A DNA stretch of 64,000 nucleotides from a virus. Positions 1-64,000 of the stretch are shown here, piece after piece (within the stretch, counting starts at the first letter, position 1; the number at the start of each line of letters is the position of its first letter). The translations under genes and the position numbers were made by a program. Where the stretch lies: positions 1-64,000 of IMG/VR virus record IMGVR_UViG_3300046170_000519; one strand, written 5' to 3'. The notes beneath the pieces were generated by a model. It saw nothing but the letters and a program-made list of their open reading frames with translations, searched no databases and had not been told where the DNA came from.

Positions 1-349
1 CCCCGAATTTCGCCATAGCAGAATCCGTAGTTTCCATAACCACCTGGATATCTTTTAGAGACTTCTCGACTTCTGCCGCTGATTGAACTATATTAAAAAA
101 GGCATCAGATATTCCATTGATTACCCCCACTGCCGCACCAAAAGCAAATACTCTTGCAGCAGATGCGTCCATAGATTTTTGAAATTCTGAAGCTGAATTA
201 GTTATTTTTCCTAAAGGTTGAACTATTCCAGCTGGATTAAGAGTTGGAGACATGCGCATGCGATTAACTACCCTCTGAGCAGCAGCAGCTTCAGCAACAA
301 TACTTTCCCTATATCCGCTTGCGGATGTTGGTATATTTACAACACTCAT
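1..349 (-). CDS. Tail tape measure protein, N-terminal part (runs off the left edge)
   Basis: The first 116 residues of a larger gene are visible; the rest lies outside the window. After an Ala-rich start comes a segment of the type ASAARVFAFGAAVGVIN followed by EVEKSLKDIQ, which is typical of the start of phage tail tape measure proteins. These set tail length and sit inside the tail tube. The start is ATG 347-349. Its place just downstream of the tail tube gene and two tail-assembly genes agrees with this. An 18-bp perfect palindrome (356-373) lies immediately upstream. Identification is by motif and gene order. Confidence 0.8.
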   Translation of the reverse strand, partial: MSVVNIPTSASGYRESIVAEAAAAQRVVNRMRMSPTLNPAGIVQPLGKITNSASEFQKSMDASAARVFAFGAAVGVINGISDAFFNIVQSAAEVEKSLKDIQVVMETTDSAMAKFG

Positions 350-375
350 AATCCTTAAACCTAATTAGGTTTACA

Positions 376-1371
376 CTATTTTTTATGAATTTTCAGTAAA
401 TCTTCCATATTCAACTCTTCTTTGCCTTGTTTTTTTGCTATCTCATGTATATCGACAGAACCTTCGGTATTAACACCCATTCTTTCTAAATCACTACGTT
501 TTGCTCTTGCGAAAGAAAATCCATCAGATGATTTAGATTTCTCTAACAGGTTTTTAGCTTTTTCTTTTTTATTGTTAGATTCCTCTACAAACCTTAATAT
601 AGCTTCAGCATCGTCTTGAATATCTTCTGGTACTTCATAATTTTCAAAAATATTTTGAAACATTTTTGCATAGTTTAATAAATTTACTTGAAAAAAAGTT
701 AACTCTAAAGGGGCGGCTTGAAAAAAATTTGATAAATCTTTATGAAATAAATTAAAATAACTTTTAAATAAAGGGTAGATTGAAACTTTTTTAATGTTTT
801 TATTTGAAAATTTTTCGTTAATAATTGAGTAACTATTGAATAGTTTAGATAATTCTAAATTATCTATATATTCAAAGTCTTCATCTGTAAAAAATAATTC
901 TTTAAGTTCACTATCTTTAAATAAGCTTTTTTTTAAGAAATTTTCATTACTTTTTCTGTCTGAATATTTTTCTGCTGTATTAAAAAATAAACTTTCTTTT
1001 TCTTTTGCTTTGCTATTTAAATCTTCTTCTATTGTTTTTATTTTTTTATCTATATTAGATATATCACTTTCTAAGAAAAGATTTTTTTTTGTTTTTTTTA
1101 AATTTTTTAATTCATTAGTTTTTAACTCTATAAGTACATCTTCATTAGGGCTCCATGCGCCCTGACTTATAAGATCTTGCTCTATTTCTTTTTTTGTTTT
1201 TAAACCCTTTTCTTTAGCTTTTTTTATGAATTTTTTTTTATCGTTTTCTATAAACTCTAAATCATTTATACAAAGATGTTTTATATATAAAACACTATCT
1301 TTATAATTTATTTTTGAAAATCCATTTTTAATATCGATAAATATACTATCAATATCTTCATCAAGCTTCAT
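376..1371 (-). CDS. Tail assembly protein, distant paralogue of the next gene upstream
   Basis: A 331-aa, Lys-rich, largely helical protein directly before the tape measure gene, where tail-assembly chaperones usually sit. It shares an ordered set of motifs with the neighbouring 270-aa protein: a G-x-WS-x-x-E segment, then a coiled stretch, then a SLFFNTAEKYSDR segment matching SLFDHTADVKAR in the neighbour. The two genes overlap by 11 nt. The ATG at 1371 was chosen. A chaperone role is inferred from position; no catalytic motif is visible. Confidence 0.6.
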   Translation of the reverse strand: MKLDEDIDSIFIDIKNGFSKINYKDSVLYIKHLCINDLEFIENDKKKFIKKAKEKGLKTKKEIEQDLISQGAWSPNEDVLIELKTNELKNLKKTKKNLFLESDISNIDKKIKTIEEDLNSKAKEKESLFFNTAEKYSDRKSNENFLKKSLFKDSELKELFFTDEDFEYIDNLELSKLFNSYSIINEKFSNKNIKKVSIYPLFKSYFNLFHKDLSNFFQAAPLELTFFQVNLLNYAKMFQNIFENYEVPEDIQDDAEAILRFVEESNNKKEKAKNLLEKSKSSDGFSFARAKRSDLERMGVNTEGSVDIHEIAKKQGKEELNMEDLLKIHKK

Positions 1372-2173
1372 CTAAAACTTCTTGATCTTTTTTCATTTCA
1401 TTCATTATTTTATCCACACCCTCCTGGTCTTGAGTGCCACCTATATACCAAATAGTTACTATAGATGATATTTTATCAATACAAGCTTCAAACAAGGGGT
1501 CGTTCATAGATTCTTTATCTAAGTAATCTGAGTATTTTTCTTCAAAACTATCTCCCTCAAAAAAGTCTTCTAGCGGATTATCCTCTTGATCTCCTTCTTG
1601 AAATCTTGATAAATGTAGAATATACCACATAATAGCTCTGTTTCTAGCTTTTACATCTGCCGTATGGTCAAATAAAGAATTTTGCACCATCTCGTATTCT
1701 GTTAGCTCTTTTTTAATGTCAGAAAGCTCTTGAATAAGTATATCTAATTTTTCTTTTTGCCTCTCAGATAATTTAGAGGAATCATTCAATATAGAAAATT
1801 GCTGAATATCTAATTGTTTTTTGTGCATTTTGTATATTAATTCAGCATAGATTTGTTGCTCTTTCTCTGACCAGACTCCACCCTGATTACCGTACTGTTT
1901 TGCGAGCATAGCTTTCGTCATTAAACCCATTTTTATGAATTTATTTAACTCTACACTGTAAAACATATCACCATCTTCCAGAATTGCTCTTCTAGGTTTT
2001 TCTATGATAATTTTAAACGGTACTTCTTTTTTGACCGATACAGTCTCCTTCGAGGTGACTACTTCCATTTTACCTGTTTCTTTATTTTTTCTTTTTGATT
2101 TTTTTTCAACTTCCTCTTCAATTTCTCTTTCTATGTTAATTGAAAAAGAGTATAGTATTTTTTTGTCGTTCAT
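1361..2173 (-). CDS. Tail assembly protein, paralogue of its downstream neighbour
   Basis: A 270-aa protein with a charged Lys/Glu-rich N-terminal part (residues about 15-50), a G-G-VWS-x-x-E motif, a coiled segment and a SLFDHTADVKAR motif. The same order of motifs recurs in the 331-aa protein downstream, suggesting an old duplication. It lies between the tail tube and tape measure genes and is translationally coupled to the next gene by an 11-nt overlap. The function is inferred from position only. Confidence 0.6.
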   Translation of the reverse strand: MNDKKILYSFSINIEREIEEEVEKKSKRKNKETGKMEVVTSKETVSVKKEVPFKIIIEKPRRAILEDGDMFYSVELNKFIKMGLMTKAMLAKQYGNQGGVWSEKEQQIYAELIYKMHKKQLDIQQFSILNDSSKLSERQKEKLDILIQELSDIKKELTEYEMVQNSLFDHTADVKARNRAIMWYILHLSRFQEGDQEDNPLEDFFEGDSFEEKYSDYLDKESMNDPLFEACIDKISSIVTIWYIGGTQDQEGVDKIMNEMKKDQEVLDEA

Positions 2174-2180
2174 ATTTGCC

Positions 2181-2468
2181 TTATTCCTTTTTAAAATTTA
2201 TATCAAAATTATTCATATATAATAATAACTCTCTTCTAGTATCATTTCCACAATCTAATATTTTTTTTCTTATGAAATTTAACCTACCTTCATCTAGATA
2301 TTGAGCTTGTATTAGAAGTTTTTCTTCTTCAGGTAAAGCGTTTTTAAGTTTCTCAAACTGATCGTCATGCTCCAAACTTAACTCTTCAACCATTTGCAAA
2401 AAAACTTTATACAAATTAGTCACAGACCTATGCACTTGAAATTCTAAAACTTCCCTTTCTTTTTCCAT
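2181..2468 (-). CDS. Small tail-region protein, unknown
   Basis: A 95-aa acidic, helical protein. The reading frame is open further upstream, but that part overlaps a transcription terminator hairpin (2504-2538). The internal ATG at 2468 (MEKEREVLEF) is therefore the believable start. It sits between the tail tube and the tail-assembly pair. No family is recognised; a tail assembly role is possible from position. Confidence 0.6.
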   Translation of the reverse strand: MEKEREVLEFQVHRSVTNLYKVFLQMVEELSLEHDDQFEKLKNALPEEEKLLIQAQYLDEGRLNFIRKKILDCGNDTRRELLLYMNNFDINFKKE

Positions 2469-2503
2469 TATAATATATGCCTTATACCTATATGTGTTTA
2501 CAC

Positions 2504-2538
2504 AAAAAAACCCCAAGTGTGAAAACACTTGAGGTTTT
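2504..2538 (-). terminator. Intrinsic terminator after the tail tube gene
   Basis: On the minus strand a hairpin with a CAAGTGT / ACACTTG core, a 4-nt loop and one mismatch is followed by seven T. It lies just downstream of the tail tube stop codon, so it should end or thin out transcription of that highly expressed gene. Confidence 0.75.
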
Positions 2539-2565
2539 AGAGGGGGGATAATTAGAAATTAATTA

Positions 2566-3813
2566 TCAAATGGTTGGAGTATGCGGCGCACCTGAGTTCT
2601 CATCAACCTTATTGACAGCCTCCTGAATGACAAAAATACCATTTTCTGAATCATTTGCTCCACCAACTTGGGAAGAGAATGTCAGATCAACAGTTTTGTT
2701 ATCGCCAATAGATGCCGAAAATGCTTGAGTATCAAGGATAGCATTTTTCATCACGTATACCAGAGCATTTTTAGCTCCGCATCTTGTGTTTAACACAATA
2801 GCGATGTCTCGTTTTTGCTCACTTCCGCATAGCAATCCATCAAGACTTCCATCAGAAAATTCAGTCATGAGAGCTGAAACACTAAGTGTCATATTTACAG
2901 GAAAGTCAACCTTTCTAGAAAATGGATAAAGACTACCTAATCTATTTAAAGGACTTCTTCCAACAGGAACTTCTAAAGATACATTTTGAACATGAATACC
3001 TGTTTTTGCTTTTGTTTCGTCTACTCCTGGTAAAACAGCTCCACCTACACTTAATTTTCCTGCTTCACCACTACCAAGATAACCTTTAGCATCAAAATCT
3101 ATATAGATATCACCAGGTCTAATAGCAAAAACTTCATCTCCGCCGACCTGAATATCTCCATCATTTGAGGAAACCTGTGTAAGATCGACAGTATTGGCGA
3201 TTCTGCTTCCTGTTGTAGACTCTACATTAATAGCTGGATTATCGAATGCTGATGATATGTCATTTTTGAATACAATATTCGAACCTTCGACAGACAAACT
3301 TGCTGTAGCTAACTCTCCAACAGCAGCAGATATTCCATAACTTGTGATAAAACCGTTTCCAATCCCAATTACACCATGATCAGCTTGACCTACTTTTTCT
3401 GAAGAGTGATGAACATCTTCACCTTCAGGTACAGTTACTACATAGTAATTCTTTTCCTCATTAGTTCCTGAAAGCAAATCTTTAGTAAAGGAATCTGCTC
3501 CTGTGACAGGAAATGTGTTTTTTCCTGTTGTGTTGATATTGAACCCTAAACTTGACTCTTGGGTTCCATCTGTAATATAATATGAAAAATCAAGACTTAC
3601 TGTAGGTGGTTCAGTAACTTCTCTTGAAAGTGCAGCTAATTGACCAAACTCATTAATGTCTGTACGAGACACTTCGAGGTTGTAACTCATATCTTGAACT
3701 CTGTTTATCTCTTTTACATCGGATGCTACAATATTCTTTGCAGCTCCTGATGATCCATTAATATTACTAACGAAAAGAGATTCACTTTGATATATAACTC
3801 TGTCTGTTGCCAT
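2566..3813 (-). CDS. Major tail tube protein
   Basis: A 415-aa protein whose N-terminus reads as a tail tube protein: a segment about INRVQDMSYNLEVSR and NEFGQLAALSR, then EPPTVSLDFSYYITDG. This pattern is seen in tube proteins of marine tailed phages, which polymerise into the inner tail tube. It is followed by a terminator and by tail-assembly and tape measure genes, the usual order. No sheath gene is visible, so tail type cannot be settled. The ATG at 3813 is preceded by a very AT-rich leader. Confidence 0.75.
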   Translation of the reverse strand: MATDRVIYQSESLFVSNINGSSGAAKNIVASDVKEINRVQDMSYNLEVSRTDINEFGQLAALSREVTEPPTVSLDFSYYITDGTQESSLGFNINTTGKNTFPVTGADSFTKDLLSGTNEEKNYYVVTVPEGEDVHHSSEKVGQADHGVIGIGNGFITSYGISAAVGELATASLSVEGSNIVFKNDISSAFDNPAINVESTTGSRIANTVDLTQVSSNDGDIQVGGDEVFAIRPGDIYIDFDAKGYLGSGEAGKLSVGGAVLPGVDETKAKTGIHVQNVSLEVPVGRSPLNRLGSLYPFSRKVDFPVNMTLSVSALMTEFSDGSLDGLLCGSEQKRDIAIVLNTRCGAKNALVYVMKNAILDTQAFSASIGDNKTVDLTFSSQVGGANDSENGIFVIQEAVNKVDENSGAPHTPTI

Positions 3814-3878
3814 AATTTATAAAATTTTAATTAATAATGCTTATTACAGTAAAAATATAGAAATGTGAAAAAATATTT

Positions 3879-4757
3879 TTATCTTTGAAAAATGGCTCTT
3901 GGGTTTCTGGGCTTAGATAAATCAAAGTCTAGGAAACCTATTTTATAATCTTGTGATGAAGTAATCCTTTCTCTTGACCTGTCTGTAAGTTTAGATGCTC
4001 TAACACATTCAATAAAAACATTTGAGGAAGATCCACTAATAACATCTGAATACTTATAAGGGTGAGATTTAACATGGAAAAACTCTCCAAATGGAAAATT
4101 TTCAAATTCGATTAAAGGAAACATAGTTTTTGCAGAATCTCTAAACATCGAAAGAACTCCATCTAATGTATAATTTGAATCTGCTACTACAACAGATCTC
4201 ATTCTGCATACCGTATTATCTAACCCTCCAAAAGCAAAAGGTTCATTTTCAGAATTTTCCAAAGTGATAAACATTGCTGGTACGGTATATATCGTGTCAG
4301 AAAAACCTCCATTGGTTTGTAAAAAAGTTTGATTTGTTGGCGATATAATAAAATCACTATTAATTATTACATTTTCTTCTGTTTCATCCGTAATATAAAG
4401 GTTTACTGTTTTATAAGCAAATTCTCCAGTTATGTTTAAAGTTTTGCTGGCCCCATGGATGGCGGTATCGACAAGAACCCTTCCATTATTAAAATCAATA
4501 TAAAGCCCATCTGTTTTATCAAATTTTTTTGCTCCATTAATTGATACAAAATTATTAACAGACACTTTGTCTGACGCTGCTACAAATTGCCTGTAAGGGC
4601 TATAATATCCGTGGTAATTCGCAGGAACATCCAGTGTATCAACATACTCAAAAGTGTGGCTAACTGGAGCTTTAAAAGCCTCAGCAAAATAACTCAACCT
4701 ATCGTCACACCAAAGAAAAAAGCTGGATAAAATTTTGTGATCAAAACCTGTTTTCAT
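3879..4757 (-). CDS. Neck/tail completion region protein, unknown family
   Basis: A 292-aa protein rich in beta-type sequence (many Asn, Phe, Ser, Val), placed between the neck-region genes and the tail tube. The start ATG overlaps the upstream stop as ATGA, so the two are translationally coupled. A structural role, such as tail terminator or minor neck protein, is inferred from position only. Confidence 0.6.
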   Translation of the reverse strand: MKTGFDHKILSSFFLWCDDRLSYFAEAFKAPVSHTFEYVDTLDVPANYHGYYSPYRQFVAASDKVSVNNFVSINGAKKFDKTDGLYIDFNNGRVLVDTAIHGASKTLNITGEFAYKTVNLYITDETEENVIINSDFIISPTNQTFLQTNGGFSDTIYTVPAMFITLENSENEPFAFGGLDNTVCRMRSVVVADSNYTLDGVLSMFRDSAKTMFPLIEFENFPFGEFFHVKSHPYKYSDVISGSSSNVFIECVRASKLTDRSRERITSSQDYKIGFLDFDLSKPRNPRAIFQR

Positions 4758-5353
4758 TTTATATTCTTAAATATTTTTTCTTTCAAAGAAGAGATGATTT
4801 GTGAGATATACTTTGTATTTCTAAACCCACCACTCCTCACTCTATGATTAGCTTGAATACCCTGACCTGACCTGCTGGAAAATGACATTCTATTTATATA
4901 TTTTGCCAAGCCAGATATACCTCTTTCAATACCTTCAGCCCAACTTCTCCCCTGAATCCAAGGCATAGGGGTAGCTTGAAAAATCTCTTCTTTATCTGGA
5001 ACTTCAACCATGAATTTAATATTATTTGACTTATAGGAGCTAGGAACAGCTTTAACATTTAATTTTCTTTTAAAGAAATATTTTACTACATCTACAGGTC
5101 TCATGCCTTCTTCAAATCCTATAAACGAAAATAAATTGCCATACCCGCCCAATGTTCCACTTTGATTAAAACCATTTGGTCCAGATTCAATTTCTTTAGT
5201 TACTGGATGATCTTCAAGCTCTTGATAAGCCTCTCTTTGAGCCATTTCAGTAGCTTGTATAATTTTTTTTTCAATAACTCTCCCTATTACTGGACCAACT
5301 TGCGTAGCTTCAATTTGTTTTAATTTAGATTGATTGATTGAGATTTTTTTCAC
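4754..5353 (-). CDS. Head-tail joining / tail completion protein candidate
   Basis: A 199-aa basic protein with a coiled N-terminus, a central section around PVDVVKYFF and an Arg/Gly-rich C-terminal section. Size, charge and position between capsid and tail tube resemble HK97 gp10-type neck or tail completion proteins, but there is no decisive motif. The start codon is GTG (5351-5353), directly after the upstream stop; its own stop overlaps the next ATG. Confidence 0.55.
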   Translation of the reverse strand: MKKISINQSKLKQIEATQVGPVIGRVIEKKIIQATEMAQREAYQELEDHPVTKEIESGPNGFNQSGTLGGYGNLFSFIGFEEGMRPVDVVKYFFKRKLNVKAVPSSYKSNNIKFMVEVPDKEEIFQATPMPWIQGRSWAEGIERGISGLAKYINRMSFSSRSGQGIQANHRVRSGGFRNTKYISQIISSLKEKIFKNIK

Positions 5354-5800
5354 TTAACTCCTCCTTTTTAATAGTATATTATAATAATTGACGGAAAAAA
5401 TTCCTGATTTAGCTGCATCGGAAGATACATTAAATAATTCTCCATCAACTTCTATATCTGTTGCTTGTTTGATTAAATTATAACCTTGCAAATTAACTTT
5501 TATTCTTATATGGTCTGAAGGAATATCAATTCCAAGAATTTCATTCTCACTATTTTGCCTTAAAAATTCAAAATTCCCAGCATAAGCTATTCTAGCTTTT
5601 ATTTTTATTTCTTCAACTGTTTTACTATTTCCTTTTTCATTTTTAATTCTTGAATATAAGGCATTATAAGTATTATTTGTTGCAATAAAGATCTTTTTTT
5701 CTTTTTTAAATATTGTAATTTCTCTAGCAAAAGTATCATGTATATCATCAAATACTTTATCGTATTTATTCTTATCAGAGTTGGGTATTAAATTTGTCAT
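5354..5800 (-). CDS. Neck-region protein, unknown
   Basis: A 148-aa protein starting at ATG 5800 (MTNLIPNSDK). This ATG shares a base with the upstream stop (TAATG), so translation is probably re-initiated there. A longer frame from a TTG codon exists but is less likely. The mixed alpha/beta composition and location suggest a head-tail connector or tail terminator subunit. No family is recognised. Confidence 0.6.
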   Translation of the reverse strand: MTNLIPNSDKNKYDKVFDDIHDTFAREITIFKKEKKIFIATNNTYNALYSRIKNEKGNSKTVEEIKIKARIAYAGNFEFLRQNSENEILGIDIPSDHIRIKVNLQGYNLIKQATDIEVDGELFNVSSDAAKSGIFSVNYYNILLKRRS

Positions 5801-8757
5801 TATGTGTAGCAAGGTATAGTCATTTCACAAACCCCAGAAACAATTTTGCAACTAAAGCAAGTTGTAGAGCATGTGCATGCGCAGCACTCACTGCAAGTAT
5901 CAAATTTATCCGAAGATGTAAGTTCGCTATGTCTTGTAACGAACCCGCTGTTATATTCATTTTGATTTTTGAAATTAAAAGCTGAACCTCCGCAGTCTGC
6001 TGCAGAATTAGCCCCGCACAGTTCTGCATTTACGGTAATATCGTTTAAACTATAGCATCTTCCATTAATATAAACTCCATTGGAAGGAAGTTCTCCTTCC
6101 CCTAAAGCTATATAGAATTTCTCCAATTCACTGACTGTTGAAGGACATCTTGACGCATCATTACAGGGGTTATCTTTATATTCGTCAATATCACATAATG
6201 TGTATTCAGCGCACGTACCATAACCGCATGTAGTTTCTGTTGGCGATGATGTATATGTTGGAGGAATATATTCTTGAACTAAATCGAACAAGTTGGGGTC
6301 TGTATTTGCTAATACAACATCGTAACATTGCCCGCCTACATCAATAAAAATTATATGATTATTTTTAATTTTCTTTTTTGTCGTTACGGCGGCATTTAAG
6401 GTAAAAAATTGATTGTTTATATAATATGTTGTTGGGGTTATAGATTCATCTACGGTATCATAACAAATGTTCCAATTTTTCATTGAAACTGTGTTAAAAA
6501 AAGGATTTGTTTGAGTCAATTCTATTTCATTGTTTAACCAAGCCCCATTAACAGTTTCAGTATTAATTACATCTGACACATCTTTATTACTGCAACACAC
6601 GGAATTCCCTGAAGCTACAGACTCCATTGAAAAGCTATGCGCCCCACTTGATTCAAAAAGTTTATCCATATATATGGTTTCACCTTCTAGTGATCCATTT
6701 CCCTCTATAAGCATAAAATCTTTATTATTTACTTTTAATTGTACAGAATAACTTGAAGAGTTTCCTGTAGCTCTCGGCATACACATGCTAGCTCCTACAG
6801 CATCACTATGAATATTTTTTATAGTTGTTTCATTTGAGCTTTCAGAAGATGGTATTGTTATATTAGATTGCGAGCTAATACTTTGGGTTCTAAACCCATA
6901 TTCACAACATGGACCTGCAGGAGAAAATGTAAAACTAGTTGTGATTGTTTCTGTCTGAGTATTAGTCTCTGTCTCTGTTTGAGTCTGAGTATTAGTCTCT
7001 GTCTCTGTTTGAGTCTGAGTATTAGTCTCTGTCTCTGTTTGAGTCTGAGTATTGGTTATAGTCTCTGTTTGAGTCTGAGTATTGGTTATAGTCTCTGTTT
7101 GAGTCTCAGTATTAGTAGATGTCTCTGTTTGAGTCTCAGTGTTGGTAGATGTCTCTGTTTGAGTCTCAGTGTTGGTAGATGTATCTGTTTGAGTCTCAGT
7201 GTTGGTAGATGTATCTGTTTGAGTCTCAGTATTAGTAGATGTCTCTGTTTGAGTCTCAGTGTTGGTAGATGTATCTGTTTGAGTCTGAGTATTGGTTATA
7301 GTCTCTGTTTGAGTCTCAGTGTTGGTAGATGTATCTGTTTGAGTCTGAGTATTGGTTATAGTCTCTGTTTGAGTCTCAGTATTGGTTATAGTCTCTGTTT
7401 GAGTCTCAGTGTTGGTAGATGTATCTGTTTGAGTCTCAGTGTTAGTAGATGTCTCTGTTTGAGTCTCAGTGTTGGTAGATGTATCTGTTTGAGTCTGAGT
7501 ATTGGTTATAGTCTCTGTTTGAGTCTCAGTATTGGTTATAGTCTCTGTTTGAGTCTCAGTGTTGGTAGATGTATCTGTTTGAGTCTCAGTGTTGGTAGAT
7601 GTCTCTGTTTGAGTCTCAGTGTTGGTAGATGTATCTGTTTGAGTCTGAGTATTGGTTATAGTCTCTGTTTGAGTCTCAGTGTTGGTAGATGTATCTGTTT
7701 GAGTCTCAGTATTGGTTATAGTCTCTGTTTGAGTCTCAGTATTAGTAGATGTACCTGTTTGAGTCTCAGTATTGGTTATAGTCTCTGTTTGAGTCTCAGT
7801 GTTGGTAGATGTATCTGTTTGAGTCTCAGTGTTGGTAGATGTATCTGTTTGAGTCTCAGTGTTGGTAGATGTATCTGTTTGAGTCTCAGTATTAGTAGAT
7901 GTATCTGTTTGAGTCTCAGTATTGGTTATAGTCTCTGTTTGAGTCTCAGTATTAGTAGATGTATCTGTTTGAGTCTCAGTATTAGTAGATGTACCTGTTT
8001 GAGTCTCAGTATTGGTTATAGTCTCTGTTTGAGTCTCAGTATTAGTAGATGTATCTGTTTCGGTTTCAGTGTTGGTTTTAACTACAGTTTTTTTTTCCGT
8101 CTCAGTTATCGTTGGAGTGTGACCCTCGTGACACTCATGAGTTTTTGTTGGAGTATAAAATACTGTTTCTGTTTGAGTTTTTGTATAACATTTATATTCT
8201 TCAGTTTCGCATCCATGTTTGTTATTTAAACAAGAAGCTTTTCCTGAAAAACCTTCTTCAAGAACTTGTCTAGGTAAAGATTTATATATATTATAATATT
8301 GAACAAACTCTTTTATTTTTACGTCAGCTTCTGCAGATATGCTTTTATAAGCTTGAGCTGCTTGAATTTTTTGTTGAGGCGTTGAAATTAATGACTGTCT
8401 TTTTATCTGAGAATCTCCTTCTCTCAGTTCAATCCAATCAGACATTGAAAAAGATGATTCGCCAGTACTGACATCGCTTTCTGTAACATTCTTAAGTACA
8501 GCTTGACTTTTTCGCTTATAATATTCTTTTAAATATAACTGAATAAATATAGCTATTTCTTCTGGACCTAACCTAGGACAAACATCAAGGTTTTCAGTAA
8601 CCCGATATTCTGAATGTATTAATATATTAAGCTGGCCTATATTCGTCTCAAGCCAAGCAGAAATAGAGTTGATTAAGTTTTTTCCACCATCTTTAGATGA
8701 ATCGTCATAAAACTCTGTAGAATATATTTTTCGAGCGATATCATGAATTTGACTCAT
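5800..8757 (-). CDS. Giant structural protein with about 38 threonine decapeptide repeats
   Basis: A 985-aa protein in three parts. Residues 1-170 are helical and include CPRLGPEEIAIFIQLYLKEY, then WIELREGDSQ and YNIYKSLPRQV, a type I associate with marine phage neck or virion proteins. Residues about 226-604 are a tandem decapeptide repeat in which every second residue is Thr (TNTETQTDTS and variants). The last 380 residues are beta-rich and Cys-rich, with two related modules each carrying a YxINxxxxxLN-type segment. It lies between capsid and tail genes, so a virion fibre, decoration or adhesin role is likely. Coding repeats are 30 bp and could vary by slippage. Confidence 0.65.
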   Translation of the reverse strand: MSQIHDIARKIYSTEFYDDSSKDGGKNLINSISAWLETNIGQLNILIHSEYRVTENLDVCPRLGPEEIAIFIQLYLKEYYKRKSQAVLKNVTESDVSTGESSFSMSDWIELREGDSQIKRQSLISTPQQKIQAAQAYKSISAEADVKIKEFVQYYNIYKSLPRQVLEEGFSGKASCLNNKHGCETEEYKCYTKTQTETVFYTPTKTHECHEGHTPTITETEKKTVVKTNTETETDTSTNTETQTETITNTETQTGTSTNTETQTDTSTNTETQTETITNTETQTDTSTNTETQTDTSTNTETQTDTSTNTETQTDTSTNTETQTETITNTETQTGTSTNTETQTETITNTETQTDTSTNTETQTETITNTQTQTDTSTNTETQTETSTNTETQTDTSTNTETQTETITNTETQTETITNTQTQTDTSTNTETQTETSTNTETQTDTSTNTETQTETITNTETQTETITNTQTQTDTSTNTETQTETITNTQTQTDTSTNTETQTETSTNTETQTDTSTNTETQTDTSTNTETQTETSTNTETQTETSTNTETQTETITNTQTQTETITNTQTQTETETNTQTQTETETNTQTQTETETNTQTETITTSFTFSPAGPCCEYGFRTQSISSQSNITIPSSESSNETTIKNIHSDAVGASMCMPRATGNSSSYSVQLKVNNKDFMLIEGNGSLEGETIYMDKLFESSGAHSFSMESVASGNSVCCSNKDVSDVINTETVNGAWLNNEIELTQTNPFFNTVSMKNWNICYDTVDESITPTTYYINNQFFTLNAAVTTKKKIKNNHIIFIDVGGQCYDVVLANTDPNLFDLVQEYIPPTYTSSPTETTCGYGTCAEYTLCDIDEYKDNPCNDASRCPSTVSELEKFYIALGEGELPSNGVYINGRCYSLNDITVNAELCGANSAADCGGSAFNFKNQNEYNSGFVTRHSELTSSDKFDTCSECCACTCSTTCFSCKIVSGVCEMTIPCYT
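6946..8079 (-). repeat. 30-bp tandem repeat array coding for T-x-T-x decapeptides
   Basis: About 38 in-frame copies of a 30-bp unit. Copies are a mosaic of a few variants: the eighth residue is Asp, Glu or Gly, the tenth Ser or Ile, and Glu sometimes becomes Gln. Copy borders stay in perfect 30-bp register throughout. Mosaic sharing of variants suggests unequal crossing-over or slippage. Confidence 0.95.
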
Positions 8758-8770
8758 CTCATAATTAAGT

Positions 8771-9151
8771 TTAACTTAAGTTAAAAAGTTTTTTTTGCTC
8801 TTTAGATAATTTTGATTTATCTAGAATTGGCGCAGAACTAGAAAAAACCCTACCTTTACCAGAGAATTTTTCTTTCTTAAACTCTTTTTTTAATTTATTT
8901 TTTAACGTTGTTCTGTTCCCAGAAGGGAAAACGCCAGCTCCTACAGCTAAGGATTGAAGCTCTGGTAAAGACATTGATGCTATTTTTTCATCAAACTCTT
9001 CTTCACTTGAGCTTTTAAATTTTTCATATGTGCCTGGTGTGCGCATAAGATCTTCTAAACTCCTCACCCCATTAATTGAGTTACTGTTTTCATGGCTTTT
9101 GCCATCAATGTATTTTAATTCTTTTTTTGTATTGGCTTTTCTTTTTTTCAT
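8771..9151 (-). CDS. Small basic protein with a SAP-like fold, between capsid and repeat protein
   Basis: A 126-aa Lys-rich protein. Residues about 58-95 (MSLPELQSLAVGAGVFPSG then KNKLKKEF) look like a SAP or Rho-N type helix-extended-helix nucleic-acid-binding module. It follows the capsid terminator and precedes the repeat protein by 13 nt. It may bind DNA at the head vertex; this is inference. The start is ATG 9151, with a GTGTAACC box 15 bp upstream. Confidence 0.6.
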   Translation of the reverse strand: MKKRKANTKKELKYIDGKSHENSNSINGVRSLEDLMRTPGTYEKFKSSSEEEFDEKIASMSLPELQSLAVGAGVFPSGNRTTLKNKLKKEFKKEKFSGKGRVFSSSAPILDKSKLSKEQKKLFNLS

Positions 9152-9194
9152 GAAATATTGTATTTGGTTACACTTTTATAATAAATCTGTGAAT

Positions 9195-9225
9195 AAAAAA
9201 ATCCACCCCGAAGGGTGGATTTTTT
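9195..9225 (-). terminator. Terminator after the major capsid gene
   Basis: On the minus strand there is an 8-bp perfect stem ATCCACCC / GGGTGGAT closed by a UUCG tetraloop with a C-G closing pair, flanked by A and T tracts. It lies 25 bp past the capsid stop codon. The flanking tracts make it potentially bidirectional. Confidence 0.9.
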
Positions 9226-9250
9226 AAATAGCCAGTACTTTTTGTAAGTA

Positions 9251-10471
9251 TTAAACTACAATACCAGTAAGAGCTCTAGAGTCAAGAACCATTCTTCCTT
9301 CCTCAATAGATCCGTAATATCCGATCTTTTGTTGGCGAACGGTGTATTGATCATCAGCAGCAAGTCTGAGTTCTTGACCTGTTTCAGAGTCAAGAGCTAC
9401 AGCTCTCATTAATGATTCTCTAGATCTATCAATACCAATAATAATTTGATCAGTAGCACTCGCAAATGCTGAGCCTCCATGACCAAAGTTTTTACTAGCT
9501 GCAGTAGCTACTGTAGCAAAAACATCATTGAATTTCTGACCATCACCAAGTTCATTCAACTCAGTAAAGGAAACTCCATAAAGCTCAGATGCCCCAGCAT
9601 TAGAATATAACTGATTACGCATCTGCTCAGTTGCAGGAATAACACCTGCGCCAGTACTTGAAACTGTTCCAGCTGTTACTGGATCTGTAGCTGTTCCACC
9701 TCTAGTATCAGCAGTCTGAGGGCTAACTGTTAATGTAGTATCAAGACCACGAGTATTGATGGGGTTGTAAGCCATAGCACGAATTTCACCCATAATTTCA
9801 GGAGAAATAAGTAAGTCTGTAACTCCACGATTTTGAGTTACTGGAGTGCCCTTATTCCAAGCTGTATTAATGCGCTTTGCATGAGTAATCAAACGATTTA
9901 CATCAGCGAGCAAGAATTGGTCAGCATTTACAGATTGAATAACATGATCTTTTTTATTTGAAGATCCACCTGAAGAAAACTCTGATTGAGCATTAGCTAA
10001 AACTCCTAAGATTAAGTTGGCAGATGTTACTTCCTGTTTAAGCATCAATTCTTGAGCTAAACGAGAAAATGTCTTGCTAACCACATCTAGACGAGAGCGA
10101 GCAGCATATCTGCGATCAAAATCCAAAGCGGTTTCCAACCTATAGGTTGTGAATTTCAATTCACTATGTGTTGGAGCAATGTTGTTTGAAGGCAATCCAC
10201 CAGGAGTATTTTGAGTATAAATCTCAATATAATCTTCATCTGTAATGTCATGGTAAAGATCCAATGGAATAGAAGGGTTATCATCCTCATTAAAAGAGAA
10301 ACTATTAAACATGTTACTCAAAGAAGGTGCGTTATTTATAACTTCAGCCAATACTGGGGAAATAAATTCAGCAGCAGCAGCTTGAGCTTCTTGAGCGACA
10401 TTTCTGTTCTTTGAAGCCATAGCTTTAATAAGCTCGACTTGTTCTTGTGTTCTTGTTAAAGTAATATTCAT
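9251..10471 (-). CDS. Major capsid protein
   Basis: A 406-aa protein directly downstream of the decoration-like and protease-scaffold genes and followed by a strong terminator. The N-terminal 100 residues are helical and hydrophilic (a removable or scaffold-facing delta region). The body contains segments of HK97-fold type such as TYRLETALDFDRRYAARS, VTDLLISPEIMGEIRAMAYNP and IIIGIDRSRESLMR. It builds the head shell. Identity rests on size, order and these segments. Confidence 0.85.
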   Translation of the reverse strand: MNITLTRTQEQVELIKAMASKNRNVAQEAQAAAAEFISPVLAEVINNAPSLSNMFNSFSFNEDDNPSIPLDLYHDITDEDYIEIYTQNTPGGLPSNNIAPTHSELKFTTYRLETALDFDRRYAARSRLDVVSKTFSRLAQELMLKQEVTSANLILGVLANAQSEFSSGGSSNKKDHVIQSVNADQFLLADVNRLITHAKRINTAWNKGTPVTQNRGVTDLLISPEIMGEIRAMAYNPINTRGLDTTLTVSPQTADTRGGTATDPVTAGTVSSTGAGVIPATEQMRNQLYSNAGASELYGVSFTELNELGDGQKFNDVFATVATAASKNFGHGGSAFASATDQIIIGIDRSRESLMRAVALDSETGQELRLAADDQYTVRQQKIGYYGSIEEGRMVLDSRALTGIVV

Positions 10472-10492
10472 TATTGTTATCTTTCTTTTTGA

Positions 10493-11167
10493 TTATCCAA
10501 TTTTAACTAAAGCAACATTCTTGCCTGCATTCTTTCCTGTCGCAAGCACTCTTCCAACTACAGGTTTACCAGAACCAGCAATTCCAAGTTTTCCATCAGC
10601 AGCAGCCTGCAAATTAGCTCCTGGTATAATAGCTGAAGCGCTACCTAACTCTGTTGCATCAACAATTCCAGCTCCACTAGCAGCTAGTCCAACTGTTATT
10701 GTGAAAAATCCACGAGTCGCTACAGGCACAGTTTCTCCAGGGAGAACGGCTTGAAACTCATCTTTCTTTACTGGGTAATAAAGAAGCTTTTCATCATTTT
10801 CATCCCATGCCATTGTAGCACGCAATGTAATTCCTAAAATTTGGGCCTCAGCCGCAGCTACAGTAACATCATGAGCTGCAGTTGGATAAAAACTTCCTTG
10901 CTTTAATGCGTATTCTCCTTGATTGCTTCCGCCGATTTTACCAAGGTAATCATCATATGTGCGGGTAGGCTCGTCGCCTCCAAGGGTTAGTTTAGTACTG
11001 CTGTTATTTACTACAGCTGTTCCACTCCAGTTACCTCCTTTTGAGAAAGTTATGTCATCAGGACTTAAGGCTGTATATTTTGAAGCCTTAACTGAGGACA
11101 CATCTAAATTAAAAAGACCGATAACGTCATTTTCATCATATTGTCTAAATGGTAATAATTTATGCAT
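10493..11167 (-). CDS. Capsid decoration or head-stabilising protein
   Basis: A 224-aa Gly/Ala-rich protein, beta-rich, with no signal peptide, immediately before the major capsid gene. In many phages this slot holds a decoration or head fibre protein. The C-terminal section (KLGIAGSGKPVVGRVLATGK) resembles capsid-decorating beta-tulip proteins, though not decisively. The start is ATG 11167; the gene is 21 bp from the capsid start, so the two are probably co-expressed. Confidence 0.6.
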   Translation of the reverse strand: MHKLLPFRQYDENDVIGLFNLDVSSVKASKYTALSPDDITFSKGGNWSGTAVVNNSSTKLTLGGDEPTRTYDDYLGKIGGSNQGEYALKQGSFYPTAAHDVTVAAAEAQILGITLRATMAWDENDEKLLYYPVKKDEFQAVLPGETVPVATRGFFTITVGLAASGAGIVDATELGSASAIIPGANLQAAADGKLGIAGSGKPVVGRVLATGKNAGKNVALVKIG

Positions 11168-11186
11168 GATTGTGTTTTGTTAAATA

Positions 11187-12758
11187 TTAAAATGTTATTG
11201 TTAAGTTTTCTTTAGCGAATGCTGTTGAAAATTTTTCTCTTAAAGATTGTGGCTCTTCTGAAGATTCAGTGTTGTTATTTGGAATAACTTCTTCTTCTTT
11301 AGCGCTAGCCAAAGCTTCTTCTACATTAACTTCATTCTCAGATTCTTCTGAAGAAGCTTCGCTCTCTCCTGAGATACGTTTTTTAACTTCTTCTTCCAAT
11401 CTTGTTTGAAATTCTTTTTCTTTTGCTTCAATGTACTCTTTATTTTTATGAGCCCACATTACAGAAATTTTTTCTTTATACTCATCAAACGAAGAATCTT
11501 CGATATCGAGAGATCCAACTTCTTTAGCTAAAAGCTCTCTATCCGAATCAGAAAGGTCATAATTCGCTTCAATTTCTTCCATTCTGGAATTGAATGCTGA
11601 ATCCTTTTTCGTTTCTAAAATTTCATTCTTTAGAGACTCAACACTAGCTTCAGAGTTTTCAAGCTGAGTTTTAAGCTCTTCGATATCTTTTTTCATCCGA
11701 GCTTCCGCTTCATCAAGGCTTTTCTTTTGATTAGCAAGATCGGATAATTCTTGTTCATATTGCTCACTTTTGGATTTAATTGCATCTCCAATTACTCTTC
11801 CAATGTTAGCAACAGCCTCTTGAGAAAAGTTATGCTCAGGCATCTTTTCTTCAAGCAAAGCTTTAAAATCTTCCATTAATTCTTTTTTTTCCATAGTTGT
11901 AGAAATTATATTTATAGACTCTGTTACATTATTTTTTTCGCTTTGTGAAATTTTTTTTAATTTTTTTTTATCAGAAGCTTTTTCCTGGTGTAGGTCTTTA
12001 TCTTGATTTTCGTTCTCTTCCGCCAAGATTATACCCTTCACATCTGCAGCTGGATTAGTTGTGAATCCGATTCCTAAAGGATAAACTTCTCCAACAACTA
12101 ACCTGTAAACAGGAGTTCCGTCTTCCATCTTTCCTTCTCCTTCAAAAGAAGTTAGGAATTCTGATAACTCAGATATTACTTTTGGATCTTCAACAATTTC
12201 AGCTTCTTTGAGGTTTTCACTACCAACAGCAATTACATAATCATTAAAACCAAGTTCCCAACTCGCAGAAACACTCATGTATAACTCATCTTGAGGATCT
12301 ATTGATTTTTTAACTATGTCGCCAAAATCTTGATGAGTATGAGTATACAATATAGAGCCGAAAGATAAATTAAAAACATCAAGCCCATAACTATCAATAT
12401 CAGTTATTATTTCATTAGTTTGCAAATCAGAAAAAGCTGAAGAAATGATATGCCCTACGATTTGTTTTTTGTTGTGCTCTATATTTGTTGGTTTATGGAT
12501 AAAATAATCTTTAATTTTTTTAGCTGTAGTGGTATCGATACCATCTCCATTTCTATTAAATTTATTAATCAACGCGCCATTAAAAGCTAAGCCAACAATA
12601 TCAATATTTTTATCATAATCTATATCACCACTTTTGATTAATTCTTTAAGTGGAGACAAATCACTTATTGAAGCTATAGATTCTTGTAAAAATTTATTTT
12701 TTTTAATTTGTGAAGCTTTAACTTCTGAAGAAAACTTTGTTTTATATTTAAAATTCAT
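11187..12758 (-). CDS. Prohead protease fused to scaffold
   Basis: A 523-aa protein from ATG 12758. Residues about 1-260 look like a phage prohead protease or head-maturation domain (NIEHNKKQIVGHI, MSVSASWELGF, YPLGIGFTTNPAADVKG). Residues about 280-523 are a long Glu/Lys coiled coil typical of scaffold. The fused arrangement would let the enzyme sit inside the prohead and cleave scaffold and capsid. An internal ATG (MEKKELMEDF, about residue 290) could give free scaffold, but I see no good ribosome site before it. A GTGTAACA box lies 15 bp upstream of the start. Confidence 0.7.
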   Translation of the reverse strand: MNFKYKTKFSSEVKASQIKKNKFLQESIASISDLSPLKELIKSGDIDYDKNIDIVGLAFNGALINKFNRNGDGIDTTTAKKIKDYFIHKPTNIEHNKKQIVGHIISSAFSDLQTNEIITDIDSYGLDVFNLSFGSILYTHTHQDFGDIVKKSIDPQDELYMSVSASWELGFNDYVIAVGSENLKEAEIVEDPKVISELSEFLTSFEGEGKMEDGTPVYRLVVGEVYPLGIGFTTNPAADVKGIILAEENENQDKDLHQEKASDKKKLKKISQSEKNNVTESINIISTTMEKKELMEDFKALLEEKMPEHNFSQEAVANIGRVIGDAIKSKSEQYEQELSDLANQKKSLDEAEARMKKDIEELKTQLENSEASVESLKNEILETKKDSAFNSRMEEIEANYDLSDSDRELLAKEVGSLDIEDSSFDEYKEKISVMWAHKNKEYIEAKEKEFQTRLEEEVKKRISGESEASSEESENEVNVEEALASAKEEEVIPNNNTESSEEPQSLREKFSTAFAKENLTITF

Positions 12759-12806
12759 AACAATGTTGTAATTGTTACACAATTTTATTTTTAAAATGAA
12801 AAACTT

Positions 12807-13382
12807 TTATCTTGTAATGTATCGGTATTTATCGTAATCATTATTTAATTCTAATAAATCGATATCATCACTAATCTTTAACATACAGAGCGAGTCTACA
12901 CTCTTAACTATACTAAAATATTTTTTTTCCAAAGTTAATTCAGATAAATACCTTTTAGCATCATGTATTAATACGATTGGGTCTACCCCCATATCTTTAG
13001 AGTATTTTATTGTGGCTAGAGCGCAAGCTATTCTAAACCTTCCATCTATTAATACAACCTCTGGTATATCTTCTGCATTGTTTATCGCTTGACTGTATGT
13101 AGGCCACAAATTTTTTCTTGCCTCATCGGTGGGGTAGCCATACGAATGGGTGGGCCCTAAATCAATATGCTCAAACTTGAATCTTTTTTCATCTTGAATT
13201 ATTTTTTCAACTTTATCCAACCATTTTCTATCAGTATCTATTGTGCGAACCTTTGCCGAAGAATTGTCGTATACAAAAACCGTACTACCTCCACATCCGT
13301 ATTCAAAGTAAGTATTAATGCTTTTTGTCGTTTCTAAAAGAAATTCAATTTCTTTTTCGTTCATTCCAACTTTCAATCGCAT
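12807..13382 (-). CDS. SAM-dependent methyltransferase-like protein
   Basis: A 191-aa Rossmann-type protein: residues 26-33 read YFEYGCGGST (nucleotide-binding loop), then VRTIDTDRKWL with an acidic residue after the second strand, and a later PEVVLIDGRFR strand. These match class I methyltransferase-like proteins often linked to sugar or surface chemistry. It starts MRLKVG, the same leader as the adjacent sulfotransferase, because both lie beside copies of a 103-105 bp duplication. It is probably cargo in the head operon rather than a virion gene. Confidence 0.6.
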   Translation of the reverse strand: MRLKVGMNEKEIEFLLETTKSINTYFEYGCGGSTVFVYDNSSAKVRTIDTDRKWLDKVEKIIQDEKRFKFEHIDLGPTHSYGYPTDEARKNLWPTYSQAINNAEDIPEVVLIDGRFRIACALATIKYSKDMGVDPIVLIHDAKRYLSELTLEKKYFSIVKSVDSLCMLKISDDIDLLELNNDYDKYRYITR

Positions 13383-13467
13383 TTTATTTTTTTTCTTTTG
13401 AGTTTTTTTGAGCTTTTTAAAGACTTTTCATCAGGGTAATCTTTATCTCCAGGTTTAGCTGGTTTGT
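13365..13467 (-). repeat. Left copy of a duplication flanking the sulfotransferase gene
   Basis: 103 bp nearly identical to 14142-14246. It spans the first codons of the methyltransferase-like gene and a remnant of the C-terminal codons of the 194-aa gene. Compared with the right copy it lacks 2 nt, which breaks the frame, so it is a dead copy of the coding end. Confidence 0.9.
13383..13467 (-). pseudogene. Frameshifted C-terminal remnant of the 194-aa head gene
   Basis: The sequence corresponds to the last 27 codons and stop of the gene at 14161-14745 (KPAKPGDKDYPDEKS region). A 2-nt deletion in the Lys-rich run shifts the frame and there is no start codon. It sits between the sulfotransferase and methyltransferase genes and is best explained as the left target copy of an insertion. 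Confidence 0.8.
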
Positions 13468-13484
13468 TAAAGGTTCTCTATGTC

Positions 13485-14159
13485 TCATACTATATCTATG
13501 TTAAAAATATTTCTCATATATTCATTAATCTCATCATTCTTAATGACATCTTTCCATTTATTTGGATTTGACTTTGCAATTGAATGATATCTACCATTAA
13601 CCTCATTAATATTCAGACTACCACCCGTGAATGATGATCCCTTGCCAATACCAGAGTTTGGCAACCCAGTAGGTACTACTTTATGTGACCAACCAAATCT
13701 ATTTTCTACCTTCATTGCATAATCACTATCTGAAACTAATTTATTATATAAAATGAACTTATTAGGGTATTTATCATATAACATACAATACTTTAAATAT
13801 ATTTCATCACACTTACCACCCCAACAAGTATCTCTATTCGATTTTATCCTAGATGCCCATATATTATACCAATCTCTAAGGATAATAATATCATTATCTA
13901 AAATATGTGTAGGTGCGACATCCTCATACGAGGAAATTAAAACATCATATTTCCCATCTGGTGGTTTCTTTAACTCAATTTTACCACCCAACCAAGTAAC
14001 ATGTTGCCCTACTTTACCATTTGTAATTGCATTTTTATGATAACCATATTCAAAATGCGAAAGTATCCATTCTATGATCATGTGATTACCTGATCTCCTC
14101 AATCCATATGTATTATACTCCACCATCTTAATAAACCCCTCTCCAACTTTCAATGGCAT
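13485..14159 (-). CDS. Sulfotransferase-like protein (probable inserted cargo)
   Basis: A 224-aa protein with a P-loop-like YGLRRSGNHMIIEWIL motif (residues 18-33), the PAPS 5'-phosphosulfate loop seen in a class of phage and cyanobacterial sulfotransferases, and an IIILRDWYNIWASR segment resembling the 3'-phosphate site. It would transfer sulfate from PAPS to a sugar or protein. The first 11 residues (MPLKVG...) come from the duplicated start of the neighbouring gene; the native start may have been the Met at residue 12. It is flanked by 103-105 bp direct repeats. Confidence 0.65.
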   Translation of the reverse strand: MPLKVGEGFIKMVEYNTYGLRRSGNHMIIEWILSHFEYGYHKNAITNGKVGQHVTWLGGKIELKKPPDGKYDVLISSYEDVAPTHILDNDIIILRDWYNIWASRIKSNRDTCWGGKCDEIYLKYCMLYDKYPNKFILYNKLVSDSDYAMKVENRFGWSHKVVPTGLPNSGIGKGSSFTGGSLNINEVNGRYHSIAKSNPNKWKDVIKNDEINEYMRNIFNIDIV

Positions 14160-14246
14160 TTTATTTTTTTTCTTTTGAGTTTTTTTGAGCTTTTTTTAAA
14201 GACTTTTCATCAGGGTAATCTTTATCTCCAGGTTTAGCTGGTTTGT
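14142..14246 (-). repeat. Right copy of the duplication flanking the sulfotransferase gene
   Basis: 105 bp forming the intact C-terminus and stop of the 194-aa gene plus the first codons of the sulfotransferase gene. It differs from the left copy by a 2-nt indel and one or two substitutions, indicating a recent event. Confidence 0.9.
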
Positions 14247-14745
14247 AGTTTTTCCCCATCCTTTTTTTCTTTCTTCTAATGTTTTCCCAGAGTCCAGGTT
14301 TATTTTTCTTACCTTCTGATTCGTCCATTTCATCGAGTAAAATATCTTCAAGATCTTGTTCTGTAAATTCCTCTAAAGAACCTTCAACTTTTGAACCTCC
14401 TCGCCATTGCCTGCAAGACCAGTATCTAGCTTTCCATTTTGGCCCAGGGTTTCCGCAGTTATGCCTAGCTCTAAAAGATTTTCTTCTTGCAGGATCATCT
14501 CTTTTAATTTCCATGTTTGGATCTCCGAAGTTCACTTTTACAATATTCCCTTTGTCATTCTTTACATAAACAGAAAATTTCTTAGGCCCCTTTGGAGTTC
14601 TGAATGGCTTATTTAAAGTTTTACCTTTATTCTTTTCTTCAGCCCATATTTCCTCAGAAATCAATTCTTCACTTCCACAATCAGGACAGAATAAACTTTT
14701 AGCATTTATTATTTCAGAAAGATCTATATTTATATATTTTCTCAT
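14161..14745 (-). CDS. Conserved phage head-region protein with zinc site
   Basis: A 194-aa basic protein. An N-terminal CPDCG pair is followed by a segment built on KKFSVYVKN, KVNFGDPNMEIKRDDP, ARRKSFRARHNCGNP and KARYWSCRQW. I recognise this as a widespread conserved phage protein of unknown exact role, usually next to portal or protease genes. Conserved Cys suggest metal binding. The acidic then Lys-rich tail (residues 130-194) looks disordered. Its C-terminal codons are duplicated at 13365-13467. Confidence 0.7.
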   Translation of the reverse strand: MRKYINIDLSEIINAKSLFCPDCGSEELISEEIWAEEKNKGKTLNKPFRTPKGPKKFSVYVKNDKGNIVKVNFGDPNMEIKRDDPARRKSFRARHNCGNPGPKWKARYWSCRQWRGGSKVEGSLEEFTEQDLEDILLDEMDESEGKKNKPGLWENIRRKKKRMGKNYKPAKPGDKDYPDEKSLKKAQKNSKEKK

Positions 14746-14753
14746 ATTTTATA

Positions 14754-16823
14754 CTACACAGGTTTTTCTCTGCTGTGAAAAAGAATTGCTGACGGGTAAT
14801 CAGATAATTGATGCTTGGCTGATATTTCTAGTATTTCTTGAAGGCTGGTTAACTTGTCAATACTTTCTGGGTCTTTTACGCACGCTTTTATGCTTTCCTC
14901 CCAATCTTCACTTAAGTTGGATACAACAACAGACTCTATTAACTTGTCTAAAATATTGTTTTGATCTTTACTTAATCTTTTAACTTTAAATTTTGATTTT
15001 AATTCTGACAAACCTAAAGATCTTAGTTTTTCTATTGATTGAATGGTAGACTGAATATCTTTCCTTGAATATAGTTGGTTGGCTGTAGCACCCGTTGGTC
15101 TTCCAACTTCTTTCGGTGGGTTATTTTTTTGCTGTTGATCTGTTTTAATCACTTGTTTTTGGTTGGCGGATTTATTAATCTGTTTTTCCTTGAGGTCTCT
15201 CTCTTCTTCAGCTCCAGGAGCTTCAACCAAAGGCACTCCCCCAATTAAGGGATTGTACATACCTTTCTCTCTGTCATCTAAGTATTTTTCTTGAGCTGGC
15301 TCTAATTCATCTGCATGAGGGAAAATACCTGTCCTTATCGCCTGCATACCTTGCTCTGGAGAGAGTACTCCTATTTCCAGAAGTCGTGTTATAACTCTTT
15401 GAAATTGAACTTCGTCTTTAATATCCACTTCTTGAAATTTCACTGTTGGGTATTGTTTAAATCCCATTTTTCGAGAAAGTATTTTTACTTGAGGCATGAT
15501 AAAATCATTAATAAAAGCGTTTCTCGCTTCTTTCAATCTTTCCAAGAAAATTTGAGCTTTAATTTGTGTGCTAGAATAATTTTCTTTACCTACAATAATA
15601 TTTTGCAATCCTTCTCTAATGTCTTGATTTACTATTTCGTATTTATTAGGCCCTAGTATTTTGTTCACATCAGGCATTACGAAATCAGCTTTTGTCGTGT
15701 AGTCGCTAACTAATACTCGACCAACACTTTCATTTTGAAACAAGCACTGCATAGCACTTAAACTATGGGGGTTAATTCCACCTTTATCTGGTTCCGTCCC
15801 CATTGTAATTAACAGTACAACATTTTCTATTGTTCGACTTATAGCCTGATCAATTTTTTTAAGTTCTATTTTCCAGTTCAGATCATCTAACACTGGAAAT
15901 CCAAAAGGGATTGCAAAAGGTTCATAATCTTGTTTTTTATAAAATGAAAAAATTAATTTTTCTGAATCTAATGGCACAAGTATTCCTGTGGTATTGAACT
16001 GCCCTTTTTTAATTGCTTTTTGAGTTTCTAAATCAAAAGAGTTGAATATATCTTGATCTTCTTTTGTGGCGGGATTTCTTAATCTTTCTAACTCATATTC
16101 TGATAATATTTTTTTATAAGCCCCAGAGTCAAAAGATGTTGCTCTGTTTGCTGTTATATCGTATGGATTCAATAATATATATCTAACAGGTATTTTACCA
16201 TCCTCTAAAAACTTATTTCCTTCAGCTCCATAGACTTTATTTAGATTTAACAGATCTTTTTTATTAAACTCTCCATCTATTCGATAAAAAAATATATTCC
16301 CACTTCTATAGTACTCTCTAAAATATTGATCCTTTAATTTCCATAGATTAATTTTTTCAAACCATTTATATATAAACTTTCTTGCAGTTTCACTGCCACC
16401 TTCTAAGTATATTTCAGAATTTGAAAACTCTGACATAACATCGATAGCGTTTCGGAATATTGGTATATTCGCATAAGCTTTTTGGCATAACTCTATAGTT
16501 TCCCTTACATCAATACCATCAACACTTACATTATAAGGTAGTATACCTTCAGATATATTTTTAAATTTATCCGCTTTAATTCTTGAGCCTAATCTCCCTC
16601 TAGATTTACTGCTTGAATCTGCTGATCGAAGAGCATCTGTTATTGGCCCGCCACAACTAGCTTTTGATTCGAACAGCTGAGGTTTTGTTTTACTTGAAGC
16701 TTCGCTAACATAATAATTATCTCCACACATTATAGGCTCAAAAGAACTTTGCTCCTGTGCGACATCTTTTTTTTCAAATCTATTCCAGTAGCTTGATTTT
16801 TTTGTATATTTTCTTTTACTCAT
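14754..16823 (-). CDS. Portal protein
   Basis: A 689-aa protein directly downstream of the large terminase. It carries portal-type sequence: a clip/stem region with FREYYRSGNIFFYRIDGEF, YILLNPYDITANR and DQAISRTIENVVLL, then an ANAFINDF-like stem helix region (KEARNAFINDFIMPQVK). The dodecamer forms the DNA entry vertex. The N-terminal 60 and C-terminal 120 residues are charged and low complexity. The start is ATG 16823, with a GTGTAATC box 17 bp upstream. Confidence 0.85.
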   Translation of the reverse strand: MSKRKYTKKSSYWNRFEKKDVAQEQSSFEPIMCGDNYYVSEASSKTKPQLFESKASCGGPITDALRSADSSSKSRGRLGSRIKADKFKNISEGILPYNVSVDGIDVRETIELCQKAYANIPIFRNAIDVMSEFSNSEIYLEGGSETARKFIYKWFEKINLWKLKDQYFREYYRSGNIFFYRIDGEFNKKDLLNLNKVYGAEGNKFLEDGKIPVRYILLNPYDITANRATSFDSGAYKKILSEYELERLRNPATKEDQDIFNSFDLETQKAIKKGQFNTTGILVPLDSEKLIFSFYKKQDYEPFAIPFGFPVLDDLNWKIELKKIDQAISRTIENVVLLITMGTEPDKGGINPHSLSAMQCLFQNESVGRVLVSDYTTKADFVMPDVNKILGPNKYEIVNQDIREGLQNIIVGKENYSSTQIKAQIFLERLKEARNAFINDFIMPQVKILSRKMGFKQYPTVKFQEVDIKDEVQFQRVITRLLEIGVLSPEQGMQAIRTGIFPHADELEPAQEKYLDDREKGMYNPLIGGVPLVEAPGAEEERDLKEKQINKSANQKQVIKTDQQQKNNPPKEVGRPTGATANQLYSRKDIQSTIQSIEKLRSLGLSELKSKFKVKRLSKDQNNILDKLIESVVVSNLSEDWEESIKACVKDPESIDKLTSLQEILEISAKHQLSDYPSAILFHSREKPV

Positions 16824-16874
16824 GGCTGGGTTACTTTATGATTACACGCAAAAGTTTAAAAGTGACTTTTAAAG

Positions 16875-18731
16875 TTACTTTATAAACATTGGGGCAAAAG
16901 TTAAATGATTTTCTTGTTTATAGTTTTTGATGTCATGGTATATTTTAACCATCCAACTACCTAAAACTAAAGCAGAATAACAGTCTTTCCTCGCTTTACT
17001 TGGCCCAGTAGTCTTTTTTAAATTTAATGGCAAATCAAATGTTTGAGTTCCTTGTGGAGATGATCTCACTTCAATCAAAGCGCATTGCCCTTTAGTATAT
17101 GATATCATATCATTTTGATGTTCTATAAAATCAATCATTTTAGCCCCATCTGTTTGGCTAATTTCATCATCATTAAAATTCATAAATCTCAGTTTTTGAA
17201 TCGGGATTTGCTTTCTTCTCTGGGATTGAAAATGTTCATTTATACTTCTTGATGCGAACCAAACTCTTTTATGGTCAAAATTTGCTTGAAGCAATTCGTT
17301 GGCTCTTCGGATCCAATCTGATGTAGGCTTCCTTAAGCAGCAAGGTATTCCTTCGTTAGAAAACTCTCTTTTAGCTTTTGATAGTGATTTTTGGTAATTT
17401 TCTATATCATCAAATTCTGTTTCAATAATATTGATTTTATGTTTTGAGTTTTTGAATTCAATATTTTCTTGTAGAGCGTTAATAAATTGTACACCACCAT
17501 TATAATCGCCTACAATAGCTTTTATATTAAAATTATTTAATATATAATTAAAATATTGTATATGATTTTTTAAACTTTCTCCAGCCATTGCATAAACATG
17601 AACTAATGTACAAGTATTTTTTTCTGGATGTAATTTAAATACCTGCATGGCAAAGTCATCAGAGCTTTCTGATTCAGCCCAACTTGGGTCAAATGCCAAT
17701 AAATATTTAGCACCTTCTTCTCCTTTCACCTCGACACTCGGATGACTACCTTCTTCTACGGTGCAAGCTTTCATTGTTGAAATCTTAAAATAGCCTGAGC
17801 TATCATCAGTAAAAATTGCACCAAATTCTCGATCATATTGACTTTGACTCATGGTTGACTTCGCTTGTTCTACCAAATTCTGATCATATAGTTGTTTTGG
17901 AGCGCAGTCATAAGAGAAGTGCATAATAGATCTAGAAGCGTTATCATTTTCATTTTCTTTTAATATAGATTGCTCAAAGTTTTCGTAAAGCTTATATAGA
18001 TACTCAAATTTATAACTTGCAGACGAAAGCATAATTAGCTTATTGTTAGGCCAAACATATCTATCCTCTTCTTTCATTTCTCCGCTAGCTATTAGCTTTG
18101 TTTCAAGATTGTACATATCTTCTCTTTCTTTTGGATTTTGAACAACAGACAAGAATGGGACGATAACCTCATTATAAACTCTCTCTGGCATAAGTAACAT
18201 CTCATCGATAATAATCCTATGAAACCTAAACCCTCTAAGTTTTGATCCATCTCCCAAAGGTAATGCTCGAATAGAGCTGTCGCCTATTTCCATAACCCAT
18301 TCATCATTTTGCTTGGAAACTCTTGTAATACAATTTGATAAATATTTGGCTTCTGGTTTAGCAGCGATATCTTCAATTTTTTTAAAAATCATTTTTGCTT
18401 GTCGAAATGATTTAGAAAGTATACCAATATCTACCCCTTGATTCATTATTGCATCCATGAAGGCAAAAATTCCAGTAGTCCAGGATTTTGACATACCACG
18501 AGACCATATACCCAAAAAGTAATCGCTCTCAAACATTGCTTTTATAGCCATATGTTGAAATGGAAACAAATCCACCCCTGCAATTAAATTAGTACTGAAA
18601 GTTACATTCTCTTTCAAAAATTTATACAACAATATCTTAGCTTCCCTTTCTTCTAGAAAACCTTGTTTAGATTTTAGGATATCATTGATATCCTCTTTCT
18701 TTTTCTTTTTGTGTGGTTGCTCCCAAGCCAT
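16875..18731 (-). CDS. terL: Terminase large subunit
   Basis: A 618-aa packaging motor. A Walker A-like IWSRGMSKSW (residues 76-84), a Walker B strand IIIDEM (173-178) and a coupling segment around IMLSSASY (233-240) form the ATPase. An RNase H-like nuclease follows with Asp in LLAFDPSW (D348), IVGDYNGG (D409) and a late RKDCYSA segment. It cuts concatemers and pumps DNA through the portal. It starts one base after the upstream stop. The small subunit is not clearly identified. Confidence 0.93.
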   Translation of the reverse strand: MAWEQPHKKKKKEDINDILKSKQGFLEEREAKILLYKFLKENVTFSTNLIAGVDLFPFQHMAIKAMFESDYFLGIWSRGMSKSWTTGIFAFMDAIMNQGVDIGILSKSFRQAKMIFKKIEDIAAKPEAKYLSNCITRVSKQNDEWVMEIGDSSIRALPLGDGSKLRGFRFHRIIIDEMLLMPERVYNEVIVPFLSVVQNPKEREDMYNLETKLIASGEMKEEDRYVWPNNKLIMLSSASYKFEYLYKLYENFEQSILKENENDNASRSIMHFSYDCAPKQLYDQNLVEQAKSTMSQSQYDREFGAIFTDDSSGYFKISTMKACTVEEGSHPSVEVKGEEGAKYLLAFDPSWAESESSDDFAMQVFKLHPEKNTCTLVHVYAMAGESLKNHIQYFNYILNNFNIKAIVGDYNGGVQFINALQENIEFKNSKHKINIIETEFDDIENYQKSLSKAKREFSNEGIPCCLRKPTSDWIRRANELLQANFDHKRVWFASRSINEHFQSQRRKQIPIQKLRFMNFNDDEISQTDGAKMIDFIEHQNDMISYTKGQCALIEVRSSPQGTQTFDLPLNLKKTTGPSKARKDCYSALVLGSWMVKIYHDIKNYKQENHLTFAPMFIK

Positions 18732-19172
18732 TTAAATTATTTGTTGTATTGCTTCTTGTGATATTCCAGATGGAGTATGAATTGTTTTTATACCAACTTC
18801 ATTAGCATCGTCAATAATTGTTTGAAGATCATCTATTAATAATATGTTTTTATATTCACAATTAAACTTTTTTTTAGTTTCTTCTATGTGATATCTTTTA
18901 GATGGATAAGAGGGATGAATTACGATAATATCAAAAAATTTTTTTTCAAAGATATATGATAAATAATTTTTACAGATCTCTGCAGCTGGACTTGCTGAAG
19001 CTATTCCTACTTTATAACCTTTATTCTTTAAAGATTTGATTACATCTACAGCATTCGGCATCAACATGCTTTCAACTTGTTGTTTTGATAAAATCTTTGA
19101 AGCCCAACTGTCAAATCTCCATATAGTTCTATCTAGATCTATTAATACTATTTTTATTTCTTTTGTGTTCAT
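18732..19172 (-). CDS. HAD-superfamily phosphatase
   Basis: A 146-aa protein with the HAD motifs in order: DLDRTIW (motif I, DxDxT, residues 12-16), GIASASP (motif II) and ILLIDDLQTIIDDA (motif IV acidic pair). Size and layout resemble MDP-1 or polynucleotide-phosphatase-like HAD enzymes. It sits between the ERCC4 nuclease and terminase, so DNA end processing is possible but unproven. Confidence 0.75.
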   Translation of the reverse strand: MNTKEIKIVLIDLDRTIWRFDSWASKILSKQQVESMLMPNAVDVIKSLKNKGYKVGIASASPAAEICKNYLSYIFEKKFFDIIVIHPSYPSKRYHIEETKKKFNCEYKNILLIDDLQTIIDDANEVGIKTIHTPSGISQEAIQQII

Positions 19173-20098
19173 ATTTTTAAAATTCTTTTATCTATATAGT
19201 ATTGTATGTCGCAGTGCCACATTTCAGGTCCATATTCAAGAAGTATTGGAATTAGGTTTTCGGATCTTTTTCGCCCCCCTGAAAATATAAACTGACAACT
19301 TCTAGGGAACTCATGAGATAATACTCTCATTTGATGCCATACAAAAGTTAAATTTGATTTATGCGGAGAAAAGGAATTATTTCTAATAATTTTTTCAATA
19401 GAACTTTCCACAACAATATATAAAAATGAGTCGAAAGCTACAGCTCTTTCAAGTTCTTTTTTAAATCTTTCAAACCCTACAGTCATAGTAGATTTAAAAT
19501 CTGTTTCACTTTTCCTGTCAATGTATGTATGTTTATAATCCTCTCCTGATGCCGTGTAGTCTCCAAAGTCTAATTTTTGAAGTCTAGAATTAGGGAACTT
19601 TAATGGAGTTTGCTCTCTAGTGTCAATCAATATCTCTATGTCATTTAAATTTTTATTTTCTTTTAAAAATTTACTTTTAATAATTTTATTTAATAATGGC
19701 TCCACTTGGAGCCTCCTACAGGCTTCGCTGTAGGATTTAAAATATAATTTATATATTTCTATTTCAGGTAAATTAAGTAATTTTAATTCTAAATGATTTG
19801 GCGCGTATTGCAAATTTTTGCTAATTATTCTTTTTTGTAATATATCTAATAATATTTGTTGAACATGTTCATGGTCAGCTGTCGCTGCCCATTTTTCTAA
19901 TTCAACATTATTCGAAAAATAAGTAGAAAAATATTGATCTTTATTTTTAAAAGGAATTAATTCATTAGTATATAAATTATATCTAGGATAATATGTTGTA
20001 TAATATTCAGAAAGCAAAATTCCATGAGCTTTTATATGAGTGTGGAGAGAACGCTCACTTTTAAATTTTGACCCGCATATTTTACATGTTATACTCAA
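19169..20098 (-). CDS. ERCC4-type nuclease with N-terminal C2H2 finger
   Basis: A 309-aa protein. Residues 5-25 form a C2H2 finger (CKIC ... HTHIKAH). The middle is helical. The C-terminal half has the ERCC4/XPF catalytic order: ILIDTREQTPL, KLDFGDYT, then YIDRKSETDF. It would cut branched or flap DNA. Start codon TTG (20096-20098), which overlaps the upstream TGA. Its place next to terminase suggests a role in trimming branches before packaging, an inference. Confidence 0.8.
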   Translation of the reverse strand: MSITCKICGSKFKSERSLHTHIKAHGILLSEYYTTYYPRYNLYTNELIPFKNKDQYFSTYFSNNVELEKWAATADHEHVQQILLDILQKRIISKNLQYAPNHLELKLLNLPEIEIYKLYFKSYSEACRRLQVEPLLNKIIKSKFLKENKNLNDIEILIDTREQTPLKFPNSRLQKLDFGDYTASGEDYKHTYIDRKSETDFKSTMTVGFERFKKELERAVAFDSFLYIVVESSIEKIIRNNSFSPHKSNLTFVWHQMRVLSHEFPRSCQFIFSGGRKRSENLIPILLEYGPEMWHCDIQYYIDKRILKI

Positions 20099-20757
20099 CG
20101 TCTAACCCACACTGACTGTTTTAAATTTAATAAACATATATATCCATCACTCTCCAATTGCCTCTTGGCAAGAAGAGTTTGAGAGCCGCCAGGATAATCG
20201 TTTCCTTCGAGTAACACGATAGAATGCTTACTTAGATTTGGTTTAAAGGTATTATACTGCTTTAAAACTCGTTTTTGACAAGGTTCTATTAAGTTACCAA
20301 AATGCTTTACCATGTCTTCTTCTGGATATCCTTTTAACATATTTAGACATTCTAATGTTGTTATATTTTTGTCTATCTTATTTTTAATTTCTTTTATTGG
20401 ATATGTTATATCATTTATTATTAATAAATCTATATTACTTGAATGATTTAATTTTATATCAGTAGATATAGATACTTTATTAATATCATAATTTTTATAT
20501 AATGTTGATTTTATGTTATTTAATCTACTTTGACTAATATTATTAGTATCTAAATAAAATTCATAAGTGCCCATTTCTATGTCTTCAATAAATTCTCCCA
20601 ATACTGAATAAAAATCTATAGGTGAATACTCGAAATCTCTTACCTGACCCCCAACTTGAACAATAGAAGTCAACCCATAGCTTTTAAAGAGATTTAGAGC
20701 TAATTGAGTGGTATAATAACGTTCACCCCACAAACTATAATCAGTTTTAAATTGCAT
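20095..20757 (-). CDS. Putative methyltransferase-fold protein
   Basis: A 220-aa protein with Rossmann-like alternation: IVQVGGQVRDFEY near the N-terminus and a C-terminal segment IVLLEGNDYPGGSQTLLAKR then GYICLLNLKQSVWVR that I associate with methyltransferase-like proteins. There is no clear catalytic motif, so this is tentative. It overlaps both neighbours by a few bases and belongs to the terminase operon. Confidence 0.5.
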   Translation of the reverse strand: MQFKTDYSLWGERYYTTQLALNLFKSYGLTSIVQVGGQVRDFEYSPIDFYSVLGEFIEDIEMGTYEFYLDTNNISQSRLNNIKSTLYKNYDINKVSISTDIKLNHSSNIDLLIINDITYPIKEIKNKIDKNITTLECLNMLKGYPEEDMVKHFGNLIEPCQKRVLKQYNTFKPNLSKHSIVLLEGNDYPGGSQTLLAKRQLESDGYICLLNLKQSVWVRR

Positions 20758-21796
20758 CTTCTTTACTAATACCTAAAACTCTAGCCTTCCAGCTATCCAT
20801 TCTCTCAAGCGAATCAGCTTCTTCTTTTATTAATAATTTTTGTTTTTCTGCCATCTCTACCATTCTAGTTCTATCTTCTTCATTTTGAAACACCTTCACT
20901 AACGATAATATAGATGCATTATCTTTATGTTTATTTTTGACACGCTCTTTTCTATCACCATTTAAACGCGCGATTAATGTTTCTTGCCTCTTTTCGCATT
21001 GATTATATTCTTCGCTCTTTGTTTTTAATAATTCCGCTAATCTAACAGTCATATCTTGTTGGTCTTCACATTCTTCAAACATGCGATTTAATTTATCTAT
21101 TGCTTTACTGATATTTTTTAAATGTATATAATCCATACAAACATTTATATATAAATTTAATTCATCACTTGTTAAGTCTGGTTTATCCCATACAGATCTT
21201 ATATATTCAGCCTCAAAGAGTTTTCTATCATCTCCAGATGTATAAGTATTAATAACTTGAATAAAACGAGGAGCCGAAAGAAATTTCATCGAACTTTCTA
21301 AATTGTCTAAATCGCCTCTATTTAGCTTTTTTTCATCTAGATCCTCTTGGCAGTATTCATTTACCTTTTTAACTACCCTAGAGATTGATTTAGGGGCAAA
21401 ATATTGGCTATTTAAGGCTGTTTCTGAGGAATGTAATAACCTGAAGTCAACATCTTCGATGAATTTAGCAACCTCGGTAACTTCTTTACTTAAATTAGTT
21501 ACATTTATTTCTGGAAAAATAATTTTTGAAATTTCATAAGCCGTCATTCCTTCTTTCGCATATTGAATCATAAACTCTTTCTGTTCTTGAGAGAATGTTA
21601 TATCTTCTTTTTTTTCTTTTTTTGTTGTATTGTAATTTAACTCTCTATCAACCAAAAATTTTCTAACAGCTCTCCCCTCTTTTGTTCTTCCATCTAAGCT
21701 TTCATCATTGAATGTCAATCGGGTTAATTCTATTAGGTCAGGAACCCTATCATAATTCTCAATTATAAAATTAGCTTGTATTTCTGTAAGTTTCAT
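20747..21796 (-). CDS. Conserved protein with repeated HTH-like segments
   Basis: A 349-aa helical protein. Two segments look like helix-turn-helix modules: LTEIQANFIIENYDRVPDLIEL, and FSQEQKEFMIQYAKEGMTAYEIS, the second with HTH spacing. A SLDGRTKEGRAVRKFL stretch lies between. The C-terminal half is coiled. The terminase small subunit is a reasonable guess from DNA-binding look and position, but another regulator is equally possible. It is coupled by an ATGA overlap to the sigma-like gene. Confidence 0.55.
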   Translation of the reverse strand: MKLTEIQANFIIENYDRVPDLIELTRLTFNDESLDGRTKEGRAVRKFLVDRELNYNTTKKEKKEDITFSQEQKEFMIQYAKEGMTAYEISKIIFPEINVTNLSKEVTEVAKFIEDVDFRLLHSSETALNSQYFAPKSISRVVKKVNEYCQEDLDEKKLNRGDLDNLESSMKFLSAPRFIQVINTYTSGDDRKLFEAEYIRSVWDKPDLTSDELNLYINVCMDYIHLKNISKAIDKLNRMFEECEDQQDMTVRLAELLKTKSEEYNQCEKRQETLIARLNGDRKERVKNKHKDNASILSLVKVFQNEEDRTRMVEMAEKQKLLIKEEADSLERMDSWKARVLGISKEDAI

Positions 21797-22509
21797 AATA
21801 TATCTTGTTTTTTAATCACTTGTTTTGCAATAATTTTAAATTGTTTTTCTGCATTTTTAATTTGTTTATAACCTGCAGATCTACCTTTTTCATTAGAGAT
21901 ATACCCTAATTTCTTAGCTATTTCATCATGTGGTAGATGAAGAATATAAAGCATTTCGTAAATTTTAAATTGCTTAGGGGTTAACTTGAGCTCCATAGCT
22001 TCATGCAATCTTTGAGCAGATAAATCTAAATTAAAACCATTAGAACATGTAATTCTATCTTCTTTATCTGTTATTGTGGCTGCCAAATTTATATCAAAAG
22101 AGCTTTTTTTTCCTACAAGCCATTTTTTATATAATGGACATGTTTTATCTTGGAGCCCCGATTTTGTCCAGCTGCAAAAATTTTCATTATCATTATAATT
22201 ATCTTGAGCTCCAGAAGAATTAAATGGACATTGAACACAGGGTTTAACAAAATTTCCATAATAATTTCTTAATAAATTTTTAAGCTGATTAGATATGATT
22301 CTATTCAACCATGGCTTCATAGGGCGTTTTTGATCCCACAAAGACCATTTTTTTTCAATATGCACTAATATTATTGACTTTATATCTTCCCACGATATCC
22401 AGCTAATGGCATTTAGAAACCACTTACCCCTCCTTTTCTCTACACAGGCTTCTACTTCTTCAAAACTCTCAATAAATGTTATTTTTCTAGGTCGTCCCCT
22501 CTTCTTCAT
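21793..22509 (-). CDS. Sigma-70-like transcription factor with an inserted Cys cluster
   Basis: A 238-aa protein from ATG 22509. It starts with a GRPRK AT-hook. A region-2-like part (WEDIKSIILVHIEKKW, then RPMKPWLNRIISNQLKN) and a region-4-like HTH (LTPKQFKIYEMLYI, then HDEIAKKLGY) match the sigma-70 layout. Between them four Cys (CVQC ... C ... C, about residues 89-130) form a probable zinc site not usual in sigma factors. It likely directs polymerase to late promoters. An in-frame TTG upstream is less likely. Confidence 0.7.
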   Translation of the reverse strand: MKKRGRPRKITFIESFEEVEACVEKRRGKWFLNAISWISWEDIKSIILVHIEKKWSLWDQKRPMKPWLNRIISNQLKNLLRNYYGNFVKPCVQCPFNSSGAQDNYNDNENFCSWTKSGLQDKTCPLYKKWLVGKKSSFDINLAATITDKEDRITCSNGFNLDLSAQRLHEAMELKLTPKQFKIYEMLYILHLPHDEIAKKLGYISNEKGRSAGYKQIKNAEKQFKIIAKQVIKKQDIL

Positions 22510-22768
22510 TCTGTTTTGGCCCAAATATCTCCTCAGCCGAGAATGTTTTTCTTTGCATCGGGGAGACTGTGTAATTTAACTTTCTAATATTTGGGACAAA
22601 ATTAGAATCACTCTCAAAATCATTAAGCTCTTCACTAATTTCTACACTATTGCTTATGTTTTTTGAACTCGTAGCGCTGAAGTTTCCACCACAAAAACTA
22701 CAGAACTTTGGCTCAATTCCAAGGTATTGATTTTTTTTACCACATTTTTTGCAATATTTGTAGCTCAT
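22487..22768 (-). CDS. Zinc-ribbon protein
   Basis: A 93-aa protein with two CxxC pairs at the N-terminus (CKKCGKKNQY, then FCSFCGG), spaced as a zinc ribbon. The rest is acidic and probably disordered. It overlaps the sigma-like gene and is coupled upstream by ATGA, so it may cooperate with that factor in late transcription. That link is inferred. Confidence 0.65.
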   Translation of the reverse strand: MSYKYCKKCGKKNQYLGIEPKFCSFCGGNFSATSSKNISNSVEISEELNDFESDSNFVPNIRKLNYTVSPMQRKTFSAEEIFGPKQNEEEGTT

Positions 22769-22989
22769 TTTATGATATACACAGTTTTTTGTTGAGACCC
22801 TGTAGAGGTTTCTTTAAAGAACGGGCTGCTGTTAGATTCTATAATTACAATTTGACTGTTATCTATATGTAATTTTTTTTGTAAATTTTCTGCCAATAAA
22901 TCTCGCCTTTTATTCTCTCTCTTTTTATTTATTAGCGCAACGCAAATTGCCGAAAATGCTCCTATTAAAGCTGATATTACAATTTCCAT
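22765..22989 (-). CDS. Small membrane-anchored protein
   Basis: A 74-aa protein with one N-terminal membrane helix (EIVISALIGAFSAICVALI) followed by a Lys/Arg-rich stop and a soluble tail of about 45 residues. The topology resembles small single-pass proteins; a lysis role cannot be claimed. It sits in the operon that starts after phoH. Confidence 0.55.
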   Translation of the reverse strand: MEIVISALIGAFSAICVALINKKRENKRRDLLAENLQKKLHIDNSQIVIIESNSSPFFKETSTGSQQKTVYIIK

Positions 22990-23015
22990 ACATACATTAT
23001 AATATGTACATATGT

Positions 23016-23213
23016 TTATTTTTCAATAATTTTTATTTCAGCAATTTTACAATCTATTACGCATTCAGAAAAAAGCCCCATGCAATTATCAAGAGATATG
23101 ACAGCTTTTTGGAAACCATGGTCAGAAAACCCTATTTGTGTATATATTTTTATTATTCTACCTGAAACTTCAGTATTGTTGTGGTAAAATCTTATATGCT
23201 CACCTTCTCTCAT
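23016..23213 (-). CDS. Hypothetical 65-aa protein
   Basis: A small beta-rich protein starting MREGEHIRFYHNN, with no recognised family. It lies downstream of a long inverted repeat (23224-23298) that separates it from phoH. The composition is that of a real soluble protein. Confidence 0.5.
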   Translation of the reverse strand: MREGEHIRFYHNNTEVSGRIIKIYTQIGFSDHGFQKAVISLDNCMGLFSECVIDCKIAEIKIIEK

Positions 23214-23223
23214 AACACATTAA

Positions 23224-23298
23224 AACCAAGAGGTTGGGCATGTATTGTGTAATGGCCCCCCAACCACTGTTAAATTTTCTGCCCAACCTCTTTTGGTT
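23224..23298. repeat. Long inverted repeat between phoH and the sigma operon
   Basis: A 17-nt left arm (23224-23240, AACCAAGAGGTTGGGCA) pairs with 23280-23298 except for a 2-nt bulge. The 39-nt loop holds a run of six C that can also pair with the GG-rich part of the arm. Transcribed leftward it would form a stable hairpin 11 bp before a start codon, so a regulatory or attenuator role is possible. No typical T-run follows on either strand at the right spacing. Confidence 0.7.
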
Positions 23299-23383
23299 AA
23301 ATTTTTTTTTAAATTTTCGCAAAACTTCCACGTTTATATTTACACTTTTAAAAGGTAAAGGGAAAAAGGACTGTGTTAAAAAT

Positions 23384-23414
23384 ATAGTCCACACAGGAAA
23401 TTTTTTTGGACTAT
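23384..23414 (-). terminator. Terminator after phoH
   Basis: On the minus strand a 7-bp stem (ATAGTCC / GGACTAT) with a 17-nt loop is followed by TATTTTTAA. It lies just past the phoH stop codon. Confidence 0.6.
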
Positions 23415-23425
23415 TTTAATTTAAT

Positions 23426-24157
23426 TCAAGATTTTAATTCTTCTAGTTTTTTAACTATATATTTTAATATCTCGCTTCTTTTTATATCTTTATGATCAAA
23501 ATCAAAAGTATGTATCCCTTGCCTTTTAGAGCTTTCTTCATCAAAGAGTTCTTTAATTGGAGATAAACCACTCTTTCCGTTTATATCGCTTTGCATTATA
23601 TCTCCGCAAATAAACATTTTTGTGTTTTCTCCTATTCTCGTAATTAAAGTTACTAACTCTTTTAAACTGAAGTTTTGAGCTTCGTCGGCTATTACGATTT
23701 GATCGTTTAAGCTGGCTCCTCGTAAATAGTTGATTGGCATAGCTGTAATTACACCTTTGTCAACTAAATTTTTTGCTGTTGATATTGGTATTAACTCATA
23801 CAGTTTATCATTAAGCGGCATCATAAATGGGCAAAATTTCTCATCAACATTTCCTGGTAATGCGCCCATGCCCCTGTCAGCACTTTCAATGATTGTTCGC
23901 ACATAACTAATACTATAGTTATTATTCATATTAAATAATTGAAGAGCACCGTAAATAGCCATAAACGTTTTACTTGTTCCAGCAGGACCGTTTATAAAAA
24001 TTATCTTAGTATCTCTGTCAAATATTAACTTCAACAACTCTTGTTGTTTATCAGAAAAATCTATTTTTTTGAGCTTCACTTTTGTCTTAGACATGGAGCT
24101 CATGATTTTTTCTATTTCTTGATCGTCTTCTATTTCAGATTTTTTGCGTCTTGGCAT
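23426..24157 (-). CDS. phoH: PhoH-like ATPase
   Basis: A 243-aa P-loop protein from ATG 24157 (MPRRKK). Walker A is NGPAGTSKT (residues 56-64), and a Walker B-like strand IVIADEAQNF and an arginine-bearing IRRSEIL-type C-terminus follow the PhoH order. PhoH-like proteins are common in marine phages and probably act in RNA metabolism. A longer open frame upstream begins with low-quality sequence and was rejected. It has its own terminator and is divergent from the plus-strand early genes. Confidence 0.88.
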   Translation of the reverse strand: MPRRKKSEIEDDQEIEKIMSSMSKTKVKLKKIDFSDKQQELLKLIFDRDTKIIFINGPAGTSKTFMAIYGALQLFNMNNNYSISYVRTIIESADRGMGALPGNVDEKFCPFMMPLNDKLYELIPISTAKNLVDKGVITAMPINYLRGASLNDQIVIADEAQNFSLKELVTLITRIGENTKMFICGDIMQSDINGKSGLSPIKELFDEESSKRQGIHTFDFDHKDIKRSEILKYIVKKLEELKS

Positions 24158-24373
24158 GTCTATCAAAGATATACTATATGATACACAATTAAAATTCAAG
24201 TGTCGCCGATTTTTTTTTGAAAAATGTTATTCACAAAAGATCGAAGCTTTGATTTTTTGAGAAAAACCACCCCCCCGCCAAATCTGTCAAGCTTAATCTG
24301 TAAAAAATTCAAAAAACGGGGGACATCCTTAAATTTTTAAAAATAAAAATAATAGTTTTTTTTTTGAATTAGT
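24158..24373. other. Divergent intergenic region between late and early modules
   Basis: About 215 bp without a gene. It holds an unusual C-rich run (CCACCCCCCCGCC near 24268) and an opposing G-run (CGGGGGAC near 24316) that can pair on the transcript, plus long A and T tracts. It separates leftward late transcription from rightward early transcription; a late promoter for phoH probably lies here but I cannot define it. Confidence 0.5.
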
Positions 24374-24402
24374 TTGACGTGAAGCTCTTTTTTGTTTAGT
24401 TT
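24374..24402 (+). promoter_or_regulatory. Early promoter, leaderless type
   Basis: TTGACG, 17 bp, TAGTTT, then 6 nt to the ATG at 24409. Confidence 0.8.
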
Positions 24403-24408
24403 GTATAT

Positions 24409-24621
24409 ATGAACATTACTAAAGGATTAAAAGTCGGAAGCCTTTACCACTCAAAGGTTAATAATAAAGTTGTTCGTCTCGTGTCTATCGACAGAGTCGG
24501 ATCTCAACGGATCGCAACGATCAAGCATCATGCGCAAAATCATCTTTTCGAGTCAGAGGTTTTTATCTCTGACCTAATCAAGGCAACTGCCGATCAAGTC
24601 AAGGCTTACTTTAAAAGGTAA
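24409..24621 (+). CDS. Early hypothetical protein, 70 aa
   Basis: First gene of the rightward early block, expressed from a promoter whose predicted start site is the A of its ATG. It is a small basic, beta-rich protein (GLKVGSLYHSKV, IATIKHHAQ). The fold resembles small barrel proteins but no family is recognised. Confidence 0.65.
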   Translation: MNITKGLKVGSLYHSKVNNKVVRLVSIDRVGSQRIATIKHHAQNHLFESEVFISDLIKATADQVKAYFKR

Positions 24622-24657
24622 GTCTTGACACAACACACAAGGAAAGGTAAAAAAGAA

Positions 24658-24828
24658 ATGATTAAAATACTACGAAACCCTAACTTTTCAAATTGGTTTG
24701 ACATTCGCCTTTTTGGGGAACTAATAGACAACGCAAAATCACAAGCAAAAGCCTTGCAAATTGCAAAACAAATAAAACGAAACAATCCACATTTTCAAAT
24801 CGTAACAGAGGGAGAAACAAATGCGTAA
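24658..24828 (+). CDS. Early hypothetical protein, paralogue of the gene at 37282
   Basis: A 56-aa protein from ATG 24658, preceded by purine-rich AAGGAAAGG. It starts MIKILRNPNFSNWF and resembles the 64-aa protein at 37282-37476 (MIKIIQHSNFKEFF), with matching FG..(I/V)D and helical AxA(I/L)xxAxxIxR segments. The family is unknown to me. The last 8 nt overlap the next gene. Confidence 0.65.
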   Translation: MIKILRNPNFSNWFDIRLFGELIDNAKSQAKALQIAKQIKRNNPHFQIVTEGETNA

Positions 24829-25117
24829 AGTAACAGAAAGAATTAAACAAGCCTTTGAGCAAGGCACTTCTCTAAAGGTCGGCAACACAAGAACAGACGG
24901 CACAAGCGTCTTCTTGCATGGTAACGAGATAATCAAACGAGATGAAAGCGGGCTTGTAATGGCTACGCTTGCAGGATGGAACACGCCAACCACAAGGGAA
25001 AGAATCAACGGCATAACAGGATTGGGCATCTACCAAAAGAACTTTGCTCCTATGCTAAACGGGCAAGAAATTGACGAATACGATTGGGTGACGCATACAG
25101 AGGAGGTGTATGTATGA
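24821..25117 (+). CDS. Conserved phage hypothetical protein (NTRTDG / LHGN family)
   Basis: A 98-aa protein with the order VGNTRTDGTSVFLHGNEI, AGWNTPTTRERINGI, and LNGQEIDEYDW. I recall this arrangement from many phage early regions; its function is unknown. It overlaps the previous gene by 8 nt and the next micro-gene by ATGA. Confidence 0.7.
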   Translation: MRKVTERIKQAFEQGTSLKVGNTRTDGTSVFLHGNEIIKRDESGLVMATLAGWNTPTTRERINGITGLGIYQKNFAPMLNGQEIDEYDWVTHTEEVYV

Positions 25118-25164
25118 CTTGCATAATCCTCTTATCCATTGCATTATACTTCTACTCTAAATAA
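25114..25164 (+). CDS. 16-aa hydrophobic micropeptide
   Basis: MTCIILLSIALYFYSK, one short membrane segment, read from an ATG that overlaps the upstream stop (ATGA). A strong GAGGAGGTG ribosome site lies 6-14 nt before it, within the end of the previous gene. Nine of 13 aligned residues match the 18-aa peptide at 28181-28237. The strong site and the similarity argue that it is translated. Confidence 0.5.
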   Translation: MTCIILLSIALYFYSK

Positions 25165-25173
25165 AATAAGCCG

Positions 25174-25250
25174 CCTAAGTGACTGAATAACAAGCACTTA
25201 GAGCGCGGCGCTGCCGCGTGACCTAAGTACTTAATAAACAACAACTTACG
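25174..25250. repeat. Stem-loop cassette copy A
   Basis: Palindromic arm CCTAAGTGACTG / CAAGCACTTAG (25174-25201), GC core GCGCGGC-GCT-GCCGCG that folds on itself, and a second arm CCTAAGTACTT ... ACTTAC (25222-25250). It starts 10 bp after the stop of the upstream operon. Confidence 0.85.
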
Positions 25251-25329
25251 AAAGTCTCGTACAGAAATCATGCCAATTCATGTAATAGAATAATGCAATA
25301 AAATAGTTGCCAAATAATTCAAAATAAAT

Positions 25330-25358
25330 TTGACTTTAGTTAATAGATGCTTTAGTTT
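25330..25358 (+). promoter_or_regulatory. Early promoter, leaderless type
   Basis: TTGACT, 17 bp, TAGTTT, then 6 nt to the ATG at 25365. Confidence 0.85.
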
Positions 25359-25364
25359 ATATAT

Positions 25365-25715
25365 ATGAAATCAATATACAATACAGACACAGAAGAATTT
25401 ACTTTTAACTTTTTAATGAGCATCGAGGGTGCAACTTATAGAATCGAAGCCGTAGCTTGTCAAGATGACATCTTGCTGAGCGAACAATATCGTCCCGAAT
25501 ATATCGACGTTTATATGGCTAAATTAATAAATGACAAAACAGGTGAATTTATAGAATCAAGCATCTATAAAAACACAGATCTTTTAAAGGTTGTGAGCGA
25601 CAAGCTCACAGAAAGGCTAATTACAAATGCAAGCAAAACTTGGTTTGTTACTGATGCGCCAAGGCTTTTCCGTGAGCAATTCGACACTTGCCTTGAAATA
25701 ATGTTTCAAAAATAA
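25365..25715 (+). CDS. Early hypothetical protein, 116 aa
   Basis: An acidic alpha/beta protein with no recognised family. It has its own leaderless-type promoter; the next gene also has one, so it is a single-gene unit. Confidence 0.65.
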   Translation: MKSIYNTDTEEFTFNFLMSIEGATYRIEAVACQDDILLSEQYRPEYIDVYMAKLINDKTGEFIESSIYKNTDLLKVVSDKLTERLITNASKTWFVTDAPRLFREQFDTCLEIMFQK

Positions 25716-25727
25716 TTCAAAATAAAT

Positions 25728-25756
25728 TTGACAAAAGTTAAAAAATAGACGATAGT
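25728..25756 (+). promoter_or_regulatory. Early promoter, near-leaderless
   Basis: TTGACA, 17 bp, GATAGT, then 5 nt to the ATG at 25762. The -10 is weaker than in the sister promoters. Confidence 0.65.
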
Positions 25757-25761
25757 AAGGT

Positions 25762-26097
25762 ATGACAGAAATAAAAATAGAATTCGACGAAGTAAACAAT
25801 GAAGAGTTTTCCGCCTATGCTGAAGTAGGCGAGGAATACTACGAACTGCAAGGCACAACATGGACAGATGAGCAAGAGTCTCTTTATGGAGATCAAGTCT
25901 CAGCCGTTCACTTAGTGGCTTACTTTGATACTCTTGAAAGCGTGAAGCGCTTCGATGGCAACGGCAAACAAATTGATTCAATGAACTTGGATCTTATCAA
26001 AGCAATTAAAAAAGAACTTAATAAAAACATGGATGAAGAGATAGGATCACACTCTTGCCGTGTTGACTACTCGCCACAATACTACGACCTAATCTAA
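25762..26097 (+). CDS. Early hypothetical protein, 111 aa
   Basis: A very acidic protein (many Glu, Asp, Tyr), beginning MTEIKIEFDEVNN. High negative charge is common in phage DNA-mimic or inhibitor proteins, but there is no specific evidence. It is followed after 2 nt by a 57-aa gene. Confidence 0.65.
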   Translation: MTEIKIEFDEVNNEEFSAYAEVGEEYYELQGTTWTDEQESLYGDQVSAVHLVAYFDTLESVKRFDGNGKQIDSMNLDLIKAIKKELNKNMDEEIGSHSCRVDYSPQYYDLI

Positions 26098-26099
26098 TC

Positions 26100-26273
26100 A
26101 TGGAATACATAAAAAACACGATCAACAAATTAAGAACTCAAATCATGGCATTGAATAGCGAAAGAATCAAGGCAATGAAATTGAACAATAAAAAGAAGGC
26201 TTCAGACATTGAAGCTATACAAATAGAATTAGACAATCAAATAGCACGATTGGAAGGTCTCGCACACCGATAA
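26100..26273 (+). CDS. 57-aa coiled-coil protein
   Basis: It reads MEYIKNTINKLRTQ and continues as a charged heptad-like helix to the end. The ATG is 2 nt past the previous stop, so it is probably translated by re-initiation. No family is recognised. Confidence 0.55.
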   Translation: MEYIKNTINKLRTQIMALNSERIKAMKLNNKKKASDIEAIQIELDNQIARLEGLAHR

Positions 26274-26282
26274 GATCAGCCC

Positions 26283-26357
26283 CCTAAGTTACTGATAACC
26301 AAGCACTTAGGTCAGGGCGCCGCGCTGCGCTGTAAGTGCTTAATAAGCAACTACTTA
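26283..26357. repeat. Stem-loop cassette copy B
   Basis: First arm CCTAAGTTACTG / CAAGCACTTAGG (26283-26311), GC core around GGGCGCCGCGCTGCGC, second arm TAAGTGCTTA / ACTACTTA (about 26333-26357). It lies 10 bp after the upstream stop, as in copy A. Confidence 0.85.
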
Positions 26358-26477
26358 TATAACTCCATAAATCTAGTTTAAAATTGCATAATCCCGCCAC
26401 CACTAAAAAGTTGCACTATTTGACTATTTGGTATTTAAATAAAAAAACAAAAAAAATGAAAATAAATCCGTATTTGC

Positions 26478-26506
26478 TTGCAAAACACGCACTACTAGTT
26501 TACCTT
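26478..26506 (+). promoter_or_regulatory. Early promoter, leaderless type
   Basis: TTGCAA, 17 bp, TACCTT, then 6 nt to the ATG at 26513. It fixes the start of the next gene. Confidence 0.8.
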
Positions 26507-26512
26507 GTTTTT

Positions 26513-26746
26513 ATGGATAAGATCAGAATCAATCATGTAATCGGAGTCAATGGACTTCTTGAATTTTCACGCGACGAAAAGTCGGGCATATCCCTGTGGG
26601 AAGATGTTGCAAATAATGTTTGGACTTGGGATCAAATAGTCGAAGCATCTAAAGATGTAACAAATAAAGAAATCATCGACGCCATGAAAGTAGATGGACA
26701 CATCACTGAGCCATGCGTAAATGATCTTTTAAATATACTAAAATAA
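26513..26746 (+). CDS. Early hypothetical protein, 77 aa
   Basis: Starts MDKIRINHVIGVNG at ATG 26513, placed exactly at the predicted transcription start. The open frame extends 43 codons upstream from a TTG, but that part spans the promoter and is not coding. It is a small acidic protein with Trp-rich middle (LWEDVANNVWTWDQ). Unknown function. Confidence 0.65.
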   Translation: MDKIRINHVIGVNGLLEFSRDEKSGISLWEDVANNVWTWDQIVEASKDVTNKEIIDAMKVDGHITEPCVNDLLNILK

Positions 26747-26749
26747 AAT

Positions 26750-26778
26750 TTGCAATTATATCATAACTCGTTTACCTT
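26750..26778 (+). promoter_or_regulatory. Early promoter, leaderless type
   Basis: TTGCAA, 17 bp, TACCTT, then 6 nt to the ATG at 26785. Confidence 0.85.
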
Positions 26779-26784
26779 ATATAT

Positions 26785-27033
26785 ATGAAAGCTAATACAG
26801 ACACCATCTCAATCGTTGACCTAATCGAAAACGAATCATATAAAAATCACCAAGCTTACAACTTAGCAAAAGCTCTCTTGGACATTGCGGTTCAAGCAAG
26901 ATCCATAAAAAACACAGTTTCAGAAAACATTTCAGGCGATGGAAAAGTGTTCAATGAAAATGTTGATAAATGGATGACCGAAATCAACAACATTGCAAAC
27001 AATGTGGTAAGGGAAGAAATGTTAACCAAATAA
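26785..27033 (+). CDS. Early hypothetical protein, 82 aa
   Basis: A helical acidic protein of unknown family with its own leaderless-type promoter. It is followed after 14 nt by a gene with a normal AAGGAGGG ribosome site, so the operon mixes leaderless and standard initiation. Confidence 0.65.
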   Translation: MKANTDTISIVDLIENESYKNHQAYNLAKALLDIAVQARSIKNTVSENISGDGKVFNENVDKWMTEINNIANNVVREEMLTK

Positions 27034-27047
27034 GGAGGGAATAAAAT

Positions 27048-27236
27048 ATGAATAAACAACAAATACTAGAAAAAATTTCCGCCCTTCACGAAAAACTCAA
27101 GAACTCTGTTCTTGCTCCTGCTGATGCCGTTGCTATCCGCAATGAAATCGGAGAGCTTGAGGATAAGGTCTCTCTTCTCGACTTTTACAACGACGAAGGG
27201 GATTATGATTATGGCTACCACTCCCAATGGGAGTAA
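27048..27236 (+). CDS. Hypothetical coiled-coil protein, 62 aa
   Basis: Preceded by AAGGAGGG 9 nt before the ATG. The N-terminal two thirds are an amphipathic helix (ILEKISALHEKLKNSVL), the tail is Asp/Tyr-rich. Last gene of the rightward block; its stop overlaps cassette C. Confidence 0.6.
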   Translation: MNKQQILEKISALHEKLKNSVLAPADAVAIRNEIGELEDKVSLLDFYNDEGDYDYGYHSQWE

Positions 27237-27310
27237 GCCTTTGATAATCAACTACTTACATCGCCGCGCAGCCAAGCACCTAAGTGCTTGGCAGTCAACA
27301 ACTTACTCTT
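27233..27310. repeat. Stem-loop cassette copy C, at a convergent junction
   Basis: First arm GTAAGCCTTTGATAA / TCAACTACTTAC (27233-27259), GC core TCGCCGCGCAGCC, second part CACCTAAGTGCTTGGCAGTC / AACTTAC. It overlaps the stop codons of both converging genes, so it probably acts as a two-way terminator. Confidence 0.8.
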
Positions 27311-27527
27311 CTAGTAGCCATGCATCGAGAGCTTCTGTGTCGATGTCTGGGTCATCATATTGAGCCCCATCAGGTGTGGACTCGAATCCATATTCAACTT
27401 TAAGATGTTCAACTAAATCTTTATAATATGCAAACCTGCGAGATAAAAAATAAAGATGTTCATCATTCCCTAACCAAAGAGCAACATTCCAGGTCGCCCA
27501 GTTTTTCCAGCCGTTGTAAGTATCCAT
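27303..27527 (-). CDS. DUF7249-like phage protein
   Basis: A 74-aa protein beginning DTYNGWKNWATWNVALWLGN, which matches the YNGW.N..TWNV.LW pattern common in many phages (DUF7249 as I recall). Function unknown. It starts 3 nt after the upstream stop and is probably coupled. Confidence 0.75.
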   Translation of the reverse strand: MDTYNGWKNWATWNVALWLGNDEHLYFLSRRFAYYKDLVEHLKVEYGFESTPDGAQYDDPDIDTEALDAWLLEE

Positions 27528-27530
27528 AAT

Positions 27531-27716
27531 TTAATAAACGAGTTGTGAGTTAATAGCTAATTGATCAATCATATCTTGAATATGTTCTTTTTCATTTTCT
27601 GCATTGATTACTAACTGCATCGAGTTAATACAACCTTGATCTGCGGCATCTGTCTCATTGTTAATAATCTGCTGAAGTTCGTTAATTCTGTTAAATAAAT
27701 CTTTTAATGTTTCCAT
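27531..27716 (-). CDS. Early hypothetical protein, 61 aa
   Basis: A small acidic helical protein (ETLKDLFNRINELQQII). First gene of a leftward operon with a leaderless-type promoter. No family is recognised. Confidence 0.65.
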   Translation of the reverse strand: METLKDLFNRINELQQIINNETDAADQGCINSMQLVINAENEKEHIQDMIDQLAINSQLVY

Positions 27717-27722
27717 GATAGT

Positions 27723-27751
27723 AAGATAATTAAAAATAGAAATAATTGCAA
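27723..27751 (-). promoter_or_regulatory. Early promoter, leaderless type
   Basis: TTGCAA, 17 bp, TATCTT, then 6 nt to the ATG at 27716. Confidence 0.85.
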
Positions 27752-27759
27752 GAAAAAAA

Positions 27760-27966
27760 TTAAAATTTTAATGCTTTTAGCGATGTGTTTCTTTTTAACC
27801 ATCTACGCAATGGGTGAAATGCTCTTGCACTAAAATGAGCGAGATACTGCTCTCCGTTTTTGGCAAGGATCATATGCCCGCTTGCAGTTTCACGGATCTT
27901 TTCGATTTCAGGGCATTTCCGTAATTGTTTTAACACTTTGCGAGTTCCACTTTCTGAATGTTTCAT
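27760..27966 (-). CDS. Small basic protein, possibly HicA-like
   Basis: A 68-aa protein with RKVLKQLRKCPEI, then GHMILAKNGEQYLAHFSARAFHPLRRW, recalling the G-H and S-x-x-xxHP pattern of HicA-type RNA-binding domains. The resemblance is weak. It is driven by a promoter 25 bp from stem-loop cassette D. Confidence 0.55.
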   Translation of the reverse strand: MKHSESGTRKVLKQLRKCPEIEKIRETASGHMILAKNGEQYLAHFSARAFHPLRRWLKRNTSLKALKF

Positions 27967-27972
27967 AAGTAC

Positions 27973-28001
27973 AAGCTAAAGCAAAAAATAAAAATACACA
28001 A
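27973..28001 (-). promoter_or_regulatory. Early promoter, leaderless type
   Basis: TTGTGT, 17 bp, TAGCTT, then 6 nt to the ATG at 27966. Confidence 0.75.
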
Positions 28002-28026
28002 GAAAAAAGTGAATAAAAATGCTTTC

Positions 28027-28102
28027 GTAAGTCTTTGATTATAAAGCTTTTAAGGGTTAACGCAGCCGACTGCCCTAAGTGCTTGATAATCAACTACTTA
28101 GG
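28027..28102. repeat. Stem-loop cassette copy D
   Basis: Right palindrome CCTAAGTGCTTGA / TCAACTACTTAGG (28074-28102), GC core GCAGCCGACTGC, left palindrome GTAAGTCTTTGA / AAGCTTTTAAGG (28027-28055). Its left end is 25 bp from the -35 of the next promoter. Confidence 0.9.
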
Positions 28103-28180
28103 ACAGCCACACATGCAGACTACGACAACTAATACGACTAAAAAATTATTTGCGAGTTTTCGTATTTGCTATTTTTAGTT

Positions 28181-28237
28181 TTAATCTTTTGTATATATAT
28201 ATAATAGTATTGACAAGATAATAATTATTGGAATCAT
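28181..28237 (-). CDS. 18-aa hydrophobic micropeptide
   Basis: MIPIIIILSILLYIYTKD, one membrane segment. Its ATG overlaps the stop of the preceding 25-aa micro-gene (ATGA). Clearly similar to the peptide at 25114-25164. It is the last reading frame before cassette D. Confidence 0.45.
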   Translation of the reverse strand: MIPIIIILSILLYIYTKD

Positions 28238-28311
28238 TCTTCTTTTAAATCTTGCCACATTAAGTAAAAAACAAAAAGCCAAGGAGTGAAAAATAATAAT
28301 TCAACTATCAT
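28234..28311 (-). CDS. 25-aa membrane micropeptide
   Basis: MIVELLFFTPWLFVFYLMWQ plus a short acidic tail: a single membrane helix. The ATG overlaps the end of the 87-aa gene by 11 nt and its stop overlaps the next micro-gene, so three frames are linked by overlap. Confidence 0.45.
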   Translation of the reverse strand: MIVELLFFTPWLFVFYLMWQDLKEE

Positions 28312-28564
28312 AATATATTCCTTTCATTTCATCGGATAATCCGATTTCTTCATCTTCCTCATCAACATCTTCAGCGACATCAGTAAGTAAGAATTGAGTT
28401 TCATCTGTAATGTCATCTCTCTCGACATCTTTTAATCCATGCTCGACAACTAATTGTTCTGCTTGTAAGTCTGCGACTAATTCTAATACTGAGGAATCAG
28501 TTGGCAAACCTTTGGATTCACGATGTGCGTTAGCGATAACTGCGAGTCTTTGTTCTTCTGTCAT
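28301..28564 (-). CDS. Early hypothetical acidic protein, 87 aa
   Basis: A highly acidic helical protein with its own leaderless-type promoter. No family is recognised. It leads an operon that ends in two membrane micropeptides. Confidence 0.6.
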   Translation of the reverse strand: MTEEQRLAVIANAHRESKGLPTDSSVLELVADLQAEQLVVEHGLKDVERDDITDETQFLLTDVAEDVDEEDEEIGLSDEMKGIYYDS

Positions 28565-28570
28565 AGTAAT

Positions 28571-28599
28571 AATATAGTTTAGTTTTGTTTAGTCGTCAA
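28571..28599 (-). promoter_or_regulatory. Early promoter, leaderless type
   Basis: TTGACG (inside the end of the upstream gene), 17 bp, TATATT, then 6 nt to the ATG at 28564. Confidence 0.85.
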
Positions 28600-28984
28600 G
28601 CCCTAATTCTCTTCTAAATTCTGCTTTGTCTTCAATTAGCTCATCAACCCAAACGCTTCCTTCGACTTGAGCTTTTGCCATTAGGATAGATACTTGAGCA
28701 GGAGATTGCCAACCGACAACATCATCAGAAGGAGAAAGAGGAATCATGCCGTTTTTATCGTAGATTGCAACTTCGTACAAACCTTCTTTTAAGCTTCCAT
28801 ATAATCCTTTATAGTCATCTTTACCTGCAATAACAGAAATTTCTAGTCCGTTGCCAAAGTCAAGTTTTGCATGGACTGCTTCATCATGATAACGATGTGG
28901 TTTAAAATCAAGATCGTCAAAGTCTAGCATTGAAGGTTTTGGTTGAAATTGTGAGATTGAGTTTGGTATGTCGTAGTTAATCAT
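28589..28984 (-). CDS. Conserved phage hypothetical protein, 131 aa
   Basis: Contains HDEAVHAKLDFGNGLEISV, YEVAIYDKNG and DDVVGWQSPAQVSILMAKAQ, an arrangement I recall from many phage early regions (A-x-xDFGNG-x-S ... DDV-x-G). Function unknown. Leaderless-type promoter with cassette E upstream. Confidence 0.7.
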   Translation of the reverse strand: MINYDIPNSISQFQPKPSMLDFDDLDFKPHRYHDEAVHAKLDFGNGLEISVIAGKDDYKGLYGSLKEGLYEVAIYDKNGMIPLSPSDDVVGWQSPAQVSILMAKAQVEGSVWVDELIEDKAEFRRELGLDD

Positions 28985-28990
28985 ATAAAC

Positions 28991-29019
28991 ACATTAAACT
29001 CTTTTAACAATTAACGCAA
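28991..29019 (-). promoter_or_regulatory. Early promoter, leaderless type
   Basis: TTGCGT, 17 bp, TAATGT, then 6 nt to the ATG at 28984. Confidence 0.85.
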
Positions 29020-29045
29020 GAAAAAACTTAAATAAAAATGCTTTC

Positions 29046-29120
29046 GTAAGTCGTTAACTGTTAGGCAGTTAGCTTTGGCGGCAGCCAGCCACCTAAGTGA
29101 TTGACTATAAAGGATTTACC
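29046..29120. repeat. Stem-loop cassette copy E
   Basis: Right arm ACCTAAGTGATTGA / AAGGATTTACC (29091-29120), GC core GGCGGCAGCCAGCC, left arm GTAAGTCGTTAAC / GGCAGTTAGC (29046-29073). It starts at the stop of the upstream gene and ends 26 bp from the next -35. Confidence 0.9.
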
Positions 29121-29323
29121 TATCTTAATACTGTTGTCAACTCATTTTGAAATTTTTTTGCTTCAACTAAATCTTTTAAGTCAAAACTAATTGCAACAAG
29201 ATTGTCGTTAATATTCTTCATTACCTTGACAAGGTCGTCCATGTTTGCATAACGTCTATGCTCTAACATCTCATCTGATAATCCGTCAATGGCTTGTTTA
29301 ATTCCTTTTAATTCTTCTTTCAT
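29120..29323 (-). CDS. Hypothetical helical protein, 67 aa
   Basis: A short helical protein (KEELKGIKQAIDGLSDEML) resembling structural coiled-coil pieces; no family is recognised. The start follows the previous stop as TAAAATG. It ends at cassette E. Confidence 0.6.
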   Translation of the reverse strand: MKEELKGIKQAIDGLSDEMLEHRRYANMDDLVKVMKNINDNLVAISFDLKDLVEAKKFQNELTTVLR

Positions 29324-29324
29324 T

Positions 29325-29480
29325 TTAATGTTTACCTTTCTTTATAAAATTTTCTAAATAATATGCAACCCACTCAATAGCTTCATTTTGTTTTGATGCC
29401 TCCTCTTTCATTTCAGGATCGTCAATAACGTTTTGATTGGCTAGGTCTAATACAATTTCTAATGCTGTTGTGATATTCAT
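29325..29480 (-). CDS. Hypothetical protein, 51 aa
   Basis: Reads MNITTALEIVLDLANQ and continues as an acidic helical protein. The ATG overlaps the upstream stop as ATGA, and the next gene follows after one base, so three genes are linked. No family is recognised. Confidence 0.6.
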   Translation of the reverse strand: MNITTALEIVLDLANQNVIDDPEMKEEASKQNEAIEWVAYYLENFIKKGKH

Positions 29481-29890
29481 GATATATAAGCTGTTACTTT
29501 GTTGTGTGTTAATAAAACTTCGTCCGCATAGTACGCAAACCTTTCGGTGTCCTTCTCAACGAAAGTTTCATACTTGTAGGGATTGTACGTTACCTCGACT
29601 TCCCTAGTGGCAACTTGTGGATTACGAGATACATTTTCTGCATCTTGAAGATACCCTTTGACAAAAGCATGAACATTCTTACGCTTCTCTCGAAGAACTT
29701 TTTCTCTGCCCTTAATATCGACATGAAAATAGCAATCCCATAATCCAATAGCATGATCCTTTGGGATATGAGCTTTGACTAATCCATGTTGCTTAATGCT
29801 CCAACAATCTTTGTGAAGATTCTTGTAAACATAAACAGGGCGATTCTTTTTAATTCTATATCGTGGGTCTTGCTGGTTTCTTAGTATCAT
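29477..29890 (-). CDS. Early hypothetical basic protein, 137 aa
   Basis: A basic beta-rich protein (RPVYVYKNLHKDCWSIKQHG; VEVTYNPYKYETFV). The VYKNLHKxCWS pattern is seen in small phage proteins of unknown role. Leads an operon with a leaderless-type promoter and cassette F upstream. Confidence 0.65.
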   Translation of the reverse strand: MILRNQQDPRYRIKKNRPVYVYKNLHKDCWSIKQHGLVKAHIPKDHAIGLWDCYFHVDIKGREKVLREKRKNVHAFVKGYLQDAENVSRNPQVATREVEVTYNPYKYETFVEKDTERFAYYADEVLLTHNKVTAYIS

Positions 29891-29896
29891 GTAGAC

Positions 29897-29925
29897 ATAC
29901 TAAGCCATTTTTTTAATTATAGCAA
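29897..29925 (-). promoter_or_regulatory. Early promoter, leaderless type
   Basis: TTGCTA, 17 bp, TAGTAT, then 6 nt to the ATG at 29890. Confidence 0.85.
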
Positions 29926-29950
29926 GAAAAAAGTTTAGTAATTTTACTTA

Positions 29951-30025
29951 CCTAAGTATCTTGTATTCAAGTACTTATGTTTTTGCGCAGCCGCCGCCAC
30001 AAGTGCTTGATAATCAAGGCTTTAG
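29951..30025. repeat. Stem-loop cassette copy F
   Basis: Right arm ACAAGTGCTTGATAA / TCAAGGCTTTAG (about 29999-30025, overlapping the upstream stop), GC core GCGCAGCCGCCGCC, left arm CCTAAGTATCTTG / CAAGTACTTATG (29951-29979). Its left end is 25 bp from the next -35. Confidence 0.9.
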
Positions 30026-30201
30026 TACCCTAACCACTCAAGAACTTTTTGGGCTGAGTACCCTTCCTTGTCACCCATGTCTTCAAAAAATTCAATAATT
30101 TCCTCACTGGAAGTAATGCCGTGCCTGGCTAATTCCTCTAAGGCACGATCTTGTGAAATGTCAATTCCTTGGGCTGAGTCAAAATAAGTTTCTTCATTCA
30201 T
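30022..30201 (-). CDS. Hypothetical acidic protein, 59 aa
   Basis: Reads MNEETYFDSAQGIDISQD, then helical acidic sequence ending EWLGY. It starts 15 nt after the GP88-like gene. The stop overlaps cassette F. No family is recognised. Confidence 0.6.
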   Translation of the reverse strand: MNEETYFDSAQGIDISQDRALEELARHGITSSEEIIEFFEDMGDKEGYSAQKVLEWLGY

Positions 30202-30216
30202 GGCTTTAATTATAGA

Positions 30217-30942
30217 TTAATGAGCTAAATATGCAATACCTTTTTTGCATCCTTTGATAAAACATAAGTTGCAATTATGAGCTTTACAAGTTGCAAGAAC
30301 CTTGCCGTCTTCGCCCTTAACATAAGTTGCGGGGCAAACAAAATGACCATCTTGCTCGGCTTGCTCTTTTGAGCTATAGACGGAAGTTCCCGCATCTAGA
30401 CCATCGATTTGTGGAGCGGGTTCATCAACATACAAGGCACTTGGTTTTAAGCATACATTCTTTAAACTTGCGAGCTTGCGAAGTGAAGGTAATTGACTAT
30501 CCCTTGCCCACTCACGAGTTGGAAACCAAAAGCGAATGGTGGGAAAGTTTTCGCAAATCTTAATCCACGCCTCAATATACTTTGGGGAAAACAAGTCGCC
30601 TGAATCATGAACGCGAAAAAGATCTGTGTTGACATTCTTTAAAACTTTTTTGTTGCCTTGCTTGTCAAAATACTTTGCGGTAATTTGCTTGGATATCTCA
30701 TTTACAAAAGTTTGCCCATTGTCTCGATGCAAAGACTTGGTGACAAAATTTGCCTTGTCTTGCAAACTTTGTTTAACATTGTTAAACATATAAAAACCTT
30801 TGCAAGCATAACAAGCATCACAAATAAACTTTTTTGCTTTGTCTTTGACTTTTGCCATAAGTTGAGCTGCTGGGCAATACTTGAAAGCGGGAATGTTAAA
30901 GCCTAAGCAAGGCATTTTAGAAGGATTTGATAGTAAGTTCAT
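30217..30942 (-). CDS. GP88-like phage protein
   Basis: A 241-aa Cys-rich protein. CDACYACKG, then FRVHDSGDLFSPKYIEAWI, FWFPTREWARDSQLP and C-terminal CKAHNCNLCFIKGCKKG match the pattern of the GP88 family of phage proteins, whose Cys clusters suggest a metal or iron-sulfur site. The biochemical role is not known to me. Leaderless-type promoter. Confidence 0.75.
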   Translation of the reverse strand: MNLLSNPSKMPCLGFNIPAFKYCPAAQLMAKVKDKAKKFICDACYACKGFYMFNNVKQSLQDKANFVTKSLHRDNGQTFVNEISKQITAKYFDKQGNKKVLKNVNTDLFRVHDSGDLFSPKYIEAWIKICENFPTIRFWFPTREWARDSQLPSLRKLASLKNVCLKPSALYVDEPAPQIDGLDAGTSVYSSKEQAEQDGHFVCPATYVKGEDGKVLATCKAHNCNLCFIKGCKKGIAYLAH

Positions 30943-30948
30943 AATAGT

Positions 30949-30977
30949 AAACTAAAATAATTTTAACAATTATGCAA
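30949..30977 (-). promoter_or_regulatory. Early promoter, leaderless type
   Basis: TTGCAT, 17 bp, TAGTTT, then 6 nt to the ATG at 30942. The -35 lies in the end of the upstream gene. Confidence 0.85.
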
Positions 30978-31170
30978 GCGAAAAAATAAGATCTTCAAAG
31001 AAATCTGGTTCTAAGCCGAATTCGCTGGTAAATGTCTCTTCCCATTCAAACGGATCTCCGCCCATTGCAATGTCTTCAGACATTTCACGAAAAAAGGTTG
31101 CGGTTTGGTGAATAGCATCTTCACGGGAAAGCCCGTCACGCTCCATAAGTATCTTGATTATTCTTTTCAT
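30970..31170 (-). CDS. Conserved small phage protein, 66 aa
   Basis: Contains ERDGLSREDAIHQTATFFREM and FGLEPDFFEDLI, matching a small conserved phage family (GLS-x-E-A ... GLEPDY-x-xDL) of unknown function. A single-gene unit with its own promoter and cassette G upstream. Confidence 0.7.
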   Translation of the reverse strand: MKRIIKILMERDGLSREDAIHQTATFFREMSEDIAMGGDPFEWEETFTSEFGLEPDFFEDLIFSLA

Positions 31171-31176
31171 GATAAC

Positions 31177-31205
31177 AATATCTCACAAAAAATAATTTAA
31201 CGCAA
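31177..31205 (-). promoter_or_regulatory. Early promoter, leaderless type
   Basis: TTGCGT, 17 bp, GATATT, then 6 nt to the ATG at 31170. Confidence 0.8.
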
Positions 31206-31230
31206 GAAAAAATGAATTAAAAATACATCC

Positions 31231-31305
31231 GTAAACCCTTGATGCTTAAGCAGTTAGCTCGCGCCGCAGCCGCTTCCATAAGTGCTTAATAATCAAATAC
31301 TTGTG
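31231..31305. repeat. Stem-loop cassette copy G
   Basis: Right arm CATAAGTGCTTAATAA / TCAAATACTTGTG (31277-31305), GC core CGCGCCGCAGCCGC, left arm GTAAACCCTTGA / AAGCAGTTAG (31231-31257). Its left end is 25 bp from the next -35. Confidence 0.9.
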
Positions 31306-31323
31306 AAACACTAAATCAACCCA

Positions 31324-31350
31324 AAAAAAAAGCCCCCCAATCGGGGGGCT
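31324..31350 (-). terminator. Strong terminator after the DUF932-like gene
   Basis: On the minus strand an 8-bp stem AGCCCCCC / GGGGGGCT with a 4-nt loop is followed by eight T. It lies 24 bp past the stop codon. Confidence 0.93.
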
Positions 31351-31373
31351 AAAACGAAACAACAAACCAATAT

Positions 31374-32246
31374 TTAAACCTCTATCAATTCGCCCTCAGC
31401 AACTTCTATGTCAATAGTATTATCAACATGATTATCTATATCGAAATCGACATAACTATCGAGAACAGAATGAAGAGCGTCTGAACGATTTGGCAAGGCA
31501 ACTAAGTTACCTTTATAAATTTCAGTAAAAGCATTATAGAGAGAATTTACATTACGATCCTTAAATTCTAAATGGTCACTTGACTCCCATTGATCTGCCA
31601 CATCAAGAATTTTTGACTTAGGTAAAGCCCCTGCACGAACTGCTTTGATGATTAAATCATGAGCAAGAACATTCCCGATAGAATGATTTTTATAAGCATT
31701 GATTCTTTCATCTTGTCCATGCCAAAAGCCAAACAATTTACCCAAAGCACGATTGATCATAAAATCAAGATCGTTAAGTATGTTGCGAGTATGTCTACGA
31801 GCAAGTTTAATAGTGTTTGTGAAAATTAAATTATCGCAAACAAATGGAGCATCACCTGCGCAAAGTCCTGCAGGAAAAGTTTTGTCATGAGAATTGCGAA
31901 CTCCTACGACACAACCACGATCTGATTCGTCACGATCAGGATGATCAACAGAGAATAGACCAAAGTAATGTTGGTTATCTCTAGCGAGAGAATGTAATTC
32001 GTCTTGAATAGTAAACCCTCTCTTGACAAGAGAATCTTTAGTACGAACAACAAGCTCGTCATGAGCAATGGGCTGATGAGAAACGGCAAGCTCACCTGTT
32101 CTCTTGTTTGGTTTGTTGCGCATTGTAGGTAATGGAGTTGGTACTGCTTGTACTTGATCAAAATCTACGATTGTGCGATTGCCTCCACAAATGTGTAAAT
32201 CTACGGATTTGCGAGGAGCGGTATTAGTGTTTTCTTCTGTATTCAT
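31374..32246 (-). CDS. DUF932-like early protein
   Basis: A 290-aa protein with CVVGVRNSHDKTFPAGLCAG and PFVCDNLIFTN, the signature of DUF932-type phage/plasmid proteins. Function unknown; such genes are often early and highly expressed. It has its own leaderless-type promoter and a strong terminator, so it is transcribed alone. Confidence 0.78.
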   Translation of the reverse strand: MNTEENTNTAPRKSVDLHICGGNRTIVDFDQVQAVPTPLPTMRNKPNKRTGELAVSHQPIAHDELVVRTKDSLVKRGFTIQDELHSLARDNQHYFGLFSVDHPDRDESDRGCVVGVRNSHDKTFPAGLCAGDAPFVCDNLIFTNTIKLARRHTRNILNDLDFMINRALGKLFGFWHGQDERINAYKNHSIGNVLAHDLIIKAVRAGALPKSKILDVADQWESSDHLEFKDRNVNSLYNAFTEIYKGNLVALPNRSDALHSVLDSYVDFDIDNHVDNTIDIEVAEGELIEV

Positions 32247-32252
32247 GATAGT

Positions 32253-32281
32253 AATATAATAGTTTTAATGTTTTTTGTCAA
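32253..32281 (-). promoter_or_regulatory. Early promoter, leaderless type
   Basis: TTGACA, 17 bp, TATATT, then 6 nt to the ATG at 32246. Confidence 0.9.
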
Positions 32282-32284
32282 GAG

Positions 32285-32518
32285 TTAATTTTTAGAATAT
32301 TGGTTTTCTTCTGAGGTTAGCATTTCAAATGCATAAGCTTTTTTAGCTATATCTCGTAAGGCTAAACCAACCCAACTAATTTCATCTAAATCTTCTACGG
32401 AAAGATTTTTAGCATGAGGTGTTACTAGAATATCCCAAATGGATTTCATGCAATCTTTGTTTAGCTCTAAAGAGTTGAAATCGGGCAACTCATCCACATT
32501 TTGTTTAATTACATACAT
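32285..32518 (-). CDS. Hypothetical acidic protein, 77 aa
   Basis: An acidic helical protein of unknown family. A clear CAAGGAGAA ribosome site precedes its ATG; that site lies inside the upstream 42-aa frame, which overlaps it by 14 nt. Confidence 0.65.
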   Translation of the reverse strand: MYVIKQNVDELPDFNSLELNKDCMKSIWDILVTPHAKNLSVEDLDEISWVGLALRDIAKKAYAFEMLTSEENQYSKN

Positions 32519-32633
32519 AGTTTAGATTCTCCTTGTGTTTTAGTTTTCTGTGTATCGTTTTAGTTTTGACTTTGTGAGGTCTTGATTTAGTGAAAAGAAT
32601 GGTTTTTCTGATCTTAATGTCTCTCGCTTTCAT
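32505..32633 (-). CDS. 42-aa very basic protein
   Basis: Reads MKARDIKIRKTILFTKSRP and continues Lys/Arg/His-rich to the stop. The ATG sits exactly at the predicted start site of a leaderless-type promoter. It could be a nucleic-acid-binding peptide, or a leader frame for the next gene. Confidence 0.6.
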   Translation of the reverse strand: MKARDIKIRKTILFTKSRPHKVKTKTIHRKLKHKENLNYVCN

Positions 32634-32639
32634 GTAAAC

Positions 32640-32668
32640 ATACTAAGCTAATTTTTTAATTATAGCAA
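32640..32668 (-). promoter_or_regulatory. Early promoter, leaderless type
   Basis: TTGCTA, 17 bp, TAGTAT, then 6 nt to the ATG at 32633. Confidence 0.85.
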
Positions 32669-32701
32669 GAAAAATAACAAATAATTTTAACTTTTTTAAT
32701 T

Positions 32702-32770
32702 CCTTGTGTATCAAGCACTTAGAGCGCGCGGCAGCCAGCCACATAAGTGACTGATAATCAAAAGGTTATG
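32702..32770. repeat. Stem-loop cassette copy H (shortened)
   Basis: Right arm CATAAGTGACTGA / AAAAGGTTATG (32742-32770), GC core GCGCGCGGCAGCCAGCC, left arm only partly kept (TTGTGTATCAAGCACTTAG). The distance to the next -35 is about 33 bp instead of 25. Confidence 0.8.
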
Positions 32771-32927
32771 ATCTACCTGAATAAAGCTTATATAATAGAT
32801 TGTCGTGCATCGCTCTTTTTTCCTTATAATCTTTCGATTGGTCCCCCGCTTGCTCTCTAATGGCTAGCATGTGACCTAATTTTCTTACAATTTGCTTTAA
32901 GGTTAAGACTTCTTTATTTTTTTTCAT
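32766..32927 (-). CDS. Hypothetical basic protein, 53 aa
   Basis: Reads MKKNKEVLTLKQIVRKLGHM and continues as a charged helix. It starts 3 nt past the upstream stop; its own stop lies in cassette H. No family is recognised. Confidence 0.6.
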   Translation of the reverse strand: MKKNKEVLTLKQIVRKLGHMLAIREQAGDQSKDYKEKRAMHDNLLYKLYSGRS

Positions 32928-32929
32928 AA

Positions 32930-33160
32930 TTAGATTTTATTAAGAGATATAATTTGGTCGTATCGAAAGGATCGTATGCCGTCCCTATTTAGACAAAAAG
33001 ATCTAAAGCCAACAACCCCCCTTCCTTCTTGTTGATTGCCAAACTCATTTTCGTGCTGAGGTTTGGTTATTGTGTACATTTCAGTTCTGCCGTCTTTAGT
33101 CTGATAAACAACTTGATATAACGGATTAAACCAACGATAAATTTTAGTCAATAATTTCAT
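32930..33160 (-). CDS. Hypothetical basic protein, 76 aa
   Basis: ATG 33160 (MKLLTKIYRW) was chosen because GAGAGG lies 9 nt before it; the open frame extends further into the upstream gene. A small beta-rich basic protein (VVYQTKDGRTEMYTI) of unknown function. Confidence 0.55.
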   Translation of the reverse strand: MKLLTKIYRWFNPLYQVVYQTKDGRTEMYTITKPQHENEFGNQQEGRGVVGFRSFCLNRDGIRSFRYDQIISLNKI

Positions 33161-33389
33161 CTTCGACATCCTCTCTTGCGGGGTTTTGGTTGTAGTGATT
33201 GTAAGCATCGCAAGCTGAATCTGCCGACTCGAAACTCACGGATAGAATATCTCTTGGAATATCGTACGGAAACCAAGGTGTTTCTGATTCTTCAAAAAAT
33301 AATTCCCATTGCTCAGTATCTTCGTTGTATTCAGGTAAATCTAGCGGACTGCCGATGCAGGTTGCTTCTATGTAATTATTCATTTTCAT
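33144..33389 (-). CDS. Hypothetical acidic protein, 81 aa
   Basis: An acidic protein with an aromatic middle (WELFFEESETPWFPYD). It overlaps both neighbours by 14-17 nt. No family is recognised. Confidence 0.6.
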   Translation of the reverse strand: MKMNNYIEATCIGSPLDLPEYNEDTEQWELFFEESETPWFPYDIPRDILSVSFESADSACDAYNHYNQNPAREDVEDEIID

Positions 33390-33588
33390 TATCCTCTATG
33401 TTATAGACTCCGAAGTGAGACGCAAGCTCTAAAATCATTTTATCTTTGTTAAAATAACGATAGGCAAAAGAAAGTAAATCCTCTTGTTGTTTTCTCGTAT
33501 GCCCATCTCTAAGTTCATCATAAATCTCAAAGATATTCATGTTCCAATTCCAACTCTCTACTCTCGCTTCTACTTGTGATGCTGTCAT
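33376..33588 (-). CDS. Hypothetical protein, 70 aa
   Basis: A mixed-charge helical protein (RVESWNWNMNIFEIYDELR). The start shares its A with the upstream stop (TAATG-type overlap). Unknown family. Confidence 0.6.
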   Translation of the reverse strand: MTASQVEARVESWNWNMNIFEIYDELRDGHTRKQQEDLLSFAYRYFNKDKMILELASHFGVYNIEDNENE

Positions 33589-33803
33589 TATACTGCCCTT
33601 TCGTTTACTTGTTCTAACATAAGTTTAAATTGATCAAAAACTTTTTGCTTGCTACCTTTGAGACCAAACTCTTGTTTGATGATAGAATAGCAAGATCTGC
33701 CTCGACTCATTTGCATACCTAAAGTCTCAAGCCTTAAACCTCTGAGAAGAGTTTTGTAGCGAAACATTTCGATTTGTTCGGGTGTGTCTAATACTGCTGT
33801 CAT
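33588..33803 (-). CDS. Conserved small phage protein, 71 aa
   Basis: IEMFRYKTLLRGLRLETLGM then SRGRSCYSIIKQEFGLKGSK matches a small conserved phage family I recall (L-x-LE-x-xGM ... RGRS-x-x-x-IK). Probably a compact helical protein; function unknown. AAGGAAAA ribosome site. Confidence 0.7.
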   Translation of the reverse strand: MTAVLDTPEQIEMFRYKTLLRGLRLETLGMQMSRGRSCYSIIKQEFGLKGSKQKVFDQFKLMLEQVNERAV

Positions 33804-33816
33804 AATTTTCCTTGTG

Positions 33817-34041
33817 TTATAGTTGTGCTGATTGAAAAGATGATTCTATTCTACGTTCATCTTGTAATGCTGTCAAGTCCCTAATGATATCTTCTAAAGA
33901 TTCATCCTCCGATTGGAATGAGCTACCCTTCGGGAACTTGTCAGGGTGGCGTTCGCATTGGTCGAGACAAACTGTTGACATGGGATCCGACCATGCGAGG
34001 TTGCCTCTAACGATATCCATAATTGATTCTGATAATGTCAT
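33817..34041 (-). CDS. Hypothetical acidic protein, 74 aa
   Basis: Starts at ATG 34041 (MTLSESIMDIVRG), which overlaps the stop of the preceding 55-aa gene as ATGA. A longer frame upstream in the same phase is Arg/Lys-rich and lies inside the 55-aa gene, so it was rejected. Contains CLDQCERHPDKFPKG. Unknown family. Confidence 0.6.
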   Translation of the reverse strand: MTLSESIMDIVRGNLAWSDPMSTVCLDQCERHPDKFPKGSSFQSEDESLEDIIRDLTALQDERRIESSFQSAQL

Positions 34042-34205
34042 TGTTTTGCCCTTTCGTTTTGGTCGTCTACAATCTTTGCGAGGCGAAGTAATTCTTGGGT
34101 TACTTCTGCTTTTGCGGTGTTGTTTGCTTGTGGGCTTTTCAACACCTCGACCATAACAGGAACGAGTGCTGACCATGTTGGTGTGATATCTATTGTTTCT
34201 TGCAT
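34038..34205 (-). CDS. 55-aa early protein
   Basis: Reads MQETIDITPTWSALVPVMVE and continues helical (VTQELLRLAKIVDDQNERAK). The ATG lies exactly 6 nt after the -10 of a consensus promoter. Unknown family; small helical proteins of this look are frequent early phage products. Confidence 0.65.
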   Translation of the reverse strand: MQETIDITPTWSALVPVMVEVLKSPQANNTAKAEVTQELLRLAKIVDDQNERAKQ

Positions 34206-34211
34206 ATAAAC

Positions 34212-34240
34212 ACACTAAGGGAATTTTTAGTTGCTGTCAA
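34212..34240 (-). promoter_or_regulatory. Early promoter, leaderless type
   Basis: TTGACA, 17 bp, TAGTGT, then 6 nt to the ATG at 34205. Confidence 0.88.
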
Positions 34241-34265
34241 ATAAAAAGAAAATAAAAATGCTTTT

Positions 34266-34340
34266 GTAAGTTGTTGAATTTTAAGCAGTTAGGGTTTATC
34301 GCAGCGCTCCGCTTTAAGTGCTTGACTATCAACACTTTAT
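34266..34340. repeat. Stem-loop cassette copy I
   Basis: Right arm TTTAAGTGCTTGACTA / TCAACACTTTA (about 34312-34340), GC core TCGCAGCGCTCCGC, left arm GTAAGTTGTTGA / AAGCAGTTAGG (34266-34293). Its left end is 25 bp from the next -35. Last copy toward the right. Confidence 0.88.
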
Positions 34341-34413
34341 ACAATCACCTTGTTCCTAACATTACTTAATAATTCTTCATAATTTTTATTATATTTATAT
34401 TATTTGTTATTTA

Positions 34414-34629
34414 TTATTTGTTATTATTTATACTAATGTTATTTATTATATATCCAGGACTGGGTAGTAATTTATTATTTTGGTAATACATATTATCCCA
34501 TGTACATTCTATTTGATATGCGTCAAGATACCAAGGTATTAACCAATGGTAAGCAAGAAAGAATGCAAAATATATAAAAATAAACATAAAAAAATAATTT
34601 ATTATTTTAAATGAGAATTTAAGAATCAT
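34414..34629 (-). CDS. Small membrane protein, 71 aa
   Basis: From ATG 34629: one strong membrane helix (residues about 8-28, Phe/Ile-rich), a second aromatic stretch (WLIPWYLDAY) and a polar Asn-rich tail. It overlaps the upstream 21-aa micro-gene by 11 nt. Function unknown. Confidence 0.5.
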   Translation of the reverse strand: MILKFSFKIINYFFMFIFIYFAFFLAYHWLIPWYLDAYQIECTWDNMYYQNNKLLPSPGYIINNISINNNK

Positions 34630-34684
34630 AATCCATAAGTAATTTAAAACCAAGAACGATAGACATTATTATCACTATTTCCAT
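34619..34684 (-). CDS. 21-aa membrane micropeptide
   Basis: MEIVIIMSIVLGFKLLMDYD plus one residue: a single short membrane segment. It lies 20 nt after the 84-aa gene and overlaps the next membrane gene. One of a scattered set of such peptides in this window. Confidence 0.4.
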   Translation of the reverse strand: MEIVIIMSIVLGFKLLMDYDS

Positions 34685-34704
34685 ATTATATATTGTTATT
34701 ATTG

Positions 34705-34959
34705 TTATTTGGCTATAGCAAAAACTGTTCTTAAGAGATCCATCTCTCGACCCCTGAAGAAAACATTACGACAGTAATCGATATCGTTTTTTTCTACTTC
34801 AGTGATGCGAGCAGCTGCCCTCCAAGCTTCGATAACCTCTCTCTCCATGGCTCCCCACTTAATAACTACTTTAGTGCAGGGAAAGTGCTCTGCGAGCTCA
34901 GTTAACTGTTTTTTGTTCATATAACCATATGATGATAGAATTTCTTTTATTGTTTCCAT
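34705..34959 (-). CDS. Early hypothetical protein, 84 aa
   Basis: A helical protein (METIKEILSSYGYMNKKQL; EVIEAWRAAARITEVEK). Unknown family. Driven by a leaderless-type promoter that overlaps the terminator tail of the noncoding RNA gene. Confidence 0.65.
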   Translation of the reverse strand: METIKEILSSYGYMNKKQLTELAEHFPCTKVVIKWGAMEREVIEAWRAAARITEVEKNDIDYCRNVFFRGREMDLLRTVFAIAK

Positions 34960-34965
34960 AATAAT

Positions 34966-34994
34966 ACTCTAGTATAAAATATTAATATGGTCAA
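34966..34994 (-). promoter_or_regulatory. Early promoter, leaderless type
   Basis: TTGACC, 17 bp, TAGAGT, then 6 nt to the ATG at 34959. Confidence 0.85.
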
Positions 34995-35035
34995 ACAAAA
35001 AAGCCCCCCTCGATCATCCATGGATCGAGGGGGGC
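34991..35035 (-). terminator. Terminator of the noncoding RNA gene
   Basis: A perfect 13-bp stem (35003-35015 with 35023-35035, six G-C pairs at the base, 7-nt loop) followed on the minus strand by TTTTTTGTTT. Confidence 0.95.
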
Positions 35036-35343
35036 GAGTGTTCAGAGGAAATTGGTGTGGGGAGGGATTACTGTATACCCTCAAGTTTTCGGCGTGAACA
35101 TCAGTTCATGGTGTACCTACTTCCAACCACAAATTAGACATGGTATTTGTCATCGGCTCATTCGATTGAACTCTACCGCCCCACCACAGGGAATTTGCAT
35201 ACCTTAACCCGCTCACGACAGGTTTATTCGGTCACCCACAGGAAGGATTATAAGCCCTTCCAAAGTGATAAAAAATATTAAAGAACAAAAATTTTGAGGC
35301 TATTTTATTTATTTGAGTCGCCTCTTCTCAATCATGGATGATA
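34991..35343 (-). ncRNA. Stand-alone structured noncoding RNA, about 340 nt
   Basis: There is no open frame in this interval, which is richer in G+C than its surroundings. It begins at the predicted start site of a consensus promoter (35350-35378) and ends at a 13-bp terminator stem. Internal pairing is extensive: GGAAGG / CCTTCC (near 35259), GTGGGGAGG / CCGCCCCAC joining about 35054 and 35195, TGAAC / GTTCA, and ACAAAT / ATTTGT. It does not match tmRNA, 6S, RNase P or group I intron landmarks that I know. The class is unidentified. Confidence 0.75.
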
Positions 35344-35349
35344 CTTACT

Positions 35350-35378
35350 ATAATACTAAAAAAATTACCTTTTGTCAA
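35350..35378 (-). promoter_or_regulatory. Consensus promoter of the noncoding RNA gene
   Basis: TTGACA, 17 bp, TATTAT, located in the last codons of the glycosyltransferase gene. No start codon follows; transcription should begin near 35343. Confidence 0.9.
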
Positions 35379-36057
35379 CTATTAAATGGTTTCTATCAAA
35401 TATAATTGTATTTTCATCGATTAGTTTTTTATACTTTATTTCCTTTTTAAAATCTTCGAGTAATAAAAATTTGTAACCTAATTTAGATTCTTCTTTTGTT
35501 CTGTAAGCATGATATTCACTTTCCACTATAGGCAAGCTTCTGCACATCAATGCTTCATAAAATCTGAAACTCCAAGTAGCATCACCTGCTGGACACAGGC
35601 AGTATTTACTTTGACACATTATTTGAAGATATTCTTTATCATTTTCTAAGGGGTTGTATCTTAAATTTTGCAAATCTTTAGTGAGGGTGCGATTATTTCT
35701 AGGGTTATATCCTTTACCCGAATTTGTATAATCAAATGAACCTAAACTTTTCCAATTAGGTTCATCATCTGTATTTAAAAAATACGATTTGTTTGTAAAA
35801 TTTTTTTTTGCAAATTCTATAACCCACTGTCTGTTATTTTTAATTCCTTTTGAATTTATTGTCCCCATAAAGCAATAGTCATAAATCTTTTTTCTTGGCA
35901 ATTTGTGGACTTGTTGGTAAAATCTCTTCGAGAATTTAGCTATCGGAGGGTTTGCAACCACATTTTCAGGATTTAACCCCTCTTCCCTTAAAGCTTCTTC
36001 CATCTGATATTTAAACTCTAAATATCCAGAACCTCCTTGAAATTTGCTAGGACTCAT
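35365..36057 (-). CDS. Exostosin-like glycosyltransferase
   Basis: A 230-aa protein with the C-terminal exostosin-type signature: KYCLCPAGDATWSFRFYEAL then CRSLPIVE, where a nucleotide-sugar-binding Glu/Arg pair lies. It would transfer a sugar to a surface or phage product. It is shorter than full exostosins, with only the donor-binding half plus a short N-part. Its ATG overlaps the preceding lipoprotein gene. Confidence 0.68.
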   Translation of the reverse strand: MSPSKFQGGSGYLEFKYQMEEALREEGLNPENVVANPPIAKFSKRFYQQVHKLPRKKIYDYCFMGTINSKGIKNNRQWVIEFAKKNFTNKSYFLNTDDEPNWKSLGSFDYTNSGKGYNPRNNRTLTKDLQNLRYNPLENDKEYLQIMCQSKYCLCPAGDATWSFRFYEALMCRSLPIVESEYHAYRTKEESKLGYKFLLLEDFKKEIKYKKLIDENTIIFDRNHLIVDKR

Positions 36058-36290
36058 TGAGTTTTTGACCTTATTATCCTTAATGCTCTTGATTTCGCAT
36101 CATCGTTAAATCTATTTGATCCTTCTATATCTTCAAAATAAGGATGGAGATGAGCGAGGTCTTCATCACACAAATAGCAAGGTCCGTGACCTGCCTTCGG
36201 GCAACTATGAGAGGTTGGAGCATGAGGGTCACTATAATCGCAATGGTTGCATCCTGTTAAAAATAATAAGATAAGAGTTATATACTTCAT
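36054..36290 (-). CDS. Small Cys/His-rich lipoprotein
   Basis: A 78-aa protein with a signal peptide ending in a lipobox (MKYITLILLFLTGC). The mature part is Cys/His-rich (HCDYSDPHAP; CPKAGHGPCYLCDEDLAHLH), suggesting metal binding at the cell envelope. A role in superinfection exclusion or surface change is possible but unproven. Confidence 0.65.
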   Translation of the reverse strand: MKYITLILLFLTGCNHCDYSDPHAPTSHSCPKAGHGPCYLCDEDLAHLHPYFEDIEGSNRFNDDAKSRALRIIRSKTQ

Positions 36291-36308
36291 TTATATTAAA
36301 TAGTAATA

Positions 36309-36779
36309 TTATTTATATAATTTTTCAAATTCTTTTGAGAACATTTCTTTAGTATCTTCTATATTTAAAACTAAATCTTGATGTGCCGAATTAGTTTTCA
36401 ATGAAGAACCCAAACCATTATTAAAAGTAGATATATATTCTTCTATACCATTAAAGGGCATTAATACTATTTTAGTTTTATATCTATCTTGATAAATAGC
36501 AAACTTAACTTTATCTTTATCTAATTTTTGTTTAACTATTTTGATGAGTTTTTTTACATCGTAACTTCTTTTAAGCTTAACTCCATTAAGTTCATATCTA
36601 TATTTAGAAACAACTTCCAACTGATATGGTGGATGTTGCTTCCATGTTTTGGGGCAAAGTATTTTTACCTCATTGCCATGTTTGTCAGTATAAAACCTAG
36701 GATTTTTTAACCAAGTTAAATCGCAACAAGCAAAACTTTTAGTTGCAATTAAAAATGTAATAAATGTAATGTATTTCAT
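36309..36779 (-). CDS. Secreted hypothetical protein, 156 aa
   Basis: A signal peptide (MKYITFITFLIATKSFACC) whose first residues match those of the lipoprotein downstream. The mature part is basic and alpha/beta. The start overlaps the upstream stop as ATGA. Function unknown; probably periplasmic. Confidence 0.6.
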   Translation of the reverse strand: MKYITFITFLIATKSFACCDLTWLKNPRFYTDKHGNEVKILCPKTWKQHPPYQLEVVSKYRYELNGVKLKRSYDVKKLIKIVKQKLDKDKVKFAIYQDRYKTKIVLMPFNGIEEYISTFNNGLGSSLKTNSAHQDLVLNIEDTKEMFSKEFEKLYK

Positions 36780-37033
36780 AATAGATTATCCTTGTTTAAT
36801 TCGCGTAACTCTTTTAATAATTCTTTTATTTTAAACCAACTTTTATCCGCAGGAAACAATTCTGCATGATAATTACTCTCAGTAGACCTATATAAATCAT
36901 CTGCAAACTCTTCTAGTTTAACTAATTTAATCAACATTAATTCTTTTGGAGTTAATTTCTCGTATAGTTCTTCATTGGTTGCGAAGAGACTAACATCGGG
37001 GTGATCACCGATTTTCTTGATTGATGCGTCCAT
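36776..37033 (-). CDS. Hypothetical helical protein, 85 aa
   Basis: A charged helical protein (TPKELMLIKLVKLEEFADDLY). Starts by sharing a base with the upstream stop. Unknown family. Confidence 0.6.
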   Translation of the reverse strand: MDASIKKIGDHPDVSLFATNEELYEKLTPKELMLIKLVKLEEFADDLYRSTESNYHAELFPADKSWFKIKELLKELRELNKDNLL

Positions 37034-37224
37034 TATGCTACCCCCTTTGCTAATCTTTTAGCTTGTATTTGTTTCAACCTGCGATCTGCTTCTCGTTGTT
37101 GGGCGAGAATACCTTCTGTCGCCTCATTATAACCTAAGAACCTGCGAGTGAAAGCGAATGGGTCTTTGCCCTTTACTTTATTCATTACTGATGTTGCTCT
37201 TGCGCATTTTGCTATATTAGCCAT
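37033..37224 (-). CDS. Hypothetical basic protein, 63 aa
   Basis: A very basic helical protein (MANIAKCARATSVMNKVKG; READRRLKQIQAKRLAKG). AGGAGG ribosome site 8 nt before the ATG and a consensus promoter 26 nt upstream of that, so unlike its neighbours this mRNA has a leader. Confidence 0.6.
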   Translation of the reverse strand: MANIAKCARATSVMNKVKGKDPFAFTRRFLGYNEATEGILAQQREADRRLKQIQAKRLAKGVA

Positions 37225-37256
37225 AATTTTTCCTCCTATTTGAATGTTATGATTAC

Positions 37257-37285
37257 ATCCTAGTCTAAATTCTACCCCTTGTCAA
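37257..37285 (-). promoter_or_regulatory. Early promoter with a leader
   Basis: TTGACA, 17 bp, TAGGAT; predicted start near 37250, giving a 26-nt leader that carries AGGAGG. Confidence 0.85.
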
Positions 37286-37476
37286 ACTTTTTTTAATTGA
37301 ATTGTTCTTTTTCCTTCTTCAGTTTGTATTCTAATTAATTCTTGCTTTTGTTTTCTAGCAATTCGAGAGGCTTTTCTTATTGCCATTGCCTCGCCTCGAT
37401 ATTCGTCAACGATTTTGCCGAAATTTAAAACTTGAAAAAATTCTTTAAAATTAGAGTGTTGAATTATTTTAATCAT
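37282..37476 (-). CDS. Hypothetical protein, paralogue of the gene at 24658
   Basis: A 64-aa protein starting MIKIIQHSNFKEFFQVLNFG; it aligns along most of its length with the 56-aa early protein at 24658-24828. Lys/Arg/Gln-rich C-terminus. Unknown function. Confidence 0.62.
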   Translation of the reverse strand: MIKIIQHSNFKEFFQVLNFGKIVDEYRGEAMAIRKASRIARKQKQELIRIQTEEGKRTIQLKKV

Positions 37477-37477
37477 T

Positions 37478-37816
37478 TTAATTTAATTCTATATTATTTG
37501 GTTGATTATTATTTAGCATATTATTTGTTTCAATTTCAGCGCAAATCTTATCTTGCATAAAATCATTTATATAATATTTATTTGTAAAAATATTTTTAAC
37601 ATTTAATCCGTTATTTGTTATTTGATTTAATTCATTTTTTACTTCATCTATCATACCCTCAACTATTTCTAATGCTTGTTGCTTATTTTGCTTCTCTCCT
37701 GTTTGAATATTACTCAATATTTGATTATCATCTAAATCGTGATCCATACGATTTGCTTCATGGCGAATGAATAATATTTGATCTAATTTTTCATTGATTT
37801 CTTTTGCTAGATTCAT
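37478..37816 (-). CDS. Hypothetical helical protein, 112 aa
   Basis: An Asn/Gln-rich helical protein (LAKEINEKLDQILFIRHEAN). AAGGAAAA ribosome site. First gene of an operon from the leadered promoter at 37868-37896. Unknown family. Confidence 0.6.
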   Translation of the reverse strand: MNLAKEINEKLDQILFIRHEANRMDHDLDDNQILSNIQTGEKQNKQQALEIVEGMIDEVKNELNQITNNGLNVKNIFTNKYYINDFMQDKICAEIETNNMLNNNQPNNIELN

Positions 37817-37867
37817 AATTTTCCTTTTTTAACACTTTTCACGCTTTATTTGGCTTTGAATAAGTTC

Positions 37868-37896
37868 AATCTAAATAAAAATTATTATAAAGTCAA
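37868..37896 (-). promoter_or_regulatory. Early promoter with a leader
   Basis: TTGACT, 17 bp, TAGATT; predicted start near 37861, about 45 nt before the ATG at 37816. Confidence 0.8.
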
Positions 37897-37974
37897 GTGT
37901 AAAATTAAATTATTTATTATTTAATAAAATTTTGTATTAAATTATTTTGCCTTTATAGTGTACTATATGTTGGG

Positions 37975-38169
37975 ATGAATAGAGAAATATATAATTACAT
38001 TATTAAAGATTTAGAGAATTCAAATACTTTTTATTGGGTAAATGGAACTCCCGAAAAAAGATTAATGAGAATAAGAGAGTATGCTTGGCACTTATTAACA
38101 AATATGAGTGATGAAAGATACAAGCATTACGAATTATTAATAGAAACAATTAAAAAAAATAAAAAATGA
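37975..38169 (+). CDS. Hypothetical protein, 64 aa, on the opposite strand
   Basis: A helical protein (MNREIYNYIIKDLENSN). One of the few rightward genes in this half. TTGTAT, 16 bp, TATAGT upstream leaves a leader of only about 7 nt. Unknown family. Confidence 0.55.
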   Translation: MNREIYNYIIKDLENSNTFYWVNGTPEKRLMRIREYAWHLLTNMSDERYKHYELLIETIKKNKK

Positions 38170-38252
38170 CATTCTTAGAACTTTGGGACGCGTTTTTATT
38201 AACGACAATAATTATTTTAATTATTTTTATTTTACTTCCAGATAAAAATTAA
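38166..38252 (+). CDS. 28-aa membrane micropeptide
   Basis: Starts MTFLELWDAFLLTTIIILII: an acidic N-end followed by one membrane helix and PDKN. The ATG overlaps the upstream stop (ATGA). Confidence 0.5.
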   Translation: MTFLELWDAFLLTTIIILIIFILLPDKN

Positions 38253-38267
38253 TCAAGTTATTTCGCG

Positions 38268-38477
38268 CTAATTATCTATCGGGGTGAATGGTGGAAATAA
38301 TGCTATTAAGTTATTTGACGATTCATCATTTACATCAAAAAGAGTAGCAACACATCGCGCACCTATTTCCGTATCTATCCAATACATATCTTTAATAAGT
38401 TGCTTCTCCATTACTTTTCTGAATTTATCATCTAAATGACCTTCAATAAAATTGACGCTCTGATCACCAATATCCAT
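38268..38477 (-). CDS. Hypothetical protein, 69 aa
   Basis: An acidic protein (MDIGDQSVNFIEGHLDDKF) with a Pro-rich end. AGAGGAAT ribosome site before the ATG. Unknown family. Confidence 0.58.
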   Translation of the reverse strand: MDIGDQSVNFIEGHLDDKFRKVMEKQLIKDMYWIDTEIGARCVATLFDVNDESSNNLIALFPPFTPIDN

Positions 38478-39075
38478 TTTTATTCCTCTTTTTTTTATTT
38501 TTTATTATTTCGCGCAAATTTAATTCAATTTTTTATGCTTTTAAATTATTTTAAATTATTGCATTATTTTTTATTTTCAATTATTATTTTTTATTTTTTG
38601 CTATTTTTCTTTATTTTGAAGCGAAAAAAATCCATATTTATTTCGCACATATTTTAAATTATTTTGTTTTGAATTATTTTGAATTTGTTTTTCTTTTTTA
38701 TTTAATATAAAATTTTTTATAATTGCAAATATTTTTAATCTCATCTTATTTTTATATAATTAATTCGCGTACTCTACAATTATTATATTTATAATTCATT
38801 ACATTTCAATATATTTATTATTTCTTGTGTTATTTATTATATTATCTCTTATATTCTCTCTCTATATATATTGTATTATGTTATATATACTAATAGATAA
38901 TGATATATAAAGCAAGCACAAAGTAAAAACTATTTGAAATTATCATTTTCCTGTGTGAATTAATGTTTTAAAAGATTATTTGTAATTATAAAAATGATCC
39001 GCTTTTATGTGATTACGGATCGGGTGATGAAAGCATTACCAAGGTAAAGAGAAAACCTCGCCACAATACCCAAAA
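38478..39075. other. Extremely AT-rich 600-bp gene-free region
   Basis: About 500 bp of almost pure A/T with repeated AATTATTTTG-like pieces and TATA runs (38750-38920), then a short GC-balanced part (38990-39075) with a GATCCG / CGGATC hairpin (38996-39021). It is the largest gene-free stretch in the window. It could hold an origin of replication or a transcribed spacer; nothing decisive is seen. Confidence 0.6.
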
Positions 39076-39222
39076 TCATTTACTTTTCCCAAGTTTACAA
39101 AGATATTCGCTAATAGCTTTTTGCTCTTTTTTGCTATAAGACCTATAAGGGTTAGCGAAAAGTTTTTTTAAGAAACTCATTTCTTCTACTGATATTTTTT
39201 TATCTTTCTTTTTTTTATCCAT
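39076..39222 (-). CDS. 48-aa basic protein after rIIB
   Basis: Reads MDKKKKDKKISVEEMSFLKK and stays Lys-rich. It begins 2 nt after the rIIB stop (TAATAATG), so it is probably translated by re-initiation. Unknown family. Confidence 0.58.
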   Translation of the reverse strand: MDKKKKDKKISVEEMSFLKKLFANPYRSYSKKEQKAISEYLCKLGKSK

Positions 39223-39224
39223 TA

Positions 39225-40409
39225 TTAAAAGGGAGTATCTTCAATAACTATTTGACGAGAACCTAAAGGTAAGAGAGAGGCATCATAGCTAGAGTCAACC
39301 ATCACATCGTCTAATTTTGAAACTATTTTAGCGACGCCATTATACCCCACATGATTATTTTTGCATATCCTTAAATCAGCAATTTGTTTAATAGTTGGAT
39401 TTATATTTGATAAATGTTTTTTATTAATATAATTTTTTATAGAAATCTCTACTAAATCTGAATCTTTTACTAAATCATCATCATCATCATCATCATAATT
39501 ATCATGTTCATCAAGATCATATTCAATACCCGAACCATCATCAACATTTGATTCCATATCTACATAATCTGAATCATCATCGTAATTTTCATCATCATTA
39601 TCATCATCTGATCCATAAATAGGCTTATTAGCCTCGTAGACAGGTTTATTTAACTCTTTTCTTGCATCAGTAATATCAGAGATTACCTTATACTTAGAAA
39701 CTCTAAGTTTTTGAAAATCGCAATCAGTTGGTACAGATACTGCATCAGCAGGATCAAACTCTACTAGAAGCAACTTTCCACCTTCTCCTGCCCAACTATC
39801 AGCATAATCAAATGAACCAACATGAAGACCAAAAGAGCAATGATTATCCTTATTATCATCTACACATCTGCGAGCAACTTCAATTGTTGCACCAACCTCA
39901 TTGAGAATTTGATGGCGAGCATTGGTTTTGCCTTGCAATACGATAGTGTCAGCATTGCCTGTTGTACTCCAATAATCGGATTGTACACCTTTGTAGCCCA
40001 AAACTTTACCTTCGGGAGTATTCGCAAGAGACTTATAACTCATAAAAGAATAAAGTTCATTTACTGAATTTGCACTTGGATTAGCTTGTAAGCGAGTAAT
40101 AAAATTGGTGAGGGGGGCAGAATCTTTCATTCCTGCACGAAGCATATCGAGCAATTTATCAACAACAACGCCATGTAAACGATGACCTTTATAATAAACA
40201 ACTTCGTCTTTGACTTCAATATCGCCTTCAACAAAATTTTCAACCGCCTTAACAACATCAATAAGATCACCAAGATCGTCATACCTAGCATCAAGAATAG
40301 CTTTCTTGGCAAGTTGGAAGTTCACATGATCCTTGCGGATTGTGTGGGGTTTACCTTCCCAAAAGATTGTAATTGAATTTTCTGTTAACTGATATGGTAC
40401 TTGATTCAT
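39225..40409 (-). CDS. rIIB: rIIB-like protein with an aspartate-rich insertion
   Basis: A 394-aa protein with the T4 rIIB-type core: LTNFITRLQANPSANSVNELY, LGYKGVQSDYWST, then CSFGLHVGSFDYADSW and DPADAVSVPTDCDFQKLRV. In T4, rIIA and rIIB protect against prophage exclusion; the mechanism is unknown. Residues about 268-320 form a very acidic low-complexity linker (DDDNDDENYDDDSD, later a run of seven Asp) before an HTH-like C-terminal domain. AAAAGGAG ribosome site and a leadered promoter. Confidence 0.85.
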   Translation of the reverse strand: MNQVPYQLTENSITIFWEGKPHTIRKDHVNFQLAKKAILDARYDDLGDLIDVVKAVENFVEGDIEVKDEVVYYKGHRLHGVVVDKLLDMLRAGMKDSAPLTNFITRLQANPSANSVNELYSFMSYKSLANTPEGKVLGYKGVQSDYWSTTGNADTIVLQGKTNARHQILNEVGATIEVARRCVDDNKDNHCSFGLHVGSFDYADSWAGEGGKLLLVEFDPADAVSVPTDCDFQKLRVSKYKVISDITDARKELNKPVYEANKPIYGSDDDNDDENYDDDSDYVDMESNVDDGSGIEYDLDEHDNYDDDDDDDLVKDSDLVEISIKNYINKKHLSNINPTIKQIADLRICKNNHVGYNGVAKIVSKLDDVMVDSSYDASLLPLGSRQIVIEDTPF

Positions 40410-40441
40410 CTTTTCTCCTTTTTTTTGTTTAATATATCTAT

Positions 40442-40470
40442 ATCTTATATTGATTGTTAGTTATTGTCAA
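40442..40470 (-). promoter_or_regulatory. rIIB promoter
   Basis: TTGACA, 17 bp, TAAGAT, with a leader of about 26 nt carrying AAAAGGAGA. Confidence 0.8.
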
Positions 40471-40491
40471 GTTTTTTTTAAAAAAGTTTTG

Positions 40492-40521
40492 AGGGGAGAG
40501 AATAGCTCAATTCTCCCCCCC
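40492..40521 (-). terminator. Terminator after rIIA
   Basis: A stem of about 10 bp (GGGGAGAGAAT with ATTCTCCCCC, one bulge) overlapping the rIIA stop codon, followed on the minus strand by TCAAAACTTTTTT. It separates rIIA from the rIIB promoter. Confidence 0.75.
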
Positions 40522-42795
40522 CTTTACATCACACAAGGAAATATATTCTAAAATAGTTTCGTTGGTTACATTTTTGTCATTGTCTTTTAGACTGACCCAA
40601 TTGCTAACACTACCTGTAACGACTTTAAGTAAAGGGTAATTTTTATCAAGTAATTTAAAATCTTGCATGACCGATTCAGCGTCAACTTTTGTGTCTAATA
40701 CATTATCCAACCATACTTCATCACCCAACTTAACTACATTGATAGCAACACTAAATTTACGATCATCTGTATTCTCTTCCATAAGAAGTTTCCAATTTTC
40801 TGCACAACGAGCAAATAAATGACCATCAAAAAGAGAAAGATCAAATGTATTATTAGTAAACACTTGACCATAAGTCCAACGATATTCAGCGAAATTATTA
40901 TCGGTAGATTTTTTGAATTGAATTATTTTGTATGCTGATTGACATTCTTTTTTATTGTTACGAATGATGTTTTTGCAATAGTCAAGGTAAAAATCAAAGA
41001 ATGATACCCATGTGCTTTTGTCTAATTTTTTGACATCTGCTGAACGCACACCGAATAATTGAAGATTTTTTTCGTCTGAATTATCTTCAGCATTTCTACG
41101 AATACCTTGAGTGATTTTGTAAACTCTGTCAAGATCATAAGATTCACTATCAACTTTGTAGTTCTTGATTGGAACATAAATGATTTTACCATTGACAGAA
41201 CCTTCAACTTCGTCTAGCTCAAGTGAATTGATTGGTTCGTTGACATTTTGCCAATAGTCTGCATTGCGATAAGCATAAGAAGATTTATCCATTCTCATTT
41301 TGAACAATGGAATAGAAGCACGACTTGTACCCGACACTTTACTGCGCACAATCTTTTCTTTCTCTACTAGAGAAGAGTATCTAATATGTTTTGCATCAAC
41401 AAGATCGAATTGCCAATTATCGTAAACTTCTGACTTAGCAGACTCGTTAGTAGGATGAACAATATAAACTCCTTGAAGGTCGGGCAAGTTATTCATTAGA
41501 GTGCGAACTCTAAGATTATTGCCATGAGATGAATCAATATCTTGCATCATCACAAGATAATTCTCTTGACAATAAATACGATTGGTTTTATCTGCTCTTA
41601 CCTTGAATCCATTGCGCGAATCTTTATCTTCAACTTTTTCGTAGTGAGTAATGATAAGATCATCTTGTAATTGATAATCTCTTTGAAATGTCGAATTATC
41701 AATTTTAATACCTTTCCACTCGAAACTATTCTCGAAAACACTTCTTACTTGATAAGGTAAGGCATTAATAACTTGAGCAAAATTTTTCTTAGCTTCCCAC
41801 AAATCTTCACTATCAGCAAGTTTTTCTTTTGCAATAGTTTGAATATCTTGACTAACTTTGTAAAGAATCGCACAAATTTCTTTTTGAGTTGTTTTGTTGT
41901 ATTCTAACGACTCACGACTATGATGCAATCTTACTGCACCAAGAGGCATACGAAAGTAGAAATTACTTTGTTGTAAAAGTTGTTGAATTATATTGCGAGA
42001 TGATTCGTTAGAAATAAAGTTGCTGACATTAATTGCATTTGGATCAATTGGATATGCAACTCTACCCATAAGAACATAAGAATAGTAATGATTATATCCA
42101 TGTCTATTTTCTTCTACAAAGAACCATTCATCAGTTTTACTTGATAAAACTTTTTTAGGAGTTTGAATAAAATCTTCTTCAACTCCAAGAAATTTTGGCA
42201 TATCAGAGTCAGAAAAGAAACGAAAGAAATTTTGCACAACATTTCTAAATTCATCTCTATCATCATCAGAAACTGCAACTTCAATAGATAAACCTGTTGG
42301 TTCATTGCTTGGTTCTTCAAACAACTTTGTGATCTTGGTATCATCATTTTCATCAACAAATACATTGTAAGAAGTTTTTGTACCATCGTGATAAGAAACG
42401 CAAGTAAAGTTATCGCCATAAGAAAGTGGAGCAAACTTACCGATACCAAAAGCACCAATATAATTGTTGGATGTACGTTTAGTTGATTTGCCATACTTAG
42501 AGTAAAGCCCAAAAACATCTTCTTGGCTAAGTCCACCTCCGAAATCACGAACTGCAAAAGTTGGATTCATTGCAGTTGGTAATTTGATCTCTATGGGGCG
42601 AGTGACTCCTGCTTCAGCATTTGCATCTAGTGCATTTGCACTAATTTCGCGTACTACTGCAAGTCTTGTGTTTGAATAATTGTTGCGAAGAAGGGATGCA
42701 ACATAACGCATATCTTCGGCATCAATTGTGCAGTTTACCTGCTCAAAGTCATGCGAGCTAATTACTTCTTTTGATCTTTCTTGTGTGATTATCAT
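40507..42795 (-). CDS. rIIA: rIIA-like GHKL ATPase-domain protein
   Basis: A 762-aa protein. The GHKL ATP-binding motifs are in order: N-box VREISANALDAN (residues 48-59), G1 VRDFGGGL (82-89), G2 GAFGIGKFAP (114-123). The long C-terminal part is of rIIA type. Neighbour of rIIB, as in T4. It has a promoter with a roughly 45-nt leader and an AAGGAAAA site, and its own terminator, so rIIA and rIIB are transcribed separately. Confidence 0.88.
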   Translation of the reverse strand: MIITQERSKEVISSHDFEQVNCTIDAEDMRYVASLLRNNYSNTRLAVVREISANALDANAEAGVTRPIEIKLPTAMNPTFAVRDFGGGLSQEDVFGLYSKYGKSTKRTSNNYIGAFGIGKFAPLSYGDNFTCVSYHDGTKTSYNVFVDENDDTKITKLFEEPSNEPTGLSIEVAVSDDDRDEFRNVVQNFFRFFSDSDMPKFLGVEEDFIQTPKKVLSSKTDEWFFVEENRHGYNHYYSYVLMGRVAYPIDPNAINVSNFISNESSRNIIQQLLQQSNFYFRMPLGAVRLHHSRESLEYNKTTQKEICAILYKVSQDIQTIAKEKLADSEDLWEAKKNFAQVINALPYQVRSVFENSFEWKGIKIDNSTFQRDYQLQDDLIITHYEKVEDKDSRNGFKVRADKTNRIYCQENYLVMMQDIDSSHGNNLRVRTLMNNLPDLQGVYIVHPTNESAKSEVYDNWQFDLVDAKHIRYSSLVEKEKIVRSKVSGTSRASIPLFKMRMDKSSYAYRNADYWQNVNEPINSLELDEVEGSVNGKIIYVPIKNYKVDSESYDLDRVYKITQGIRRNAEDNSDEKNLQLFGVRSADVKKLDKSTWVSFFDFYLDYCKNIIRNNKKECQSAYKIIQFKKSTDNNFAEYRWTYGQVFTNNTFDLSLFDGHLFARCAENWKLLMEENTDDRKFSVAINVVKLGDEVWLDNVLDTKVDAESVMQDFKLLDKNYPLLKVVTGSVSNWVSLKDNDKNVTNETILEYISLCDVKGGEN

Positions 42796-42838
42796 TTTGT
42801 TTTTCCTTGTTGTGTGTGAAAATTTAAATTATGATGTT

Positions 42839-42867
42839 ATACTAAATTACACATGAGCTTGTGTCAA
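42839..42867 (-). promoter_or_regulatory. rIIA promoter
   Basis: TTGACA, 17 bp, TAGTAT; predicted start near 42832, giving a leader before the ATG at 42795. Confidence 0.88.
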
Positions 42868-42883
42868 TACTTTTTTTTGTTTT

Positions 42884-43030
42884 TTATTCAGAAAGTTCTT
42901 TTGCTACTCTAAGTAACTGATTTAAACAACCAACCTCAAGGATATGAAGTTGCTCTTCTTCTTGTGTTGTGATTGGGTAATTTTTAATGTTTTGAATTTT
43001 TTCTTCAATTAATTGTATTACTTCTTTCAT
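42884..43030 (-). CDS. 48-aa hypothetical protein
   Basis: Reads MKEVIQLIEEKIQNIKNYP then EEEQLHILEVGCLNQLLR: an acidic helical hairpin. Upstream about 100 bp is AT-rich without a clear promoter; AAGAAAA precedes the ATG. Unknown family. Confidence 0.55.
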   Translation of the reverse strand: MKEVIQLIEEKIQNIKNYPITTQEEEQLHILEVGCLNQLLRVAKELSE

Positions 43031-43131
43031 TTTTCTTGTAATTTTTATTTTAACAATTTATTAAATAAATTAATTTGAATATTAAAATTTATTTTAATAA
43101 AGAATTAATTTAAATCTCTAAATATTTTTAT

Positions 43132-43347
43132 TTAATTATAATGTTTTTCGTGTTCTTCTATACCATTTAAAATATCTTCTAAATAATCAGTCATTGTTTC
43201 ACGATCATAAAGCCTTTTACCTTCATCTGTCAAGCTAAAAAGAACAGGCAATTCAATTTTATCGTGATAATCATATCCACTAACTTTATGACATTGTATT
43301 TGGCGAACAGGAGTATGACTCCACTCTACTTTATCTCTAGTATTCAT
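43132..43347 (-). CDS. Hypothetical protein, 71 aa
   Basis: A mixed-charge protein (NTRDKVEWSHTPVRQIQCHK; LFSLTDEGKRLYDRETMTDY). Preceded by a G-rich ribosome site. Unknown family. Confidence 0.58.
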   Translation of the reverse strand: MNTRDKVEWSHTPVRQIQCHKVSGYDYHDKIELPVLFSLTDEGKRLYDRETMTDYLEDILNGIEEHEKHYN

Positions 43348-43353
43348 TATTTG

Positions 43354-43578
43354 CTACCCCCCATTAATATTTTCTAGTCTATTATATTTCACTTCTCTTA
43401 ATTTACTTGCTTTAATTTCTTCCTCAATTAAATTATGTATATTAGTTGTATCTTCTATTGCAGTACCGAAATACATATCAATAAGATCAGCAATTTGATC
43501 AACGCACTCGTACATTCTATATTGATCTCCACCATTTTGTGGAACTCTAAAAGTGACTTTGTCTGTAATGTAATTCAT
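43354..43578 (-). CDS. Hypothetical protein, 75 aa
   Basis: ATG 43578 (MNYITDKVTFRVPQ) was chosen because GAGGAAAA lies upstream at usual spacing. Alpha/beta protein, unknown family. Transcribed from the leadered promoter at 43626-43654. Confidence 0.6.
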   Translation of the reverse strand: MNYITDKVTFRVPQNGGDQYRMYECVDQIADLIDMYFGTAIEDTTNIHNLIEEEIKASKLREVKYNRLENINGG

Positions 43579-43625
43579 GTCGATATTTTCCTCTTTTGTA
43601 AACATATAGCTATTAATATGTCGAT

Positions 43626-43654
43626 ACTCTAAACAGGTTTATTCCATGTGTCAA
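43626..43654 (-). promoter_or_regulatory. Early promoter with a leader
   Basis: TTGACA, 17 bp, TAGAGT, in the end of the upstream gene; leader of about 40 nt. Confidence 0.75.
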
Positions 43655-43844
43655 CAACTAAATTCATTTGCTCTGATAAAGTTGCATCTTCACTAATTGG
43701 CTTGAAATGAACGCTAATCTTATCTTCGTAATCAGTATCATCAGTTGGTAAAAAGTGAAGTGTTGACATTTCTCCGTTGAGAATAGCTTCAATGTCGCTT
43801 GGAGTCAAGCCTATTTCTACATTATACTCTTTCGCAGTATTCAT
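43629..43844 (-). CDS. Hypothetical acidic protein, 71 aa
   Basis: An acidic protein (MNTAKEYNVEIGLTPSDIEA). Overlaps the upstream 57-aa gene by 23 nt. Unknown family. Confidence 0.58.
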   Translation of the reverse strand: MNTAKEYNVEIGLTPSDIEAILNGEMSTLHFLPTDDTDYEDKISVHFKPISEDATLSEQMNLVVDTWNKPV

Positions 43845-43995
43845 TTAAATAAATTCCTTCATTAATTAATTCGTCAGCAGTAAACTCTCTTGGTTCTTCC
43901 CACTCTTCATCTTGCAACCAATAAGTGCCTGTGAAAGAATCATAATCTAACTTATTTAAGTTTTCTTCTATATAATCATCTATGTAATCATTCAT
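43822..43995 (-). CDS. 57-aa very acidic protein
   Basis: Reads MNDYIDDYIEENLNKLDYD then WLQDEEWEEPREF: a strongly acidic, aromatic protein. AAAGGAGATAG ribosome site upstream. Unknown family. Confidence 0.6.
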   Translation of the reverse strand: MNDYIDDYIEENLNKLDYDSFTGTYWLQDEEWEEPREFTADELINEGIYLNEYCERV

Positions 43996-44026
43996 ATTTG
44001 TACTCTATCTCCTTTTTGTTTTTGTG

Positions 44027-44227
44027 TCAAGAATTATTTTCGTATGCGTCAATTAAATCTTCTAAATCCCATTCAGTATATTCTTTAATTAATTTTTTTA
44101 AATCTCCATCTACATAAGTTGCTCCACCTGTGCCATCATTGCATATTTGAATATCTTTGATATTAGTTTTGCATTGATAACCAATTCCTTTATTTGTTTC
44201 AAAATATCTAACGCTTGTTACTTTCAT
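44027..44227 (-). CDS. Hypothetical protein, 66 aa
   Basis: A small alpha/beta protein (MKVTSVRYFETNKGIGYQ) with an acidic helical end. Last of four genes chained by ATGA overlaps. Confidence 0.6.
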   Translation of the reverse strand: MKVTSVRYFETNKGIGYQCKTNIKDIQICNDGTGGATYVDGDLKKLIKEYTEWDLEDLIDAYENNS

Positions 44228-44454
44228 AGTTTTAATTCTTTTGTGATTGTTACATCTAGCACTCCATGATTAACTGCACTTTCAACATTAAAACCTAAAT
44301 CAATTAACTTGTCAATAATAGAATGTCTATAATTCCAAATATCTTTATCCCATCCACTATAATCACAAGTAGAAAATGATGATGAGCCTTTTTCGTTTAC
44401 CCTATCTACATGATAGGAAATGTTTTTATTTAATTTTTCTTTAAGTTCTTTCAT
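44224..44454 (-). CDS. Hypothetical protein, 76 aa
   Basis: Lys/Ser/Asp-rich protein with an aromatic middle (CDYSGWDKDIWNYRHSIIDK). Linked to both neighbours by ATGA overlaps. Unknown family. Confidence 0.6.
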   Translation of the reverse strand: MKELKEKLNKNISYHVDRVNEKGSSSFSTCDYSGWDKDIWNYRHSIIDKLIDLGFNVESAVNHGVLDVTITKELKL

Positions 44455-44717
44455 CTTATATATTCTCTCTCTTGTAAATATTCTTTAAAATTAACTTTAA
44501 ACTCTGCCAACCAATTAGGACATTCCTCTGCTATTTCTGCGACAATCTTCCAAGGATCACCTATAAAGTTATCAATGTCAACATCATAATAGAATTTAAT
44601 TTGCTCTACTAATGGCATATCTTTTATATATTCTTCGTATTTTGGTAAGTCCATGATTACATTATCATAATATTCACACTCATCTTCGTTTGTGCCATCG
44701 TATATTGGTTGTTTCAT
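44451..44717 (-). CDS. Hypothetical acidic protein, 88 aa
   Basis: A very acidic helical protein (DECEYYDNVIMDLPKYEEY; WLAEFKVNFKEYLQ). ATGA overlaps on both sides. Unknown family. Confidence 0.6.
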   Translation of the reverse strand: MKQPIYDGTNEDECEYYDNVIMDLPKYEEYIKDMPLVEQIKFYYDVDIDNFIGDPWKIVAEIAEECPNWLAEFKVNFKEYLQEREYIR

Positions 44718-44896
44718 GTGTTTAAATACTCCTCTCTAACTCTTTCTTTAAATGTCTCAAATTGAGAAACAGATAATTTCAACCATTCCAATTCAAGTTC
44801 TGTATATTTTTCTGCTAAACCCTCATTAAGAACATAATCTTGTAAGAATTTAAGAACATCTTCTAAATTTGTAACATCTTGTTTGTGAATAATCAT
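44714..44896 (-). CDS. Hypothetical helical protein, 60 aa
   Basis: First gene of a four-gene chain with a leaderless-type promoter. Acidic and helical (DVLKFLQDYVLNEGLAEKY). Unknown family. Confidence 0.62.
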   Translation of the reverse strand: MIIHKQDVTNLEDVLKFLQDYVLNEGLAEKYTELELEWLKLSVSQFETFKERVREEYLNT

Positions 44897-44902
44897 ATTA
44901 GT

Positions 44903-44931
44903 AAACTAGGTTAATTTGCATGATATGTCAA
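44903..44931 (-). promoter_or_regulatory. Early promoter, leaderless type
   Basis: TTGACA, 17 bp, TAGTTT, then 6 nt to the ATG at 44896. Confidence 0.9.
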
Positions 44932-45051
44932 GCATTTTGATGGTTTTTTAATGAAAAGTTTGTGTTTGTATAGTTAAACAATTATTTTGCATCTTTTATC
45001 ATGCTAAATCTGTTGTGAATCATTTTTGTAATTTTTGATTAACAATTTGAT

Positions 45052-45174
45052 TTATCCATTATCCATGATGCACAAAATGTCTTCTAGGATAGTTTGAAGA
45101 ATGTAAGATGGAATTTCGGGATGATCTTCCACAACTTTATCTATATAATTAATTATTTCGTTTTCTAAGTTCAT
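45052..45174 (-). CDS. 40-aa acidic protein
   Basis: Reads MNLENEIINYIDKVVEDHPE then an acidic helix ending CIMDNG. The ATG overlaps the upstream stop as ATGA. Unknown family. Confidence 0.5.
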   Translation of the reverse strand: MNLENEIINYIDKVVEDHPEIPSYILQTILEDILCIMDNG

Positions 45175-45404
45175 TGTAATCTACCCCCTGCATCTAATAC
45201 ATTGCGAAGACAACTTGATTGACCTGCTCTTGCAGTAACTTTCTTAGCATGGGCAAACGCACTAGGATCATTAAATGTTTGCATGACCATAGTTGATTTG
45301 TCAAGATAAACATTAAGACCCTTCTTGGGGATCGAGTTTGCTATCTTCTCCGCGCTTGCAATAGACTTTTGTATATCTGCTAAAAATGCTTCTGTTGTGT
45401 TCAT
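45171..45404 (-). CDS. Hypothetical protein, 77 aa
   Basis: A mildly basic protein (TEAFLADIQKSIASAEKIAN; AFAHAKKVTARAGQSS). Has a promoter with the ATG 7 nt after the -10. Unknown family. Confidence 0.62.
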   Translation of the reverse strand: MNTTEAFLADIQKSIASAEKIANSIPKKGLNVYLDKSTMVMQTFNDPSAFAHAKKVTARAGQSSCLRNVLDAGGRLQ

Positions 45405-45411
45405 GATCGTT

Positions 45412-45440
45412 ACATTAAATTAGTTTTGGTTTTGTGTCAA
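45412..45440 (-). promoter_or_regulatory. Early promoter, near-leaderless
   Basis: TTGACA, 17 bp, TAATGT, then 7 nt to the ATG at 45404. Confidence 0.85.
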
Positions 45441-45442
45441 TA

Positions 45443-45703
45443 CTATTTTGAATATTTTTGTAATTCTCCGCTTTTTAAGCCTAACTCTCTTTCTGATTCC
45501 TTTGCAATATTTTCTTTGATTGATATTTCATGGTCTTTGGACAAACAATCTAATAATTCTACAATATTTTTTCCTGTTTTATTTCTATACTCTTCTCCTG
45601 CAAGAAATAAGTTTTCAGTAGTCATTAAAGTAAGATCATCTATTTTTATTAAAATATGATTGACTGCATCTGAACTTCCTCGTAATCCTAATTTTATTTT
45701 CAT
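45443..45703 (-). CDS. Hypothetical protein, 86 aa
   Basis: A helical Glu/Lys-rich protein (NHILIKIDDLTLMTTENLFL). First gene after the tRNA and a hairpin-rich spacer. Unknown family. Confidence 0.58.
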   Translation of the reverse strand: MKIKLGLRGSSDAVNHILIKIDDLTLMTTENLFLAGEEYRNKTGKNIVELLDCLSKDHEISIKENIAKESERELGLKSGELQKYSK

Positions 45704-45837
45704 AGTTTAAATATTTGCATGGAGAGTATCCATGACTAACTCCGATATAGTAGTAATCGAATTACTTTCTAGTCTTTTTTAGTTGATCAGACAGGGTAGT
45801 TCCGTAGGAATAGGATCAGAAAGAGGTGAACCCAAAA
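45704..45837 (-). other. Hairpin-rich spacer downstream of the tRNA
   Basis: Gene-free, with several short perfect hairpins: CATGGA / TCCATG, GTAAT / ATTAC, TTCC / GGAA, and a GACTA / TAGTC closing pair. It may be a processed part of the tRNA transcript. It does not fold as a second tRNA by eye. Confidence 0.5.
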
Positions 45838-45912
45838 TGGACGCATGGATCAGAATCGAACTGACGAATGGGAGTTTTGCAGACTCCTGCCTTACCACTT
45901 GGCTACCATGCG
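45838..45912 (-). tRNA. tRNA-Cys (GCA)
   Basis: A full cloverleaf: acceptor CGCATGG / CCATGCG (7 bp), D arm GCC / GGC, anticodon stem GGAGT / ACTCC with loop CTGCAAA (anticodon GCA), 5-nt variable loop, T arm GTCAG / CTGAT with loop TTCGATT, discriminator U and encoded CCA. U73 with anticodon GCA fits cysteine identity. The first pair is C-G rather than the usual G-C. Confidence 0.96.
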
Positions 45913-45942
45913 AATTAAATTGTTTTGTATTAATATTTGATG

Positions 45943-46164
45943 TTAACTCCCCACTTCTTCTTTCATTTCTTTTTTTATTTCTTCGTATATTTTATATAAT
46001 AAATCTTTTTGAGCATGATAAATCGTCTGTTGTTCCTGCCAAGGTATTTCGTCAAGTTTTCCATGAGTTTCGGGATGCTCTATATTTTTATCAACATTTC
46101 TAACTGCATACAATGCCATGTTAAAACCATGCCTTGCTCCACTATTAAATTCATCGTGTGTCAT
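45943..46164 (-). CDS. Hypothetical helical protein, 73 aa
   Basis: A charged helical protein (DEFNSGARHGFNMALYAVRN; LLYKIYEEIKKEMK). Starts at the stop of the upstream gene. Unknown family. Confidence 0.6.
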   Translation of the reverse strand: MTHDEFNSGARHGFNMALYAVRNVDKNIEHPETHGKLDEIPWQEQQTIYHAQKDLLYKIYEEIKKEMKEEVGS

Positions 46165-46358
46165 TATTTATCCCCCCAAAATCCGCAAACACAAGGCTTA
46201 TCGGATACTTTATCAAATAAATTAAATAAAATTTTTTGATTATTAAATATTCTTTTAGCTAATGAATTAATTTGATCGTCACTTAGAACTAAATTATCAT
46301 CACCAATAGGCTCATCTATTTCATAGAGAAAGTTTTGTATTTGTGTTTCTGTAATCAT
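46164..46358 (-). CDS. Hypothetical protein, 64 aa
   Basis: ATG 46358 (MITETQIQNFLYEID) was chosen because it follows the upstream stop by one base; the longer frame lies inside the upstream gene. It ends with CVCGFWGDK. Unknown family. Confidence 0.6.
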   Translation of the reverse strand: MITETQIQNFLYEIDEPIGDDNLVLSDDQINSLAKRIFNNQKILFNLFDKVSDKPCVCGFWGDK

Positions 46359-46359
46359 A

Positions 46360-46788
46360 TCAATACCAACAACTATAAAACACTCGATAACCTTTGTCAA
46401 GCATTTTATGAGCTTCTGCGACAAAATTTAAATCTTGTTCTTTGTAATAGTATTCATTTTCGGGGTATGGAACACCTTCTTCTTTTTCCCAAAAATATGA
46501 ATCACTACCCCAAAAGAATCCATTTGATTCGGGTAATTCAAAATTACGAATAGCATCTTCAAGATTATAAAGGTCATCCCTAGTTAGTTGCAACTCAACA
46601 GAGTTAAAGTCACCACTAAAGTCATTTTCGTCTTCAGATGGTTTCCAATTTGGTCTACCCTTACTTTCCCAAAGGTCTTCCATCCAACCTTGCAAGCGGT
46701 TGTGTTTTCTCCAATCGCAAATTGAAACATCTTCGTCACCATTTCTCTTGCGAGGTGGACGAGCATAAGCGTACATATCTAATCCCAT
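46360..46788 (-). CDS. Conserved marine phage protein (MGLDMYAYA family)
   Basis: A 142-aa protein beginning MGLDMYAYARPPRK, then DWRKHNRLQGWMEDLW and C-terminal DKGYRVFYSCWY. I recall this pattern from many phage genomes; function unknown. AAGGAG ribosome site. Confidence 0.7.
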   Translation of the reverse strand: MGLDMYAYARPPRKRNGDEDVSICDWRKHNRLQGWMEDLWESKGRPNWKPSEDENDFSGDFNSVELQLTRDDLYNLEDAIRNFELPESNGFFWGSDSYFWEKEEGVPYPENEYYYKEQDLNFVAEAHKMLDKGYRVFYSCWY

Positions 46789-46800
46789 AATATTTTCTCC

Positions 46801-47007
46801 TTATTTATAATATCCTAATTGTTTTAAGTTGTAATTCATTTTTCCCATTTGAACAACGACTCTATAATTAACCTCTTGTTTTTTTTCTTCAGTTAAATCT
46901 TGAAAATTTTTATATTGTTCTTTAGTCCATTTATCGAAGGCATCCTCGATAGCTTTTGGCATAAGTTTTGGGTCTACTCGATCCGCTCTATTCCATATAT
47001 AAGTCAT
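46801..47007 (-). CDS. Early hypothetical protein, 68 aa
   Basis: A basic helical protein (MTYIWNRADRVDPKLMPKAI; EEKKQEVNYRVVVQM). Leads an operon from a leaderless-type promoter. Unknown family. Confidence 0.65.
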   Translation of the reverse strand: MTYIWNRADRVDPKLMPKAIEDAFDKWTKEQYKNFQDLTEEKKQEVNYRVVVQMGKMNYNLKQLGYYK

Positions 47008-47013
47008 ATCATT

Positions 47014-47042
47014 ATCCTAATATAAGTTTTAAATTGTGTCAA
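47014..47042 (-). promoter_or_regulatory. Early promoter, leaderless type
   Basis: TTGACA, 17 bp, TAGGAT, then 6 nt to the ATG at 47007. Confidence 0.9.
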
Positions 47043-47542
47043 GCACTAAATATTTCATTTACTAATTCCGCTGTTACACGATCTATCTTTTTTTGTTTCT
47101 CGCTAATGAATAAACCAACATGACATTTTGGACAAGAGTAAGATACATTTTTTTTCAACCTATGCCTTTTAAAAGTTAACCCACAACAAGTGTCGATATA
47201 TTTATAGTGGTTGTTTGGATGATTTAATTTTGCCTTTGTGCAAGCCCTTGGTTCTGCACCAATTTCTCTACAAATTGATTTCCAAATTTTACCATGACCA
47301 ATGCCTTTTCGACCATATCTTTCATAAGATAAAGCATGAGCAATTTCATGTAAAATTGTATCTTTTACCTGTGATTGATCATTTAATTCTGTATACCATT
47401 TCGCTAAATAAATTATTTTTTTAACATAACTGCAAGTACCAAGTGAGCGTTTTTTATTATGCCAACGAAATTTCCAATGCCCAAGTAAACCATGCTTGTG
47501 CATTAATATGTGAGTAAGTGCTTGTGCTTTTTTAAGTTCCAT
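47039..47542 (-). CDS. SprT-like zinc metalloprotease
   Basis: A 167-aa protein from ATG 47542 (MELKKAQALTHIL). Metal site HEIAH (residues 65-69) with a third ligand in GIGHGKIW (H83), and a C-terminal zinc ribbon (CC ... CPKC, residues 119-140), as in SprT/Spartan-type proteins that act on DNA-protein crosslinks. The promoter fixes this start; a longer frame upstream was rejected. Confidence 0.82.
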   Translation of the reverse strand: MELKKAQALTHILMHKHGLLGHWKFRWHNKKRSLGTCSYVKKIIYLAKWYTELNDQSQVKDTILHEIAHALSYERYGRKGIGHGKIWKSICREIGAEPRACTKAKLNHPNNHYKYIDTCCGLTFKRHRLKKNVSYSCPKCHVGLFISEKQKKIDRVTAELVNEIFSA

Positions 47543-47548
47543 AATGAG

Positions 47549-47577
47549 ACAATAAAACACGAATTATGCAATGTCAA
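47549..47577 (-). promoter_or_regulatory. Early promoter, leaderless type
   Basis: TTGACA, 17 bp, TATTGT, then 6 nt to the ATG at 47542. Confidence 0.9.
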
Positions 47578-47581
47578 GTTT

Positions 47582-47695
47582 TTAATCAGAATCTATGCTT
47601 AAAATGATTAATATAAATAAAGAAACCAAAACACAACCAATTAAAATATTAAGAGCATAAAAAACATCGGGTAAACTTTCTAATAATTTAATCAT
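47582..47695 (-). CDS. 37-aa membrane micropeptide
   Basis: MIKLLESLPDVFYALNILIG followed by a Val/Leu/Ile membrane helix and a DSD end. The ATG overlaps the end of the upstream gene by 8 nt. Part of the membrane micropeptide set. Confidence 0.5.
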   Translation of the reverse strand: MIKLLESLPDVFYALNILIGCVLVSLFILIILSIDSD

Positions 47696-47999
47696 CTTTT
47701 ATATTTGTTGGATTTAATTGTTTATTTACATTATGTTGCATACGAAGCATGATGCCATCTACATACCCAAGATTATTAAAATCTGCTTGTTCGATATTTG
47801 CCCCATTTTCCATATCATCTAGTATGGACTCGCAAGAACTAATAATATTATACAAATAAAATTCTTCTTTACTTATGTCTTCTCTATTTACTTCTTCTTT
47901 CATTTCTTTTAATTCTGATTCTTTTAAATAATCTTTATATGATTCTAAAGAATTATCACCAACATATAATAATATATTATCGTTACAATAAATTGGCAT
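47688..47999 (-). CDS. Hypothetical acidic protein, 103 aa
   Basis: An acidic helical protein (SYKDYLKESELKEMKEEVNR). Starts by sharing a base with the upstream stop. Unknown family. Confidence 0.6.
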   Translation of the reverse strand: MPIYCNDNILLYVGDNSLESYKDYLKESELKEMKEEVNREDISKEEFYLYNIISSCESILDDMENGANIEQADFNNLGYVDGIMLRMQHNVNKQLNPTNIKDD

Positions 48000-48616
48000 T
48001 ATGCTACTAACAAATCTTCTTCAATCAATTCACCATTCTTTGTGGGAATAATAACATCAACAAGAAAATCTCTGATCATTTCTGTTATTTGAACCATCTC
48101 ATGGAATTCGTCAAAGTCTAAAGCATTAGCATCACCTTGTCCACCATAACACATACGATAACCTTCTCGTAATGGTGCAGGATTACCTGTGCTTTTTCTG
48201 ACCCAATTTCCTGTTTGAGGACATTTAACATATTGCCAAGGTTGATGAAAAGAATTTAAATAAACTAAAATATCTAAAGCACCTTTTGGGTTACCAACAC
48301 TATCCTTTCTCTCTGTCCAATCAATAAAGTCAATATTAGCAGATGGAAAATCATCTTTTACATCTTTTAATTGAACCATAATTCCTTTATAGTTTTCTTT
48401 GGTATAATATGTAAATGGTTGTCCACCATGCGGACTATGTTGGATTGCTTTGCAACCTGTCATCTCGCACATTTTTCGGTCACGATCACCTTTACTCTTC
48501 CATGACAAAATATGTTCAGAGGGTAAAACCTTCTTTACTAATTGATTACTTTTAAAGATAACATTTTCGGGCGACCATGTTTTCCAACGGACATTTGTGT
48601 TTGTAAAATAGTTCAT
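47999..48616 (-). CDS. Hypothetical protein, 205 aa
   Basis: A Trp- and Cys-containing protein (MNYFTNTNVRWKTWSPENVI; QYVKCPQTGNWVRKSTGNP; GYRMCYGGQGDAN). The regular Cys spacing could bind metal. AAAGGAGATG ribosome site. I do not recognise the family. Confidence 0.6.
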   Translation of the reverse strand: MNYFTNTNVRWKTWSPENVIFKSNQLVKKVLPSEHILSWKSKGDRDRKMCEMTGCKAIQHSPHGGQPFTYYTKENYKGIMVQLKDVKDDFPSANIDFIDWTERKDSVGNPKGALDILVYLNSFHQPWQYVKCPQTGNWVRKSTGNPAPLREGYRMCYGGQGDANALDFDEFHEMVQITEMIRDFLVDVIIPTKNGELIEEDLLVA

Positions 48617-48650
48617 TTCATCTCCTTTGTTTAATTATTAAAACTAAATC

Positions 48651-48821
48651 CTAGGAAACTTTTTCAACATTGTCAACAGAAAAATTTGCAAAATGATGAC
48701 CATGCTCATCGTAAAACGCTTGAACAACTTCAATTGCATCAAGCACATCGCTACCATCATCACCAAGAGCAGAGGTTTCTGCTTCATTTAAAACTAATTC
48801 TATCGCTTTTTCTAATTTCAT
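48651..48821 (-). CDS. Hypothetical acidic protein, 56 aa
   Basis: ATG 48821 (MKLEKAIELVLNEAE) shares a base with the upstream stop (TAATG). Acidic, helical, unknown family. Confidence 0.6.
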   Translation of the reverse strand: MKLEKAIELVLNEAETSALGDDGSDVLDAIEVVQAFYDEHGHHFANFSVDNVEKVS

Positions 48822-49036
48822 TATTTTGTCTCCCAATTTTTAAATTCTCCGAAAAGTTGCTCCCATTCTTCTTTTATTTCGATGTCGGGCAAATTGTCTA
48901 ATCCTTCAAATCCATTTATTATATATTCAATAATTTGACTGACATTCATGTTCATTGCCTCATATTCTGCAAGGTCGTATCTCATTTCGTCATAATCGGG
49001 ATTACCTTCTCTTGATTCTCTTCGTGTGGTTCTCAT
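48821..49036 (-). CDS. Hypothetical acidic protein, 71 aa
   Basis: Basic N-end (MRTTRRESREGNPDYDEMRY) then acidic helices. The first 30 residues recall a small conserved phage motif (R-x-S-x-EGN-x-DY-x-E). Unknown function. Confidence 0.62.
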   Translation of the reverse strand: MRTTRRESREGNPDYDEMRYDLAEYEAMNMNVSQIIEYIINGFEGLDNLPDIEIKEEWEQLFGEFKNWETK

Positions 49037-49039
49037 ATT

Positions 49040-49243
49040 TTAATCTCCTTCGTTAGTTGCTACTACCAATAGTTTGACATCTTCACCATCTCCTGTCAAC
49101 CCAAAAACATCAAGACAGGCTTGAAAAATTTCTCCATCTTCGGGAGCAATGCTAATCCATGCACAATTTTCTCCATTTTTAGTTGTGATTACATCCCATT
49201 CGTGTTCAAGTAATCTAGCTTTTTGATATTTAGTTAGTTTCAT
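49040..49243 (-). CDS. Hypothetical protein, 67 aa
   Basis: A small alpha/beta protein (KLTKYQKARLLEHEWDVITT; FGLTGDGEDVKLLVVATNE). Overlaps the upstream gene by 14 nt. Unknown family. Confidence 0.62.
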   Translation of the reverse strand: MKLTKYQKARLLEHEWDVITTKNGENCAWISIAPEDGEIFQACLDVFGLTGDGEDVKLLVVATNEGD

Positions 49244-49391
49244 CTTCTAATTCTTCTAATTGTTTGTATAAATTATCTATATCTTTTTCTAATTGCATTA
49301 TATATTTTATATTATGAGGTTCTTTAGCTTCAATATAATCTAATTCAATCTCTAGTTTACGAATTTCTTTATTTAATTTTTCTTTATTCAT
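49230..49391 (-). CDS. 53-aa coiled-coil protein
   Basis: ATG 49391 (MNKEKLNKEIRKLEIELDYI) overlaps the upstream stop by 8 nt (ATGAATAA). Heptads of Leu/Ile run almost throughout, so it probably forms a coiled coil. Confidence 0.6.
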   Translation of the reverse strand: MNKEKLNKEIRKLEIELDYIEAKEPHNIKYIMQLEKDIDNLYKQLEELEDETN

Positions 49392-49623
49392 ATTTTCTAT
49401 CAAAATTTTTGGGATCAATCTTTTTCCAATCAACTTCATTGGATTTTATTTTCCATGCGATTTCTCCATTTGTAGGATCAGCATATTCAATACTAAAATC
49501 ACAATCGTCAAGAGTTTTATATGGATCATACTCTCTGACTATTTGCTCTGCTTCGTCTCGACTTTCTGCCTCTACATAGAACATATTGATGATTTTTATT
49601 CCTACTGCATATTCTTTCTTCAT
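49384..49623 (-). CDS. Hypothetical acidic protein, 79 aa
   Basis: Beta-alpha pattern (YAVGIKIINMFYVEAESRDE then AEQIVREYDPY), like small phage proteins with an A-E-S-x-x-E-A step. Overlaps the upstream stop as ATGA. Unknown function. Confidence 0.62.
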   Translation of the reverse strand: MKKEYAVGIKIINMFYVEAESRDEAEQIVREYDPYKTLDDCDFSIEYADPTNGEIAWKIKSNEVDWKKIDPKNFDRKYE

Positions 49624-50138
49624 TTATTTAATTCTCCTTTATACCATTTTAAAAAAACATTAATATCTGCTAAATCTTTATACTGAACTTCATATCTTGA
49701 TTGATCATATACAAAATTTTGTGTTTTTGTTCCTTTAGGTTTTAATTTAGCAATTTTAAAAAATTTAATTTTTGATATAATCCCACATATCCAAACTTTT
49801 GAAAAATCTTTTTTTACTCTGCTGAATATATAATAATCTGTTTTCCTTTTTTTTTGTTCTTCATAAAGTGTTGCGCTATAATAATCAAGAGGTTTTGAGT
49901 TGCAACCTTGAGCTTTAGAATCTATCGTATTATCATCCAATAAAAAGTCAACATTAAAATGATCACTATATGAAAAATCATTAAAACGATCATTAATGCA
50001 AGCCTCGGCTAAATAACCTGTCATTCTTTGTTCTTTGTTCTCTCTATGAGTTCCACTATTTCCAAACTTAACAAAAAATTCTTGATTGCGAGATTTTGCC
50101 TCATCTAAAATATTTTTATTTACAGAAACTTCAATCAT
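49620..50138 (-). CDS. Predicted PD-(D/E)XK-type nuclease
   Basis: A 172-aa protein with GYLAEACINDRF (helix Glu), then DFLLDDNTIDSKAQG where D-x-K spacing matches the catalytic strand of PD-(D/E)XK nucleases, and a later YYIFSRV strand. Restriction-like or repair-like DNA cleavage is inferred from this fold; no closer family is known to me. Confidence 0.6.
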   Translation of the reverse strand: MIEVSVNKNILDEAKSRNQEFFVKFGNSGTHRENKEQRMTGYLAEACINDRFNDFSYSDHFNVDFLLDDNTIDSKAQGCNSKPLDYYSATLYEEQKKRKTDYYIFSRVKKDFSKVWICGIISKIKFFKIAKLKPKGTKTQNFVYDQSRYEVQYKDLADINVFLKWYKGELNK

Positions 50139-50421
50139 TTTCTAATGCAATTAGCTTTTCTTTTATTGCTCTCTCGCAAAGCTCATTAAATGTAATATTT
50201 TGCTCATGTGCAAGCATCATATACTTTAATAATTCTTCATTATCAAAATCAAGCTCAATTGTTTCGTATTTCACTTTTTTAATAATAAACGCTTCGTCTT
50301 GCGGGATAAACTTTAGCTCATCCCCCACTTTCCATCCTAATCTATCTAGCAAATCATCGGGTAACCGAAAATACAATTCACCATCAAAACTTTCTTTAAC
50401 TTCTAATTCTGTTACTTTCAT
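50131..50421 (-). CDS. AbrB-like DNA-binding protein
   Basis: A 96-aa protein: residues 10-45 (GELYFRLPDDLLDRLGWKVG then DELKFI) form an AbrB/SpoVT swapped-hairpin domain; the C-terminus (MLAHEQNITFNELCERAIKE) is a helical extension seen in T4-like phage homologues. A transcription regulator or structural DNA binder. Overlaps the nuclease-like gene by 8 nt. Confidence 0.72.
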   Translation of the reverse strand: MKVTELEVKESFDGELYFRLPDDLLDRLGWKVGDELKFIPQDEAFIIKKVKYETIELDFDNEELLKYMMLAHEQNITFNELCERAIKEKLIALEND

Positions 50422-50438
50422 TATTTTTCTACCTCTGT

Positions 50439-50627
50439 TCAGTTTCTTGATTTAATTGACCTAACAATACATTTTGCTCCATGTTCATTATCTGTCATTA
50501 ATGCCTCACCATTTATAAGCATTATTTTATACATCATTTTCCCCATGTGCATCCTCTCTTTAACATAAATGACTTGCTTCGGATTTATGTGATACTTTTC
50601 TTGATTTGCGTCTTCTATTTGAATCAT
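50439..50627 (-). CDS. Hypothetical basic protein, 62 aa
   Basis: A beta-rich basic protein (QEKYHINPKQVIYVKERMHM; YKIMLINGEALMTDN) with the look of a LytTR-like or small barrel domain. Unknown function. Confidence 0.6.
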   Translation of the reverse strand: MIQIEDANQEKYHINPKQVIYVKERMHMGKMMYKIMLINGEALMTDNEHGAKCIVRSIKSRN

Positions 50628-50635
50628 AATTTTAT

Positions 50636-50962
50636 TCAGTTATGTTCTCCATCAATGTTTTTATACAAGTCATCTTGAAACTTTTCTACTTTTTGATTAT
50701 GGAGAGCATCATCCCAACCTTTTGCATAACCTTCGTTAAATTTGTCGTTTTTAAGATGACCTTGCATATTATCATTTTTTTCTTCTTCCGTGAACCATGT
50801 ATATTCCACATTGAATACATCATCTACATTACTAGGATGAAATCCTGCACATACAAGTAAACCTTTAAACATTTCTACCGCCTCATCGACGCTTGTGGAG
50901 TCGAAACCGAATTCATCTTCCACGCTAAATACTTTATTATTTGTTGTAATTGATATTTTCAT
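50636..50962 (-). CDS. Hypothetical acidic protein, 108 aa
   Basis: An acidic protein with STSVDEAVEMFKGLLVCAGF then GYAKGWDDALHNQ; the first part recalls small phage proteins with an M-x-x-L-x-x-GF-x-x-x-V step. Starts inside the upstream stop (ATGA). Confidence 0.62.
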   Translation of the reverse strand: MKISITTNNKVFSVEDEFGFDSTSVDEAVEMFKGLLVCAGFHPSNVDDVFNVEYTWFTEEEKNDNMQGHLKNDKFNEGYAKGWDDALHNQKVEKFQDDLYKNIDGEHN

Positions 50963-51126
50963 GATTTATATACATCTTTCCATATTTTACCATCTTTGTC
51001 AAGTTTAGAACTTAAAATCATTATTTTTTTATAGCAGGGGTACAAAAAACTAAAACAATTAAAATATAAAAATTTACTAATAAAGTTCCCGAAATAAAAT
51101 AACACTTTAGAAAGCAAAATTATCAT
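50959..51126 (-). CDS. 55-aa protein with a membrane-like N-terminus
   Basis: Reads MIILLSKVLFYFGNFISKFL, an aromatic amphipathic or membrane segment, then a polar end KLDKDGKIWKDVY. It overlaps both neighbours by a few bases. Below normal calling size; function unknown. Confidence 0.5.
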   Translation of the reverse strand: MIILLSKVLFYFGNFISKFLYFNCFSFLYPCYKKIMILSSKLDKDGKIWKDVYKS

Positions 51127-51317
51127 AAATCTTTATTTAAGTTGTCAAGTTCTGCTTGTTTTAAGTTTTCGTCAAGCAAATGGTCTAGCAAATGAACAAT
51201 GCCCCAACCCATTTCTTGATCAAGTAATCCATAAATACCTTCACCTTTATCATCATGCCATAAAATTGATAGCAAATGATTTCTTTGTTCTTCTAGTAAT
51301 TTGTAATCAATGTTCAT
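51123..51317 (-). CDS. Hypothetical acidic protein, 64 aa
   Basis: An acidic helical protein (LLEEQRNHLLSILWHDDKGE; GWGIVHLLDHLLDENL), resembling small phage regulators in size only. Overlaps the upstream gene by 11 nt. Confidence 0.6.
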   Translation of the reverse strand: MNIDYKLLEEQRNHLLSILWHDDKGEGIYGLLDQEMGWGIVHLLDHLLDENLKQAELDNLNKDL

Positions 51318-51684
51318 TTTTAACTTTACTGCCCCACTCTAATGGTTCGTCATCATTTAAATCGCAAGCAATTTGCACATTAGTAATATTATGCCATGCT
51401 TGTTCAGCAAAGACACTACCATCCTTATTGCGACTTGGTCTTTTAAATCTTTTATTGCAATTATTTTGGATATGCCTGTCGATAATTTCAATATCATCAG
51501 CAATACAAGATAAACGATGTCTAAGTTCAAAATTTTCTTTCATTAATCTTTCGATATTTTGCTTGTTAATCTCATGCTCTACTTCCGTCATGTAAGCATA
51601 AGCTGAATCTTTTTTTTGTTCAGCTAAACTCATGTTTACAGATTCTTCGTAAGTTGGATAATCGTCTCCTATAATTTCTTTCAT
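51307..51684 (-). CDS. Hypothetical coiled-coil protein, 125 aa
   Basis: A helical protein (VEHEINKQNIERLMKENFEL) with a basic stretch (CNKRFKRPSRNKDG). Leaderless-type promoter overlapping the end of the HNH gene. Unknown family. Confidence 0.62.
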   Translation of the reverse strand: MKEIIGDDYPTYEESVNMSLAEQKKDSAYAYMTEVEHEINKQNIERLMKENFELRHRLSCIADDIEIIDRHIQNNCNKRFKRPSRNKDGSVFAEQAWHNITNVQIACDLNDDEPLEWGSKVKNEH

Positions 51685-51690
51685 GTCTAT

Positions 51691-51719
51691 ACCTTATATT
51701 AGTCAATTGATGTTGTCAA
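51691..51719 (-). promoter_or_regulatory. Early promoter, leaderless type
   Basis: TTGACA, 17 bp, TAAGGT, then 6 nt to the ATG at 51684. Confidence 0.9.
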
Positions 51720-52556
51720 CTCTTTTTTAAAGAAAAAATCAAAACCTAACTTTTCATTAAATTCTTTCAATGATTCTTCATCTAATATGTCATTTAAATA
51801 AGAAATGAAATTATCACCTTTATCTTCGATTAAAGATTTGATATTTTTTATGTTATTTATATTTGCTAAAGCCTCTGATTGAAGATTAGCTTGCCCTTGA
51901 CTAAATTCACCTTCTTGTTTGAAATGAAGACCAACTTGAGTTATTGCGTCAATGTAATACATAATCCAATCCCATACTTCAGATGTTGCAAACATAAGTT
52001 CTACATTTTCTTCGTCAAAAGAATCGACATTCACAGGATTAGGTTTTTTTTTATTAACTAAACGATGAAATTGAAGACTTAATTTAGCTTTTTCTTTAAT
52101 TATATTAAAATCAAAATCTCTTATACCTATTTCTATAACTTTTAAGTTCCAAAAATTTCCTCTTTGCCCTTTTGGGGGATAAGAACCCAACATATTCCAA
52201 TATCCTGCACCATTTTCATTTAAATATTGCTCTAATGATCGTCTTGAATTCTTCATCCAATTAAAAAAATCTTCAGCAGTAGCATTTGATACATTAGGAG
52301 CATCATTATGGCAATCTCTGCATAATAATAATAGATTACTAGGTTCATCTTTTCCCTCTTGAGAATGTGGAATTATATGACATCTTTGAATATTTTTTGT
52401 CGTTCCACATCTCCAACACCTACCCCCATCTACATCTAAATCAGCTTGATCTATTGCCATTCCAACCTCGTCACCATTTGCATATTTTGGCGAATTCATC
52501 CAATATTCTATAATGTCTTTTATAGATGTTTTAATAGAACCTCTTTTCTTTTTCAT
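51699..52556 (-). CDS. HNH endonuclease domain protein
   Basis: A 285-aa protein from ATG 52556 (MKKKRGSIKTS). The HNH core is CWRCGTTKNIQRCHIIPHSQ, then NLLLLCRDCHND: two CxxC pairs bind zinc and the His residues form the active site. The remainder is a helical domain of unknown type. The promoter fixes this start; another ATG lies 6 nt upstream. It could be a free-standing homing or restriction-type nuclease. Confidence 0.8.
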   Translation of the reverse strand: MKKKRGSIKTSIKDIIEYWMNSPKYANGDEVGMAIDQADLDVDGGRCWRCGTTKNIQRCHIIPHSQEGKDEPSNLLLLCRDCHNDAPNVSNATAEDFFNWMKNSRRSLEQYLNENGAGYWNMLGSYPPKGQRGNFWNLKVIEIGIRDFDFNIIKEKAKLSLQFHRLVNKKKPNPVNVDSFDEENVELMFATSEVWDWIMYYIDAITQVGLHFKQEGEFSQGQANLQSEALANINNIKNIKSLIEDKGDNFISYLNDILDEESLKEFNEKLGFDFFFKKELTTSID

Positions 52557-52562
52557 GCTCAT

Positions 52563-52591
52563 CCCTTATGTGAATTATTTATTATTGTCAA
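52563..52591 (-). promoter_or_regulatory. Early promoter, leaderless type
   Basis: TTGACA, 17 bp, TAAGGG, then 6 nt to the ATG at 52556. The -10 is imperfect. Confidence 0.7.
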
Positions 52592-52595
52592 GCGT

Positions 52596-52751
52596 TTATT
52601 TTTTCGGTGGAAATCTACCATAGTTTCCCATGCCATCGTAATCCATGAAGTCGCCATTAACTTCACTCATTATTTTATCCATTTTCTTTTTAGATGAACG
52701 AGTATCTTTTCTGCGATAAAACCAATTAATTATTGTGCGAATCATTTTCAT
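52596..52751 (-). CDS. 51-aa basic protein
   Basis: Reads MKMIRTIINWFYRRKDTRSS, then a basic and Gly/Tyr-rich end (YDGMGNYGRFPPKK). The ATG overlaps the upstream stop as ATGA. Unknown family. Confidence 0.58.
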   Translation of the reverse strand: MKMIRTIINWFYRRKDTRSSKKKMDKIMSEVNGDFMDYDGMGNYGRFPPKK

Positions 52752-53038
52752 CTTTTTGCTTCCACTTGTTCTTGCGTCATTTCGCCTCTAATAAATGCAC
52801 CAAAATCATCATTATTTAAATGAGATGTATCGGGTGGAGCAACACCAAACTCTCCACCTATACCTAAAAGTTTTGCTCTGTCATTAAGTCTCTTGTTCAT
52901 CTCCTCTTTTAATTGAAACATTTTTTCCACAAGGTCTTCAATGAGAGGATAACCCGCCAACTCAAAAAGGCGAGTATCTAATCCACTTTCAACTTCAAAC
53001 AAACTATCTATTTTTTGTGCTTCTTCGTATTTATTCAT
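52748..53038 (-). CDS. Hypothetical helical protein, 96 aa
   Basis: Acidic helical protein with a conserved-looking end: PPDTSHLNNDDFGAFIRGEM then TQEQVEAKR. Small AAGG ribosome site. Unknown family. Confidence 0.62.
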   Translation of the reverse strand: MNKYEEAQKIDSLFEVESGLDTRLFELAGYPLIEDLVEKMFQLKEEMNKRLNDRAKLLGIGGEFGVAPPDTSHLNNDDFGAFIRGEMTQEQVEAKR

Positions 53039-53047
53039 ATCTTTACC

Positions 53048-53266
53048 TTATAAGTCTTGGTTTAATTTGTCAAGCTCCGAATCATCTTTAGGCTTTTCTC
53101 TCTCTTCTATAAAACTAACTTCAGCATTTTGTCTCCATGCTTTGCTTACTTCATAATCAGCATCCATCTCATTAAAAGCTTTAATAACTGCATCATCTTC
53201 CGATTCCGAATCAACAAGATAAGTGCGATAAGTTGTGCTTGCTATTTCTATTTCAAATGTTTTCAT
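53048..53266 (-). CDS. Hypothetical acidic protein, 72 aa
   Basis: Begins KTFEIEIASTTYRTYLVDSE then EDDAVIKAFNEM: a beta-alpha pattern seen in small phage proteins of unknown role. Has a promoter with the ATG 7 nt after the -10. Confidence 0.65.
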   Translation of the reverse strand: MKTFEIEIASTTYRTYLVDSESEDDAVIKAFNEMDADYEVSKAWRQNAEVSFIEEREKPKDDSELDKLNQDL

Positions 53267-53273
53267 AGCTAAA

Positions 53274-53302
53274 ATACTATTATAGCTATTCTAATTTGTC
53301 AA
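53274..53302 (-). promoter_or_regulatory. Early promoter, near-leaderless
   Basis: TTGACA, 17 bp, TAGTAT, then 7 nt to the ATG at 53266. Confidence 0.88.
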
Positions 53303-53603
53303 GTATATTTTTAAACTCTTCATAAGTTATAGCTTCGCTTTTTTCAAAGTCTTCACATGGCTTTGCGAATTTTATTTTGCCAAGTTTTAATATTTTTTCC
53401 TCATTAATTTCACACGGAAAGAAATAATTAAAATGTTTTTTTACATCTTTAAGCATTAATTGCAAAGATTCAAGTAAATCTTCGGGGCTTTCACCTATTA
53501 TTTCGGGTTTTTCAGAATGAGCAAAAATTTCTCCATCGTCATTATACATAACTTCATAAAGACCATAGCCATTTTCGTCTTTAATTATTCTGTAATTCCA
53601 CAT
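53286..53603 (-). CDS. Hypothetical protein, 105 aa
   Basis: The opening (MWNYRIIKDENGYGLYEVMY) matches a frequent small phage and bacterial pattern (W-NYR-x-x-x-x-G-x-x-x-x-EV-Y-x-x-G). GAGGAA ribosome site lies in the end of the upstream gene. Function unknown. Confidence 0.66.
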   Translation of the reverse strand: MWNYRIIKDENGYGLYEVMYNDDGEIFAHSEKPEIIGESPEDLLESLQLMLKDVKKHFNYFFPCEINEEKILKLGKIKFAKPCEDFEKSEAITYEEFKNILDKLE

Positions 53604-53606
53604 TAG

Positions 53607-53939
53607 TTATTCCTCATACATATAAATTGGAGTGTATTCGCCAACATAAGCGCCTTCAATATTAAAATGGAAAAAATCTCTTGCGTCTTCTTCACTCATG
53701 CCTTCATTTATTAATCCCCCTATGATTTGGTCAGTAGAATAAACAACTCTGCCATCGCTAGAATAACCCATAATTGCATGATCATGCCCATCTGCGAGCA
53801 ATGCTTCGGGGTTGAATTCACGAATGTTTTCTTTTAATTGCTCTACTCGTTCAGATCGAATTTTTCTAATTTTATCTATTGTGTCCATATTTTTATTTTT
53901 ATTATCATTACAAACGCAATTCTCATCTTTACAAGCCAT
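53607..53939 (-). CDS. Conserved phage hypothetical protein, 110 aa
   Basis: An N-terminal CKDENCVC metal-binding-like stretch, then NPEALLADGHDHAIMGYSSD, GLINEGMSEEDARDFF and IEGAYVGEYTPIY. The last three segments form a pattern I recall from many phages (NPEALLADG ... E-A-x-EF-x-xN-x-GA-x-xGE-x-TP). Function unknown. Confidence 0.72.
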   Translation of the reverse strand: MACKDENCVCNDNKNKNMDTIDKIRKIRSERVEQLKENIREFNPEALLADGHDHAIMGYSSDGRVVYSTDQIIGGLINEGMSEEDARDFFHFNIEGAYVGEYTPIYMYEE

Positions 53940-53940
53940 A

Positions 53941-54162
53941 TCAAGAATAATTTTCTAACAACCAATTTAAATATATTTTTAATTCATAAAAAAACCTATC
54001 AGAATTATTCTGCTCAAACCAAAAAGAAAGATTTTCAATTAAATCACCCATTCTGTTGGAAACCCTTTGTAATTCTTCAACTGAAAGATTTCCATTATTA
54101 AGCATATCTTCAATGATAAGTATGTTTGCATCAACAATAGACTTTATATGTTCCTCATTCAT
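53941..54162 (-). CDS. Hypothetical acidic protein, 73 aa
   Basis: An acidic helical protein (ANILIIEDMLNNGNLSVEEL). The start overlaps the upstream gene by 8 nt. Unknown family. Confidence 0.58.
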   Translation of the reverse strand: MNEEHIKSIVDANILIIEDMLNNGNLSVEELQRVSNRMGDLIENLSFWFEQNNSDRFFYELKIYLNWLLENYS

Positions 54163-54364
54163 GAACTTCTCCTACATAATCTCCATTTGATAAAATAATA
54201 TCTTCAACTATTTGCATTGTTTCATTTTGAACAAAAGGCTCTAGTTTGTCAAGTAATTTATTAGCAATCATTTCTTGAGCAGATTCGGATTGCAAATTAA
54301 TTTGACAAGTACCTGTGTTGGCACAAGCTATTTCCTTTAAAGTATTAAGTATTATCTCTTTCAT
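54155..54364 (-). CDS. Hypothetical protein, 69 aa
   Basis: An acidic protein (KEIILNTLKEIACANTGTCQ; IVEDIILSNGDYVGEVHE). Overlaps both neighbours. Unknown family. Confidence 0.58.
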   Translation of the reverse strand: MKEIILNTLKEIACANTGTCQINLQSESAQEMIANKLLDKLEPFVQNETMQIVEDIILSNGDYVGEVHE

Positions 54365-54590
54365 TGTTTATAGGTATTTCAAGGGATTTAACAAATTGAT
54401 TCAATGTCTCTAACCTGCTTTCGGCATCATCTAATAATGATAGAGATTCTTCCGCATTTTTATAAAAATCAGTAGTTGAATGATCTCCAATACCAATTGG
54501 TATTTCCCCTAATAATTTCAAACTTAATTTTGCTTTAGCTATATCAGCTTCCGCTGAAGTTTTTAACATATTATATAATTCTTTATTCAT
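54345..54590 (-). CDS. Hypothetical helical protein, 81 aa
   Basis: Helical (ELYNMLKTSAEADIAKAKLS; YKNAEESLSLLDDAESRLET). The motif ADI-x-KAK-x-x-L...L is common in small phage helical proteins. Promoter 54599-54627 gives a near-leaderless mRNA. Confidence 0.6.
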   Translation of the reverse strand: MNKELYNMLKTSAEADIAKAKLSLKLLGEIPIGIGDHSTTDFYKNAEESLSLLDDAESRLETLNQFVKSLEIPINNERDNT

Positions 54591-54598
54591 TACCTGTT

Positions 54599-54627
54599 AG
54601 TATATACTATATTTGAAAGCAAATCAA
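54599..54627 (-). promoter_or_regulatory. Early promoter
   Basis: TTGATT, 17 bp, TATACT, then 8 nt to the ATG at 54590. Confidence 0.7.
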
Positions 54628-54687
54628 GAGAAAAAACACCCCTAATGCTCCAAATAGAACTTTTATTTCGTTAATTTTATTTTTCAA
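54607..54687 (-). CDS. Possible 26-aa membrane micropeptide (TTG start)
   Basis: The frame from TTG 54687 reads KNKINEIKVLFGALGVFFLL then ICFQI after the start residue: a basic head and one membrane helix. The rare start codon and absence of a clear ribosome site lower confidence; it follows the upstream gene closely and resembles the other micropeptides. Confidence 0.3.
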   Translation of the reverse strand: MKNKINEIKVLFGALGVFFLLICFQI

Positions 54688-54958
54688 TTTTTTTTCTACA
54701 CTCCCAATTTGATTTTGCCATTTCTCTTTGCCTTCTAAGTTCATTGCCTTGATTTTTTAATATTGCAATAGCTTTGTTTTCATTCATGTCACCATAAAGA
54801 ACTTTTTGAACGCAAACTTGCACTTCTCTTGCGGTAACTCGATAGGGGAAGTTTCTGTAAAGAAACTTATAAAACTTGCCACTTATTTTGCCGTGCTTTA
54901 ATTTTTTGTGCAAAAATCTTCTGTAATTGCAATTTTTAGTATTATGTAAGGTTTTCAT
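54677..54958 (-). CDS. Hypothetical very basic protein, 93 aa
   Basis: From ATG 54958 (MKTLHNTKNCNYRRFL): strongly Lys/Arg-rich, with FPYRVTAREVQVCVQKVLYG and an EAR-type helical end. Probably binds nucleic acid. A longer frame crosses its promoter and was rejected. Confidence 0.6.
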   Translation of the reverse strand: MKTLHNTKNCNYRRFLHKKLKHGKISGKFYKFLYRNFPYRVTAREVQVCVQKVLYGDMNENKAIAILKNQGNELRRQREMAKSNWECRKKIEK

Positions 54959-54971
54959 GTTGCGGAAGTAT

Positions 54972-55000
54972 AATATACAAAATATCATACAGAGAGTCAA
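54972..55000 (-). promoter_or_regulatory. Early promoter with a short leader
   Basis: TTGACT, 17 bp, TATATT, then 13 nt to the ATG at 54958. Confidence 0.75.
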
Positions 55001-55239
55001 GACTTTCTTTTACCTTTATTGTCATACTTACGTTTCCAAAACCTTCCACACTCTCTCAAGGACGAATTAGCTTCTCTAATGTACTCAAGAGTGTCATTTA
55101 CTAATTGTATTTGAGAATCTATTGTTTCTGATTTAGATTTATTTTTTATTTGTTCAAGAACTTCTTGAATGAAATTTATATATGGACACGTATCGGGCGG
55201 TACTTCGGGTTCTCTTTTGTTTGGAAAAAGAGGATTCAT
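54997..55239 (-). CDS. Hypothetical protein, 80 aa
   Basis: ATG 55239 (MNPLFPNKREPEVPPDTC) overlaps the upstream stop as ATGA. It contains CPYINFIQEVLEQI and a helical part with an LREANSSLR-like end (IREANSSLRECGRFWKRKY), a pattern seen in small phage proteins. Function unknown. Confidence 0.62.
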   Translation of the reverse strand: MNPLFPNKREPEVPPDTCPYINFIQEVLEQIKNKSKSETIDSQIQLVNDTLEYIREANSSLRECGRFWKRKYDNKGKRKS

Positions 55240-55508
55240 TTTTTTATCGGTTGTATTTCCATCCAATATTCCGCTGAATTATCTTTTGAGGGATTTAAAC
55301 CGCAAATAAAATAACCATCTTTTTTGGAATAAAAAACCAAAAGAGAGTTATTTGGTGGAGACTCTTCTTCTGTGGAGCGCCAAAAATAATTAAATTTAAA
55401 ATCTTTGATGATGGAATTATACTTTTTAGAAAGATTTTCTTGAGCGTCGGAATAACCTTTTGAGTAACCTCTTCCAAAGAAAATATCTTCAGACATTTGC
55501 TCAATCAT
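55236..55508 (-). CDS. DUF551-like small protein, 90 aa
   Basis: N-terminal GYSKGYSDAQENLSKKYN, then FWRSTEEESPPNNSLLVFYS and YWMEIQPI, matching the W-x-x-x-x-E-x-P-x-x-x-xVLV ... W-x-P layout of DUF551-type phage proteins. Function unknown. Confidence 0.62.
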   Translation of the reverse strand: MIEQMSEDIFFGRGYSKGYSDAQENLSKKYNSIIKDFKFNYFWRSTEEESPPNNSLLVFYSKKDGYFICGLNPSKDNSAEYWMEIQPIKK

Positions 55509-56182
55509 AAATTATCATCCATATCAAAAAGATTTTCAAAATTAAAGATTTCAAAATCTTTACTTAGCAGTTTTCTTAAATGTTTTTTAGCCTCTTTGGA
55601 GAAATTAACAGAAGATTTTTTTGTTTTTGTTGTGTTAACCTTCTTCTGTTCCAAATTAATTGGATAACCTAACTCATTAGATATTTTAGCTAAATCTTCT
55701 TGAAGGGTTTTCATTGTTAAGATTCTGTCAACAATCAGATTATCCTTATCATCACAAACAAAAATATGTTGATGAATTGGATTGTAATTAGAGTCTCTTC
55801 TTTTGTTTAAAGGGAAAGAATACTTTGAATAAAAAGTACCATTTTGAAAACCCCAATGATGGGGGCAATCAGCTAAAATCCAATTATTAAAGTTTAAAAT
55901 AGTATAAGGTTTAGCCCCTAATTCTTTATGATAAAGATACCAACTCTTTGCTCTTTCGTAAGGATCACGTATAACACAAAACTTTAAGGAGTTGTCAAAA
56001 TGCACTCCATACCTCTCCTTCATTACAGAAGCTCTGCAATGATTATCTGATATGAAATTTTGCTCTAAAACTTGAGCGATAACTTTTTGTGAGTTTCCAT
56101 CTACTAATGCACAATTTAACATTCTTTGAATAGTTCTTGAGGCATTTTTTGGAATACTAATGAATAGACCTTTTTTTTTCAT
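55505..56182 (-). CDS. Sulfotransferase
   Basis: A 225-aa PAPS-dependent sulfotransferase: 5'-phosphosulfate loop FISIPKNASRTIQR (residues 7-20) and 3'-phosphate site FCVIRDPYERAKSWY (68-82), in Sulfotransfer_2 order. It would sulfate a glycan or other host product. Unlike the sulfotransferase at 13485, it belongs to the early region; the two are not close relatives. ATGA overlap with the next gene. Confidence 0.82.
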   Translation of the reverse strand: MKKKGLFISIPKNASRTIQRMLNCALVDGNSQKVIAQVLEQNFISDNHCRASVMKERYGVHFDNSLKFCVIRDPYERAKSWYLYHKELGAKPYTILNFNNWILADCPHHWGFQNGTFYSKYSFPLNKRRDSNYNPIHQHIFVCDDKDNLIVDRILTMKTLQEDLAKISNELGYPINLEQKKVNTTKTKKSSVNFSKEAKKHLRKLLSKDFEIFNFENLFDMDDNL

Positions 56183-56236
56183 ATATAATATAGTTGTTAT
56201 ATTATATAATAATTAATAAACTTTAAAAATCAAAAT

Positions 56237-56515
56237 TTAATTCCAATCAAAATCCGCTGATATTGCAAAAGCTAATCTATCTTTCCAAGGGTTGCCATAT
56301 TGATCTTTTTGAGTGGGATCAGTAATCTTTACTATAATATTTGCACCCCAATCATTTAACTCTTCTCCATCCGTACAATAATCGCAATCAATATCTAATG
56401 TAGGAGTATCTTCTACATGAGTATCTTCTTTGTAATCAAGAAACCAAACAGGTACGGACAAACCTTCTTCAACTAAATCTTCTCTAATTGTTAAATGACT
56501 ATTTTTTGCACTCAT
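56237..56515 (-). CDS. Hypothetical acidic protein, 92 aa
   Basis: A very acidic protein (DTPTLDIDCDYCTDGEELND; RLAFAISADFDWN). Overlaps the upstream gene by 17 nt. Unknown family. Confidence 0.58.
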   Translation of the reverse strand: MSAKNSHLTIREDLVEEGLSVPVWFLDYKEDTHVEDTPTLDIDCDYCTDGEELNDWGANIIVKITDPTQKDQYGNPWKDRLAFAISADFDWN

Positions 56516-56696
56516 TTTTGTTTACGTTTTTTAAGGTTAATGCAAGTTCTTCTCTAACATATCTTTTCTTTTCGCCATTTAATAATAATTGCTTATTTAA
56601 ATTAAATGCTTCCCATTTTGTTAATAGGATTGGTCTTTTAGGTAAAATTGGATTTGGTTTATCCCAATCAACTGCAATGTAAGAGATAAGACTCAT
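56499..56696 (-). CDS. Hypothetical basic protein, 65 aa
   Basis: A basic protein (AVDWDKPNPILPKRPILLTK; EEKKRYVREELALTLKNVN-like end). ATGA overlap with the upstream stop. Unknown family. Confidence 0.58.
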   Translation of the reverse strand: MSLISYIAVDWDKPNPILPKRPILLTKWEAFNLNKQLLLNGEKKRYVREELALTLKNVNKNECKK

Positions 56697-57259
56697 TTTA
56701 CTTCCATTAATTCTTTTATTTTGTCTCTAGCTTCATACCAAAGTTCAGATTCAACTTTCTCATCAAATGCTTGTAATTTCATTACTCCATAACGATACCA
56801 TACATCACATATCTTGTCGATGTTTTTATCATCGGGTTTTACATTATAATGATTCCAATGTTTTTCTCCATCAATAGTTTCTTGCTCTATCCATTCAGCA
56901 GGAAAACCATCGGGAAAATACATAAGAGCATTATCGTTCGCAAACTTTCTAGCAAGAGATACAAAGCTATCTTCTCTCTCATGTGACTCGTAAAGATCAA
57001 CATCTTCATACCAAGACTCACAAACACTAATCTCAAATTGAAAAGTATCTTTGATTGCAACATATTTTTGTTGCCATTTTGGTCGATTATCGTCACCATG
57101 CTCTAATATGTCAACACTATGATCTTTGCCATACCATTTCATGTGCCTAGTGACAAGACTCGCATAGATAATCTTTTGAAACTCTTTAAGAAGTTCTTGA
57201 TTAGACTTTGCAGTCATTGATGTTCTTTTAAAACTTACTGATAAACCTTCTCCGCTCAT
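56693..57259 (-). CDS. Hypothetical protein, 188 aa
   Basis: An alpha/beta acidic protein with MKWYGKDHSVDILEHGDD and MYFPDGFPAEWIEQETIDG. There is no recognised catalytic motif. The upstream TTGACG, 17 bp, AATATT promoter is weak. I do not recognise the family. Confidence 0.6.
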   Translation of the reverse strand: MSGEGLSVSFKRTSMTAKSNQELLKEFQKIIYASLVTRHMKWYGKDHSVDILEHGDDNRPKWQQKYVAIKDTFQFEISVCESWYEDVDLYESHEREDSFVSLARKFANDNALMYFPDGFPAEWIEQETIDGEKHWNHYNVKPDDKNIDKICDVWYRYGVMKLQAFDEKVESELWYEARDKIKELMEVK

Positions 57260-57268
57260 AACAAACTA

Positions 57269-57297
57269 AATATTATAGAAAAAATAGAGTACGTCAA
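57269..57297 (-). promoter_or_regulatory. Weak early promoter
   Basis: TTGACG, 17 bp, AATATT, then 9 nt to the ATG at 57259. Confidence 0.5.
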
Positions 57298-57338
57298 CAA
57301 AAATATCTTTTAAATACCCGCTTTAATAAGAAAAAAAG

Positions 57339-57416
57339 TTATAAATAAAATAATAAAAAGCTCAAGAAGGATATAATCATTATAAGAAATAATATAAGCC
57401 AACCTTCCGAATCCAT
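57339..57416 (-). CDS. 25-aa membrane micropeptide
   Basis: MDSEGWLILFLIMIISFLSF, then LLFYL: an acidic head of four residues and one long membrane helix. It lies 34 nt after the 127-aa gene. Same design as the peptides at 38166 and 61403. Confidence 0.48.
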   Translation of the reverse strand: MDSEGWLILFLIMIISFLSFLLFYL

Positions 57417-57450
57417 TTTTTAATTTTAATAAAACTTTTATATAATTATA

Positions 57451-57834
57451 TTAATCTTCAAATATAATTTTTCCACTTCCATCTTTATTATAATTAAATA
57501 AATAATTTGTTCTATCTGTATCTATTTGATGATAAGGATTATCTTCAGTTGGTGGATCAACTGCATAGCAAGCAACATCCCAAGACCATTCGCTAGGATC
57601 AGTATATTTATACTCATTATTCCAATTAAATTCTCCAACATTATCACCACAATAAATATTGTAATCTATGTAAGTACCATCTTCTAGTTGGTAACTATTC
57701 CAATAGTCAAAATTATCTCCATCGGTTTCGACTTCGGGATTAGCTTCAACTTTTTTAATATGAGTTAGTGCTAGATCAATTATTGCTAAAGCAACTTCTT
57801 TGGGTGCTTGCCAAGGTTTTTCTAGTTCAATCAT
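57451..57834 (-). CDS. Hypothetical acidic protein, 127 aa
   Basis: ATG 57834 (MIELEKPWQAPKEVALAI) overlaps the upstream stop by 8 nt. Tyr/Trp/Asp-rich body (NEYKYTDPSEWSWDVACYAV). Unknown family. Confidence 0.6.
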   Translation of the reverse strand: MIELEKPWQAPKEVALAIIDLALTHIKKVEANPEVETDGDNFDYWNSYQLEDGTYIDYNIYCGDNVGEFNWNNEYKYTDPSEWSWDVACYAVDPPTEDNPYHQIDTDRTNYLFNYNKDGSGKIIFED

Positions 57835-58063
57835 TTTGTGTTTCCTTATTTGATATTGTTCCATTTTTAATTAAAGACTCAAATATGCTCCACATTTTTT
57901 GATAGCGAGTTTCGTGCATTTGCTTCATGCCGATCAACATATTTAATAGTTGGTCTTCAGTATGCTTGATAGGGGAGTCCCCAATGGCATATATAATTGT
58001 TTCTATATCTTCACCTATTTGGTGAAGGTCACTCATTGCATCTTCTAAATCAAATCTATTCAT
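57827..58063 (-). CDS. Hypothetical helical protein, 78 aa
   Basis: An acidic helical protein (RFDLEDAMSDLHQIGEDIET). Overlaps the macrodomain gene by 8 nt. Unknown family. Confidence 0.58.
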   Translation of the reverse strand: MNRFDLEDAMSDLHQIGEDIETIIYAIGDSPIKHTEDQLLNMLIGMKQMHETRYQKMWSIFESLIKNGTISNKETQND

Positions 58064-58535
58064 GGTATCTAACTATATAGGTTTTAAATTTTCTGTCAAT
58101 CAAAATATCATTTATCATAGAAAAAATTACATTCCAACTTCCCCCTGCAAGTCCACAAGAAATACCCCAAGGTAAACCAAGAGTCTTTTCTGCCCCCTCA
58201 TGCTTGGATTGCCATTCAATATGAACCGCCACTTTACTTAATGCAACATAAAATGCTTCGTAATTAACTGACCTTTCATCTCCAATCTTCGATTGGGTAT
58301 ACATATTATAAATACCTTTATTTTGGGTAGCATCAGTCACCGCAAAACTATAATCTCCTAAAACATTATCGCCTTTCATCATTGCATGGCAATCGGCAGA
58401 GTAAGCATTAGGGTAGCGATATTTTATTTCCCTAGCGATTCCTGCACCCATAACATTATGAGTGTTACATGAATGAGCTATAAAGTCAATACCATTTGGA
58501 AAATCAAGAAGATTGCCATCTATTATTTGCACCAT
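58056..58535 (-). CDS. Macrodomain protein (ADP-ribose binding)
   Basis: A 159-aa protein: GNLLDFPNGIDFIAHSCNTH then NVMGAGIAREIKYRYP and GLPWGISCGLAGGSWN, the order of Poa1p/ALC1-type macrodomains. It probably binds or removes ADP-ribose or acts on ADP-ribose-1''-phosphate. It could counter host ADP-ribosylation or NAD-based defence; this is inference. Leaderless-type promoter. Confidence 0.85.
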   Translation of the reverse strand: MVQIIDGNLLDFPNGIDFIAHSCNTHNVMGAGIAREIKYRYPNAYSADCHAMMKGDNVLGDYSFAVTDATQNKGIYNMYTQSKIGDERSVNYEAFYVALSKVAVHIEWQSKHEGAEKTLGLPWGISCGLAGGSWNVIFSMINDILIDRKFKTYIVRYHE

Positions 58536-58541
58536 ACCAAC

Positions 58542-58570
58542 ACCTTAATAAATTATTAATCAAGAGTCAA
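58542..58570 (-). promoter_or_regulatory. Early promoter, leaderless type
   Basis: TTGACT, 17 bp, TAAGGT, then 6 nt to the ATG at 58535. Confidence 0.88.
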
Positions 58571-58573
58571 GCA

Positions 58574-61378
58574 TTATTTAAGACTTAAAAAATCATCCCA
58601 ACTTTTCCAAGTACCTAATCTTTCAAAAACCTTTTGAGGCTCTTTAGGGATAAAAGAAGGGAAATTACTTTTATCAAGAGTACGCTTCCAATAATTAGCA
58701 CTAGGACATTTTAATGGAGCAACCCAAATTTTGCATTCTTCATAAGAACCAAATTTTTCATTTCCTAAAAAATAAGTCCATCCTTGCCATTCATTCTTGT
58801 AAACACAATCGGGGTTTTTAGGGACGCCAAGAGGTAATTCTATACTTTTGTATTCCTTATGAGATTTAATTTTCATTGCTCTGACTTTTTTAACGGCAAC
58901 TGAAAAAGGAAGCCATTCTTGGAGTCTATTGGTATAACCCAAGAAATGACCCCAATTTTGCCAACACCCTTGTCTTTTGTAAACACTTTCGGGAGATTTT
59001 GGAAAATCATGTGGAGGAACAAGTAAATCTGGCATTTTACCTCTCACCCATTGCGAGAATTGCTTATTACTTGTAAAATTTAAAGGTTGAACTATCTTCA
59101 TCGCCTCTTCCATACTCATTATTTCTCGCAAATGACTTTCCGTTTTAAGAAAAACATTCCAACCTTGCCATTCTTTTTTATATGTAGAATGAGGAAAGTT
59201 GGGTACATTATCAGGCTTCACAGGAAAACCTTTAAGTTCACCTTTTTTCCATTTTGTAAATTGGGAACTGCTAGTAATGCCAATATTTATTAAATAATTT
59301 TGACATTCCGAGTAGGATAAATAGACAATAGCTTTCTTGCTTAAGAAATCATTCCAACCTTTCCACCCCTTATTTAAATAAGCTATTTGAGGATTTTTAG
59401 GTAAATTAAAATCTAAAGAAAGTGCATTTTCTTGCCACCAAGCTTTATATCCCTCAATACTTTGAAAATTTAAAGTTGCAACAAATTTTTTCGCAAATTC
59501 TATGGACACAAAATCCCCTTCGGCTTTACCTAAAAAATGAGCCGAACTTTTCCAATCGTCATATACCCCATTGGGATGCTTAGGTATATTAATTGGTCTT
59601 GGGGGCAAATGAGGCATATCACCATCCCACCATTTATGATAATCAATCATGCTTTCAAAACCTAAACTACGGACAAGTTTACAAAGCTCTTCAAAATTTA
59701 ACCAATCTTGTCTTTGACTAATATAACCAAAGAAATCTGCCGACCCTTTCCAATCTTTATGCCAAGGATGAGTTTCGGACTTTGGTTGCTCTATATGTTT
59801 AGGTAAACCTTTGGGGTAATTTTCGTCATAGTAATCGTGCCATTCTTTAAGACTTTTAATATTTAAAGGAGCAACATATTCTTTGGCTAAATGAAAAGGC
59901 ATAATACTACTCGCTCTATCAAGGGTAAGCTTAATTAAACCATCTTGGAGAAATTGAGGCAAATTTTGAAACAAAATCGTTTCACGAACTCCATCAAGAG
60001 CACCAACATTATTCATAAAAACATACTGATTAATATTCTCCACAATTCTTTCGTCATGACTCATTATTGCACTAATGACATTCATAACTGACTTATAATT
60101 TTTTTCGTCAACAAGCTCATCTACCAATTGATTATCAGATTGCAATAAGGGGAGCATTATTTGACTAACCTTTTCTCCACCTCTCAATGCTCTACCAATA
60201 CCTTGAACAATATCAACGACTGATTGCTTGGGGTCATTATAAATCACACAATCAATACCTGGAACATCGACGCCCTCAGTCAAACATCTAGCGTTAGTGA
60301 TAATTGCCTTTGGAGCATCTTCAAATCGCTTCAAAATATCACTTTTATTGGGTAAATTTCCATTTATATGAAAGATTTCATAACCCTCTAAATTAATATT
60401 ATCTGAGAAAAATTTAGCTCTCTCAATGCTTTGACAAAAAACAAGAACATGAGAACACCCACTTTCGTAAATAAAGCGTTCCGCAATTTTAATCTTAGCA
60501 TTTTGCTCGTCTTGATCTCCTAACAAACCATCCGCTTTCTTGTGACCACAAATTTGCACTTGAAAATCAGAAAGAAAACCGCTATCAATGCCTTGATTGA
60601 AAGACATATAGGTTAATTCTTCACCATAAATTGCAGGGTCATTCATGGAAGCAAAATCCTCATCATATAATCGACTCATTTTTGGAGTTGCAGTCATATA
60701 TAATCTGCGTTGACATCTAATTTTAGCGTCAAAATGGATGTCAGTTGATTGCTTGTCTATTTTTCCTGCGGTTCTATGTGCCTCATCGCAAATAGCTAAA
60801 TTAAATTGAAAGTTTTTACCTAAATAACTAAACGATTCTGTTATACGAGGCGAACTTTGGTAAGTGGAAATAATAATAAATTTTTGATGACGAGACATAT
60901 AGCCCGATTTACCTCTTCTTTTTTCCATACCTTGCTTTGGAGACTTTATGAAATTAGCTATTTCTTTTGGGTCTGTTGTAGGATTTAAATCATCAATAAA
61001 TTCTTTAGGATTCCATTGGTCAATACCATTGCCTAAATCATCCTTTGAGGAACAAACACATAAAACTTGAATGTTTTTAGGCAAATTTTTAGCAAAGAAT
61101 TTATAAATTTGATTAACCAAAAACAAACTAGGGCAAAGCATTAGTGTAGACTTTGATTGGAGAGCTTCGATTGCCCAAAGAGCTATAGCTGTTTTTCCTG
61201 CACCACAAGGTAGAATCGCTTGACCTCGATCAACTTTATTAACCATGAAGCCATGCATAATTTCATTCAACGCTTTTCGTTGATATGGTCGTGGGAAATA
61301 CTTTTTTTTATCTTCCCCAAAACTAAGTTTACGCAAGCGGTATTTAGGGACTTTTCTGACCTTTTGTTTTTTTGTCAT
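58574..61378 (-). CDS. DEAH helicase with seven W..W..FLG repeats
   Basis: A 934-aa SF2 helicase from ATG 61378 (MTKKQKVRKVPKYRL). Walker A CGAGKT (residues 58-63), DEAH (198-201), YMTATPK and a late QGIGRALRGG (motif VI) are all present. The last 380 residues hold about seven repeats of the form P-x-x-x-Y-x-x-xW-x-GW-x-x-FLG, the unit known as a phage-integrase repeat (PF14882 as I recall), probably for DNA binding. The promoter defines the start; the extra six codons upstream were rejected. Confidence 0.83.
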   Translation of the reverse strand: MTKKQKVRKVPKYRLRKLSFGEDKKKYFPRPYQRKALNEIMHGFMVNKVDRGQAILPCGAGKTAIALWAIEALQSKSTLMLCPSLFLVNQIYKFFAKNLPKNIQVLCVCSSKDDLGNGIDQWNPKEFIDDLNPTTDPKEIANFIKSPKQGMEKRRGKSGYMSRHQKFIIISTYQSSPRITESFSYLGKNFQFNLAICDEAHRTAGKIDKQSTDIHFDAKIRCQRRLYMTATPKMSRLYDEDFASMNDPAIYGEELTYMSFNQGIDSGFLSDFQVQICGHKKADGLLGDQDEQNAKIKIAERFIYESGCSHVLVFCQSIERAKFFSDNINLEGYEIFHINGNLPNKSDILKRFEDAPKAIITNARCLTEGVDVPGIDCVIYNDPKQSVVDIVQGIGRALRGGEKVSQIMLPLLQSDNQLVDELVDEKNYKSVMNVISAIMSHDERIVENINQYVFMNNVGALDGVRETILFQNLPQFLQDGLIKLTLDRASSIMPFHLAKEYVAPLNIKSLKEWHDYYDENYPKGLPKHIEQPKSETHPWHKDWKGSADFFGYISQRQDWLNFEELCKLVRSLGFESMIDYHKWWDGDMPHLPPRPINIPKHPNGVYDDWKSSAHFLGKAEGDFVSIEFAKKFVATLNFQSIEGYKAWWQENALSLDFNLPKNPQIAYLNKGWKGWNDFLSKKAIVYLSYSECQNYLINIGITSSSQFTKWKKGELKGFPVKPDNVPNFPHSTYKKEWQGWNVFLKTESHLREIMSMEEAMKIVQPLNFTSNKQFSQWVRGKMPDLLVPPHDFPKSPESVYKRQGCWQNWGHFLGYTNRLQEWLPFSVAVKKVRAMKIKSHKEYKSIELPLGVPKNPDCVYKNEWQGWTYFLGNEKFGSYEECKIWVAPLKCPSANYWKRTLDKSNFPSFIPKEPQKVFERLGTWKSWDDFLSLK

Positions 61379-61384
61379 GTCATG

Positions 61385-61413
61385 AATATTGCACAAAAAA
61401 TGTCATGAGTCAA
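61385..61413 (-). promoter_or_regulatory. Early promoter, leaderless type
   Basis: TTGACT (in the last codons of the micropeptide gene), 17 bp, AATATT, then 6 nt to the ATG at 61378. Confidence 0.78.
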
Positions 61414-61480
61414 GCATTAATAAACAACTAAATGCTACAATCGCTAAAATTAATAAAATATTTATTAAATAATTAATCAT
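61403..61480 (-). CDS. 25-aa membrane micropeptide
   Basis: MINYLINILLILAIVAFSCL then LMLDS: one membrane helix with an acidic end. The ATG overlaps the upstream stop as ATGA; its last codons double as the -35 of the helicase promoter. Confidence 0.5.
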   Translation of the reverse strand: MINYLINILLILAIVAFSCLLMLDS

Positions 61481-62028
61481 ACATCAAGTTTTCTTGGTAT
61501 TATTGAATTGCCATGCTCATCTTTATCTAAAGGAAGGACTATTTTAGCTTTAGAAGGGTCGGCAATAAAAATACGAGGATGGTTTTCTTCATCTAGTATT
61601 CTTTTTAAATTATTTGGATTAATCTCAACGCATTCTAGTAAGTCTTTTCCATTATGCTTATGAAGATCATAAGATTTTGGATACAAGCCTTCTTCTTGAT
61701 TGAGATAACAAATTATTCTTCCATATTTATAACGAGTTTTCCCTTTATAATAAATGTAACTTCCAATTTCAAAAGATTTTTTTTCAAACAATTTATGGCG
61801 AGGCACATAATATTTAGTGTTGTCTCTTTTTATTTTAAATGTTTTATATTCTCCATAAAAACTTTCAATAGGCAATAAAGTTTTAGAGTTAACTAAAATA
61901 CATTCTAGTGTTGGATTTTTTTTAACATCATCAAGAATAGATACAATTTGACCTACTCGCCTCTTTAATTTTAAAGATTTTTCTTTTATATAATCTCCTA
62001 TTTCTAATTTGCTATTATTTTTTTTCAT
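61477..62028 (-). CDS. Hypothetical basic protein, 183 aa
   Basis: A Lys-rich beta protein with two similar halves: GDYIKEKSLKLKRRVGQIVS and GSYIYYKGKTRYKYGRIICY, each a G-x-YI...R-x-GxI pattern, perhaps duplicated small barrels. Function unknown. Two ATGs six bases apart could start it. Confidence 0.58.
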   Translation of the reverse strand: MKKNNSKLEIGDYIKEKSLKLKRRVGQIVSILDDVKKNPTLECILVNSKTLLPIESFYGEYKTFKIKRDNTKYYVPRHKLFEKKSFEIGSYIYYKGKTRYKYGRIICYLNQEEGLYPKSYDLHKHNGKDLLECVEINPNNLKRILDEENHPRIFIADPSKAKIVLPLDKDEHGNSIIPRKLDV

Positions 62029-62494
62029 TTGCATTTAAATCTTTTTTAAGTTTCTTTTCAATAGAAAAACTGCAAAAGGGGCTATGTCTATATATACCAA
62101 CCATAAAAGATTTTGCTTTATTAGCTTTTGCTCCAAAACTATGTGGGGTTACTCGTGACCCACAATTTCTGCAAGGAGCAAGACCTTTATGCAAAGCCTT
62201 TTTTAAGACGTGGTCTTTAGGAAGATGCCAATCAAGGTAGTTAATAATATACCTCTCTTCTTTTTCAGAAAAAGCATTTGTTTTATTTTTCTTTCTAAAA
62301 TCTAATTTTAATGAGTAAAGTTTTTCATGAAGCTTTGGAAACTCACTATCAATACGCACATCTAAAATCTCATGCATCTCGACCCCAAAGGGCGTTCCAA
62401 AATCTTTACCCCCTTTTCGATCATAAGTTGATTTATGATGTCCATGAGCCAAATTTAAAAAAAGTAACGAAATAAGTATTTTTATAATTTTCAT
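62015..62494 (-). CDS. Secreted Cys/His-rich protein, 159 aa
   Basis: From ATG 62494: a signal peptide (MKIIKILISLLFLNLAHG) and a mature basic part with CRNCGSR and RHSPFCSF, two possible metal ligands pairs. Probably periplasmic; role unknown. The promoter excludes the longer upstream frame. Confidence 0.62.
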   Translation of the reverse strand: MKIIKILISLLFLNLAHGHHKSTYDRKGGKDFGTPFGVEMHEILDVRIDSEFPKLHEKLYSLKLDFRKKNKTNAFSEKEERYIINYLDWHLPKDHVLKKALHKGLAPCRNCGSRVTPHSFGAKANKAKSFMVGIYRHSPFCSFSIEKKLKKDLNANEKK

Positions 62495-62501
62495 AATAAC
62501 C

Positions 62502-62530
62502 AAACTAAAAGAAAAGAAAGGAGATGTCAA
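62502..62530 (-). promoter_or_regulatory. Early promoter, near-leaderless
   Basis: TTGACA, 17 bp, TAGTTT, then 7 nt to the ATG at 62494. Confidence 0.88.
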
Positions 62531-63531
62531 GCTTTTTGGAAATTTTGTTTAAGAAGTCTAATAGCTTTATCTTTCTGCTTAACTTCACACTCCCATTTAA
62601 CTTGTTTGCTTGGCTCTATCGCTATAATAGGCGGAGTGTTACCAAGGGCAAAATAATCGGCATGGGCGCGAGGTTTTTGTGGAGTCCCCTCAGACCAATG
62701 AAACACAGGAGCAATAAAATTGTTATCACCATCTCCTTGATTAACCCACGTGTAGGCACAACGTTCTGCTTGAAATGCGACATTGTGATCTTCTGATGGA
62801 TTGCAAAAATCATGAAGATTATCATAGCAGACAGGGATATTTGCACCAAATGTTTCAAACAAATACTCGCTTAATTTAATGCAATTATCCACATTAAAAA
62901 AACCTTTGTCTTCATTCTCGATAGTAAGACGCTTGTAAACACCTTTATCGCACATAGAAAGATTGCGAAAAAATCTAGTCGCAACTATTTCTAAGCTTTC
63001 ATCCATTTTTGGGGTGTAATTGATATGAATGTTCATTGGCGCAGTATGATCTTGCGGAAGACCTAACATATCAAGAACACTCGCTTGAAAATTTAATTCT
63101 TTAATGGTTCTAGCTACCGCATCTCTATTGGTAGAAGCAAGAACATTGAATTGGTCGGGGTGAGAACCAATTGTAAGATTGAATTTTTTGGCAATTTTAC
63201 CTGCGAATTTTAATTCTTCTTTTATTGAAACTCTATCGGGCAAATCTTCATAGTTGACATCTGTATTATCATCTGTAATGAGCGGAAAAAGAGCAGAACT
63301 AAGACGATAATGTAAAATACCATTGTTAATGCAATGACGAATAATGTAACGAGTGACGCGAGCATTGTGAAGAATTCTGCTAGACAAATCTTTGATAGCT
63401 TGATCTCTGCCATTTTGTAAGGAAAGATCGCTAAATCTTTTTCTAGTCATTGTTCTAAAAGAATACTTTTTTTTATCTTTATCTTTTAATTCTTCGCTAA
63501 TGCAAGTTAAGCCTAGTATTTGATCAGTCAT
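62527..63531 (-). CDS. uvsE: UV-damage endonuclease (UvdE/UvsE type)
   Basis: A 334-aa TIM-barrel nuclease: ISxELK-like N-end, LHYRLSSALFPLITDD (residues 74-89), IGSHPDQFNVLAST (121-134), MNIHI, RLTIENEDKG, CYDNLHDFCNP and FHWSEG, all metal-site segments of the UVDE family. It nicks DNA beside UV photoproducts, consistent with a sunlit habitat. Leaderless-type promoter. Confidence 0.92.
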   Translation of the reverse strand: MTDQILGLTCISEELKDKDKKKYSFRTMTRKRFSDLSLQNGRDQAIKDLSSRILHNARVTRYIIRHCINNGILHYRLSSALFPLITDDNTDVNYEDLPDRVSIKEELKFAGKIAKKFNLTIGSHPDQFNVLASTNRDAVARTIKELNFQASVLDMLGLPQDHTAPMNIHINYTPKMDESLEIVATRFFRNLSMCDKGVYKRLTIENEDKGFFNVDNCIKLSEYLFETFGANIPVCYDNLHDFCNPSEDHNVAFQAERCAYTWVNQGDGDNNFIAPVFHWSEGTPQKPRAHADYFALGNTPPIIAIEPSKQVKWECEVKQKDKAIRLLKQNFQKA

Positions 63532-63537
63532 AGTATA

Positions 63538-63566
63538 TAATATGACATAAAATTAAAAAACGTCAA
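63538..63566 (-). promoter_or_regulatory. Early promoter, leaderless type
   Basis: TTGACG, 17 bp, ATATTA, then 6 nt to the ATG at 63531. The -10 is imperfect. Confidence 0.65.
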
Positions 63567-63580
63567 TAATAAAAAAAGAT

Positions 63581-63608
63581 TTGACTTTCAAAAAAAGATT
63601 TGTAAGAT
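63581..63608 (+). promoter_or_regulatory. Rightward promoter of the replication module
   Basis: TTGACT, 16 bp, TAAGAT, about 9 nt before the ATG at 63618; divergent from the UV-endonuclease promoter. Confidence 0.65.
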
Positions 63609-63617
63609 TAAGGCATT

Positions 63618-63863
63618 ATGAAAAGAGGTAGACCAAAAGGATATAGTCCGTACACTGAAATTACTTACGAAGAATTAGCTGATTGGGTCGGGAGGAAGGC
63701 AAAAATACCCGTCTCAAAAAAATGGCTTCAAGCTCTTATGGGCGAAAATACAAATGAGGAATCAAGCGATTTTTTTGTTGACGACAGTTCAATGAAAGAT
63801 TATGATACACCTCAATTAGAATCCAAAATAGAATACACCTTAACCCATTTTGAAAATGAATAA
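63618..63863 (+). CDS. Conserved AT-hook-type small protein, 81 aa
   Basis: Begins KRGRPKGYSPYTEITYEELA then DWVGRKAKIPVSKKWLQAL, a pattern I recall from marine phages. The KRGRPKG start is an AT-hook for minor-groove binding. Acidic C-terminus. Leads the rightward operon and overlaps the ATPase gene by 8 nt. Confidence 0.68.
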   Translation: MKRGRPKGYSPYTEITYEELADWVGRKAKIPVSKKWLQALMGENTNEESSDFFVDDSSMKDYDTPQLESKIEYTLTHFENE

Positions 63864-64000
63864 TTATTTCTCTCATTTAGTTGGACAACAAGCAGTAAAA
63901 AAGAAATTATCTTTTTATTTAGACGCCTTTAATAAGACTTCTCAAGCTCCTTTTTTGCTCATGTCGGGAGCAAAAGGTTTAGGTAAAACTGAATTTGCGA
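63856..64000 (+). CDS. AAA+ ATPase, RuvB/clamp-loader-like (runs off the right edge)
   Basis: The first 48 residues read NNYFSHLVGQQAVKKKLSFY then PFLLMSGAKGLGKTEFA: a GQ...K..L box followed by Walker A GAKGLGKT, as in RuvB and clamp-loader ATPases. The start overlaps the upstream stop (ATGAATAA). Which of the two families applies cannot be told from this fragment. Confidence 0.78.
   Translation, partial: MNNYFSHLVGQQAVKKKLSFYLDAFNKTSQAPFLLMSGAKGLGKTEFA

Follow-up and report, generated by a model that had tools for sequence, protein, structure and literature searches.

One palindromic element is shared between early-gene blocks in a large uncultured group of bacterial viruses

The PeSL cassettes of T4-type phages are repeated intergenic early-promoter elements that are thought to shuffle early genes. 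Intergenic repeats have also been described in the Campylobacter group II phages CP21 and CP220, where the repeats RR1-RR4 lie between modules that are inverted among related T4-type phages; these are regions of 1-2.9 kb composed of many tandem units, and the modules measure 28-55 kb (PMC4546147). In E. coli, the RIB/RIP (BIME-1) elements combine a pair of inverted REPs with an IHF site that lies between them (Boccard and Prentki 1993, cited in PMC2817692).

The locus described here lies in the window, the stretch of 64,000 nucleotides at positions 1 to 64,000 of the 206-kb virus record IMGVR_UViG_3300046170_000519. An element of about 75 bp, in all copies laid out as a palindrome, a GC-rich core and a second palindrome, occurs in it nine times, and the nine copies, each with a core of 22-23 bp flanked by two 25-bp palindromes, can be aligned end to end, which bears out an earlier note that had placed nine such elements here. 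The palindrome pairs start at the first coordinate of each line:

25176..25248, + strand: element A, palindromes 25176-25200 and 25224-25248, GC core 25201-25223
26285..26357, + strand: element B, palindromes 26285-26309 and 26333-26357, core 26310-26332
27234..27305, + strand: element C, core 27259-27280, convergent genes on either side
28028..28100, + strand: element D, core 28053-28075, ATG 27966 (- strand) 61 bp away
29047..29118, + strand: element E, core 29072-29093, ATG 28984 (- strand) 62 bp away
29953..30024, + strand: element F, core 29978-29999, ATG 29890 (- strand) 62 bp away
31232..31303, + strand: element G, core 31257-31278, ATG 31170 (- strand) 61 bp away
32697..32768, + strand: element H, core 32722-32743, ATG 32633 (- strand) 63 bp away
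34267..34339, + strand: element I, core 34292-34314, ATG 34205 (- strand) 61 bp away

A scan of the entire 206-kb record placed the elements at 25.2-34.4 kb and nowhere else. Copy H had been taken to be shortened; its core is normal and neither palindrome is missing, the first one being weaker. The outer TAA triplets of element C are the stop codons of the genes at 27048-27236 (+) and 27303-27527 (-), and elements A and B lie upstream of + strand genes at longer and unequal distances.

These copies belong to a large and so far unreported family: 458 elements, 374 of them distinct, were detected in 108 fetched loci, and the pair rule found none in shuffled sequence. At the gathering threshold Rfam returned only manA RNA and one tRNA, with no match at the elements; a DNA similarity search of the region against annotated phages gave no match, and the element consensus gave at most weak partial ones. 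The perfect palindrome TAAGTCGTTGATNATCAACGACTTA was absent from the bacterial genomes searched, and a looser palindrome was found there in 20 stretches, mostly as a single palindrome without the double element. Several of these single palindromes are located in Fibrobacter, and two of the 20 stretches (L081 and L094) lie on short contigs of viral appearance. The terminase could be checked in 42 of 47 records and placed all of these carriers in a single uncultured clade (the Pfam model of T4 gp23 matched nowhere and was uninformative). The element recurs between early-gene blocks of numerous bacterial viruses, which make up one large group without cultured members.

The elements are intergenic, overlapping called genes by at most 15 bp in 379 of 393 cases when genes are called with a simple in-house caller that uses codon usage; a cruder earlier caller had placed many elements in spurious ORFs, which the codon-usage caller removed. 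Among gaps of at least 60 bp, 65 of 82 convergent ones hold an element as against 24 of 89 divergent ones. Relative to the element, stop codons are most frequent from -5 to +15 bp, and start codons rarely lie closer than about 36 bp. The earlier note had described a rigid promoter spacing in five copies; the spacing is real and extends to six, D to I, in which a leaderless start lies 61-63 bp away. It is mostly 61-62 bp in the relatives G005, G006 and G008 and mostly 65-67 bp in G036, G016 and G024, and is looser in more remote relatives and where cassettes are on the + strand. From the element edge to the start, the predicted promoter consists of a CTTGC- or TTGAC-like -35 sequence, about 17 bp, a -10 sequence and the ATG. 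The same predicted leaderless promoters also occur without an element, both inside cassettes and throughout 35-63 kb. The promoter does not appear to be an obligate part of the element: a fixed spacing that would fit the proposed joining of the cassettes to early promoters is seen in copies D-I and close relatives, but if the predictions hold, promoters of this type also work on their own, which counts against the reading favoured below. At the other side, 50 of the 161 cases with room for one have a separate intrinsic terminator after the upstream stop codon and before the element, which makes the element itself an unlikely terminator there, and only 8 of 289 elements contain a hairpin plus T run of the kind an intrinsic terminator would have, read in the direction of the upstream gene. 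One example of each neighbouring signal is:

27967..28027, - strand: leaderless promoter region of the type of copies D-I, predicted from its consensus match
31320..31352, - strand: intrinsic terminator, GC hairpin plus T run, between the gene end at 31374 and element G

What kind of site are the palindromes? In reverse complement, the published IHF consensus WATCARNNNNTTR (verified in print) gives the half-site, YAA-N4-YTGA(TW), and the full 25-bp palindrome reads as two inverted IHF-type sites, YAA-N4-YTGA-TWA-TCAR-N4-TTR. In the window, WATCARNNNNTTR occurs 17.1 times per kb in elements and 0.30 times per kb outside, a 57-fold difference; of the 17 positions that are informative in the double site, at least 15 were matched 14 times where a first-order Markov model predicts 1.4, with 13 of the 14 matches, and all of the top 8, inside elements. 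Over 908 palindromes, WATCARNNNNTTR is perfect in 62% and matched at 8 or more of its 9 positions in 89%. The match extends to positions that the search had left free, since position 8, where it is not T, is almost always C, position 1 is in most such cases C as well, and the palindrome centre is W in 87%. No mirrored positions covary, and the palindromes therefore look like protein sites and not like hairpins; the central positions avoid symmetry and favour exactly one good half (p = 4e-12), which is compatible with a binder that is itself asymmetric. Palindromes are similar in all phages (identity 0.78 within and 0.73 between phages). Since 43 carrier records contained no protein of the HU/IHF family (PF00216), a protein that binds the sites would have to come from the host, and the sites suggest IHF or HU as the candidate. 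The GT at positions 4-5 is conserved beyond what the IHF consensus requires, and on this account the binder could conceivably be another dimeric protein that recognises a similar site. IHF sites usually carry an A-tract on one side; here this side is occupied by the other half of the palindrome, which counts against the IHF reading. An FNR-type site, considered because of TTGAT...ATCAA, was rejected, as FNR sites read TTGAT-N4-ATCAA and the elements have the wrong spacing, TTGA-N3-TCAA.

The core, different from the palindromes, is specific to each phage in length and sequence and almost constant inside one phage: the modal length is found in 87% of the elements of a phage as against 33% expected, and core identity is 0.71 within and 0.49 between phages. 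Its orientation mostly tracks the DNA strand and not gene direction, which disfavours a directional promoter signal. The elements delimit cassettes of 1 to 6 small genes, for example:

28301..28984, - strand: cassette D-E, families 12 and 13, linked in relatives with differing neighbours
29120..29890, - strand: cassette E-F, families 54, 129 and 8, elsewhere in G005 and G006 and bounded by elements there too
30021..31170, - strand: cassette F-G, families 31, 5 and 19, family 5 being Pfam GP88 (30217-30942)
31374..32633, - strand: cassette G-H, families 7 and 20

The comparison of gene content between elements that the earlier note had envisaged shows that cassettes differ in order and strand among related phages, being permuted and sometimes inverted. 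Two genes separated by an element are adjacent in another phage in 28% of comparisons and share a cassette in 6%, whereas for pairs less than 60 bp apart these values are 69% and 79%. Several elements at such junctions look chimeric when compared with the nearest relative. Against G005, the palindrome beside the unchanged gene is more conserved than that on the swapped side at 5 of 6 junctions; overall, conservation is 0.726 on the unchanged and 0.704 on the swapped side (p = 8e-6), a signal that is clear against the nearest relative and small across all pairs, and that loses significance when only the pairs with homologous flanks are taken (p = 0.087). Comparative sequence data support a reshuffling of gene blocks between related viruses at the elements, and with it the earlier idea of gene shuffling.

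Could the same features be explained differently? The palindromes might be an operator pair through which a non-IHF dimeric protein of phage or host, such as an early-gene regulator, controls the early cassettes, the half-site TAAGTNNTTGA being merely IHF-like. Symmetric half-sites with an extra conserved GT, a fixed promoter distance in close relatives and palindromes conserved in all phages would suit such an operator, but its degeneracy falls exactly at the positions that IHF tolerates (Y1, N6-7, Y8 and W13), its centre is asymmetric and not palindromic, and it would be unexpected at convergent gene ends, where the element is so frequent; we consider this reading unlikely. We think it quite improbable that the element is a dedicated target of a site-specific recombinase or transposase that moves the cassettes, be it integron-like attC or REP/BIME with a Y1 transposase. 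Cassettes do travel as units, some of them inverted between elements, and the arrangement of four inverted half-sites in each element is reminiscent of recombinase binding. However, 19 carrier records, which may be incomplete, contained no tyrosine recombinase (PF00589), serine resolvase or Y1 transposase in searches that all matched in control genomes, and the elements diverge from one another more than expected for sites of an active recombinase.

A function as RNA or single-stranded DNA hairpin, that is as PeSL-like stem-loop, stabiliser of mRNA 3' ends, processing site or terminator, appears very improbable to us. It draws on the better folding of several window copies as compared to dinucleotide shuffles (z to -3.9), on the self-complementarity of the cores (0.52 as against 0.37 in shuffled cores) and on the stop codons that frequently adjoin the elements. 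Yet compensatory changes are absent both at mirrored positions and at variable dinucleotides between the outer and inner arms, and both terminator counts speak against it. The double hairpin of the earlier note, whose interpretation is partly supported in that the shuffling holds, is not supported: mirrored positions do not covary and central positions shun symmetry.

We favour, with moderate confidence, the reading of the element as a cassette-boundary DNA element in which IHF/HU-type sites surround a phage-specific core. The palindromes would most likely be bound and sharply bent by a host protein of the IHF/HU family. Placed at the 5' boundary of a cassette of early genes, right behind the stop codon of the gene before it and a set distance from the first promoter of the cassette, the element may act as an insulator or an architectural upstream element when host RNA polymerase transcribes the early genes. 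Because all boundaries of one phage share one core, a crossover inside the element could exchange, move or invert whole cassettes harmlessly, leaving genes and promoters intact, and the same exchange would keep the cores of one phage alike, so that crossovers in the core may underlie both permutation and homogenisation. More tentatively, we suggest as a possibility a two-part identity element, in which a universal part is read by the host DNA-bending protein and a phage-specific core marks the cassette ends, letting phages with matching cores trade cassettes while the early genes are kept behind a host-built nucleoprotein boundary. We know of no described system that combines a universal host-read part with a phage-specific core. 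Such an element would offer a sequence basis for rearranging the fast-evolving early regions of large phages without gene breakage, and it suggests that a whole uncultured phage clade may rely on a host nucleoid protein at each early cassette. With the universal palindrome distinct from the phage-specific core, both ideas can be tested on short synthetic DNA.

How does the element compare with known systems? RIB/RIP elements, as described in PMC2817692, are also short extragenic palindromic repeats with IHF sites at the 3' ends of transcription units, but with a reversed arrangement, for here it is the palindromes that fit the IHF consensus, around a GC-rich middle. Our elements moreover lack REP sequence, are confined to one phage region and have a phage-specific core. 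With REP/BIME they have in common that they are extragenic palindromes, as their intergenic position attests; a Y1 (RAYT) transposase was not encoded in the 19 carriers, though it may act in trans, and for integron attC the encoded tyrosine recombinase is likewise missing from these records. In the oriT of R388-type (IncW) plasmids, IR1 is nearly the same palindrome, AAGTCGTTGAAAATCAACGACTT, and adjoins a GC-rich inverted repeat, but it is a lone palindrome beside the nic site and the relaxase hairpin. The R388 relaxosome is known to include IHF (PMC3264647), and since the IHF site is mapped to IR3 and not to IR1 in a published scheme (PMC4814116), the likeness of IR1 may be due to chance or to an unrecognised IHF site. 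Different from RR1-RR4, a single 75-bp element separates cassettes of 1 kb. With the PeSL cassettes this locus has in common repeated intergenic elements between which gene content or order varies, whereas the elements described here are without a conserved stem-loop, as judged from mirrored covariation, have their promoter outside the repeat, where it also occurs alone, and combine IHF-type sites with a phage-specific GC core.

The window holds nine elements, A to I, between 25.17 and 34.34 kb that can be aligned over their whole length, each composed of two 25-bp imperfect palindromes (TAAGT-NN-TTGA-NNN-TCAA-NN-ACTTA) which flank a GC-rich core of 22-23 bp. This bears out the layout described in the earlier note, as does a search of the entire 206-kb virus record for its statement that no copy lies past 34.4 kb: elements are confined to 25.17-34.34 kb. 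The window has 14 palindrome matches in which at least 15 of 17 positions agree, as compared to 1.4 expected from a first-order Markov background, and 13 of the 14 fall inside elements.

IMG/VR was scanned with the 18-mer TAAGTGCTTGATAATCAA and with a symmetric degenerate palindrome, and elements were detected with a profile built from the nine window copies followed by a palindrome-pair rule, which found none in shuffled sequence. The family comprises 458 elements (374 distinct) in the 108 loci examined. Whole-record searches of 31 carriers, i.e. virus records with elements, gave 5-28 palindromes per record, and the reversed pattern a single chance match across all of them. Since homologues of the window terminase are present in 42 of 47 carrier records (33-85% identity), and the best matches in annotated phages are just 22-25% identical, the element is, as judged from these comparisons, a feature of a single uncultured clade of phages. 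rIIA is present in 17 of the 47 records. Bacterial genomes contain almost no elements; of the 20 bacterial matches to the degenerate palindrome, six come from Fibrobacter (loci L078, L082, L083, L086, L088 and L091), as single and mostly intergenic palindromes.

The earlier note took the palindromes for a double hairpin, and some copies fold more stably than shuffled versions, as palindromes must. However, no mirrored positions covary, and neither do the variable dinucleotides, be it between the outer or between the inner arms; palindromes in which only one side of the centre matches well are even favoured (p = 4e-12). Covariation is what hairpins should show and compensatory maintenance is absent, which speaks against the hairpin reading and argues that sequence rather than fold is conserved. 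The half-site derived from counts, Y-A-A-(G-T-N-N)-Y-T-G-A, is the consensus of the bacterial DNA-bending protein IHF, WATCARNNNNTTR, in reverse complement (given as WATCAANNNNTTR in many papers). Positions 2, 3 and 9 are nearly invariant, and even though conservation is inflated at positions fixed by the patterns through which the loci were collected, the agreement extends to positions that the search left unfixed: substitutions are nearly all to C at position 8 and mostly to C at position 1, and 87% have A or T at the centre. The consensus is perfect in 62% of 908 palindromes and matched at 8 or more of 9 positions in 89%. We therefore infer that IHF or the related bending protein HU binds the palindromes. 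A search of 43 carriers, whose records may be incomplete, revealed no HU/IHF gene, and the binding protein would thus be host-derived.

Different from the palindromes, which are nearly as similar between phages (identity 0.73) as within them (0.78), the cores are phage-specific (0.49 and 0.71, respectively). The modal core length lies between 14 and 33 bp depending on the phage, yet 87% of a phage's elements share it, as opposed to 33% when lengths are dealt at random. Cores have 80% GC (loci overall 40%), are partly self-complementary and are oriented mostly by DNA strand, not by gene direction.

According to genes called with a simple codon-usage method, overlap with a gene does not exceed 15 bp in 379 of 393 elements. 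Among gaps of at least 60 bp, an element occupies 65 of 82 convergent, 290 of 601 tandem and 24 of 89 divergent ones. The edge facing a gene end often lies -5 to +15 bp from the stop codon, and start codons are seldom closer than about 36 bp. An ordinary terminator is found in 50 of 161 stop codon-element gaps with room for one. In copies D-I the distance from element end to ATG is 61-63 bp and includes a predicted sigma-70-like promoter that leaves no room for a leader; it is 61-62 or 65-67 bp in close relatives and more variable in distant ones and in + strand cassettes. The proposed tie to leaderless promoters shows in this spacing; equal promoters without an element, on the other hand, occur inside cassettes and all through 35-63 kb. 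For this reason the element is a marker of cassette ends, not of promoters as such. Many window genes at 25-63 kb are preceded by a sigma-70-like promoter with just a few bases between its -10 and the ATG, which suggests that leaderless early mRNAs are widespread there.

Features in and around the element region
25249-25290: second conserved motif, approximately GTACAGAAATCRTGCCAACT, downstream of an element; similar motifs follow several elements preceding + strand cassettes, also in the related phages G005, G006, G008, G036 and G001, and may be a further regulatory site
31374-32246 (-): family 7 cassette protein, 290 aa, common across the clade; among annotated phages, related only to proteins of Salinibacter phages (28% identity)
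35052-35261 (-): manA RNA motif (Rfam RF01745, 88 bits), just past the last element and upstream of the gene at 35365-36057
35365-36057: gene weakly similar to exostosin-type glycosyltransferases
21793-22524 (-): possible phage sigma factor, encoded in the conserved block adjoining the terminase; its weak sigma-70 region 4 match falls slightly short of the Pfam cut-off

Cassettes were compared in 41 phages over the region upstream of the terminase. As the earlier note had envisaged, gene content and order between elements vary: cassettes are permuted between the window and its nearest relative, G005, the order differs again in G006, G016 and G008, and the family 14 cassette lies on the opposite strand in G002, G011 and G037.

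Cassette order (gene families in braces; letters, window elements)
Window: {12,13} E {54,129,8} F {31,5,19} G {7,20} H {41,25,26,21,22}
G005 (85% terminase identity): {12,13} {31,5,19} {7,20} {54,129,8} {25,26,21,74,22}

Two genes that adjoin an element from opposite sides are adjacent in 28% of comparisons with another phage and lie in one cassette in 6%, as opposed to 69% and 79%, respectively, for neighbours separated by under 60 bp. At junctions where the window and G005 have different adjoining cassettes, the palindrome beside the unchanged gene is the better conserved in five of six cases (for example 0.96 versus 0.72 and 0.92 versus 0.56). All pairs taken together show a small, significant difference (0.726 versus 0.704, p = 8e-6), which does not reach significance among those with homologous flanks (p = 0.087). 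The better conservation of the near palindrome suggests that exchange occurs within the elements. Since searches of 19 carriers, their records possibly incomplete, revealed no tyrosine recombinase, serine recombinase or Y1 transposase, general recombination would be the simpler cause of the shuffling.

To the anatomy, position, permutation and core specificity read from the sequences we add the following model. A host protein of the IHF/HU family would induce DNA bends at both palindromes of each element, and the bent element would act as a boundary in front of each early cassette, with a presumed effect on transcription. Cassettes would be traded through crossovers within the common core, and these same crossovers may be what keeps the cores of one phage alike.

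The PeSL (promoter-stem-loop) cassettes of T4-type phages are likewise linked to early promoters and to the idea of shuffling, but they have a conserved stem-loop, which the present elements lack. CP21-type repeat regions also separate modules (PMC4546147), which are however far larger than the cassettes described here. E. coli RIBs (PMC2817692) resemble the elements in that they combine palindromes with IHF at the 3' ends of transcription units; they differ in containing REP sequences and in the opposite arrangement of their parts. Finally, IR1 of the R388-type oriT holds the same palindrome. The R388 relaxosome includes IHF (PMC3264647), which one published map places at a repeat other than IR1 (PMC4814116). 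In L074 (R7K), L075 (pHH2-227), L073 (BPP5P1) and L084 (Falsochrobactrum ovis), IR1 with its double IHF-type palindrome adjoins the relaxase hairpin, and it is possibly an unrecognised IHF site.
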